A stretch of 64,000 nucleotides of DNA from Tubulanus polymorphus (lineage: Eukaryota > Nemertea > Palaeonemertea > Tubulaniformes > Tubulanidae), in contig NC_134025.1 in the NCBI RefSeq assembly GCF_964204645.1, positions 30,596,001 through 30,660,000 of the forward strand. Direction: 5' to 3'. This document shows positions 1 through 64,000 of the stretch, in pieces. The position numbers and the translations under genes are program-made. The notes under the pieces are model-generated. The model was not told the origin of the DNA. It searched no databases and saw nothing but the letters and a program-made list of their open reading frames with translations. Within the stretch, counting starts at the first letter, position 1. Each line of letters starts with the position of its first letter.

Positions 1-1907
1 TCTTAATTTGATAAATGCTTTAGATGTGGACTTATTGGCCGCTTGTCGAGAGGAATTTCATCGCCGTTTGAAAGTTTACCACGAATGGAAAACAAAGAAT
101 AAGAAGAAGGCGACTGTAGCAGCTGGTGCAGCTGGTGCCGCTGGTGCGACCGGTGCTAAAACAGAAGATGAACATAGAGTTCCGCAAGCTGTCAGTGAAC
201 ACGGTCAGTATTTCTATCTCTTGTTTCTTCACTCTTCTCTATTTTCGCTTCTTCATTTTTTTGTTTTTTCTTCGTTTCTGAATCTTTTATTGTTACAGCT
301 CCGAGTTCTAGACGTAAATATCTTATTATTCCCTATCGGTGGTCTGGTATAAGGCGCTGCTTATAAAGTCTGTACGCTCAGAATACTGATTTTCGTTCTG
401 TTCAATATTTTCGTTCCGGAGAATTTCGAAGCCATCATTCCGTGTTCGTGTACATACTTTATAAACGACTCCCTAACTTTTCATTTCTGATTTCTGATTC
501 ATTTCTGATCATTTCTAACGAGAAAATTGAATTCAAGTTCGAACCCACAATTTTAATAATTTCCTATAAATATTTGTGTTCTATTTGGTACGTGGTTAAA
601 ATGGTAGTTCAATGTAACGTGAGAAAATTATCAATCATATTTGAGAATAACAGTTGCATTAAACTACCAACAGAATCTGTTTCCTCCTAGCTTCCCTCTG
701 ACAATTGAAACCTCCATATTCATTTCTGATTACATATTTCTATGATTTATTTACCTCGGTTTCGGTCGTTTTCTAATTTTCTAACAAAATTCACGGTGAT
801 CATTTCGAATTTCTAAAAATTTCATCACAAAATTCATCGTCACTAAATGAATGGAGTTCGATGATGTACGATTCAAAAACCGCTTATTTTTAGAAAACTT
901 TATTTAATATTTTTTCGCTGCACATTTTGTTGAAATTTAACTTTTCATTTCACTATGAATCGATTTGAAATCGATCCGATTCCATGTGAATCTCGGACGA
1001 TTCGATTAAATGTCAGAGACGGACGGCATCAGGAACATGATTTTGATTTGTTTCAGCCACGGCTTATACGGCCTCCTCTTCCTCCTCTAACACAGTTGAA
1101 AAAGCACCAGTCGTTCCTCCTCGTCAGACGGTTGCAGAATCGGATACGATTCAGAGATATTTCCGGATTCCGTTTGTTCGTCCGTCGGATGAACACCGAG
1201 ACGGCCAACAGCGATTGAAGGGATTGTGGTACGCTCATTTCGATGGTAAATGGATCGCGCGTCAGATGGAAATTCATCCCGATAAACCACCGTGTTTACT
1301 GTTAGCTGGTTCGTATTCATTGATCATTTCATCATGAATATCTGCATCCAGTTTCTCAGTTTTGAATTAGAGTTGAAATTAGTTCATTTTCGATGAGTTA
1401 ACTCTGAATGAAATCTAAACTCATAACTGTGGAACATGGAGTCAGTCAGTTCCATTAGGTTGAGATTTGACTCAAGACTACAGCTGTGAGTTAAGAGTAA
1501 ACTCTTTAGGGCCTCTTAAAGTTATGGAGTCCATGGTTAAAATCAGTTCATTCTCAGTGTTTTAACTCTTGAGTCAAATTCAACCGTGGTTTTGGAGTCA
1601 GTTCTACAATTCTCTAAGTTTTTGATTCCACTTAACACTTGAGTTCGTTAAACTGTTACAGGAAATTTCAAATATCTGCCTTTATTTTCAAGTGTAATGA
1701 ATTTCTGATGGAATGTTCGTTTCAGGTATCGATGATATGAGAATGTGCGAATTAAGCATCGAACAGACGGGGCTTACTCGTAAAAAAGGCGCCGCTATTT
1801 TAGAAAAAGAATTCGAGGAAGAATGGAATAAAAACGACGGCGAAAATATATTACTGAGATATAAAACACAAGTGGCGTCGAAATATCTAAAGAATCGCCT
1901 TAATTAA
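1..1907 (+). CDS. MYO6: Unconventional myosin VI, C-terminal cargo-binding tail (partial)
   Basis: This is the 3' end of the minus-end-directed actin motor myosin VI; motor, neck and most of the tail lie upstream of the window. Exons are 1-203 (open at the window edge), 1057-1308 and 1726-1907, joined in phase 1 at both introns, with stop TAA at 1905-1907. The first exon carries the family signature [16 protein letters not shown], including the RRL adaptor-binding motif. The second carries [14 protein letters not shown] and [20 protein letters not shown]. The third carries [19 protein letters not shown], the C-terminal part of the cargo-binding domain. Two oddities stand out: an alanine/glycine-rich linker encoded around 111-160, and LWY where vertebrate myosin VI has the WWY cargo motif. 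The family assignment is very secure. A polyadenylation signal candidate (AATAAA) lies near 2310. Confidence 0.95.
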
Positions 1908-4575
1908 CGATAGAATGATATATAAAAAACAATGTTTGTAGCTGTAGTTGATTAATTATATACTGATGGTGAATACCGTAAACAAACGCTTGCTGAATGA
2001 AACAAATACTGTAGCACTGGACAGCACCGGATATAACTGCACCGTTCTGAATACTGCGTTCACGCTATCACTAGTTAGTCCATTCTAATTGGACCCGTAC
2101 CTAGAACTGACCTGATAAATGCAATTTGGGATCCGCTGTTGTCACTGGCCCAGTTTGATGCAACACTGATTGACAGTCACGCAGAGAAATTGTCCATTCT
2201 TAAATCTAACCTGGACCATTCATTTTGGCCGTTCTAAATTGAGAATGAACTTTTCCCTAGTGTTAACACTCGGGTCTGTTCTGAAATGGACAGAGTTTAG
2301 AAAGCTCTAAATAAAGTAGCGTGAACGTGGTTATAGTGTGATACACTGCGCACCTGTTACATTGTATAATGTAGTGATGACCAATGTTGTAAGAAAAGTT
2401 GTCTCAGATTTCAGCTTCTGAATCTAATTAACATAGATGTGTCAACTGACATCTGCTTTACATTCTTCATACTTGGTTCTGTCAATGATGCTCGACACCC
2501 CACCCTCCCCCGGAAAAGGGATTGGTTCAACTAAGGGCTTACACTTATCTCCAATGTTGTTTATATGTTGTTTAACTTTAGTTTTCCCCCTGAGATGATT
2601 AATGATGATAATGATTTTATGGTTTGAATTTATAAGTGGTTTAGATAAAGTAAAACCTCTTTAGAAAAGATATAAGGTTTCTTAAGAATCATTAGAATTA
2701 ACTTTTATTTACTCATCTGTGTCTAAAACGAACATTGCTCTAGTTGATGGTGGTCAGTATTTTGATGGAATAGTCTCCTATATACCGGTATTTATACGAA
2801 GGACTTTGATTGGGTGAAAAAGTGATCCCCTGATAAACGAATAGAGAAAAGTCTACTATAATTCACAGATCGTAATGTTTTTAATTCAGTGCCTTAAACA
2901 ATAATCAAATGTGCTACAAACATTTGTGTAGGCATTTTTTGACATTAGCATTTACATTCATCATACATAATATCTTTTCATATTTGGCTTAGTTTGTTCT
3001 ATTTTACATAATTATCAACTTAAAATTTACCTCTACAAAAAAAAAATCATCAAGTTTTAGATATTTAATCCATAATTTTTGTCTCCTTGAGTTCATTACG
3101 GAAATTCCTGGCTGTATTCAGATAATTATGTTGTAATTAATTGAAACAAAGTAAGAAAGTGAATATTTCTGTGACTGTCACAAGCTTTAGGTTTATAATT
3201 GTTAGAACCAAGTTCCACATTTGTGTGGTAAGATTTGATTTGAGTTAACAAGTCGAATCAGACTGCGAACTGTTGAATAGGGTCAATTTTGTTGTTGTAC
3301 TTAAGTGATATTTTGCATGGTGAAAACAATTTTAGATATTTATTGTATTGTTCAATAGGAAAACGTGAGGAATTTAGAAACTGGTTTCGATGTAGTTAAA
3401 AGATAGAAAAGGAATCCATCCAAATATGAAATATTCAGGACCTAGTTCCGCGGTTAACGAGTAAAGCTTGATTCTTGAGTTAGAAATCGTTCATTTGCGA
3501 TGTTTTAACTCAAAATTTTTAAGGAGAGAATCGTCGAACTAATGGGTCCTGTGATCGATATTTCAGCAGTAATTTGTGCAATCTCTTATGATTATTAATC
3601 AGTCCAACATTCTATATAAACATTCCACAAATATTTTAAATCATGATTGAATCCGTCCTCGATTCAAATGATGTTATTTAACGCTTAAATCCGACCAATC
3701 AATGATATGATTTTATAGGAATTATGGAGGTTTCTGTTTACATGATATACATATACATGATATATACAGATGATATTGTACTGGGTGCGATATATTCACA
3801 TTGTGATAAATACATGATTCACATTCCACACATATTGTCCAATCTACACAAATCATTCGTCTGAAAATGAAGAGATAATCTTTAATTCTCTGTTTAATGA
3901 ATTCATGTTCATGTTTTTCATGATTTTCTCAGATTTATTATTATTATTATTATATAATTATATGTATTACACTTTGTGCCGCATGCTGAATGTAAAATAT
4001 AATTTACATTGTATTGAAACATTCTGAGTTGGTTTTGTTTTAGCATTTTTGACATCGGAAGATCTTCCCTTTAGGGCATTTTAAATCATAGAGGATTTGA
4101 TTTGACAGTGAATGGGGCCGGTTCACAGTCTAACCAACCATAGGCATAGACCGCCGGTGGTATATTCAATATTGTGACACAGTCCCCGATGTTTGACCGA
4201 AAAACGGGAAGTTACGAGTCAGTCCCCAATGATTGTTCGCGCTCCAGGAGGTGCTGCCATCTAGAATCAGCTGGCATGACAGAATGTAAATAGAGATTTG
4301 ACAGTTCTATTTCTAAGGTAAATATTACCGAATTTCAGCATCTTGTCTGAAGTTTCACAGTTAATTTGTGATACGTATGAATGAATTTCGATATTTCGCA
4401 TAGAAATGAAGTGTTTGGAACTGTTAATTCTGACGTTTGAACCGTTAAAACGCGATAAGTTTTAACACGTTTTAAAGTCAATTTTATTGAGACATTTTAT
4501 TCTTCACACTCTGGTCGTCGACGTCTTAAGTATTCAATGTATATTTTGTAGATAATGTTATCGTGAGAATAAAGA
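1908..4575. other. Intergenic region and MYO6 3' UTR
   Basis: No coding exon is recognisable on either strand. The left part probably contains the myosin VI 3' UTR with an AATAAA near 2310. Copies of a dispersed motif related to CAGTTCCACA...TGAGTTAA occur near 3210 and 3440. A CTCF-like motif lies on the minus strand at 4244-4266, about 310 bases before the next gene's start codon, so the promoter of that gene probably lies around 4200-4570. Confidence 0.6.
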
Positions 4576-7500
4576 ATGGCTGTGTCACAGCATCGGGAAC
4601 CATTAAACAATGGAGGATTTCCGACTATTAATGTTAACCTAACAATCAAAAATCCTGGAGGACCTCCGATAAAACAATCATTCAATCCATCATCACCAGG
4701 AACGGAGGACGATCGACCTGCTACTCCTACTGCAATACCTCGCACTCATAATGGATTCGAATTACCCAAATTAGTCGATATCAATTCTGGAGTTTTTAAC
4801 AGCAGCAACAAAAATAGCAACATGTTTCAGGTAATTTAAACAGTTTATTATGAAACTTGTTTTAGTTGATGTCTCACTCTCTTCATCCTGGATTTTATTT
4901 AGATATTCATCTATTTGCTGTTAGTTGTTTTTCTGGACCCAGTTCGACAGTTGTTGTTTAACACTAGTGTAAGAAATTAAAAATGAACCAATTTTATTTC
5001 AATCTATAAACTCTTAACTGTTGAACTTGGTCCCCTTATATTTTCTATCATGTTTGACTGTTTTACTTGAATTTTTAGTTTTTTAATCTCATTAATTTCT
5101 AAATTCAAATTTATTTTAGTTCTTTGATTGAATGCAAGGTATGAATAAAGTTCATATTTGAAATATTTTATCTCTTATTCCTCTAAATTCCCATAATGTC
5201 AATTCTTGCACAGTTGTTATGCTTTAGGGGTCAAACTGCTGAGGTATATATTTCATAATTTATTTGCTTTGCTTGAATAGCGAAATCACATTTGATATAT
5301 CTCAAATTCCTTTCAAAGGCTGGTAACAAACATCTCACAGAATTCATCATGGTTTGCAAATAATTTTGAAAATATCAGTGATAGTCTATCAAATTCAATT
5401 CACTGAAAATATCAATTTGCTATGAATTTGAGGTGGGTCACTGATATATCAACTGGACAATGCTATATTATCATATCTTATTAGATATTTATCCAAGATA
5501 GTTATCTATATAAACTATGTTACTTTTTACAGGGCTTTCAAATTGAACCCGATAACAAATTGTCAGAAAATTACAATGAACTTAAATTGCACATTGAATC
5601 CTTGCAAAGCAAGGCAAGTATTCCATTTTGTTATTGTAGCGGCAGATTTAATCCAGTTATTTCTATAGAAATAATTGCTAGCAAGTTGAAAAATGATATT
5701 TGAAGAGACAAGGCGTAGTCCATTCCACCTGATGGCGTGATTTAATTCTCAGTGATAAATCTTCAAATTTTATCACATAAAATTGTATGGTGGGACTTTT
5801 TCTATAGGCCTAGTTTCCAATTTTAAAGTGAACATTGAAGATACAGAAAAAGTTCAGAATTCAAATTGGGTTTTGAGTTAATTCTTGGTTTTTAGATTTT
5901 GTCTAAAATTGTTGATGCAGGATAAAGTACTCGATATATTGTGAATTAGAAATGAATTTCAGATTGTATTTGACAATACTATGTGATATACTAGGTAGAA
6001 TTATGGCTGGAATTGATGTGAATCATCAATAACTGTACAATATTCGGCTCAGTTTCTATTAGCGTTCACTGCAGCTTCAATTTCCTGTTGGAAACAGATT
6101 TAGAACAAATCACAATAACTTCATTCATTCTCCCTCTACCACTCACTGACTCCATCCTCTCTCATTGCTCATTTCATTAGATTGACACTGTGAAAATATT
6201 TCTATCACAAAAAGTAGAAACAAAAAGGGTAGGTTTGAATAATGAAGCGTCAATTGCTGAAAAAATTGTTTGAATTGGAAAACTGACGTAATGACAATTG
6301 AAACTGCATTATTAATAATGGTATTTATCTGATGGTTGAATTAAATCAATTTTTAGACTCGTCCCTGATGAAAGCAAAGTTGAATATAGAATTCTAGGTG
6401 GCTAGATTTTTCCAGATCAGTCGTTAATCTGACATTGCTTTAAACTGAATCTTTTCGTTTTCATTATCCCGTTTCAAACAGTGGTTGGAATCTTCTATTT
6501 TCAAGTTAATTAAGGAAAAAGTGGAACATAATTCGTAAATAATTTTTTCTCACCGATCCCCGGGAGATAGTTAGATAAATTGTGCTGTCTAAAACAGGTA
6601 TTTAGATTGATATTCTCATTGTATTTTATGAATAATGAGATACATAAAATTCATGTTTTTCATGTCGTGATATTGAATACCGTTATAAAGTATAAACCGG
6701 TCTAAAAACGCATGATTAATGATGGGTGTCTTCAGACAGGTTTCTTACAGTCGAGGGCTTCGCGGGGCTGCCAGAAAAAAAAACAATTCTCTCTGTCAAA
6801 AATTGTCCTAAACTGACTTGAATTGACTTAAATTGCCCTTAAAGCGCGAAAAGTTTGAAAATTATCTAAAACTAGAAATGCTTGTTTTTTAGATCATACA
6901 AATGAATGGTTGTAGAATTTTTGATAGAATTTATAATTTCTAAAAATATAAGTTTTCGTTCAAAGGCTACAATTGTATATATACCCATTAGGCTAATTGA
7001 ATAGTAATTGGCTATTATAAATAGTCATTATTGTGACATTAAAAGGGCGTTATTCGTGACACTGTATTTAATGTAATAGTGCCCCATCAGAACCCTTAAT
7101 TAATGAATACTGAATGCTTTGAAACTAGTAACCCGTAAACAGCCCAACCACTGACAACGAGTGAAATAATCTTCATTCTATGAGGAGTTTATTACAGATT
7201 ATCACCTGAAATGAATTAGAATCTTGACCAGGGTATGTATTATTATATCTAGAAGGGTTTTGTTTATTAATGCATATAAGACTTCATGGATATTTCTGTA
7301 TGTTTATTGCTGGTATATTTGATATCCTGCTGGTAGCTATTAGTCCATACATAACCAGCACTGTCTTATATACACACAGATTATTATATCAAATTCTATG
7401 TGACTAAATAATTCTATGACACAACTGAACTTTTTTTACTTTTTGTAATAAAATCCTAAGGAACAAAAAAATAATCTGAGTTTTTTTCTGATTGACAATT

Positions 7501-10500
7501 GATTAAATTCTGTATTTGTAGATGAGGGGTGGTCGTCAAGACAACAGCGACGAAGGGGAGCTGGAGTACGATACGGGGCAACCGGTCCCGTACCAGGCCC
7601 GAAACTTTAAGTAAGTCCCTGAAGCTGAATGTTGAAAATCCGCAATTCTGAGTTTAAAAGTTTGACTCTAGACTTGAATTTTCACAATTTTTTTGCCCTA
7701 GTGTGAAATTTCAACTGAGTACTATAGAACCTGATTCGGTATCACATGATATATTGTTAATGCGCGTATTATTTTTTATTTGGTGACATTTATGAGACGA
7801 TATTTTAATTTTGACAACCGTGGCGACGACGTGTGCGTGCGTATAAACGAGATAAATTCCCATAGCTGTTATTGAAAACATGAACGTTCAGTTATTGATT
7901 GATTTCATTTAAAAAAAGTATCTGAATAGAAATAACATGATTATATTGATGTCGTGCTGACACAACTCATTAGCATTCATTGTGTTTATATAATGTTTGT
8001 AAATCCACATATCTGATTCCTCGTCACAATCTGTTAAAAGAGTTGTACAGCATAGGAGCCGCTAAATCAGTGAATGTGAAATCAGGTAGTACTGTTTGTA
8101 GGTTAACTGATTTATTAGAATTATGCGAGCATTCGCTATTAGTTCACAATACAGCAGATTCATCGGGTAAATGAGCCATTTTACTATATACTAGTAACGA
8201 AAGCTCTTTGTATTTATAATTTAAAATCAAATTAACCAACGAAGTACTAGCAGTTTATCACGTGAACTGAAACGGAGAAGTGGCCAACTTTACTGACCAG
8301 TGACAATATTAAAACTGCATTGTGATTATTGTTGTAGAGGGAAATGAATAAAATGTCTTCCCATAATTAGAGAAACAAATCTATAAGTGAAAACAACTTA
8401 TCTAAACACTTCAGTCTTCTTGATACCATTTTCAAAACAAATGTATGAAAAAGAAAAACCAATGATCAGTCATAGAACAATTAGTATACATGTATATAGT
8501 TCTAATATCTGGGCCAGAATAATTCTGTCGCACTCAAAGATGACTGCTATCATCAAAATAGTCTTCCAAAGTTATTCTTAGTTTGAATATTTTCAGGTCA
8601 TCGACGCTACTGAAAATGGTCTCCGTCCCTCAACGTCATCCAGATGCATTTTATTCTAAAAATGGTTTTCCGAAAAAGAAAGGCATAATTTTACACACAG
8701 ACCGATATCAATGGGACGAAAAGAGAATTCTAGAAAAGTGAGTTTCAACACACAGCAACGAGCTGTTAGATTTAATATTGATTTATCATTTATTGTGAGA
8801 AATGTTCGCTATAAATACTTATCAATATTGATACACAATATTTGCTAAAAAAAAAATCAATATTCATCAATATTGCTAAAATACTTGTTGTTATTCGTTT
8901 TTGAAGTCGACAAACTCAACGCGAACGAATGCAAGCTGAAATGGCTCAATTAGAAAAACTAAGAAATTCAAAACGAAAACTAGAAACTAAAATTCCTCAT
9001 CGCGTCAATCACGGGCTCTTACTGGGAGGTACTAAAATAGAATTCGAAGAAAGGTAATACAGCGGACTCCGATCAAGTGAGAATTCTATATCTAATTCTA
9101 TATGTGATGTTTCAATACATATAAATGTGTTTATTTTAGAGTTGATATATCTGGTGAATTAGATCGATTAAAAGCACTAGTTTTACCACCCGGAGCTCGA
9201 GAATTATTCGTCGGGAAAGGTTTTATGCTTCCAGAGTAAGTTTTTAACAAATTAATTACATCGTCAAAAAAGTTTTGAAATGAATAGAATTATGGAGATC
9301 GATATAAAATTCTATTTTTAGAAATCATCAGATATTGAAACCTCGTAAAAAGCCTCCTCCACCGACACCGCAGGAGGATACACGTACGTTATACCTCACT
9401 CCGTATAGATTTACAAATTGTTATCTGAGAAGAGTAGAATTGATCGATTTTATTAATGAACGGCTTTCAACACCTCGCTTTATTGCAAATGCTTTCCATG
9501 TGTGGCTCTACCTCCGAACAGCAGTGTATTATTAGTGTTTACCATGTGTGGGTTTGAATATAACGGAAATTTCAAACACGGATTGATTGAATATAATAAT
9601 AGTAATAACAGCTCATATATAACTATATGAGTGGCACTTTATACACCATACACACCTGTGTGACGACGAGGGTTGATTTTCATAAACACTTCATTCTGAT
9701 AATCCGATACTCCTCGCGACTGTTTCATTTAGATATACATGTGTTTCTCTAACGGTTCAAGAGTAGATTTAGAAATAAATATTAACAACCTTCCTAGAAA
9801 TCATATTAGTATTGAGATTTATTTTGATTGATTGAATGACTTGATGGCTTTAGAATTCCAGACCGCTGCGACCTGTCCCTCGCATAACGTTTTAACATTA
9901 TGTTGCTGTAATAGGAAATTTCAAAATTTCTTCAAAGACTTTGTGATGATAAACTTCATTTGAAATTCCTTCAACTGATTCTTCATAGATCTGTGTTTGC
10001 TCTTTATTAGTCATACAGTCGGCTCCTCCCACTTTCTGTAGAAAAGACTCTAGTACTAGTGACTGCGGTGCTGCGTACACGCGAGAATGCAGCTGTACCA
10101 GATTGCCTGCACTTCCTAAGATGAACACTTTGATGCGACGCGGTAAAAAACGCAAGTCAATTGATGAAACGAATCTGCCCTCGATTAGCAGACGAAATTC
10201 TAAAATAGGTACAAACCATGTGATGTACATTCATTTCTTTACTGAGGTCTCCGATTGATAAGCGACCTCAATGTTGAGGCCCTCAGTGTTAACTTCTCTG
10301 TGAGGCCCATTGCCTCTGTGGGCTCCTTTGTGTTGAGGTCTCTCATCGATGAAAGTCTCACAGTTGAGGTCTCCATGAAGCCCTTTTTCTCTGTAAGGTC
10401 CTCAATGTTGAGGTCTCTGATTGATGAGTGGCCTCAATTTTGAGATCTCTGTGAAGCCCACTGTCTCTGCGAGGTCCTTAGTATTGATGTCTCTGATTGA

Positions 10501-13044
10501 TGAAGACCTCAGTTTAACTCAGGTGTTGGGTGATACACATTTGGTTTTTGATATTTTTTATTTTTTGAGTTTAATGTTTTTCACGCATTAGTTTTTCAGC
10601 CACTGACAACTGTGTCAATCATCTATTGTCTGTCATTTCATTCTGATTTCTTCAAATTTCTTTAGTTGAGTGATTTTTCTTGCTTATAGTAATTTTTCTA
10701 TTAGAATTGATGTACATATTTGTCAGTAGGTGCAGTTTCTTTTTATCTCACACTCTGCTAATTGCTGCACACACAATTCATGCTGTCTCTGACCACAGCG
10801 TAGAGCGAGTGTAAGCAGAAAGTTTGATGGTACATGCAGTTGTTTGATAAAAATTGATGAATGCTTTGTACGGAGACATCAAATAAAATCAAAAGACATT
10901 TTGTTTTGTGTCTCAAATGCTCCGAATGCTGTTCCATTGAATATCTTCAAAAAATGTTAAAGATGTATGAAAGATCAAAGATTATTTTGTTTCTGATCTG
11001 GGTTCAGTTTCATGAATGTTATAAACTCAATATGTATGGCTTAGTTACTATTGAATTATCAATATCTACAAACTTGATTAAAAATAGCTGTTTTTAAGTC
11101 ATGAAACTTGAGCCTGATATTTATTCCCAGTTGTAATTGTTATTATATGTATGATTTACCTATTTGAAGGTGGTCAGTCAAATAAACCGTCGACTTCTGT
11201 CAATGTATCGAACATAAGATTCGAGAACCCGGTGAAGAAGAAAGATATGTATGAGAATTGTGAGGAGAAAGTTCCAGATTGGGCTAAAGAAGATGATGAG
11301 TAAGTTTAAACAGGATTCTGAATTCGAGGACATTTTCAAAATAGCTGCTTTTACAGTCTTTATCATCATTCAGTCTCTTGTACTGAATTATATCGAAATT
11401 TATTAAAGATTTAAACCAAAGACAAATAATATTTTTGGGCTCTCACTGGAAACTTGTCAGTAATGTAAATGTTATGTATTGTTTTAGCATGGAATCTTAA
11501 GTCCATGGTTTCAGTGAACTCATCATTTGTAGTGTTTTTATAATCGGATGGGTTTATATTAGCGAGATTATGAAACTATACGACAGTTTACTAGAAACCA
11601 GGTTTGATCTAACTATTTTATTAATTCAGTGATAATCCAGAAGCTGATGTAGAAATCAAACTTCCAGCGTCGGCTCGCGCTGAACAACAAGCACCAGTTG
11701 GGGATCTGATTCCTATACCGGGCAGCCCGATGAAATCTATCACTCCAAATCCACTTAAAGCGGCTGATCTTAAAACCAATGTTTCCGATGAAGAGAGAAA
11801 TCAACTTTCTGAAGCTTTCAGGAGACTGGATACAGATTCAGATGGGTAAATATTTATATGTAGATTTCTTATAATAATCATCACCATAATCCATATAGAA
11901 TATGCTCTTTGTGTTGATATGCGTTAAAACAACAGATGCGACAATATATAGTATGTTGATGTGATGGAAATTAACTAATAGTTGACATCTAAATTGACAG
12001 GCATTTACTGTATCAACAGTTGAAAACACAGTTTCCAGAAGTTTTGAGTCAACAACAGGAACGATATCTCAAAGTGGTTTGTATTGATTAAGATATTCAG
12101 CTCGATGTTATTAAGACCGGTGAATATTGCAGAGGGTATTAAATGTTTCAGGTGTACGATATTACTAGCGCAAGTACTTACTTCGGAATCGAAGAATTCA
12201 TCACTTTAACTCATCTCATGCAAAGAATTGAAAATCTAAGGTAAACATCAAATTCAAAATTAGTCAATTATTCAATAAGAATATATATCTGGTGTATGAA
12301 TGATTTAATTTCTGGTTTATAGTGAAGTATTGAAGAATTCTTATGAGAAAATAGACATGTTAGAAATCAAAGATGATGTCATACAATATGTGGTAAGTGT
12401 TGGACCTGGTTTCACACCCCCCTATATACATCTCTCTCTCTCCTCTCATTCAGTCCCCTCTTAATATCTTTCTCTATCTCTCTCCTCTCTGTCACTTACT
12501 CTGATTCTACTAACACTTGATATTACTAGGTAGAACATTCCAACTTGCAGGTGGGCAAATTTAAAAGCTCTCTCAGCAAAATTTCTATATATATATATAT
12601 CATAGGTTTTACTGGTTGATTAAAATCCTGACTGACTATCTCCTCTATACATCTCTCCTCTCACCTCTCTTTATATCACTCTCCTCTCTCTCTCTATCTC
12701 TCTCCTCTCTGTCACATACTCTGATTCTACTTACAGGAATTATTTGAATCACTGGACAGAGAATCGATGGGAGTAATGTCGATGGAATCAATTGAAGAAA
12801 TTCTCAGTTCATCTTTCGAAACAAATCCGGATGAAAAACCAGAATTATTCCAAGAGATTTTACCAGTGATAAATCCAGTAGGTATTTCAATACACGTACC
12901 TCGCAACTGCTGGAAAAATATCGAAAAAAATTACTAATATTTTTGAAATTAATTTTTCAGGAAAATCAGGACACAGTTTCAAAAATGGACTTTCTTTCGT
13001 ACATTCCTTATTTCATATACATGAAGAAATCAGCGATGAATTGA
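4576..13044 (+). CDS. EF-hand-like protein of unknown function, 573 aa as modelled
   Basis: Modelled exons: 4576-4830, 5533-5613, 6181-6228, 7522-7610, 8597-8737, 8907-9053, 9140-9235, 9322-9383, 11170-11299, 11630-11845, 12001-12073, 12152-12240, 12323-12392, 12737-12877, 12961-13044. Phases agree at every junction and the sum is a multiple of three. The N-terminus is low complexity and probably disordered. The middle has a charged helical stretch (RQTQRERMQAEMAQLEKLRN) and a KPRKKPPPPTP proline run. The C-terminal third looks like EF-hand pairs: LDTDSDGHLLYQQL matches the calcium loop (D-x-D-x-D-G) but ends in Q where E is usual, and LDRESMGVMSMESI is a degenerate second loop. There is no signal peptide or membrane segment. 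The 48-bp exon 6181-6228 is less certain, and exon 10 could end at 12076 instead of 12073. I do not recognise a named orthologue; the general plan resembles vertebrate EF-hand proteins such as C1orf87, but similarity is not clear by eye. A polyadenylation signal candidate is at 13330-13335. Confidence 0.75.
9898..10204 (-). CDS. Possible antisense coding exon inside intron 8 of the EF-hand-like gene
   Basis: The minus strand has an open frame ending at TAA (9898-9900) whose translation looks protein-like, for example SLVLESFLQKVGGADCMTN and EEILKFPITAT. Directly upstream on the minus strand, at about 10205-10220, a pyrimidine-rich tract followed by TTTTAG forms a good 3' splice site, so this could be the last exon of a gene read opposite to its host. 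An ATG at 10228-10230 would instead give a 110-aa single-exon frame. I do not recognise the protein and found no upstream partner exon. It may be a nested gene, a decayed retrocopy or chance. Confidence 0.35.
10235..10520. repeat. Imperfect ~77-bp tandem repeat
   Basis: About four degenerate units share the core GAGGTCTCTGATTGATGA and runs such as CTCTGTGAGGCC. Core copies occur near 10243, 10335, 10408 and 10486. It lies in the large intron of the EF-hand-like gene, just upstream of the antisense open frame. A small open frame across it (10255-10443) has repeat composition only and is not called. Confidence 0.6.
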
Positions 13045-14313
13045 GAACTATTTCATTTATAAAAACCAAACCAAACACTGTGATTGAACTGTATGATAAA
13101 TTACGTGTACAGGGTAGATAGATACTTCCGTCCACGATTCAAAGATGTTTTACTCGATTTTTATTCGATAGTAAATATTCCCAAAAGATCTGATTTTATA
13201 GATTTGTTTATATCGTCAATATATTGTATTAATTTACAAAACGCATCACGATATTGTAATATTTTATCAAGTTTGATGTTAGAGATTTTTATACCGCGAC
13301 ATCAATGGTTTCAATGAGTTCAAGCTGTAAATAAAGTCTCACTCTCTGCAGGTATAATAATCATGCGTTAAAATGCACGACTCAATGAAAGCTAGTTGCA
13401 GAATTAGGTTTTGATTGTGAAAATGTATTCGATCTGATTACGATTACAAAATTATGTCAAAAACTTTTGTTTTGTTTTCGTTAAAACATTTGAAATGAAT
13501 ATTTTGTAAGATTGCGGTGAATTGAATATATTCAGTTATTGAATTGGCTGTTTCTGTGGTTTTTTTCTGATTTTTGAAAGAGGATGTCCCGGGCTCGAAT
13601 CAGAAACACCTACGGGTCTATCAATTAAAGCTACAGTATATTGCTATGAAACCTAACATAAAAAACATTCTAAATTACGCGGGGCGTCACACGTCGGCTT
13701 GTCTACCATCGAATTCTAATTTATTATCAGCGATGATTTTGACAAGATTATTAAAGAAGCAAATTCGGAATTGAGTTGATTTAGTCAGTTTAGCAAAATT
13801 CTAATAGATGGCGATCTATAATTTTTGAACTTCGGCCTTGATTATGAAATCCCGCGATCCTTACTTTTCGGTGCGAGGATCATAAAGTTTTAGTGGTTTC
13901 AACAATCGACTTTTGACCACTGGTCAGTCCAAAATTCCATTATCGAAAAGTGATATATAACAATCGGAACAAGCAAATTCAATCTAGTGTAATTGAGAAA
14001 TATAGTTTTTGAACCCGATTTTGGAAATCCAGCGCAGTGAATCAAAATAAGTCACTTCCGATACAGTTTCACAGTTGAGAGTTCAGATTTGATTCAAACA
14101 TTACCATAGACTTTTCGGTTTTTAAGACCAAGTAACTTATTGGAAATTAACAAATTTCAACTGAAGATCTGACTCAAGGTAACTAATTGAAAATTAACTA
14201 ATCCATCTCGAGTCAAGAACTGTGGAATAACTGGGTATTGAAGTTTAAACTTGTTCTTGGAATTATTCGCACGTTTTATAAACACACGTGCGGCCTGGCT
14301 GTTAAGTGTTATC
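13045..14313. other. Intergenic region between the EF-hand-like gene and the transporter
   Basis: The left part is probably the 3' UTR of the EF-hand-like gene (AATAAA at 13330-13335). Copies of the dispersed CAGTTCCACAGTT-type motif occur near 14065 and 14205. A TATAAA at 14277-14282 lies 37 bases before the transporter start codon and might be its TATA box, with a very short leader. No other coding exon was seen. Confidence 0.5.
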
Positions 14314-17300
14314 ATGGATAAGTGTCACACATACGAACCAGATATTTCTGTCCCGACAAACCACATCGAAATGTCAGAGCGTTACACGAAAAAAGAGGAC
14401 ACATCTCCGGGACAGAAATTACAGATGTCCAGTAGTGCCGGACGGAGTGAAGATATTCCAGCATGGGTCGACGAAGAGGGAGGATTGAAAGTGGCCACGG
14501 CTACTGTGTTTATCGTTGGAGAGATGGCTGGAAGTGGAGTATTGGCGCTGCCTAAAGCTACTGTTAACACAGGTAAAATATTCCATTATTTATTATATTA
14601 CTACCTTAATCCGAATAAAATTGCATTAATTTTGATAGAATAGAATATTGCGAGATAAAATCAATAAAAATGATGAAATATGAAGAACGCGTGTGGTGTG
14701 TCCAGAGCCTGGAGGCAGCACTCCAGATGTGAACAGTCAGTCGAAGCGCCCTGGTGAAACAAAAACATCTGGACCCAATTGCGACTTTTTGATTGATTCT
14801 AGGGTTACGCATATGAACTATTAGTGCCTTAAATGGGAATCAGAATGTTGGAGCCAGGGTCTTGAATTCTCGATAACTCAGTTTCAGTGTAACTGCTGTG
14901 TCATGAGCATGTTTGAATCTTTTTTTTAATTAAAAATATATACATGTACATATATACGTACATACAATATTCATATTCTACAGATAATGTACTGTACTGT
15001 TATCATACATCCAGGGAATTTGACGGTGATAAGCCCGATATGAATAAGTGTCACAAAATCTATATAATAATATTTGAATCAATGCACTGATCCGAATATG
15101 ACAATGGATGGCTACCGACTTTGGAGAAAAATCCCCAAAAATTGAATAGTCCTAGAGACACTGTTGATGTGCAGACCGCGACATTTAAATTGTAGATGAA
15201 TCGTTGAGTTTTTCGGTTTATGGTTGGAGTCAAATTTCCTGTAGTTTTTGTGCCGTTATTTCAGGCTATATCGGAGTGTTGATTTTGATAGTTTGTACAT
15301 ATTGCGCTGCGTATACGGGGAGCATTTTGGGAAAATGTTGGATGATTCTACAAGAACGGTATCCAGAATACAGACAACCGACTAGGTATCCGTATCCAGC
15401 CATTGGATACCGGGCTTGTGGACCCGCAGGAAGGTAAAGCCCCACCACTGCCATTAGTGCGAATTTCGAGCTCTAAGATGAATTGAAAACGATCTTTCCA
15501 CCCATGTTCAGAGTTTATTTGAAAAAAAAATGAAAAAGAGTGAATAAAATAAACTCTAAAGATGAGTGGAAAGATTCCACCCGGAACATACGAAAAAACA
15601 ATAACAGTTTTTTTGAATTGATAGTATTGTGGTTTGTGCACCATTTCCAGTATCAATATTGAAATTCTAATATGCATTTTTATTTTGCAGATATTTGGTG
15701 TCGTTATGTAACAATGTAACATTGTTCGGAGTATCGACTGTATTCGTGATAATGGCAGCTGAAATACTGCAGGATTTATGTTGGGATTACGGGTTAAAAA
15801 TGTCCGCCTGTTACTGGTTACTGGTTATAGCTGCAATTCTCATACCCTTTACATGGCTGGGTAGCCCTAAAGACATGTGGTAAATAAATGTATGATTTTT
15901 CAAGAGTCGGGTTCAACGAGTGCAGATCGAAGTCACCTCCCAAGCGGCAGCGGCGAACAATCCAAATGCCATGTCATCTTCGACCACATGAAGGACAAAC
16001 ACCAGAAGTTTCACGGTGTTAAGTTCATTTTGGCCCAGAACCTCATTGATAAGACTGCGGTTTCAGGATCCTCATGGGCCTCCGAACTGGTTTAACTATT
16101 ACCAGTTTTTAAGATCAGAGTTGCGGTAGTTGATTCTATACATGTTCTAGATAAGAGAAAGTTTCTTTTATTTGACAATCCCAGAGTGAAACGATTTTCG
16201 ATATATCCGAACAGTCTTGAAATAAAAAAAATAGATTCAATCGGGAGCGGTGAGTCTCGAACTCAGGGTCCCCAGTCGCATATGCGAACGCCTTGACCAT
16301 TCGGCTATATTACTGACCACTGAGTTGTCGAATCTATGATGATCCCATGTGTAAGGTGAACATTTCACTGTACAAATGAATGTTAATGCAAAATCTTTAA
16401 ATTTGTAGAAAATAACTTCAAAAGGTTATGTGCCGCCTTGTGACTGTTTTGACTATATTTTTCAAATATTTCACAGGCCTCTAGCGATTGGTGCAATGTT
16501 AACGACTATAGTAGCTACGGTACTGGTATTGATAAAACTAGTGATGGCAGCTCCTTTGATGAAAGATATCGAGATCACGCATACGCCTCCGAACCTAAAA
16601 CCTGACGGTATTAAACACGCGTTCATGGCGTTTGGGACGATGATTTACGCGTTTGGAAATCACCCGATTTTCCCTACGATTCAGCACGATATGACTGAAC
16701 CGAAAAAATTTACGACAGTTGTATTTTGTGGTTTTACAGGTAGATATAAGCCGCGATCACACGAGCATTTTTGGCCGGGGCCAAATATGGCCCGTAACAA
16801 CTGTTCACACGGGTGCCAAATGGGCCCGACCAAAAACGTCGGATAACATTCCCAGTTGGTCAAAGGTTGGTTCAGTAAATCACCTGGCAAACGTATATCT
16901 CATCACCAACCTTCTCAGTTGTCAGTTATCCAGTTAGCTTTAACCAAACTTTGATCCACTGGCCCAAAGAAAATTTTTTTTTTGTCCGTGGTGGTTTTTA
17001 AAAGCCTCTGTATAGAAAATTCGAATTTAGTTTAAGTTCAAATTTCACCTTGTGTTTAACCCTCAATCCATGTATGATATATTGATATTTTGTTTCTCAA
17101 TTTCAGCTGTTATATTGCTGTATCTACCAATAGTTATCGGTGGTTATGTCGTTTTTGGTGACACGATTCAAGATAATATATTAAGTTCACTGAATGCAGT
17201 TTCACCAGGTCCAATATTGACTGTGATTCAAATACTATTCGCATTACATCTGTTATTCGGGTTCGTTATAGCAATAAACCCGTTCTGTCAGGAAGTCGAG

Positions 17301-18423
17301 GATCTCTTTAAAATCGAACAAAGTAAGAAGAACCTTCGTCCGGGTTTTGCCATATACTAGTTACCCTATTTTAAGTTGAAATCCAAATTTGAAAATTCAA
17401 AAGCAAAATTTGTTCAAGATTGAATTTGTAAATATATTCTATAGTCACTGTGCTAATACTACTCAACCTTATGTTGATATTACTGTTGTAGTATTCAGTG
17501 TGCGTAATTTGCTCAAGTTCAAAATGAAAAATCATTGACATGTTTCAATCATAATTAATCAAGAACTCTTATCTTTATAATTAGCTACTTAAAGTGTTCT
17601 TATCTTAATCATAGCTACATCAAGTACTACTGGAAATTAATACTTGATATTTATACTTCTAGAATTTACATGGAAGCGCGCAGTGGGTCGTACTCTGATA
17701 GTATGCATGATATTATTTGTTGCTGAATCTGTACCGAAATTTGGAGCTATTCTGGCCTTGATCGGAGGCTCAACTACAGCTTTACTTTCATTTATACTTC
17801 CGTGTGTGTTCTACACGAGACTGTGCAATAGTGGCGGTGTTTGGCAAAAAAGGTGATTAATTGATATACGTAAAACAAAGGAAATTCTCGATGGTTCCGC
17901 AGTGAACTATTACTATAACTCCTTACAGTCAAACATGGCTCCCGATTTTCAACGAGTCAGTAAAAATGTTTAAGGCAGCGAATTGGAAAAAAAAGATTTA
18001 AGTTGCCGAAAGACCATTTCGAGCACATACAACCACAGGGCATATTACTGAAAATGTCGAAAATGATCTATAACTGAATTAAGTGGAATAAAATCCTTTA
18101 AAATGGCAAAAAGGCTATAGCTAAAGGCTACAGTAAGTTCATGTCGGGCTGCGACGCGACGCAACTATGAGAAGACATGCGATCATAGCCCGACTAGCTG
18201 GATTAGTTGGTCACTGAGTCACTGTGGCCCGCCTGAAATTCATAACTGATTTTTTATTTGAATTTTCAGATTTGTGCCGCTACATAAAACAGTATTTCAT
18301 TACGAACTGATTATCATTGCTGTGATAGCTGGAAGTATATCAACATACGCGGCAATAGAAGACATCGTCAGTCCCGATACATTCGTCTATCCCTGTTACG
18401 TCAATGCTTCGTTATTTCTATGA
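14314..18423 (+). CDS. Amino-acid transporter, AAAP family (Aa_trans), 479 aa
   Basis: A polytopic membrane amino-acid transporter of the amino acid/auxin permease superfamily, the group that includes SLC32, SLC36 and SLC38 and the AVT transporters. Exons are 14314-14572, 15265-15433, 15691-15879, 16477-16739, 17107-17322, 17663-17852 and 18270-18423; all junction phases agree and the total is 480 codons with stop. The first membrane segment contains the family hallmark FIVGEMAGSGVLALPKA. Later hydrophobic segments include GYIGVLILIVCTYCAAYTGS, HAFMAFGTMIYAFGNHPIFP and YLPIVIGGYVVFG. The ~55-residue N-terminal tail is hydrophilic and the length is typical of the family. The start is the first ATG in the open frame. 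The substrate cannot be read from sequence, and vacuolar/lysosomal or plasma-membrane location are both possible. A polyadenylation signal candidate is at 18429-18434. Confidence 0.9.
16238..16318 (-). repeat. tRNA-like sequence in transporter intron 3 (SINE head or tRNA pseudogene)
   Basis: Read on the minus strand there is an A-box-like TAGCCGAATGGTCAAGGC followed by a B-box-like GAGTTCGAGACTC with a 4-bp T-arm. The acceptor stem does not pair, and the anticodon arm is a near-palindrome, TCGCATATGCGA, instead of a 5-bp stem with a 7-base loop. It is therefore not a functional tRNA gene. A tRNA-derived SINE or a decayed tRNA copy explains it best. Confidence 0.5.
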
Positions 18424-21020
18424 TATATAATAAATAACTTTAAAAAAATCTATGTTTTCACTCAAAGAAAAAAGAAAACCCCACAGTTTTGATGAAAAGC
18501 TAAGAGTGTAGTAACATTTTGACTCAATTCTACGAGCCATTTTCAAAACTAAGGGGGCGTTTAAAATTCTATGAGCCATTTTCAAAAGCAAGAAAGAAGT
18601 GACGTCAGACTCGAAACGTCACTAATCTCCATAGTTTTTCTTCATCAGTAACTTGTCTTGTGGAAAACGATATGTTTTCTAAATGGATTTGTACTTGATG
18701 TATTTGTACTTAAACGAAAAGTCAGTATCGACTTTTTAAAATCTGAGTCAGATTTCAGTCGCCAAAAACTGAGAGAAACATATTCTGTTTCAAAAAACAT
18801 CTGCAAACAAGGACCTCATGAATTGTTGTTTTCGTGGAAATTTTTATATAGAAAATCTGTCAGTTCATTGAAAATCAATCTACACCCTTCAGAGGATATC
18901 AAACCACAATATCCGTGATGTAGTAAAAAGAGTCCCACCCACAATTTTAAATCTCAGGTGTTCGATACCATCTTTCGGCAGTCCTAAGTGATGAATACTT
19001 TTTAGACTGACGAAAGGTATCGTTATATTTCTAATAAACTTTTTAGTCAGTTCAGAATTTTGGTTGGACTTAACGTAAGATAGGATTGTTTGTTTGCCTG
19101 TAGCTTGTTTGATTGTTTAATTGTTTACAATATACGACCATTAAATTCAATTTATACATGAAATTGACTGTTTTTTTTAAAATCTTATTGCAATTCATCC
19201 TGACACTTTATAAGACCACTTTACACAATTTAGAATACCACAAAATTACACGAATTAAGTTTTACAAATATTGAGTAAGGACAAAATGTACTTTGAAAGC
19301 TCGTGATTTTGATAAAATCACTTTAACCTTCAAACTACTATTTGTCCTAATTCAGTATTTGTAAATCGAACGTCGTTATGAATAATGAAGAGAATTTCTG
19401 CACAGATGTTAAGAGTGGTCGTGGAGAGTGGTTGGTTCACATTCTGTCACTGCACACACACGCACACATGCTTTCTAACTTACAGGTTTTCTAAAAAAAA
19501 ATCTACGTTAAGCATATGGACCATATTTATATGTTATATGAGTATAAAATTGTTCGCCATTTTGTGAACTGATACAATAGCATGTACTAAAGCAAGAAAG
19601 TTGTAAGAAGAATTAGAACAGAGCGCGATGATGTCTGACCTCCGGTAGCCAGACCATTTGGACGTTTCAGACCATACGGTTTGGACCAGTACATGGAAGA
19701 ACCTGTTGAAATCATAATGACGTCATAGATGATATGTCATGATTTGTGAAAGATTGAATAGTAGGTCCAACGATAAATGTAGAAATAAGACGAAATTTTC
19801 TGTAACAAAATAATTCATTTCAGCAACGTATCGGCCATTATCTGATGTAGTTAGTGTTGTTAAAGTGTTAGTTTCAACGCAATTTGATAAAGATTCGTTT
19901 TCTTGAGTCAATTATTCAATCAAACTATCGGTATTTTCACTGGATTCAAACAGTTCTGATATGAATTCAAACAGTTCTGATATGAATTCAAACAGTTCTG
20001 ATGTGAATTCGAGTTTTGTCAAGTTTATGGTTTATCAATAGAAAGCTAAAAAAACATGAAATTTATCAAAATAAAATATTTTCAAACCGTTAAAATACAG
20101 ATTGCATAAAGTAAAAGCCATAAATAAAAAAACGATCGAAAAAGCGAAACAGCTGAAACAAGAATGAATATTACTTTCACTCTGTTTATAACATCGACTA
20201 CTAATGTTGTATTTTTGAACGTTTAGAATAGCAGGAAGAACTAATGTTTTTTTGTGATACGTGATCTAGGTAGGTATCACAGCGCTCGGAAGTACGGCTC
20301 GCTGAGCATCTGTCGTTCAGATCGAGTTACAGAACGTCGTTAACAGATGACAAACCTATATTGAATATCACCACCGATCGCAGCCCCGTTCTACAACATC
20401 CTGGCGATTGCCACAATCTCCCGGGACAAGCAAATCAAATCAGGATATTTTTGGAAATATAGCTCATTTTTGTTTTAGATGAGATTTGAGGTAAGAAATT
20501 AACTAGTTTTAGTGACTTTTTAACAGTCGCCTTTCTTTCGAAAATAGGCAATCTTCTTCAAAGTGTCCACTTTTGTCGGGATCTACAGTTTCTGGCTAAA
20601 TTTTGACTTTTGAATTTTAGGTTAGATAATTACAATTAGTGGTATTAGAGGTGTATCACGTGGAACAAGTTCCGTAATAATTTCCAGCTCAGAATTGACT
20701 TAATAGTTTAAACAAATTGGGAATTAAAAATCTGAAATCAAACTAAACAGGATACTGTCGACTGGGTCCAGGAGCGGGAGCTCATATTCAAATAAACCCA
20801 TGACTCGTTTTGAGATATTGAACTGTTACTTTCTATGACAGCTGATACTTAAAAACAAAATTCATTAGCTTTTTAAATTTTCAGTAATCGATCAGAAAAT
20901 AATGAATACTATTTGAAAGACTGGAGAACACAATGGCGAACAATAGTAGCGATTTATACGAACGGAAATCAATACAGAGTGATAAACAACGTGTTTGATA
21001 AAACAGAGAAAATATAGAAG
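18424..21020. other. Intergenic region upstream of the FN2 gene
   Basis: No recognised exon. It holds two copies of a ~50-bp repeat (about 18505-18595) that also forms an array at 36.5 kb, and a 21-bp tandem repeat with core GAATTCAAACAGTTCTGAT (19942-20009, about four copies). A possible 5' untranslated arrangement for the FN2 gene is visible: a donor at 20491 (TTTGAG then GTAAGA) and a pyrimidine-rich acceptor ending at 20884. Two short upstream open frames start at ATG 20902 (four residues) and ATG 20933 (about 21 residues). An open frame at 18658-18918 lacks family features. Confidence 0.5.
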
Positions 21021-24000
21021 ATGGTAAAACCATTTTGGAAGCAATGCAACCCGTGGGATGTGGTGTTCTGGACTGTATTTCTAGCTTTGATTGGTGGATT
21101 TCTATACGTCGTCAGCCTCATCATTATCGATTCGATTAAGATAAACAAATTAAAGCATAAAATACACGTATATCATAACAGTACTATTCATATAACTCGA
21201 TCAACTCAGGCTTTACTCAATACGACGTCAAAATTCACATCTTCTTTACCAGTTTCAACAACATCGTCAACATCACGTGCATCACCATCGCCTTTCATCT
21301 CTACGACATCTCAAACCGCCATTTCAACTACAAAGCATCAAAATAAACACACCACACACCACAAAACTACCACAAAACCTGCACCAAAATCAAGTCACCC
21401 GTTTGTAAAATCTACTTATGGTGCGTTTTACACAACCATACATTCAACTCAATCAGCACAGCGTAGCTCAACTAGAAAAACAAAACCAGTAGTAACCACA
21501 ACACCAAGGCGTACCATGAAACCAGTAGTTACCACAACAGTGAGGCGTACTACCAAACCAGTAGCTACCACAACACCAAGGCGTACCACCAAACCAGTAG
21601 TTACCACAACAGCAAGGCGTACCATGAAACCAGTAGTTACCACAACAGTGAGGCGTACCATGAAACCGGTAGCTACCACAACACCAAGGCGTACCACCAA
21701 ACCAGTAGTTACCACAACAGCAAGGCGTACCACCAAATCAGTAGTTACCACAACAGTGGGGCGTACCACCAAACCAGTAGCTACCACAACAGTGAGGCGT
21801 ACCATGAAACCAGTAGCTACCACAACAGTGAGGCGTACCATGAAACCAGTAGCTACCACAACACCAAGGCGTACCACCAAACCAGTTGTTACCACCAGGC
21901 GTACTACAACACTAGGGCGTACCATGAAACCAGTAGTTACCACAACACCAGGGCGTACTACGAAACCAGAAGCTACTTCAACAGCAAGGCAAACCACCAA
22001 AACAGTAACTACCACAACATTGAGACCAACCACCAAACCAGTAGCTACCACAACACCAGGGCGTACCACGAAAAGAGTAGCTAATACAACACCAAGGCGT
22101 ACCACCAAACCAGTTACTACCACTACAGTGAGGCCAACCACCAAACCAGTTACTACCACAACAGTGAGGCCAACCACCAAACCAGTAGTTACCACAACAC
22201 TGAAGCAAACCACCAAACCAACAACTACAGTGAGACCATCCACCAAACCAGTTTCTACCACTACAGTGAGGCCAACTACCAAACCAACCACAACAGTGAG
22301 GCCAACTACCAAACCAGTTTCTACCACAACAGTGAGGCCAACCACCAAACCAACCACAACAGTGAGGCCAACCACCAAACCAACCACTTCAGTGAGGCCA
22401 TCCACCAAACCAACCACAACAGTGAGGCCAACCACCAAACCAACCACAACAGTGAGGCCAACCACCAAACCAGTTGTAACCACAACAGTGAGGCCAACCA
22501 CCAAACCAACCACAACAGTGAGGCCAACTACCAAACCAGCTACTACGACAGTGGGGCCAACCATCAAACCAGTAGCTACCACAACACCAGGGCGTACCAC
22601 TAAACCAGTAATTAGCACAACAGTGAGGCCAACTCCCAAACCAGTTACTTCCACAACAGTGAGGTCAACCATCAAACCAGTTACTACCACAACAGTGAGG
22701 CCAACCACCAAACCAGTAACTACTACAAAAATGAGGCCAACCACCAAACCAGTAACTACCACAACAGCAAGGCGTACCACCAAACCAGTAGTTACCACAA
22801 CACCAAGGCGTACCACCAAACCAGTAGTTACCACAACAGCAAGGCGTACCATGAAACCAGTAGTTACCACAACAGCAAGGCGTACTACCAAACCAGTAGT
22901 TACCACAACAGTGAGGCGTATCATGAAACCAGTAGTTACCACAACAGCAAGGCGTACCATGAAACCAGTAGCTACCACAACAGTGAGGCGTACCACCAAA
23001 CCAGTAGTTACCACAACACCAAGGCGTACCACCAAACCAGTAGTTACCACAACAGCAAGGCGTACCATGAAACCAGTAGTTACCACAACAGGAAGGCGTA
23101 CTACCAAACCAGTAGTTACCACAACAGTGAGGCGTACCATGAAACCAGTAGCTACCACAACAGCAAGGCGTACCACCAAACCAGTAGTTACCACAACACC
23201 AAGGCGTACAACCAAACCAGTAGTTACCACAACAGTGAGGCGTACCATGAAACCAGTAGCTACCACAACAGCAAGGCGTACCACCAAACCAGTAGTTACC
23301 ACAACACCAAGGCGTACCACCAAACCAGTAGTTACCACAACAGTGAGGCGTACCATGAAACCAGTAGTTACCACAACAGCAAGGCGTACTACCAAATCAG
23401 TAGTTACCACAACAGTGAGGCGTACCATGAAACCAGTAGTTACCACAACAGCAAGGCGTACCATGAAACCAGTAGTTACCACAACAGCAAGGCGTACCAC
23501 CAAACCAGTCGCTACCACAACAGTGAGGCGTACCATGAAACCAGTAGTTACCACAACAGCAAGGGGTACCATGAAACCAGTAGTTACCACAACAGCAAGG
23601 CGTACCACCAAACCAGTCGCTACCACAACAGTGAGGCGTACCATGAAACCAGTAGTTACCACAACAGCAAGGCGTACCACCAAACCAGTCGCTACCACAA
23701 CAGTGAGGCGTACCATGAAACCAGTAGTTACCACAACAGCAAGGCGTACTACCAAACCAGTAGCTACCACAACAGTGAGGCGTACCATGAAACCAGTAGT
23801 TACCACAACAGCAAGGCGTACTACCAAACCAGTAGTTACCACAACAGTGAGGCGTACCATGAAACCAGTAGTTACCACAACAGCAAGGCGTACCACCAAA
23901 TCAGTAGTTACCACAACACCAAGGCGTACCATGAAACCAGTAGTTACTACAACAGCAAGGCGTACCATGAAACCAGTAACTACCACAACAGCAAGGCGTA

Positions 24001-27000
24001 CCACCAAACCAGTAGTTACCACAACAGCAAGGCGTACCACCAAATCAGTATTTACCACAACACCAAGGCGTACCACCAAATCAGTAGTTACCACAACAGT
24101 GGGGCGTACCATGAAACCAGTAGTTACCATAACAGCAAGGCGTACCACCAAACCAGTAGTTACCACAACAGCAAGGCGTACCACCAAATCAGTAGTTACC
24201 ACAACACCAAGGCGTACCATGAAACCAGTAGCTACCACAACAGTAAGGCGTACCACCAAACCAGTAGTTACCACAACAGCAAGGCGTACCACCAAATCAG
24301 TAGTTACCACAACACCAAGGCGTACCATGAAACCAGTAGCTACCACAACAGCAAGGCGTACCACCAAACCAGTAGTTACCACAACAGCAAGGCGTACCAT
24401 GAAACCAGTAGCTACCACAACAGTGGGGCGTACCACCAAACCAGTAGTTACCACAACAGCAAGGCGTACCACCAAACCAGTAGCTACCACAACAGTGAGG
24501 CGTACCACAAAACCAGTAGCTAGCAAACTGTCGACTTTATTAACAACTAAAACAGAAATGATTACGACTAAACAAGCCTCAACGTTTCTGGCGACAGTCA
24601 AGAAAATTAAGGAAAAAATAAAATCTACGATTTCTACCCTGGAAATTCAAAAGTTTACGAATATGATAAATTCGACATTGAAAACTACTCCAAATACTGA
24701 ACTAAAAACCACCAAGAACTCAGTAACTATTCTTCAAACTACAACAATTCCAACCCAGACTGGAACTCCTAGCTGGCCAGGTCTGCTACCATACTCTCTC
24801 AATACACCGTACCCTGTGGATCCAGCGGGCTGGTGCAAACCTAACCAAACCGACCCGTTATTACTGAAAATACAAACAACCGGAGGAAACTCTGACGGGA
24901 ACGAATGTATATTCCCTTTCCATTATAACGGACTGTGCTACGAAAGTTGCATCGAAACGTTCGACTCTAAAACCTATCCGTGGTGCGCTACTTCAAAGGA
25001 TTTCAACAAGGATAAAAAATGGGGCTATTGCATATGTAAGTATAGAAGTATGAAATGATAAAGCGTCCTGTGGTAAGATTTCTCGTCATATTTTGTATTG
25101 CTACTTATGAAAAAAATGAACAAGTCAGTATCATTATTTTGACCTGGTCGTGCCATCTCCCTGGTTGTGTTGTCAGTATGTTATGTGACCACAGTCAGTG
25201 AGATTATGGTCAGTATGAGTCGGCAAACAAACCTTACACAGACCACTCATACGCAATCTATAGATTGACCAAATAGGTCGGATTTGGATTGTTCTGGTAC
25301 AAACCAGTTTGTGGCCGTACGACAAAAGGTCACGTTATTGTTACGTGATGCAGGTAGTGGCTTCACTTAATACCCGTCCTGTAAACGAGAATCTTATAAT
25401 GAAACAGTGATTAGAATGCAGTTTTTAGGCATTAACGAATCGCCGAAGATTTTGGAAATTTCTTTCCTTTTTTATCCATTGGAAAATGCCAGATAATGAT
25501 ACTGGGAAACTTAAGTCACATTTTCGAAAAATTGAATCAAGTCCCCAGAACGCTTTTTCAACTGACATTAAAGAATAATTATCCTTTTCACAACTCATTT
25601 TGGCTTAAACCAATGATTATTGAATTTTTTTTTAAATTTCTTAATTGATAGTGCGAGAAATAAAAACGTTTGGAGGCTCTGCGAATGGCGATATTTGTCA
25701 TTTTCCATTTCAACTGAACGGTGAATATATGTACTCGTGTCAGACGAGTGGTCAGAACTATCCGTGGTGCGGTACAACACTGATGTATGATGAGGATCTG
25801 AAATGGGGATATTGTCTCGGTAAGTTCCAGCAGGAGAAACAGTTCCATATCGGTAACGTTTGACTCGAAAGTTGAAATTGATTATACACGCTTTATTCAG
25901 ATCAGTTTTATCCGGAGTTTTCTATCTTTATCACGGCTCACATAGAACATAAATGTATGTAAAATATGATGTTTATTACGGATTTTTCATAAACCGGACG
26001 CATTTCATCAGTTCTGAATGATCAGAATTAAGCGCAGTCTACTGTAGTTCATTCCAATTTTTTTTAAATTTTGCATCCCTCGAAAACCAACTACACCTGT
26101 CGGAAATGAAATGGGGGTTCCCAGCTGAGCCAGAGAACCGTTGAACTGGCTCCTGGTGTCGTCAATATATAACTGCATCAACATTTTTTAATTCAGTTCA
26201 ATCAAAAATTCATAAAGACTATGAACTTATGGTTCGATTCAAGTATCAATAAACGTTAATTCTGTTTTCTATCTCGACTTTTAGATGAAGTTATGCCAAC
26301 ATTCGGTGGTGAGACCGGAAATGAAACTTGTTCTTTTCCGTTTTTCTGGAACAAAACTCTACACTATCAGTGCATACCGTCTGAATTCGGTGACGTTAAA
26401 ATGTGTTCGACAACCCCTGATTACGACAGAGATGGTAAAATGGCCTACTGTTTAGGTAACGACCACTTTCAACAATATTAATTTCAAAAGAATAATAGTA
26501 ATATTAAAAGAATAAAAGTAATATTTTATGTCTGATTTTTTTCCTCAGATGATAAGCAGAAAGTGAGAGGTGGAAGTGACCCGAACGGTGTTTGTGTTTT
26601 TCCGTTTTTCTCGAATAAAGTCTACACGGAATGTATCCCGACTAGTTCCCGTGATACGACAGGAAGATCCTGGTGTTCTACGGCTCCAGATCGTGTTTAC
26701 AGTTCCTCCTACTGGGGATACTGTAAACGTGGGTCATTTTTGTTATTTCAATCAGATTCCTCGTGAAATTCTAATTGTTTTGATTCATCTTGGTCTTTAT
26801 CTTTAATCGAATCTAAGCATAAGCTGCAACTGACCCCCAGTTATGTCATCCGAAACAAATTTTGTGGTTTTGGTCGATTTCTCAGCTTCATCTGAATCTG
26901 GACTGTTTTACTTATATGAAGATACATAGAATTTGCAATTGTATGACTAAAAGAAAAATCAAAGATTAAATACGTTTATTATTTTGTAGCTGATGTGACT

Positions 27001-29845
27001 TTGACGATGGGTGGAAATGATCCGAATGGATCTTGTGTATTTCCTTTCTACGCCGATGGAGAAGTTCATTCTACGTGTATTACTACTAAATATCGTCAGA
27101 AACCGTGGTGTTCAACCACACATAATTACCATCTAAATCATACATGGACTTACTGCATGGAGCGTAAGATATTCATTTCATCTAACTTATTATTAAGTGA
27201 AAAATTTTTTTTTGCATTATGTTCACCCTGAATTTTGAATTATGAATTTAAAGCTAGTAGTCAATTCTAGTTACCGATAATTTTGGGCTTCTGTGATCTG
27301 AAATAAAGATATAATCTGAAATCACACATGCTTTGCTTATATTCTAAAGTGTTCACCATGTCATCCCTAGGACACGGTATATCTGGGATAAGATGAACTG
27401 ATTTGTATCCAACTGTAGAACTATTAAACTGGATCCTGTCTTTTCAATAATTCCTCGCTTTGGTTGTTTTTTTTAATTGTAGCGTTGGAGATCGGAACTT
27501 TCGGCGGAACTGGTAACAATCGCAACTGTAGTTTCCCGTTCTTTTACAAAGGAGAACTGTATGATAAGTGTATAAACGATACGGCCACTAGTGACTGGTT
27601 GTGGTGTTCGGTAACTCCCGATTATGACGTGGATCAAGCCTGGGGATATTGTAATGGTAAGTTCATCAGTAGCGTGGTGAAATGGTTATTTCATATTTTC
27701 AATATCGACAACAATTCAAAGTTTTACTGTTTTTAACTTAACCTTTCTCGTAAAACAGGACAATTCATACGTTACTTATCAACTAACATTTTCTGGAAAT
27801 GTTCTAAATCTCATCTTAAGAGAAACAGTAAAGAATCTAATTTTTTGGAATTATCAAGAAGTTACTAATTATCTAATCTACAAACTGAAGAAATACGTCA
27901 GTCTACTATCATGTAATGCATTCATTCAAAAAGAATATAAAATCGATTTAAAACTTGTTGAATATGATTCTGTGTTATCTGACGTTTATTACAGTTTTCT
28001 ATTTGTCGTTTTTAGTGATGGATATTAAAACATTTGGTTCTAGTTCTAACAAAGCAAAAGATGAAGGAAAATCGTGTCATTTTCCGTTTAAAATGAATGA
28101 TAAAATGTATTCTCGATGTTTACCGTCGGATTTACCGGGTGTTAATATGTGTTCGCTTACTGCTGATTATGATAAGGATAAATCAAAAGCTTACTGTCTA
28201 GGTATGTAAAATTCTTTTATGCCTGAGATAAGATAATCTTGGGGTGGGAGAAAATTGGGTTAGGTTTGAGGCTACCGTCTGTACATAATCGGAAACTGCA
28301 TTGAGGTGGTTTGTTTAAACAATATTCAAACCTGAACTGGCAAGCGACTGATTGGGTTTATTTTTGTGGCTGCCTAATCTAATACATTGAAGTTGAATAA
28401 TTTTGTGGCTGCCTAATATGCTAACGTTGAATATATAACCATAGGGGTGTAAAAATCATGTATTGTCAATTGTTATATTTTTGGTCGTTTTAAATAGTCG
28501 GAAAGTTTTTTTTGGTTTTTCTTAATTGATCGTTATAGATGACGTAACTATGACGTATAACGGAAATTCTAACGGTTCGAGCTGCGCGTTCCCGTTCGTC
28601 TATACCGGAAAGGTTTATGCCGAGTGTATCCCGCAGTCGAGAGGTTCACCCTGGTGTTCCACTACACACGATTACGATTCCGACGGGATATGGGGCGAAT
28701 GCGTCCGTGAGTCTAACTAAATAATCTTCTGCGAAGACTTATCATTCATAATTCTTGTAGGCTAATCATTTATAAATTTTAGTTATAATCTTTATTACTT
28801 TCTTACAATGTATAATTTATTTATATTTGATGTTTATTGGAACATGAAAACGTGTTATTTTTAGCACCGGATAACCAGTTAACGAAAGGAGGAAACGGCG
28901 CTGGTAAACCGTGTCAGTTTCCATTCCTCGATAAAGATGGATCGGTACAAAGAAAATGTCTTACAACGAAATCGAAGCAATGGTGCGCAACGACTCATAA
29001 CTATAAACTTGACCGACAATGGACTTACTGCGTCAATGGTAACTTAGAATATCTTATAATTCTTTTGTTTATCAGTACATCTGAAGTTGACTTTAGGATA
29101 CGACTTCCTACAACGTTGAATAACTTGAACTTCAATGGAATATCTTTGACTCCTTTTCATTTCTAGTGTCAGATTTTATATTGTTATTATATTTGAAATA
29201 TTTTCTAGGGACGTTTGTAATTGAAGGTTTCGGAAACGCTTATCCGGGAGCTACGTGTGAATTCCCTTTCATATACAAGGGTAAAGAGTATAATGAATGT
29301 ATCAAAAGTAAATCGGGAACTTGGTGTTCATTAACTGCTGATTTCGATGCTGATAAACAATGGGGATATTGTACTTACACAAAAAAGTAAGCAATTATTC
29401 GGAACTTAATTTTACAAAAAATATCTTTTTGAAAATGGTGGTCGTGGCACCTTTCTGGTTGTGCAATCATCATGTTATGTGACCACAGTCTGTGAGATCA
29501 TGGTCAGTATGAGACGGTAAACAAACCTTACACAGACCACTCATACGCAATCTATAGATTGACCAAATAGGTCGGATTAGGATTGTTCTGGTACAAACCA
29601 GTTTGTGGCCTGTACGACAAAGGTGACGTTATTGTTACGTGATGAAGGTAGCGGCTTCACTTAATACCCGTACTGTACACGACAATCTCACAATGAAACA
29701 GCGACTAGAATTCACAGTTTTAAGCTCCGGGACGCAATAAAATGTTAAATGGCGTATAAAAATATTTTCCACAGTAATGACATTAAAAACAAATTTGAAC
29801 GTTTTCATTTCTAGGCCAAAGAAAAACGGAAAATCTTCAGGATGA
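21021..29845 (+). CDS. Membrane-anchored repeat-stalk protein with ten fibronectin type II domains, 1872 aa
   Basis: Exons: 21021-25035, 25652-25819, 26285-26455, 26549-26728, 26990-27163, 27483-27656, 28016-28201, 28539-28706, 28865-29038, 29209-29386, 29815-29845; 1873 codons with stop. After a short N-terminal tail, residues ~15-37 form one hydrophobic helix, so the protein is probably a signal-anchor membrane protein. Residues ~150-1170 are 12- and 10-residue repeats (RRTTKPVVTTT, TTTVRPTTKP), a probable O-glycosylated but strongly basic stalk. The end of the large exon encodes FN2 domain 1 (CIFPFHYNGLCYESC, WCATSKDF, WGYC). Nine more FN2 domains follow, one per phase 1-1 exon, each with four cysteines. 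The C-terminus is short and hydrophilic (KPKKNGKSSG). FN2 domains bind collagen, gelatin or choline lipids in known proteins; the ligand here is unknown. Basic residues just after the helix leave topology uncertain, but the disulfide-type domains argue for an extracellular C-terminus. The start ATG has a good context (AAGATGG). Confidence 0.9.
21480..24530 (+). repeat. Coding minisatellite: 36-bp and 30-bp repeats encoding the basic Thr-rich stalk
   Basis: About 85 tandem units inside the first coding exon of the FN2 gene. Most units are 36 bp, encoding variants of ARRTTKPVVTTT; the variable positions alternate between A/V/P before RR, T/M before K, and V/A after PV. A block at about 22205-22560 uses a shorter 30-bp unit encoding TTTVRPTTKP, and 22560-22760 is mixed. 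Paired 72-bp higher-order units are clear at about 23460-23830. Every unit length is a multiple of three, so copy-number change keeps the frame. Each 12-mer has about three basic and no acidic residues. Confidence 0.95.
25145..25430. repeat. Copy A of a ~290-bp direct repeat
   Basis: It lies in the intron after FN2 domain 1. It is highly similar over about 286 bases to 29438-29727, sharing for example TTATGTGACCACAGTC and TAGATTGACCAAATAGGTCGG-like stretches, in the same orientation. Whether it is a mobile element or a local duplication cannot be told from two copies. Confidence 0.85.
29438..29727. repeat. Copy B of the ~290-bp direct repeat
   Basis: It lies in the last intron of the FN2 gene, after FN2 domain 10, in the same orientation as copy A. 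The two copies differ by scattered substitutions and 1-base indels, so they are not recent. Together they bracket exons 2-10. Confidence 0.85.
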
Positions 29846-30382
29846 TTTGGATGATCTCGGATTGAGAGCCGCTCAGTCTACAAGTTTGGGCCAGAATGAA
29901 CTAAATTTTCGTATATTCGTTATGTCTAAAAATGTTGTTCAATAGAAAAATACTAATGTTATTGAATATTACTTAAAAAAATCAAATAAAAACTTATTTT
30001 CCTATAATAACTGGGCGAAGTCTCTGGTCTTTGAGTTGCCACAACTTTTTCCTTTTCTTAAAGCTTGAACGGAATCAGTTGAAAGAAAAAACGGAATCGG
30101 TTTCGAATATATTTTCACATTTTCGCTGATTTGATGAAATTTGAATGAAAAAAGTCGGTCGTATTTGTTTTCCTACTTGGAAATCGGCCACCGAATGGCG
30201 AAACGAAACCGAACGACTCTGGCGGCCCGCGTAATTAGCGCTAACGGAAGGTGCTGCCACCAGTGGATGCAATTTCGGTAGTGGTGCATCGTATTCAAGG
30301 TCGTAGTCACCGAGCGCGCTATGAACTGTCAAAATTTATTAAACTCTATTTAAATCGGTCTGGTTGACTTGAATCAACAAAT
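29846..30382. promoter_or_regulatory. FN2 gene 3' UTR and RMI1 promoter region
   Basis: A polyadenylation signal candidate AATAAA at about 29985-29990 ends the FN2 transcript. The stretch 30180-30320 is relatively GC-rich for this window and lies 60-200 bases before the RMI1 start codon, so it is the likely RMI1 promoter. It contains a minus-strand CTCF-like motif at 30246-30266 (CCACTGGTGGCAGCACC). Confidence 0.5.
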
Positions 30383-33229
30383 ATGAACGCAAGAACGGCT
30401 CAACAAGTAAAACTGCAGTTAAAACAGAAGTCGGTGACAGTTCCAGATGAATGGTTGAATGCGTGTATTGAATGGATTCTTTCTGAATATCAGGTCAGTG
30501 TCGGTTCATCATTAAAGATTCTGTGTTAATCTAACTGAAACAAAGCTGATTCGAAAAAGGAAGTTTCAAATAACATTATGCTTTTTAAATTTTTGAATTA
30601 GCTTCAGTAGTAGCTTCAGTAGCTTTGAAATATCGCACTTTGAAGTTTGATGTTGAAAATTTGAGCAGTTGGATCAATATATTTCAATAAAGCTGTTACT
30701 GTTTGTGTGTTTTGTTTCAGCAGGAAGCCGGTTCTAGTGTCACTCAGTTGAGTCATCTGGTTTATGAACAGTGGTTAGAAACCGATTTACAACAACTCAA
30801 TAGTTCTTCATTTCCTTTAAATCTCAGTAAAGATGATAAATGTAACTTGAATGAGAAATATTGTGTTCAGGTAACCGTGCAAACCCTTCTCATTATACGG
30901 GGGCTGTTGCTCAAATAGTGCATTTCAGTTAATTAACTCAAATTCTAATTGTAATCAAATGCTCAAAATTGTGAAATTTGGTCCAAATTGAATTTTGAAC
31001 AATTCAGATAAATTCAATGCGAGATGCCGGAGTTTCAGCTTACAGTCAGCTCCAAAAACTGAAAGGAACAGAAAATGAAAATGAACAAGTTTCAGCTGCT
31101 CCTACTCAAACATCAGTAAGTTAATGATGTCATCATTTCAGAGATTTTATTTGTAGTTTTTCAGATTGTAATTTTTCTTTAAAGAATTTCTATATCTGAT
31201 TTTAGTGGGAGCCAAAAGCAAGTCGTATGTTGATGATGTGTTTAACCGATGGTAATCAACAGGTTTTTGGAATGGAGTATAAACCAATTCCTCAAATAAA
31301 TTTGAATTTACCTCCAGGAACAAAGGTAATGAAACAATGGGCCATCTATAAAATACGTCACTTTGTTGATTTTCAAACTCCTCAACATTGATGTGTATGT
31401 CCTTAATATGATGACAAAAATTGAATTGTGTCCCATTTTGCCTGAGTTAACTGTTTTTTTTTGTTCAAGGATAGGAGTAGATATTTTCACTAAAGTCTAA
31501 TTTCTATTTTCTACGATCAGTTATTGTTAAAAGGGAATATTATTTGTCGTCATGGTGTTCTGATGTTAACCAGGGATAATATAGAAGTTCTCGGTGGACA
31601 AGTTGAACATCTTCAACAACTAACTCAGATTCAAATTCTAGCCGGGCATTTGTATGTACAGATTCTTACCGCATCGTCACAATATAATTGAAATAAATGA
31701 ATCTATCGGTTGAAAATGTTTTCATTGATTTTGTTTAGAAATATTGAAGAAGATGAAAATGAACCGAATCGCGCAGAAGAGAATCGTCATAGACAGGTTC
31801 GGGTTTTGATAGTTTATATTTCGAATTCTCAAGGGAATTAAATTGAATATTAATGATGCTAAATATTTAACCGAAGGTTGAAGATTCTAATGAAGAATCA
31901 GTAATGATGACCACTGCTGCTTCTACTGAGATGTTGGACGATTCATTGTTTAATGATGAAATGGATCCAGCTATTTTACAAGCAATGGATGATCCCGTAA
32001 GTATTATCATGTTACTCATTTTGATGAAAACGAATTTTCATCCAATTGAATTTTGTTAATACTGATTTCAGTGGCAAGATGAAGATGATATGGACCTAAT
32101 GCTTAGCCAAATACCAGAACCAATTCCAAGTCCAGCTCGACAACCTGGTCCATATCAGGTTCCAGTTCGACAACCTGGTCCAGTTCAGAGTCAAGTTCGA
32201 CAACCTGGTCCAGTTCATCAACCTGGTCCACTTCAGAGTCAACTTCGACAACCTGGTCCTGTTCGACAACCTGGTCCGATTCAGAGTCCAGTTAATCAAC
32301 ATGTATCAGAACCTCTCTTTGCGACTAATAACCCGAGTGGATCAGGAATTGACCTGGAAACTGATTCTAATCGTGAAGTGAAAGATTTGTTGAGAGTATT
32401 GAATTGGCCGGTGTTCGAGACTCTACACGCAACTAACAACACACGACACGGTAAAATCAGATACAATCATTCCATGAATGATTTTGATGAATTTACTGTT
32501 AATTTTTCTATCTATTAAAGGAATATCAAACAGTAGATATAGAAATGATCTACACTTCAAACAGGCTCCATTCACATATCTAAGTCGAGTTGAGAAACTG
32601 CTTCCAGTCACCGAACCTCTCATATTTAGAGTAAAGGTAAAATGTAACGGTCAAGTAAGAAATTAATGGAATATAAAACGTTGACAGTTTTCTTTCTATT
32701 TCATATGACAGGCATATATCTCAACATTGACCGGTAAATTAGAATTTAATTCTGGTCAATATTGGAGCTTATCGGCTAAAATTAACGATGGCACTGCATC
32801 AGTAGATGTAGATCTCAGTGATCAGGTCAGTTGACATCTGGCTCAATGTAGTGTACTCATTATTGTATGATTTACTTAGATTATTTTCGCTGTAGTTTCT
32901 CACTGAACTGATCGGTTACACGGCTCAGGAAATGTGTAATTTTCGAAAACAAGCTTCGAAAAACCCAGAAATCAAAACACGAATCAGCCAAGTAGGTTTA
33001 CAGGGAATATTTTTGAAAAACATTTCTCATACTGAATAACTGATGTTAGTTATTGCGATTGTTTCAGAGCATCAGAAACTGTCAACAAAAGTTGGTTGAT
33101 TTGTACAGCATTCTGGAAATCGAAATTACTACTGATAAATCTTGCAAACCGACCGTTAAAAAACAATATTCATTAAATTCGGAACACGTGAATCAACTGA
33201 AAAAACGACTTACACTGGAGAAAAATTAA
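30383..33229 (+). CDS. RMI1: RecQ-mediated genome instability protein 1, 554 aa
   Basis: RMI1 is the OB-fold scaffold of the BLM-topoisomerase III-alpha-RMI complex, which dissolves double Holliday junctions in the nucleus. Exons: 30383-30493, 30721-30870, 31008-31115, 31206-31325, 31521-31651, 31739-31796, 31877-31996, 32072-32450, 32521-32636, 32712-32825, 32896-32991, 33068-33229; 555 codons with stop and consistent phases. The N-terminal helical region begins VPDEWLNACIEWIL. The first OB fold includes MEYKPIPQINLNLPPGTK and LLLKGNIICRHGVLMLTRDN. The acidic linker is followed by a proline-rich repeat (RQPGPV units). The C-terminal OB fold (PFTYLSRVEKLLP onwards), which binds RMI2 in vertebrates, is present. 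The start is the first in-frame ATG. The acceptor of exon 2 is a tandem CAGCAG. AATAAA is at 33277-33282. Confidence 0.93.
32110..32310 (+). repeat. In-frame RQPGPV-type repeat in the RMI1 linker
   Basis: Six or so units of the type CGACAACCTGGTCCAGTTC, interleaved with CAGAGTCAA-type spacers, encode RQPGPV/RQPGPIQSP repeats in RMI1 exon 8. They lie between the two OB folds, in the linker that is disordered in vertebrates. This is an internal expansion that does not disturb the frame. Confidence 0.8.
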
Positions 33230-33474
33230 CTTCATTGTGGCAGAGGACGATTAACTTCGATTCAGTGCAGAATGTAAATAAAGCTTAATTTTGTTGATTT
33301 TAAGTTTTGATTTTTTAATGATTTCTCAAGGATGACTAAGGAAGCAATGACACATTTTTAAGTAAAAATTGTGCCTATACTTAGGCAGGAATGGTTGGCC
33401 TCTGCTGATTCTGGAATTATCTTCAAGTGCTTTCCTTTCGACCAGTCGCCCTACCTATTTTAGAATAGCATCAT

Positions 33475-34345
33475 CTGTAAACCCGATAGAAGCGGTCGGT
33501 AGAGAGTTTGTAATCTGTAAACCTGATAGAAGCGGTCGGTAGAGAGTTTGTAATCTGTAAACCTGATAGAAGCGGCCGGTAGAGAGTTTGTAATCTGTAA
33601 ACCTGATAGAAGCGGCCGGTAGAGAGTTTGTAATCTGTAAACCTGATAGAAGCTGTCGGTAGAGAGTTTGTAATCTGTAAACCTGATTGAAGCGGCCGGT
33701 AGAGAGTTTGTAATCTGTAAACCTGATAGAAGCGGTCGGTAGAGAGTTTGTAATCTGTAAACCTGATAGAAGCGGTCGGTAGAGTTTGTAATCTGTAAAC
33801 CTGATAGAAGCGGTCGGTAGAGAGTTTGTAATCTGTAAACCTGATAAAAGGTAGAGAGTTTGTAATCTGTAAACCTGATAGAAGCGGTCGGTAGAGTTTG
33901 TAATCTGTAAACCTGATAGAAGCGGTCGGTAGAGAGTTTGTAATCTGTAAACCTGATAGAAGCGGCCGGTAGAGAGTTTGTAATCTGTAAACCTGATAGA
34001 AGCGGTCGGTAGAGAGTTTGTAATCTGTAAACCTGATAGAAGCGGCCGGTAGAGAGTTTGTAATCTGTAAACCTGATAGAAGCGGCCGGTAGAGAGTTTG
34101 TAATCTGTAAACCTGATAGAAGCGGCCGGTAGAGAGTTTGTAATCTGTAAACCTGATAGAAGCGGTCGGTAGAGAGTTTGTAATCTGTAAACCTGATAGA
34201 AGCGGCCGGTAGAGAGTTTGTAATCTGTAAACCTGATAGAAGCGGTCGGTAGAGAGTTTGTAATCTGTAAACCTGATAGAAGCGGTCGGTAGAGAGTTTG
34301 TAATCTGTAAACTTGATAGAAGCGGCCGGTAGAGAGTTTGTAATC
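33475..34345. repeat. 40-bp minisatellite, about 22 copies
   Basis: Tandem units of 40 bp; the core is CTGTAAACCTGATAGAAGCG followed by GTCGGTAGAGAGTTTGTAAT. Units are nearly identical apart from a recurrent C/T change (GGTCGG versus GGCCGG), occasional single substitutions, and shorter copies near 33780, 33842 and 33890. It lies between RMI1 and the convergent PPIL3 gene. Confidence 0.95.
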
Positions 34346-34564
34346 AGGATTTGATATACCGGTACCTAATTACAAACATTCAATAGAGCTCGCATAAAAG
34401 CGAATTCTTCACAAGGCAGAACAAAGGCAGATTGATTGTAAATGACACTTATTTTTATCAAAATAAAAGTTTTATTTTTACAGTGATTTAATATAAATCA
34501 AGTCATTTGTCCTGTTTCAAATTTACACGAGTTGCTAAATGCATTAATATAAAGCCGATATTTT

Positions 34565-35666
34565 CTAAGGTTCCTGATCAGCGATTGGATTGGCGTGTAT
34601 AGTTATTGAATTAATCCTAGTCTCACCAACCGGTCGATAGGTTTTCTCAGCAACTTCCAGTTTTTCAAATTCATCCAAAACATCTAAACCATCGATAACC
34701 CTACAATATAAAACAGGAAAGAGATTAACTATAATACAAGAACTGGTGAAAATGTGCAGTCTATTGACATTGAAGATTTTGATGCAACTTACTTTCCAAA
34801 CACTGTGTATTTCATGTCTAAATGTGGCTGTTTTCCGTAAGTGATAAAAAACTGTGAACCGTTTGTATTCGGGCCGTTATTCGCCATGGAAATCATTCCT
34901 CTTTTATTGTGCTACAAAAATTCAAACACAATCAATCAGTTGATCGATCAAATAATCAGTAAATCAATCAGATAATTAATCAGTTGATCAAATCCAGTAA
35001 AACCTAAACGTGCGGGGGGTCGAGATCCTGAGTTAATTACCTTTAGATCCTCATGATATTCATCAGCAAACTTTCCACCCCAGATACTTTTACCACCTTT
35101 ACCAGTTCCTACAATTATCATTCAACTCTTTATACTAGACTATCTGTATATTAGAACATATAGATTATTGAGTGATTGAAGAATGTTGAGATAGTTACCT
35201 GAAGGATCACCAGTTTGCAACATAAAATCTTTAATATTCCTGTGAAATATACATCCGTCATAATAACCACTGGCGCATAGTGCTAAAAAATTCTACAAAT
35301 ATAAAATATTGTTAATGAAATATTTTCTGCGATTTGCGCTTTGGACTCAGTAGCGCAAGGCTGGTTTGATTTCACTGGTCACATACCTCACTTGTCTTGG
35401 GTACTTCGTCACAAAATATTTCTATTTTCAAATTACCTAGATCTGTATGTAACGTCACAGACTGAAATAAATAATAAAATATTTCGAATAGTAATGTCAA
35501 AAAATGTCGCAATTTAATCAACATTGAATTGAATTGAAATGTTTGAATTTAGTTTTCTCTTAACGTTTTACCCTTTTAAACCAGTATAAATCAGGTAAAG
35601 ATTGACTATAAGCGGGTTAAACTTATCTTTTAATAGATTAGATATAAAAACCATCAATCTTACCAT
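34565..35666 (-). CDS. PPIL3: Peptidyl-prolyl cis-trans isomerase-like 3 (cyclophilin), 164 aa
   Basis: A single-domain nuclear cyclophilin associated with the spliceosome; it isomerises Xaa-Pro bonds. Minus-strand coding exons in transcript order: 35664-35666 (ATG only), 35387-35461, 35199-35292, 35041-35108, 34793-34911, 34565-34700; 165 codons with stop (human PPIL3 has 161 residues). Signature stretches include [60 protein letters not shown] and [15 protein letters not shown]. The catalytic Arg (FHR), the FM.Q.GD core and NGSQFF are intact. The Trp that in cyclophilin A contributes to cyclosporin binding is His here ([14 protein letters not shown]), as in human PPIL3. The start codon sits alone at the end of the first exon, immediately before the donor. 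A minus-strand AATAAA is at 34471-34476. Confidence 0.95.
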
Positions 35667-36091
35667 TTCAAATGAACGAATGAGTAAAGAGTTAGCTTTA
35701 AAACGCTTCAACCACCGGTGTATAGCAAGGTAATAAATGCTGATTGAATTTGATTATTGCTCCGCTAGGCGGTGCACCGGTAGATTATTCACCGGTAGAT
35801 TTTATTCACGGTTGATTGAATTTGAAAAGTGATAGGTAATTCACGCTCTGCTGCAAATAAAGCCACACACTAAAAATAACCAACCCTTCTACAATTCAGT
35901 TCACACGTTGTTTGTAGTAAGTCCATTGGATGAATCAAAGTACCTGAACCGTGTCTTCCCTTTCTGCTTTCATGCTTTTAAAAATTTGGGCCCTTCTTCA
36001 GTAAAACTCGTTCCTTCAGAGATGAGATAATCAATGCTTATAAATTTCTTTTTTTCATTCCAGATTCTTCTATATCAAAATATCCTGAAAA
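35667..36091. promoter_or_regulatory. Divergent PPIL3/DPY19L3 intergenic region
   Basis: PPIL3 reads left and DPY19L3 reads right from this 425-base gap, so it probably holds promoters for both. A pyrimidine tract ending in CATTCCAG (about 36050-36062) is a good acceptor just before the DPY19L3 start, which implies a noncoding first exon further upstream. No TATA box is obvious. Confidence 0.45.
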
Positions 36092-39000
36092 ATGGCTTCC
36101 AATAGCGACGTTCGAAAGAGGAAATCGCGAATGACCCAGAGTGCTGATTTCAAGAAGAAGAACGCTTCCAACTCGAAGAACATCAACGCAGCCAAACAGG
36201 GAGCTGCTGATCAGGGGAAAAATGAAGCAAAACCTGGATGGAATTTATTTGGAATACTGTTGAGTATTTCAGTGGGTCTCGTACTGATGACAGTTGTATC
36301 TTACAAACACGCTGAATATATGTTCACAATACATGAAAATAATCTATGGTTCTCGAATATCAAGGTAAAAACAGTTTTCATCCATTATTCTAATCTATAA
36401 ACTGGTTTTCTTAAGTTTTGAATTTTTTTATTTTAAAACATAATGGTATTGGTTTCCATAGAAAAAGTGATTGGCTGTCTGATTTAATTAAAGAAAAAAT
36501 ATACAATCATAGACTTAAAGAGTAGTGACGTTTAAACTCAATTATATGTGATATTTTCAAAACTATTAGAAAGTGACATTGAAACTCAATTCCATCAGCC
36601 ATTTTCAAAACTAAGAGAGTAGTGATCTTAAGACTCAATTCTATCAGCTACTTTCAAAAACTAAGAGAGTAATGACGTTTAGACTCAATTCTATCAGCTA
36701 CTTTCAAAAACTAAGAGAGTAGTGACGTTTAGACTCAATTCTATGAGACATTTTCAAAACTAAGAGTAGAGTAGTGACGTTAGACTCAATTCTATCAGCT
36801 ACTTTCAAAAACTAAGAGAGTAGTGACATTTAGACTCAATTCTATGAGACATTTTCAAAACTAAGGGAGTAGTGATGGTTAGACTCAATTCTATGAGACA
36901 TTTTCAAAACTAAGAGTAGAGTAGTGACGTTTAGACTCAATTCTCTGAGTGGTCTACAGAACCATTTTTTCTCATCAATGCTGAGATTGTCTATATCTGA
37001 ATTCCTTCCTCGCGCTGAGCTGAGGAGATTTTCTATTAATCATTATGTATGCATTCAATGCAATAATGTGACTACTTTTTTTTCGCATGTAACATATTGT
37101 GAACACAGTTTGATCTTATGGGTTACCCCTAGAACACTCAATATAGGTTACCCCTGGAGAACAGCGGCTAGACACATATTATTATATTATTTAGACTGAC
37201 AAGATTCTTGTTTATGAGAAATCTTGATTTGACGCAATAATTTCACTTGAAGAAGGCTGGCCGTGAATGTTCAGATATGAGCTAGTTAAAGCAGTCTCAA
37301 ATATCGAATAAAGACTGTTATTAAGTTGATTCACCATCGATGAGATTAAGTAGACATATTCGCCATAGATTAGAAATAAGATTAGACTAGTCTCGATTAA
37401 ATCTAAGCCTAGACCGTGGGATCGGGACCTGATTAGATGAAAATCTGGAATTGGCAGTTTTTTATCGATTAAGTAAAAGGTGTTTTTCTTTTGAATTGTG
37501 TAAAACATGAATTGATACTAATGATGATCTATTAATGATGATCTATTGAGGGATTGATGGTGATCTGAACAAATATTAAAACTATTTTCAATCTGTAACA
37601 TCTGTTTACTGGTGAATACATACACGAGATATTGTGCAGTCTGTCACACTAACTATAGACTGACTGACTGTATCACTGACTGTATCACTCACTCTCACTC
37701 TCTGTCTCATCATGGTTTCTCCTCATCATAACAAACGACGCAAAACTTTCTCAAATTCATCGAAAAAAACGGATACAAACGATAATAAGGAAACTAGCGG
37801 TTATTCATTATTTCTGATCGGATGGAATTTTAATAATATTCTATTTTTCGTAGCCGGTGTTTTCGCCTGTGCTTACATAGCTAGATATAATTCATCCCTT
37901 ATACGACAAACGCATGAAAGTCAGCTTTGGTTTTCAAACATTCAGGTAAAGTTTTTCAGGAATTTTTAATGAAATTCTTCTTTTAAGGGGCTAAAAGTTA
38001 ATTAGATTTTCAGGAAGCACCTTGCAATGAACTTCTGATTGGTTGGTCTAATCAGGGAGGGAGACTGTTTGTACTTAAATGGTTATCTCTGAGTTAAACA
38101 GTTATCTGTGTTAAATAATTATCTGTGATTTAAATGTTTATCTCTGATATCAAAAAATCATCGTATGAATTCTATGCTGATATGTATCAGTATGTTTTGA
38201 GTTGACATGTAAAATGTGCACCTGCAGTATTAAAACTGACGAACTATTATTAGTATATGTTTATACAGCTTCAAATTGCCGCAAGGTGTTTATAAAACTG
38301 ACAACTATTATCAGTATTATATGTTTCATATATTCATAATTTACACGACAGCTGAAAAGTTAGAATCATCACATTTTCACTTGCTTTTTATACCATTTTA
38401 AATTGTGACAGATCCATCAAAAGAGATGCAGTCTCTCAATTTGAGTTCTATCCCACCAGGTCTCTTGATTTGAGTCTTTCACTTTGTTTGATATGAATTT
38501 AAATCAGTCCTATGAAAAGGAACTGGGTAATACATTGAAACCCGCTTGATTTGGATCGTTTTAGCCAATCCAAATTTCATCTATGTTATGAGAACTCCTG
38601 ATTAAACATCATATTATTTTATTTAATGAACATTTATATATCTAGACCGTATATGGTTTCCTGATGAAGGTGGATTAGAGAGTGAATTAAGTGGATTAAG
38701 AGTGGATTAAGTCGATTAAACTGAGCGGATTAAGTGGATTGAACGAGTTTGACTATTAATGAACAAAACCCACAGTTGATGATTTCATAATTAGGGTTTT
38801 CTGTTTCTCTGATGATGGAAGTTTAGTCAAAACTTCATCAATTATGGGTTTCGTTTATTAATTTCAAAATACTGAGATTGATATCAGACTCATCTCCCCG
38901 TCAGAGATCTGAATCGAGTTCGACTATTACACATTATTCTCTGCGTCTGTGATTTACAGTATAATCTGCTCTTTTTCAGGAGGTCGAAAGAGAAATTTCA

Positions 39001-42000
39001 TTCCGCACGGAATCGGGCCTGTATTACTCCTACTTCAAAGATATGATCAAAGCGCCGTCTATATTCACCGGTTTAAAACGTTTGATCTATAACAACGATA
39101 CGGAACACTTGAGAACGATTAATATTCTACAACGATTCAATATTTATCAAGAAGTCGTTCTCAGTATAACGCATAGAATTCTCTCATTAAAGGTAACATC
39201 TCACATTTATTTAATACAGTCTTTAACAATTCATCTATGGGACCATTTATAAATAACATAAAGCAAATTTCTACCACAGTTTTGAGAACTGGCCAATTCT
39301 TTAAAATCATGGAATTTTCATACATGTCCAGAAATGACACTTGACCGAATTCTGTCAAGTGTCAATTCCGGAAAACAGAAATTGTGGCTGAAAATTCTGG
39401 CCAGAAATTTCCGGAATTCTGTCAAGTGTCAATTCTGAACATATCTGGGAATTTTTTATCTGTAAGATGTACTTTATGAATACATTCCCATTCGCCTTTT
39501 TAACCTGATTTTCTCTAAATTGCAGACCCAACCTATATTCTTCTACATAAACAGTGTATTTGTGTTACACGGGTGTCTTGTATCGGCTTTATTTGTCATG
39601 GCTTGGATGTTGAGTAGTTCTTGGCTTGCTGGCGTTTTAGCATCTTTATTTTACATATTCAATAGGCAAGCAGCATTTTAATCATAATTCTCATTAAAAA
39701 ATGCTTTTTCTAACCATAAGAATCAATAAATATCTTTACACAATAATTCACCACTTCCAATTATGAAATGAATGAATGATTTTATGTTGTAGAATCGACA
39801 CAACGCGAGTGGCTTACACGATTCCTCTAAGAGAAAGTTTCGCGTTACCATTCCTGTGGATACAGTTAACTCTTGTTACTTGGTTTTTCCGTCCTAATAT
39901 GAAAAGAGAGGTAGAGTAACTAAAGTATTATCAATCACACAATTCACTCTCTTCTACTTGTCAGTTTTGAAAATGTTTGTATTTTGTAGAAGTTATGTTT
40001 ATGGCTGATGGGAATTGCTATGTTTTGTTTTACGATGGCCTGGCAATTCGCACAATTCGTTCTACTTTTACAAGCATTCGCGATATTTGGAACAGCAATT
40101 CTCGAAATCATTCCTATCAGAAAGGTAAGAACTACTAATATTTCAGCGGAAAGATTGCTGTCGAAAATGAAAATTGACGATTTCCGTAAAAGATAGTGAA
40201 CAAATTTGAAATTTTTGAAAAAATGTGTGTAATGTCTAGTATAACTGACTGATTGATGTAATTTTATATTTTATAGGCTCAACGCGTGATGTTAATTCAG
40301 ATGTGTTCAGTTTTACTCGTGGCTATTCTACAGTTTGGAAATCAAATGATGTTATCAGCTTTAGTTCTCAGTTTTATTCCGGCTGCATTTGTCGTTTTCT
40401 ATATCAAGGTATTTTATTCGTATGAAGCCTGTTGCTCATTGACTGTGAATTCTATGTTTGAATTATGAAATGTTTTTCTCTTACGCAGGGTCCGCGAAGC
40501 TCTGGTAATTTTCTGGTGAAAATAATCAAGCTTGTAGTATATATCGTATTAGTGTTTGTTCTAACTGCTGCAATAAACGTCTCTGTGAAGGTAATGTATT
40601 TTACTGTAGGTTTTTCATGTTATACGAGAATGAAAAGATTATTGTTTTTACTGATATTCTGTACGATGACTGCATTATACTTTAGGTTCTAATCACTCAT
40701 GAATCCGATGCTCACGTTTTCAAATTCGTTTTAAAGAAATTAGGAATGGGAGATCCACGGTACGTAGCTACTGTTACTGATAAAAATCATCACCTTATTT
40801 TTACGGGGTCCAGTTTCATGAGGAAGTCGAAACTTAAAACGGTTAACTTTGAATTGTTAGCCACAATAAAGAAGCATCAATAGCAATTAAAACATAAATT
40901 TTAGTTTAATTTCCTCTGGAGAAAAGGGACCCAGTTCCACAGTTGTGAGTTAAGATTGGAACTGAAATGACACAGACAGAACTGGCCTCAATTACCTGTG
41001 TAACAGTAAACTGATACTTGTTATTATATTTCAGTGATTTCGATACAAATCTATATATTTGTAACGGTGGTTTTGAATTTCTACCGTACGATACGTTTGA
41101 GAGACTGACTGGTAATCTTGTTCTACCGTTCTATATCGGCACACATTGTGTTCTGTTACTCGCGCTTGTTCATACCGTATTCAAATTCTGGTGGTACGTA
41201 TGAATCTATTCTTTCAATCAACGAAAAAATTGTTCAGTAAAAAAATGATTTATTTTCGATTTTTCTGAATTCTTTTTTTTTAGCGGCGCGAACAAAGATC
41301 CATCGAAGTTTGGATTTTTCTCACAGAGACCCGAGTTAGCTTACATTACGATACAGATTGTATTTTTCGCCGGCATGGCGATGACTACTTTACGTTTCAA
41401 ATATCTGTGGACGCCGTTTATGTGCGTGTTAGGAGCGGTAGGAATCGCTGATTTTGGATTCTGGAGAAAATGGCTTCCGAAACAGTTCGATAGTTTCCAC
41501 GTCGATGCTGTCAGACACGGAGTGACAGTGATAGTTATTGCTGCTTTATATATGAATGTAAGTTTTTTTATCTTGGGCCGGTAGCTCAAAAACTGTTAAA
41601 CTCTTAACAACTGTTGATCATTAAATGTATCATATTTCATTATGTTAGTGTATGCCGGCAGTAACTAAAGAGTTAGAAGATTTGAGGGAGTTTTATGATC
41701 CAGATACAGTTCAGTTAATGGAATGGATCAAGTAAGTTTATCTGAAGTCAACTTTTCTGATATACTTTTTGAAACCGAGATCCACAATTGTGAGTGAAGA
41801 TTTAATTCAAGGTTTAAAAAATCTAGTCAAGAATAGTGGAACTGGATCTTGCTGTATTTGACTCTAGACTACCTTGAGTTGAATTAGTTCATGTTTAACC
41901 GAGATCAGTTTGAATGAGCCGCCGTATTTTGAATTGTTTTGTTTTTTCTGTAGCAAATCGACATTAAAAGGAGCAGCGTTCACTGGTAGCATGCAGTTAC

Positions 42001-42862
42001 TAGCCGGGGTCAAACTGTGCACCGGACGACCACTTACTAATCATCCTCATTATGAAGATAAAGTGCTTCGTGAACGCACGTTGGAGGTAAGATCCACGCA
42101 GATTAATATCTGTGCGTTATAGAACAATCTCAGAAATATCTTCCAATTTTTAATGCGTCTCTATTTTATTTTGCAGCTCTATCAAATGTACGCTAAAACC
42201 GAGCCCGAAGTGATGTACGATATATTTCGTAAATATGACGTCAGTTATTTCATACTTGAAGACAGTATATGTTTAGTGAATAAAGCTGATGGATGTGGTC
42301 TTCCTTCATTACTAGATTTAGACAATGGCCTTGTACGTATATTTATTTCAGATTGCTTCATTGAATCCTGACGTGATCAGACTAGTTGCAGTCCATTTAG
42401 TTCATGAGCAAATCCCACAGTTGATGATATAACAGTTTATTCTGACAGTTTTGACTAAACTCCATCATCGGAAAAACAACATAATAATGATAAACAGTAA
42501 TTTGAAATATAGATGTTACTAACTAAAGGGTTAGGGATAGAATCTAAGGGACAATGATACAAATAAACCAGACAGAATAGATTTCAAAACTTTGAAACTG
42601 TCACAATACATTGTTAAATCATCAACTGTAGGTTTTGCTCGTTATTGTAATAAAAAAACTATGAATGAATGTTTTATTTTAGATTCCAGATGGCTTTAAA
42701 CCACAGGATGTCACCGGACTAAAGAGGTCAAATGTACCGAGATTCTGTAACGAGATAAGATACGGCAAACCAGCTTACATGAAATTCTTCAAATTAGTTC
42801 TTCATAATAAAACATTCCGCGTTTATCAGGTTCTTACTGAACCAACAACGAACCACAAATAA
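36092..42862 (+). CDS. DPY19L3: Protein C-mannosyltransferase DPY19L3, 723 aa
   Basis: A polytopic ER enzyme that transfers mannose from dolichol-phosphate-mannose to tryptophan in secreted proteins, notably in thrombospondin type 1 repeats. Exons: 36092-36364 (first exon a), 38980-39192, 39526-39665, 39793-39910, 39990-40124, 40277-40408, 40489-40590, 40686-40759, 41035-41193, 41284-41557, 41649-41731, 41954-42086, 42177-42332, 42683-42862; 724 codons with stop (human DPY19L3 has 716 residues). Family signatures include EVEREISFRTESGLYYSYFK, RIDTTRVAYTIPLRESFALP, LREFYDPDTVQLMEWI, FTGSMQLLAGVKLCTGR and DVSYFILEDSICL. They match DPY19L3 better than DPY19L1. The intron after 39665 has a GC donor. 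An alternative first exon lies at 37712-37945. AATAAA is at 43173-43178. Confidence 0.95.
36509..36946. repeat. ~50-bp tandem repeat in DPY19L3 intron 1
   Basis: About eight imperfect units contain TTTAGACTCAATTCTAT, TTTTCAAAACTAAGAG and AGTAGTGACG. The unit is about 50 bases, with slightly longer variants where AGAGTAG is added. Related copies lie at about 18505-18595, downstream of the transporter gene. Confidence 0.8.
37712..37945 (+). CDS. DPY19L3: Alternative first coding exon (b) of DPY19L3
   Basis: An open frame starting at ATG 37712 encodes 78 residues: a basic N-terminus, one hydrophobic helix (ILFFVAGVFACAYIARY) and the ending HESQLWFSNIQ, followed by a donor at 37946. The upstream first exon (36092-36364) has the same plan and ends HENNLWFSNIK in the same phase 0. 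Either can splice to the exon at 38980, which begins EVEREISF. They are best read as mutually exclusive first exons with separate promoters. Confidence 0.75.
38756..38861. mobile_element. TTAA-flanked MITE, copy 1
   Basis: It is flanked by TTAA on both sides (38756-38759 and 38858-38861). The inverted ends are TGAACAAAACCCACAGTTG on the left and, on the complementary strand of the right end, TAAACGAAACCCATAATTG. There is no coding capacity. TTAA target sites suggest mobilisation by a piggyBac-type transposase, which is an inference. Confidence 0.55.
42397..42645. mobile_element. TTAA-type MITE, copy 2 (degenerate target sites)
   Basis: It lies in the last intron of DPY19L3. Left end TCATGAGCAAATCCCACAG; complement of the right end CGAGCAAAACCTACAGTTG. 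Flanks are TTAG and TTAT, probably decayed TTAA. Its internal ACAGTTTTGACTAAACT matches copies 1 and 3. Confidence 0.55.
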
Positions 42863-43869
42863 TTCTCACTCCTTCTTTGTTCAGTATTTCTTTAATTTAT
42901 ATAAAACGACTCAATTTTATGTTGACACTTTGTCCTATATTCTTTGATAGAAATTACTTTAGTAATGTTTTGTACTGTTTACAAATTGTATTCTGCCCTT
43001 GAGAAATTATTTATTTATTTATTCGTTTGTTTGTTTTTTGTTGTTGGTTTAAAGTGTATATAAATGGGAGTTGGTGTTTGTGTAATGAGACTCTGCGAAT
43101 AACTTCATTTCATTATATCTTTCCATTTCACTATATCTTTTCAAGGACAATAATTTTATTTACAGAGATCGAAATAAATGATGAAGGGGTTTGACTAGAA
43201 ATCATATTGTTGTTTATTGAATGGGGTTTATTTCATTTTCATTATCGTGTGAATTTAGAAATATCGCAGCATCGACTGAATTATAAATTAGTGCCTAATG
43301 AATGTCTTTGATTTAATGTGTAATATTCGCATGCCACAGTAGGCATTAGATTGTTGAAATTATGACCGTCATGTGCTGCCCCTATACACATCGTTAACGG
43401 TAAATGTGAGAACTAACTATTTACTCACATGCCGCAGTAGAAATCTTGTGAGTTGAGTTAGTTCACATGTTCACCGCTTATTGAATATATAGCGGCAGCA
43501 CTATACGGTCAATATGCGCCCACGAGTGGCGGGCCGGACTCGACTCACCGAGACAGAAACTATAAAAAACTGCTGCTATCTTTTTTAAACAAATTAATAA
43601 GATGTGTCAATTGAAATCGATGTTTTTCTAATAAAAAGGTGCCTCATCCTGTCCAATCTCAAACTTTGTGAGCTTAAAGAAAAGTCCAGGTTCATATTGA
43701 TAATCTTTCATCAAGCGTTTATTTCTTTCTATCGAAAATAATACATAGAATCTTCTGATATTAGAATTTAATTACATAGATTATGATAAGTTATAAATAG
43801 CCTCACGAAACAAGCAGAAAAACAGGAGCAAAATCATCATCAGTAATGAATGGAATGAATGTTTATAAT
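42863..43869. other. Convergent 3' region between DPY19L3 and CFAP161
   Basis: It contains the DPY19L3 polyadenylation signal (43173-43178) and, for the opposite strand, TTTATT at 43719-43724 for CFAP161. A long imperfect palindrome lies between them (43364-43510). No coding exon was seen. Confidence 0.6.
43364..43510. mobile_element. Foldback element or MITE with ~65-bp inverted arms
   Basis: The left arm begins GACCGTCATGTGCTGCCCCT and the complement of the right arm begins GACCGTATAGTGCTGCCGCT; similarity continues through AACTAACT to the centre. Almost the whole 147 bases can fold into one hairpin. No open frame is present. The flanks give no convincing target-site duplication. Confidence 0.55.
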
Positions 43870-45074
43870 CTAATTATTGTTAAGGACATGTGGAGCGATA
43901 TCGTCGCCCGGAACCGAACAAACGAACATAAAATGATTCACATCCATCTCCGCTCGATGACAATCTAAATACGTATGGGTAGAAACCTCGTATTCCCAGC
44001 CGAACGGCGTGCGTAGTTTATATTTCTGTTCGACGGCTAGGTTGTGATTAGTTTGCACGTGATTGATGATAACCTTCGTATTCGCGTGAACCGGCGTGTG
44101 TTCATATTCCATACGAAGTTTCGGGTTGAAATGAAGAACTTGAAATTGCGTTCCGAACGACGGATTAGGGACGAGAGAAACGCTGTTGTGTCGAGATTTA
44201 CCCGATACTTTAGAGAACGTGAGAGCTTCGCTCGATAGATACAACCTCTCGTCGTCGTCCCCGGTGCACAGATAGAACGGTTCCCGATACGCGAGGGTCC
44301 CCGTCGTCTGACCGGTCGTGCTCGTAATTACAAACACGTTCCTCGCCGACGCCTCGGTATTTTTGGATCCGGATACGCCGCACTCGGCCGGTATCGAGCT
44401 ACCCGAGTGAAGAGCGCTCGGGCTGATATTGATACTGATGACGTTATCATCTCGCGGTTCGTCCCCGGACGCGTGTTTCGTACGATCGACCGCTCCCGGA
44501 TTTAAAATCATCACTCGGTCCCCGAAATGAAGATACCCATCTCGACTCACCGATAAATCTACTTTATTCAAAACTTTATCTCGTAATTTACCAGATTTCT
44601 GGATCAGAAGCTCACCTGAAATATCAACCAAAAAATCCCTTAATGCTTTGTTCATTGATTACAAGAAAAGTATTTTAGCCTTACACATTATTTGAAAAAG
44701 ATATTGATACAAATTGGCCTAAATTAAGGTCAGCAGAAATTAGGGTCCAGGTCCTACCAGCAGGTCCGGTAATACGTTAGATTTAACCATTGGGGAATGT
44801 TCAGGGTAAGGGTTAGGGTCAGGGCTACACTCTAAGTACTGAAAACTTCCATTTGTTGAAAGAAATGAAATTGTCATTGAAGAAAACGACTTTTTTATTT
44901 TTTCATGAAATAATTCTTCTTTGGCCACTTTGCTGTTGACTGGAACTCTACAATAAATGAATTCTTACCTCTTTCTCTCTTCTCAATGAAATCTTTTAAG
45001 ATATCATCTTCTAGATACAGATTTTCGCACCAGTTTGCTACTCTAACAGCTGGGTTATACGTCCTTACGCTCAT
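43870..45074 (-). CDS. CFAP161: Cilia- and flagella-associated protein 161, 283 aa
   Basis: CFAP161 is a microtubule inner protein of ciliary doublet microtubules. Minus-strand exons: 44969-45074 and 43870-44615, joined in phase 1; 284 codons with stop, against 301 residues in human. Family stretches are RTYNPAVRVANWCENLYLED, FGDRVMILNPGAVD, LHFNPKLRMEYEHTPVHANT, INHVQTNHNLAVEQ and STHTYLDCHRAEMDVNHFMF. The start at 45074 (MSVRTYNP) matches the human N-terminus; an in-frame ATG at 45110 would add 12 residues. Only one intron remains. The gene implies ciliated or flagellated cells. Confidence 0.93.
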
Positions 45075-45527
45075 CTTGTCAATCGAATCACTGACTGTAT
45101 GAACTGTCAACCATTTGTAAACAACTCGTCGTTAGGGGTAACCCTAGACTCTATGACGTCATTGCTGGTGACCTTGTCCCGCGGTTCGAATCCCGATTAA
45201 ACTCGTTTGTCATTTCATTCTATTCAATTTATCTCATAAGCATGATATAAAGAGTTTGATATGTTGTATCTGAATTGAATGTCATTGGGATAAACCGCTA
45301 TAACAGATTCTAATCCCTATTAACCGGTCTATAGATGACGTCATTGGCGTATACTCGATGTCGGGTTCGAGTCCCGATTAAATCATCGTCAGCAGTCTCG
45401 CTTTCGATCTATACGCCTCGCTCTCGGTGCAACGCCATCTTGTCAAAATTAGTGGCGATTTTTCATGTAAAAATTTCTGAATTCGGTTGAAATTCGAGAG
45501 GATTGCAGCTGAGCAACCATCAGTAAA
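45075..45527. promoter_or_regulatory. Divergent CFAP161/RPS6KA promoter region with two CRE palindromes
   Basis: The gap between the two divergent genes contains two perfect TGACGTCA palindromes (45154-45161 and 45336-45343), the cAMP response element consensus. Each is followed some 30 bases later by a pol III B-box-like GGTTCGAATCCCGATTAA or GGTTCGAGTCCCGATTAA. A YY1-like GCCATCTTG lies at 45434-45442, about 90 bases before the RPS6KA start. The two CRE/B-box blocks look like copies of one tRNA-derived or locally duplicated element. Confidence 0.5.
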
Positions 45528-54136
<8,609 letters not shown>

Positions 54137-57100
54137 ACGTCAAACTTTATAAAAAGGCAGCATTAAATTCATTGCTTGTGTGCTGAATGTGAATAAGCTG
54201 TGTCGATGTGTGTGAATGGTGTTGGACATTATTAAAGCATGTTGGGTTCGAGCCTCAGGGATTCATTGATCGATGTGTTATCAATGTAACGAGGTGTCAA
54301 AATAGTGAACAAAATACATAAAAAACATACAGCGTTAAAATCGATTAATCAAAACAGTTATCGGTCGGTCGATTGATATCCCGCAAATTTTTTGCTACAG
54401 CGATGTGTTGTACGAGGAAGGGAAATGGTTCATTCGAAGGATGTTTATGACACAGATTTAAAGCCGAAGTGATCAACTCCGTTACATAGTCACTCTCAGT
54501 GGAACCTCGTTATCACGAACTTGCACATATTTCAGCTAGTTTAGAAGACAGATTTAATAATTTCATACTGAATATAATGGACAGATTTTCTGATCCACTG
54601 AAGTTCGTTGTAACGAGTTTCTACTGTAGTCCCACGGTTTGTATTTCAAACTCTACCAATGACTGTGGAATTTACTGGGTCCTGAACTGGTTTATGTTGA
54701 TATTTAATTCAGGGTATTGGGGTAATTAATGGTGCATCTGTGTGGCAACGATTTCAACTATAAAATATAAATGTTCACAGTTTGTGCTGATGTGCTACGC
54801 TATGATGTGTGACTGAATTGACCTTCAGTTTATTTGAAGGTATCATTACGTTGAATGATTAAAAAACCATGGCCTGGTTTTATAGACTGGGTATTAACAT
54901 TAAACCGAGGCTTGAATCCTACTGTAATACCGTATTGAGAAACAGTTAATACCCAGTGTTTAAAACTTGTCTTTGATTTCTATGAGTTATATTGTCTTAC
55001 ACCATTTACATTTCGTGGGTTAGAGAATAATTTTCATGCTTTTTGTCACCATTCAGTCATTTATCATCTGTTAGAAATCATATTTATATCCTGCCGTAGA
55101 CTTACCTCGAGTAGGGTCTAACTTCAGACTGATATCCGAGAAGTGGATTCCCGCTTAGTTAAACGGTTAACTCTCAGTTAATCAGCGGAGGCTTGCAAAT
55201 AGTTTACCAACACATTATCCTTTTAAAACAACATTTAGTTCAGATAAACCGCGAGCCCTAAATTCCACAGATTTCACAATTTTTAAGTACGATAGAAATA
55301 TGATTTCATTTCATGATGAATTAAATTGTAATTGAGTTGTATATTGTAAATGTATTTTCACTGTACGCGCACATTTAAGATTTATCATAGTGATTGTAGT
55401 TTATAGATAAATTTAATGGGCCAGGGGGTGACAGGGAAAGGGGAGGGATGACAGGTACTTACTGACATTAAATAGTTCTTCCCTTTCATATTTATACTTA
55501 AAAGATTCAATTATAAATTATTATTTTTGAATAGAAAAGAAAAAATTCTCACAAATTGTTGTTTACTACTGTTGTTGTATGCCCCACCTTTAAAAGAAAA
55601 AATCATGTGTAAATAATTTTGTTCGATGTTAGACATTTTTATTTGTGATCATTGGATATAGATGAACAAAATATTCATCACGGAGTGAATTGAATTATAA
55701 GATGGAAAAAGAGGAATTCTGTTAGTCTCGGCATACTTAAATACATCATATATACAGTCACTCAGATCAGTCGTCACAATACTGAAGTCATCTCTATTTT
55801 TGAGCCACAATTGTCAATTAAATTTACGAAGCATAAGTCGTTATTTGGTAGTCATCACAACTATGACGACGTCAGTGAGTTTGACTGTAGTCTTTCTCAG
55901 TTTTGAAAATGGCTCGCAGCAATCGACATTAAAATCAATTTCATTGTTTTTCTTTCGTGGCTTCACTGTAAGAGGTATCATTACAAAAAAAACCTTTAAA
56001 TTCTTTGTTTAGTTGCTGTCATTTCATGTTCAGAACTCGCATATGAAACCTAGGTCTCTGTTCAGTTGCAGTCCACGGAGAAAGGAGCAGAATTAAAGAA
56101 CGTTTTGGGTCGAAACGAGAGTTATGTATTTACCGACATAATCTCGTCATAATATGTGATATATATAAGCCACATTATTAACGAATACATATTCTGTAAA
56201 TATTATGTTTAAAACGTTGAAAAGTGCAAAAAAAACGATGAAATTATGTAGATAGAATTATCGATTTCCTCCAGTGTTGGATCTACAAATAATATGAAAT
56301 ATTTAATGAAACATATAATGGAAGTTGAAGTATTCTGTTATCTGCACTGCTTCGTTCTACAGTGAAAAAAATGCAAAGTTTGTATCTTTTTCTAGACATC
56401 TTCTGGCGCATATTTATTGTTATATCTATTTGTATACATTTCTACGGTAAACATACAATTATTACAAAACGGATTAACATCTAGATATCACATCATGGTT
56501 CAGTTTCATGAAAAAGTTTAAGCCAATAACAGGAATTATCGGTGGTAGTCAATAGCGACCAAACCGTGGATTTGAGGTTAAATTTTTCGTGAAACTGGAT
56601 CCGGACTCATTACGTGTAAATATTATATCCATACGTTTTATAATTCGAGGGGAAAAATTTACGAGACTATTTGAAAAATTAGAAGAAAAAAATCATCTTA
56701 AGGTCAAGAAATTTGAATTGGCGATGCTTTTTAGATGATATGAAAAAATGCAATGTTGAAATGTATCTCGATGTGCTGCTATATTTCTCCTAATGGTAAT
56801 AAGGTGTATCTATGAATTGCCTCAAATTCTCGAGTCTTTATCGCTAATTCTAAGGCCACCTTCATGCGAGGAGTGGTCGACCTATTTTATTTACGTGCCA
56901 AATTTATTGGGCATCTTCTTTAAAGAAAAGTATTTCAACATGGGTTTCATTGTTGACTTAATGAACAAATTTATAATAATGTACATGAGATCTAGGAGTA
57001 GTGCTCTAGGCAGAGCTGGGTTTGCAATGAACGACGCCCGTTGTCCTCACTCTTCTACCAGTTATACGTAGTAAAGGTTTTGTTATCGTTGAAATATGAC

Positions 57101-57780
57101 AATAGGAAATAAGTAAAATTAAACACATACAACTGTGGAACTAAATCAAAAGTCAAATCAAACCCACACAACTGTCGAACTGGTTCCAGAGTCAAATGAA
57201 ATTCACACAATTGCCAAATTGGGCTCAGAGTAAAAATTGTTACAGAATTTAAACAGTTTACTCAGTTGTACATGTTAATACATGGGAGATTTAGTATAGA
57301 ATGGTTTTATGAAGGGTAGAGAGAGAACACTGACACTCGGTCCTGTATCACGTAGATGATTAGTTTTCTTATTTCACCACAAATACTGCTGGTAGTTTCA
57401 ACTATAATTTTATTTATTACTAACTAACCAGATAGATATTATTGTACGTGATTTTGGGGATGCGATGATTATATTTTTCTGCACCAATCTCTCTATTTCT
57501 CTCTCTTGTTAAATCTATGTGTTTAAGATGGCTGTCTCTCTCTGTCTCTCTGTGTCATTGTTCTCTGAACTGTAGTAATTCGATTCAAATTGTGTATCAT
57601 TTGTCATCATTATTATTATTATTATTATTAAACAGTCGTCAAATTGAAGATGAATAAAAGTCAAGTATAGAATATATGTTATTTTTGTAAGCAGAAATAT
57701 TAAAAATACATTTAAATACTAACGAAGATATATTTATATTTCGTTACTTGTTGATTTGTTTTTAGGTTCCATTAATCTGA
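54137..57780. other. Probable long RPS6KA 3' UTR and downstream sequence
   Basis: AT-rich sequence without a convincing open frame. The trinucleotide run (ATT)n near 57610-57630 and an AATAAA at 57653-57658 could mark the end of a 3.5-kb 3' UTR; earlier ends are possible. A B-box-like GGGTTCGAGCCTC lies near 54242. Copies of the dispersed CACAACTGTGGAACT motif cluster at 57130-57230. Confidence 0.4.
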
Positions 57781-57784
57781 TATT

Positions 57785-57960
57785 GGGTCATTCATTTATT
57801 ACGTACGCATTAGGGGAGGGGGCAGGGGGAGGGGGAGGGGTCAGTGCAGTTGCGTACTGTAATGCTTAATGTATATGAAAAAATGGCTGATTTTGCGTAC
57901 AGAGGGGGAGGGGGGTTGAAAAAGTCAAATTTCATGCGTACGTAATAAATGAATGATCCC
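57785..57960. mobile_element. 176-bp MITE with ~26-bp terminal inverted repeats
   Basis: The left end starts GGGTCATTCATTTATTACGT and the complement of the right end starts GGGATCATTCATTTATTACG; both continue to ACGTACGCAT. Inside each end the strand is G-rich (GGGGAGGGGGCAGGGGGAGG on the left, GGGGGAGGGGGG on the right). There is no coding capacity. The target-site duplication is unclear and the superfamily is not assigned. Confidence 0.75.
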
Positions 57961-58056
57961 TATCTGCATCCATTAGGACATCAACTATCTCGACCTCGTA
58001 ATGATCATGTGGTACAAATCAATTGACCAACCCTCTATCTATGAACGTACTCGTCA

Positions 58057-58148
58057 CAGGCGCCATCTAGAAATGCGAACCAACTCGACGTACGTGCCTC
58101 AAATATTCTGATCAAGTTGTCCTACTGTTATGTACGCCATCTGGTGGG
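58057..58148 (-). promoter_or_regulatory. Pair of CTCF-like motifs
   Basis: On the minus strand, CTAGATGGCGCCTG (58057-58070) and CCCACCAGATGGCGTA (58133-58148) match the animal CTCF core (CCASYAGRKGGCRS), the second closely. Both have the same orientation and lie 63 bases apart. Function is inferred from motif only. Confidence 0.35.
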
Positions 58149-59743
58149 ATATCTGCTAACAACCCTTGAAGTTCTACTGTTCCCCTGAAGAAACAACTGT
58201 TAGACATCAATCATCATTTTACTCGCTTGAGTCGTCATAGTTGGTGACAATTGTTACCTTAACGAGTAATGTGATGAGTTACCCGATTCCTAACATGATG
58301 AAATACAGTCAACCCCCCATTTACTACCACCCCCGCCTACCGCCAGGTTTTCTCAATGTACATCTCAATACAAATACATAATAAACCCCCCCCCCGATAT
58401 ACCGCCATACTCTCTATACCATCAAAGTCATTCTGCACCAAGTGGGCTGGCTGTATACTGGTCCCGAGTGTGCTACTTAGTGAAGATTAAATAAGAGATA
58501 CCCGTCTCACTCCACAGTCATAAGCTGTATTCGTAGGTGATGTTCATTAAGCCAGGATTTAAGTCAACTAGTGAAACAAATAGCAAATAGAAATTTCGAT
58601 GAAAGGCCTTTTGAATTAGTCACTCCCGCACTAGAATATTCTGCCAGTTATCTGGTCTTACTGTGGAACCTTTAAAATCAAATTTGAATCTATTAGACTA
58701 AGTCTTAATTTTGTATCAAATCGATAATTTGATGTCAAGTTTTCCACACCGAGCTCGAAGCTTGCGCCATTTCATGTAAAATGCAGAGATTAAATAGGAT
58801 TATTGTGCCATACTAAAATAGCTCAATGAGTTTATGAGTCTATGGTTAGTCAGGGGTTGACCCAAGTATAAGTATTATACAATAGTTCGATCAGTAGCTG
58901 AATGCCTATCATCATTTGTCATCTGAAATCTTGGACAGATTTGGAAAATCTAGAGAGATTTTATAGTATATGTCTCGTAGTTTTATTCTTAGAACTCCGA
59001 GCAGTACCCGGTTCATGATTTCTTTTATACATGTTTTACTAATTTTACATTTTCAGCTATCTTTATAAACAAGACTGATTAACAAGTGCAAAACTAATAA
59101 ACCGGTGAATGAGACATGACATGTACCGGTAAAAACTTCCTGTCGGTCAGTAATAAAACCAATGGTCAATCTAACTGTTTAATATACCCTCAATGTACCT
59201 TCACACCGTGGTCAATCCGTCGTGCCCTCGGTTACCCAGACAAACCCGAGTTCAAACAGATATCTATAAACAATGATAATACTAGAAATGGACACAAAAA
59301 TGACAAATAGTCACTTTAAAGCCACAAGAGATGACACAATGCATTATAGTGAGTCTATATTCAGCAAATGATTTCGGTCAGAGAAAGCACAAAGTGAAAT
59401 TGTGTCATTAATGTAACTGTGTATGGACATTATTCTTCATTGAATGTGACATTTATAACGGGAGTTAATGAACATTGTGGTGTATTCCGATCTCCCACTC
59501 TCTTGCCCTCCACTCTCCCACTCTCTCTCCCTCTCTCTTGCCCTCCACTCTCCCACTCTCTCCCTCCTCTATCTGCCCCCTATCCCATGTACAGGGACAA
59601 AACATACCAACAATTAATGCCAATATTTAACCCGATAACTACAAACTACATCGGCAAACAATTTTTGGAGTTCCACTTTTAAGTGAAAAACATTGAATAG
59701 AACACGAACATGTAATAAATAGACTACAGACAAACTCAATCAT

Positions 59744-59748
<5 letters not shown>

Positions 59749-59815
<67 letters not shown>
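59749..59815. repeat. AT dinucleotide microsatellite
   Basis: About 33 AT units, uninterrupted. Confidence 0.97.
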
Positions 59816-59817
<2 letters not shown>

Positions 59818-62800
59818 GTCATTTTGAAAGTCATCTCTGTTTTGGTGTTAAGTCCTCGGCATAATGACGGTCACAAATACAACAACTGAAGTGAGTCTGA
59901 CTGCACTTAAACAAGAAAGTTCTTCTAGATCAGGAAAAACCAGGTTGAATAATGTGTGTTGATGATTCACGGGGAGATAAATTCCATGAATACATTTTAT
60001 AATATTTACAAGATGTTCACAGATAACTGTGTTCATCTCTACAAACATCCGAAACCTCAACTTGTACACCTGCGACTATAGTTAAGTGAATGTTTCAAAC
60101 TGACAAAGTAGTTTCCAAAGTCAATACATAATCTCTGAATTCTTTAGTCTTGAAATGATTTCATGACAACATAATTCTTTAGTCTTGAAATGATTTCATG
60201 ACTACATTACTTGTAAATCTGATGAATTCAATTTCAACTCAAACTATTTGATACTATATAAGTTCCATCATACAACAACTGGACTAACTTTCAAAATAAA
60301 TTAATAGCCTACTTCTTATTTTCAATACGCTATGAGTCTTTGTCAGATTGACTATAAAACTAAGATTGTCTTGATTGGTCTTAAATCTAATCTAAGCCAG
60401 TACCATGGAACAGAGGAGGTCTACATGTGAATTCATTTTAGCAGGATTGAAGGCAATGAATAGTCAGAGTACGTATGACCTGAAATATAAATAAATCATG
60501 GAAAATTACGAATAATGTATCAATTCACACTAAATACAGATCCCTGTCACATGTCACTATCATTTCACTACAAATATAACTATAAGCTGTGATGATCTTG
60601 TAAGATCTATGACTCTCGTGCCATATTTGGAATGGTCACATACATCATTATGTAAGCTGTTTATGAATTCTAGGAAATTCATCAAACTTGTCAATAATAA
60701 TGACATCTATCCAAAAATAGACATCCCTGATGGCTTAGAATTTGTTCATCTGATTTATGATCGTCCGCCTTCACACGCATTAAGAACTTCAGACCTTCCC
60801 CCAGCCCCAGCCCCAGCCCCAGCCCCAGCCCCAGCCCCAGCATCATTTCTTATTGAAAATTAACTTTGAATTTACACCTGACAAGCACAATTTATGTTTG
60901 TTGAAGAAGTCTAAAGGTTTTATTCCAAGCTGCAGCAGATTGAGCACCTTTGTTTCTATTTATGATATCATTAATTCTATTCACTTCTATATTTAGTAGA
61001 AGCTGAGAAATGTCTCTGTAAAATAATCTCGTATATAGATGAGAATGGTTTGAGGCTAAGAAATATTGTGTAGGATTAAATTAACCATCATCGCTTTGAA
61101 AACGTTCAGCAAATGATGCTCAGAAAATTAGTTTATTTTGAAAAACTCGCAGCAGTAGAGCAGTAATTTAGTTACTTATAGTGACTGAACCTGACGCCTC
61201 CGAGCTGCCCGCGTCCGACCTGCCTCCAAGCTGTATGAACAGGACTTTGTAAATATTTGCCTGAATAAGATATGACAGCACCTGATATACAGCAGCTACC
61301 CCCTCCCCCTCCCCCATACTGCAGCTACCCCTCCCCCTCCCCCAATACCGAAATACAGCTGCCCCCATAATACTGAGAGTCCTATCTTATAGAAACCATT
61401 CAAAATCTAACTCATTCATACTTGGTGTATGAAGAGGACTTTTAGGCTCTGATGATTTTTGGATTAAGTTCAAGATTAGTACAACTTTCACGGCTCTATA
61501 GTTTTCAAAGGGCACTAAATAACTGTAAACTGTTTTAAGGCCTAATTTAACAAATAAACCCAGGGTCCACTTCTGAAGGGGAGTTTTTTTCATTTATTTT
61601 AGAATGCTGAACTTTATTGAATATGATTTTTTGCAATCTCTATTAGTTGCAATTCACGATTCTAAACTCTCTCTATTTCTGGCTCCCTTTAAATAGAATC
61701 TTCTTTGTACAATCACACCGGAATGCATGAAATTAGCCTCAAATATCGAGACAGAATCTTGATAGCCTGAGGGGGATCGGTAACTAAGAACAATCGACAA
61801 AGTTCCTCTCTAAAATATCAGCCGTAATGTGTGGGAGGTAAAAACAGATATCACAATTAACAGCATGATTCGTTTCTGGAGAAAATTTAGTTTGCGAAAT
61901 GAAAAATGAGCGTCTATTGATAAAGAATCGATGGAAGATCGTTGATTTGAAAATGATTTTGTGCCGCTTGTTCCGAGTGTTTTAGTAACTGAAAATCAAT
62001 AAACAAATTAAATATGGCTACTATATGACTAGGTTAAACTGATTCTTGTGCACTTTACGAAAAAATCTTTAAAAAATTCAACGATACTCCCTATATGACT
62101 TGGTTAGACTGATTCTTATCATTGAAATTTGATGTTGCTGCTATGACATAAATGTCAATAGATTCTAATGATCTAATGCAAAAATCCTTTAGAACTAGAT
62201 ATAAATTCAATAAGGCTGCAATACGACTCGGTTAGTCTGATTCCTAAAAATTTGATATTGCTGCCCTATAATTAAAATACACTAAATTAGTTAGAACTTA
62301 TTGATCCAGTGCCTCCTTTAGAAATAGATATTAATGCAATATGACTGCTATATGACTCGGTTAGATTTTTATGAGTGAATGAGAAAAATCTCAGTCGAGT
62401 ACATTTCGTATAAAAACAGTAAATGAACTGCGTTATATAAAAACAATTGTCTATGCCAAACACGAATTCAACTAATGACGTCTCCACAACTTACAAATAT
62501 CTACTCATCAACATTGTTAATGATTTCATAAACTAGATTACACGTTCAAATATACATCAAACAATTGCAGTTCCACTCATCAAAAAACCTGTATACATCA
62601 AGGCGTAATCAGGCTTCCACTTACAAAAAATACTTCAGATTCAGGGACGTGTTTAGAGGTTTTGATTAACTTAGTCTTATGATGAATACACTAACCCCGG
62701 TACATGACCGGTTTAATTCATGAAACTAACTACCTTCTTATTCAATATGAAATTCTAATTCTTCGTTACAAACGTGACAAACAAAAAAACCTGTATCAAT

Positions 62801-63221
62801 GAAAAATATAATTCAAAAGGGCTGCCAGTCAGCCAGTTGGGTAATTTTCTAATCGTCAATGAATATAAAGTACAAGCACGAATTAACGAATTAACTATCA
62901 CAGTCATGTTCCGTTTTTTTAAATCGAATCTAGGGTTTTGATTATTTCACGGCTCTCAAGCAGCATGTCCAATGTTATATATATATATATATATATGTGT
63001 GTGTATTTAATTGATTTACCACACAGCAGACCTCACCTTATAACATCAACCGTATCGGAAAAATGAAGCCTACACGAGTTATTCTCCCTCTCTCCCTCTC
63101 CTCTCTCTCTCCTCCAACCAGGTGCATTTATGATGGAGTTATTAGATTTTCATTGCATGCATTAACAGTTCTACTCTTCTCAACAGTATGAGAGTTAATC
63201 ACACAGAAATCAATAACCAGT

Positions 63222-63461
<240 letters not shown>

Positions 63462-64000
63462 AGCATCTTTATAACTGGAAACACGCTATAATGAGAACCT
63501 GCTCACAGATTCTTGTCAGAGCAAGTCATTTGGTGACTGCCTTCGCAAGTTTGCAGGCTAATCCAATAATTTTTGCGCAACCGGAGACAAAATGCGTTGA
63601 CACAATGATGCGTGGGGACTGGCGTGCAGCTTAACATCATGGATGGATACAATGATAACCGCTCGCGTTTGGTCAGTTGAACAACACATGGCAAACAACG
63701 ACGGTGAACTGCTTCTTCACGATGATGACGACTACGGCGCTAACGCTGCTCGAGATGTTTGTCGAATTCTAACATCGTCGAAACATTAATGTGTTGTTAA
63801 AAGACAAACGACTTCTACTACTATACACCGACGACTACGACATTATCTGATCACGGTGACTACTGCTGTGTGTGCTGAGCTACTGTTACAACGCTGCTGG
63901 CTCTCCCTGAAAAATTTAAACATAGTTGTTTTTTTTTCACGTCGGAGAGAGAGAGAGAGAGATGATCTCGTCTAAATGCGAGATGAGTGCTGTTTAGAGA

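Follow-up and report, generated by a model that had tools for sequence, protein, structure and literature searches.

Gene structure

The window, i.e., the whole 64,000-nucleotide stretch that was analysed (C1:30596001-30660000), contained an 11-exon gene model on the forward strand at 21021-29845, with a product of 1,872 amino acids and a calculated pI of 11. Splice sites were picked by eye. The model comprised the following features, in window positions:

21021..25035, + strand: exon 1, with ATG, signal-anchor-like helix, Thr/Lys/Arg repeat stalk, linker and FN2-1 (open frame, GTAAGT donor)
21060..21128, + strand: hydrophobic segment, type II signal-anchor-like, ~aa 14-36 (19-residue Kyte-Doolittle maximum 2.61)
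21483..24519, + strand: 36-bp tandem array, ~85 units of KPVVTTTxRRTT type (TRF, composition, codon table)
24870..25034, + strand: FN2-1, within exon 1 (Pfam fn2, 50 bits)
25652..25819, + strand: exon 2, FN2-2, a phase 1-1 exon (Pfam fn2, 55.2 bits)
26285..26455, + strand: exon 3, FN2-3, with Met at both pocket Trp positions (Pfam, 42.4 bits)
26549..26728, + strand: exon 4, FN2-4 (Pfam, 32.4 bits)
26990..27163, + strand: exon 5, FN2-5 (Pfam, 48.3 bits)
27483..27656, + strand: exon 6, FN2-6, with full YWYW pocket (Pfam, 61 bits)
28016..28201, + strand: exon 7, FN2-7, with Met and Lys at the pocket Trp positions (Pfam, 44.6 bits)
28539..28706, + strand: exon 8, FN2-8, with full YWYW pocket (Pfam, 62.6 bits; AlphaFold2, Foldseek)
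28865..29038, + strand: exon 9, FN2-9 (Pfam, 38.8 bits)
29209..29386, + strand: exon 10, FN2-10 (Pfam, 60.3 bits)
29815..29845, + strand: exon 11, last residues PKKNGKSSG and stop codon at 29843-29845 (AG acceptor, phase 2)

The frame of exon 1 was open from 21018 to 25058 (+); the ATG at 21021 was preceded by a single Lys codon and, before it, by a stop in the same frame. This frame encoded the anchor, the stalk and FN2-1 without interruption. All ten introns had GT donors and AG acceptors and were in phase 1, except for intron 10 (phase 2). The nine FN2 exons that follow exon 1 were 168-186 bp apiece and carried one FN2 module each. The 11-exon structure put forward in the original prediction was therefore recovered with clean splice borders and all exons joined in the model, and its end at 29845 proved to be the final base of the stop codon. 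That prediction was to fall if the large exon were not joined to the FN2 exons. The point was half answered, and in its favour, by exon 1, which itself carries FN2-1; as anchor, stalk and FN2-1 occupy one exon-1 frame, their linkage is established without a transcript, the other half being the joins to the later FN2 exons as modelled.

The array was also open in other frames (1065 aa on the minus strand and 635 aa in another plus-strand frame), so that openness by itself is no proof of a gene. Together with a pN/pS near 0.8 in the array, this would agree with an artefact, in which a satellite open by chance lies beside an unrelated FN2 gene. However, a single frame runs from the start codon across ~85 units into FN2-1 with neither stop nor frameshift. 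This continuity fixes the coding frame and, combined with the matching splice sites and phase of the FN2 exons, is more than chance would provide. An artefact is barely credible, and the locus looks like a real, single-copy gene in the host genome.

Hydrophobic segment and repeat stalk

The highest 19-residue Kyte-Doolittle mean, 2.61, fell at aa 18-36, against a maximum of 0.73 beyond residue 60; as predicted from a single signal-anchor-like helix, this was the sole segment of membrane-helix hydrophobicity in the protein. Charged residues before the segment were K3, K7 and D13, and those after it were D37, K40, K43, K45 and K47. The charge rule relates flanking charges to membrane orientation and, since the C-terminal flank is the more positive, does not favour an N-inside orientation. 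From the disulfide-type modules at the C-terminus we infer a type II topology (N inside), in that the four FN2 cysteines are invariant in 10/10 modules and so point to an oxidising, extracytoplasmic location.

A Thr/Ser-rich lead separated the hydrophobic segment from the stalk, and a linker separated the stalk from FN2-1. TRF identified 85.3 copies of a 36 bp unit at 21483-24519 (score 2959), and the encoded stalk (aa 150-1168; 1,019 aa) contained 398 T, 144 R, 89 K, 111 P and 1 E; this amounted to 39% Thr, 11% Pro and a net charge of +232, with 233 K/R against one acidic residue. Hence, the expected ~85 Thr-rich repeats of RRTTKPVVTTT type, having about three basic and no acidic residues each and forming a polycationic stalk of ~1000 residues, were borne out, at ~2.7 basic residues per unit and a single E overall. 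When the stalk was cut at KP/KS/KR, 74 of 86 pieces were 12-residue units, and its centre was a block of 10-residue KPTTTVRPTT units (30 bp). No super-repeat was found in the stalk, where identity was flat over lags 1-15 (0.857-0.888).

Between copies, pN/pS in the coding frame was 0.79 (74 units of 36 nt), a weak constraint that suggests the precise stalk sequence to be of little importance. The first codon of the unit was Lys AAA in 74/74 cases and the ninth was Arg AGG in 67/74; retention of these codons across units indicates that charge is conserved while the sequence drifts. Tandem repeats rich in Pro/Thr/Ser are the mark of mucins and are present in the stalk, whose strong basic charge is unusual; the stalk is probably O-glycosylated.

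The stalk also contained 60 dibasic sites, as would a repeat precursor from which proprotein convertases, cleaving at these sites, freed short TTKPVVTTTx peptides. Yet no furin-type site (RxxR or RX[K/R]R) occurred anywhere in the protein, Pro stood after 57 R..K sites, a position in which it disfavours cleavage, and the repeats ran on without spacer peptides; such a precursor is very improbable.

The FN2 array

All ten modules exceeded the Pfam cut-off for PF00040 (32.4-62.6 bits vs 22.2), as claimed for the region after the stalk, and cysteines C15, C29, C39 and C54 were present in 10/10. An AlphaFold2 model of FN2-8 (mean pLDDT 94.6) was matched by Foldseek to 1gxd_B and 1l6j with a TM-score of 0.89; the mannose receptor was the top fold match, MMP2/9, fibronectin and Endo180/uPARAP also being among the best, while sequence matches to FN2-8 in the PDB were led by MMP9 and MMP2. 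By profile score, the four cysteines and, for FN2-8 only, the fold, the modules belong to the FN2 domain family. A profile built from all ten recovered them and no eleventh when run at E <= 1 against the six-frame stop-free segments of at least 25 aa in the window, nor did Pfam return a domain other than fn2 above its cut-off in the ten exon frames scanned. A match to MMM1 (mitochondrial morphology) at aa 40-119 was rejected, being below its cut-off (E 0.0019, 18 bits < 21.9) and within a low-complexity region.

Pairwise identity among the ten modules was 26-52%. When FN2-3/4/5/6 were paired in order with FN2-7/8/9/10, the identities were 44, 44, 52 and 44%, from which an origin by duplication of a four-module block may be suggested; other pairs were as similar, e.g., 2-7 (45%), 5-8 (46%) and 3-6 (44%). 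A tree of 63 FN2 modules (56 columns), in which the bootstrap had not settled, supported only the pair FN2-3 and FN2-7 among focal modules at the starred level (96/90), with FN2-5 and FN2-9 joined at 96/54. FN2-4 joined modules from other loci (85/89), and FN2-1, -6, -8 and -10 were without supported placement. The ten focal modules did not form one clade (8 changes; 55/500 shuffles were as low).

Conservation of the ligand pocket

Collagen binding uses the same face of the FN2 module as choline lipid. For PDC-109, the residues proposed to bind phosphorylcholine are a pair of Trp and a pair of Tyr in each module (PMC2823774, in the part available). The quartet Y/W/Y/W was mapped onto the focal modules through the 1h8p match range, and was complete only in FN2-6 and FN2-8 (2/10). 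Both pocket Trp were kept in eight of ten modules, and both were gone from FN2-3 and FN2-7.

These frequencies were compared with those in 53 FN2 modules from elsewhere in the genome, taken from 20 stretches, with overlapping copies counted once and one incomplete copy (L009) dropped. The full quartet occurred in 2/10 focal modules and 25/53 others, which was not a significant difference (p = 0.17), and all four positions were aromatic in 4/10 and 39/53, respectively (p = 0.06). Both Trp were present in 49/53 of the other modules. The first Trp was lost from 2/10 focal modules and 0/53 others (p = 0.02), a value weaker than it appears because FN2-3 and FN2-7 are probably of common descent. Judged on these residues, a few modules appear equipped to bind choline lipid, whereas FN2-3 and FN2-7 do not. 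The proposal that the array binds choline lipids or collagen may therefore stand for FN2-6 and FN2-8, which have the quartet, and does not extend to every module, FN2-3 and FN2-7 being without the Trp.

The pocket residues also bear on the possibility of an innate-immune surface receptor or opsonin, whose FN2 modules would bind microbial phosphorylcholine or collagen-like ligands while the cationic stalk bound negative envelopes. Retention of both Trp in most modules and of the quartet in two, the mannose receptor FN2 modules as top fold matches and the divergence among modules are all consistent with this; but the exon frames scanned contained no recognition domain (lectin, Ig, LRR or other), and the quartet was rarer than among the FN2 modules elsewhere in the genome (albeit with p = 0.17). 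This role is considered unlikely.

FN2 modules and repeats elsewhere in the genome

The search of the host genome (a 267.8-Mb, 77-contig assembly with the focal gene on C1) returned at least 65 fn2 matches, ten of them in the focal gene and 55 at 21 other places. The statement that multi-FN2 proteins are best described in vertebrates may hold as it concerns description, yet this spiralian genome alone has at least that number of matches. Twenty stretches of 10 kb around most of the other places were read; the copies near C1:20.59 Mb and the lone modules at C8:10.43 Mb and C10:10.596 Mb lay outside them. At C9:9.298-9.314 Mb there were another ten FN2 modules in a row on one strand, belonging to one gene or several.

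The N-terminus matched only itself in the host genome at E <= 1. Of 27 stalk matches, 15 were inside the focal gene and 12 elsewhere, the latter with 23-45% identity and five of them containing stops. FN2-1 to FN2-4 matched other loci as single modules with only 34-56% identity, in a search that ignores introns. Among viral contigs, one stretch matched the FN2-8 pattern and none encoded a relative.

Long repeats were sought in the fetched stretches as frames of at least 150 aa, or as Thr-rich frames above 60 aa. In five FN2 loci, the focal gene included, a long simple repeat was either joined to the FN2 part or next to it. The other four resembled the focal gene in this respect and differed from it in chemistry, being acidic, Asn/Gly, Thr/Asn or Lys/Gly. 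At C10:10.6 Mb, repeats of ASGEESETV type shared one 662-aa frame with an FN2 module, a second module lying downstream; the 601 residues before FN2 had a net charge of -163. An upstream exon, joined by GT/AG in phase 1, encoded MKFLPVVFVAIALFRIGLVTG, which by eye looks like a cleavable signal peptide. This protein therefore has the same plan as the focal one with the opposite charge, and begins with a signal-peptide-like segment where the focal protein has an anchor. At C11:1.9 Mb, an FN2 module was followed in frame by 15 NNGANNGQ units. The remaining two cases were neighbouring frames on the same strand: a 532-aa Thr/Asn-rich frame after the FN2 modules at C9:9.30 Mb, and a Lys/Gly-rich, Cys-containing frame after those at C9:16.18 Mb. 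The coupling of FN2 with repeats in this genome is given here as a descriptive observation.

The acidic product at C10:10.6 Mb raises another possibility, that the focal gene encodes an organic-matrix protein of shell, tube or biomineral, the basic stalk pairing with acidic matrix proteins such as this one to organise mineral. A genome-mate of the same plan, with repeats of net charge -163 and a signal-peptide-like start, argues for this, as does the fact that shell matrix proteins commonly carry long low-complexity repeats. Against it, a membrane anchor is unusual in a matrix protein, and the literature searched (mostly outside subscription journals) showed no match combining an FN2 domain with shell matrix. 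A biomineral role is rather unlikely.

A VWD domain (C1:4.1 Mb) and a CUB domain (C2:28.2 Mb) each lay near two FN2 modules, a matter of proximity only; both are typical extracellular modules. Over all these loci, FN2 emerges as a commonplace component of extracellular proteins in the host.

Comparison with characterised proteins

Basic, Thr-rich repeats occur in Drosophila glue proteins (PTTTTPR in Sgs1, KPTTT in Sgs3), those of Sgs3 being O-glycosylated and part of the adhesive, according to the available part of PMC9409817. Compared by eye, the motifs of these secreted, adhesive proteins resemble the focal stalk as long basic Thr/Pro repeats; a basic Thr repeat is therefore not unprecedented and, on this precedent, can be O-glycosylated adhesive material. 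In that part of the source, however, neither FN2 modules nor a membrane anchor are mentioned, and homology is not expected in another lineage. The likeness to mucins and to Sgs proteins appears limited to the stalk.

Tandem FN2 modules are shared with the binder of sperm proteins (BSPs, e.g., PDC-109) and ELSPBP1, as is the quartet of FN2-6 and FN2-8. Reproductive proteins, moreover, often have sequences that are repetitive and change fast; these likenesses would fit a gamete-surface or seminal protein akin to the vertebrate examples. Nevertheless, BSPs are small secreted proteins with no repeat stalk, and they have two FN2 modules, as far as the available part of PMC4557993 describes them, whereas the focal protein has ten modules in 1,872 aa, an N-terminal signal anchor, a long stalk and a quartet that, rather than recurring in each module, is incomplete in 8/10, making a reproductive role improbable.

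MMP2, MMP9 and fibronectin were close to FN2-8 in both sequence and fold, but the exon frames scanned in the focal gene were without any match to metalloprotease, hemopexin, FN1 or FN3 domains. In the gelatinases MMP2 and MMP9, an FN2 triplet lies inside the zinc metalloprotease catalytic domain. The mannose receptor family (MR, Endo180/uPARAP, DEC205, PLA2R), the source of the top fold match, likewise consists of membrane proteins with FN2; these are type I proteins with a ricin-type CysR domain, one FN2 module and multiple C-type lectin domains, whereas no lectin domain was present in the ten exon frames scanned. To judge from these comparisons, the focal protein falls outside the BSP, gelatinase and mannose-receptor families, a defining feature of each being absent. 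The literature, mostly outside subscription journals, gave no protein with an anchor, a basic Thr stalk and ten FN2 modules among the matches listed, and on that search the architecture is likely to be novel.

Proposed function

The best explanation, with a probability of about one half, is a spiralian mucin-like matrix, mucus or adhesive protein, built of familiar parts, anchored or shed, with a multivalent FN2 head. The sequence shows the gene model, composition, domain content and single copy; how the protein sits in the membrane, whether it is glycosylated, what it binds, and where and to what end it is made are inferred. The single N-terminal hydrophobic segment would direct the chain to the secretory pathway. 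If uncleaved, it would serve as a type II anchor and the ten FN2 modules would be displayed at the tip of the stalk; if shed, the protein would be a mucin-like matrix component. The Thr-rich stalk of ~1,000 residues would form an extended, disordered, polycationic tether, stretched out by its Pro residues and by O-linked glycans on Thr, with a reach of perhaps 200-350 nm (taking 0.2-0.35 nm per residue). Its basic backbone may hold polyanions electrostatically, whether sulfated or sialylated glycans or acidic matrix proteins, while the ten modules at the free end could bind matrix or glycoconjugate ligands weakly and multivalently. In favour of this explanation stand the shared frame of anchor, stalk and FN2-1, the invariant cysteines, the composition of the stalk, the predicted fold of FN2-8, the recurrence of FN2 with long repeats, the VWD and CUB domains near FN2 modules at two further loci, and the precedent of Sgs3. 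Points counted against it are the erosion of the pocket in several modules, the flanking charges, the weak constraint on the stalk and the absence of the word 'fibronectin' from the main text of a limpet adhesive-protein paper (PMC7333891), in the part available.

A more speculative extension, and a quite unlikely one, takes FN2 as the common linker among oppositely charged low-complexity polyelectrolytes. Mixed outside the cell, these would form a coacervate-like glue, mucus or mineral template, fastened by the FN2 heads to collagen or membranes. Members would comprise the TTKPVVTTTxRR protein (+232 stalk, ten FN2), the ASGEESETV protein (-163, two FN2) and the NNGANNGQ and Lys/Gly versions. 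If true, this would add to the Spiralia a class of low-complexity extracellular proteins made by joining one folded module, FN2, to polycationic, polyanionic or neutral repeats; charge-paired sets of this kind bear on mucus, on adhesion under water and on the templating of biominerals. Given the acidic partner and two phosphorylcholine pockets that are intact, these binding ideas lend themselves to direct testing.

A separate observation from the same assembly places the host in Spiralia, so that the mollusc and annelid proteomes named in the original prediction are a reasonable guess, if no more. A search for mitochondrial COX1, meant to reveal the genetic code, returned nothing. The placement comes from C6:5.318-5.635 Mb, where ten homeodomains, those recognised by pattern among 11 short pieces, lay in a row on one strand; by their signatures we take these to be, in order, Post2, Lox2- and Lox4-type, Antp, Lox5 (KLNGP), Scr, Dfd, Hox3, Hox2 and Hox1.

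FN2 modules within and beyond the focal gene

The WC tryptophan was replaced by methionine in two modules of the focal gene, FN2-3 (window 26285-26455) and FN2-7 (window 28016-28201); it was present in all 53 of the other FN2 modules compared from the host genome (G000). An acidic counterpart of the focal gene was located on contig C10, within the ~10-kb stretch L026:

L026:5619-8602 (about G000:C10:10605600-10608600), signal-peptide-like exon, then repeats, then FN2

Here, repeats of ASGEESETV type spanned ~600 residues, carrying a net charge of -163, and were followed by two FN2 modules.

An ordered FN2 triplet was common to the minus strands of three further stretches, L022, L023 and L025 (C5:2.9, C5:20.35 and C10:12.12 Mb respectively). 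Phylogenetic analysis showed that two of the three corresponding modules clustered across all three loci, while the remaining one did so only for L022 and L023. At another locus, L016 (C1:4.1 Mb), a pair of frames adjoined two FN2 modules:

L016:3990-4697, 236-aa frame
L016:6976-7683, 236-aa frame, VWD domain (Pfam)

These frames were identical over their first 70 residues, the extent of the comparison, and are likely to reflect a recent tandem duplication.

Neighbouring genes and repeats

Pfam identified the following genes around the focal gene:

14242-17357, amino-acid transporter (Aa_trans)
30383-30915, RMI1
41249-41581, Dpy19
43873-44658, minus strand, CFAP161
48013-48363, protein kinase

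Upstream of the Dpy19 exon lay two similar frames, 36089-36400 (..HENNLWFSNI..), which had no match in a Pfam scan, and 37664-37969 (..HESQLWFSNI..); the two may be paralogues arranged in tandem, or they may serve as alternative first exons. TRF identified one tandem array:

33473-34345, 22 copies of a 40-bp unit, 95% matches

Three frames of 290-304 aa are open on its minus strand; the array is probably a young, non-coding satellite. Within the focal gene, introns 1 and 10 contained similar copies of a short element, judged by eye (about 25131-25410 and 29441-29700), perhaps a small transposable element.
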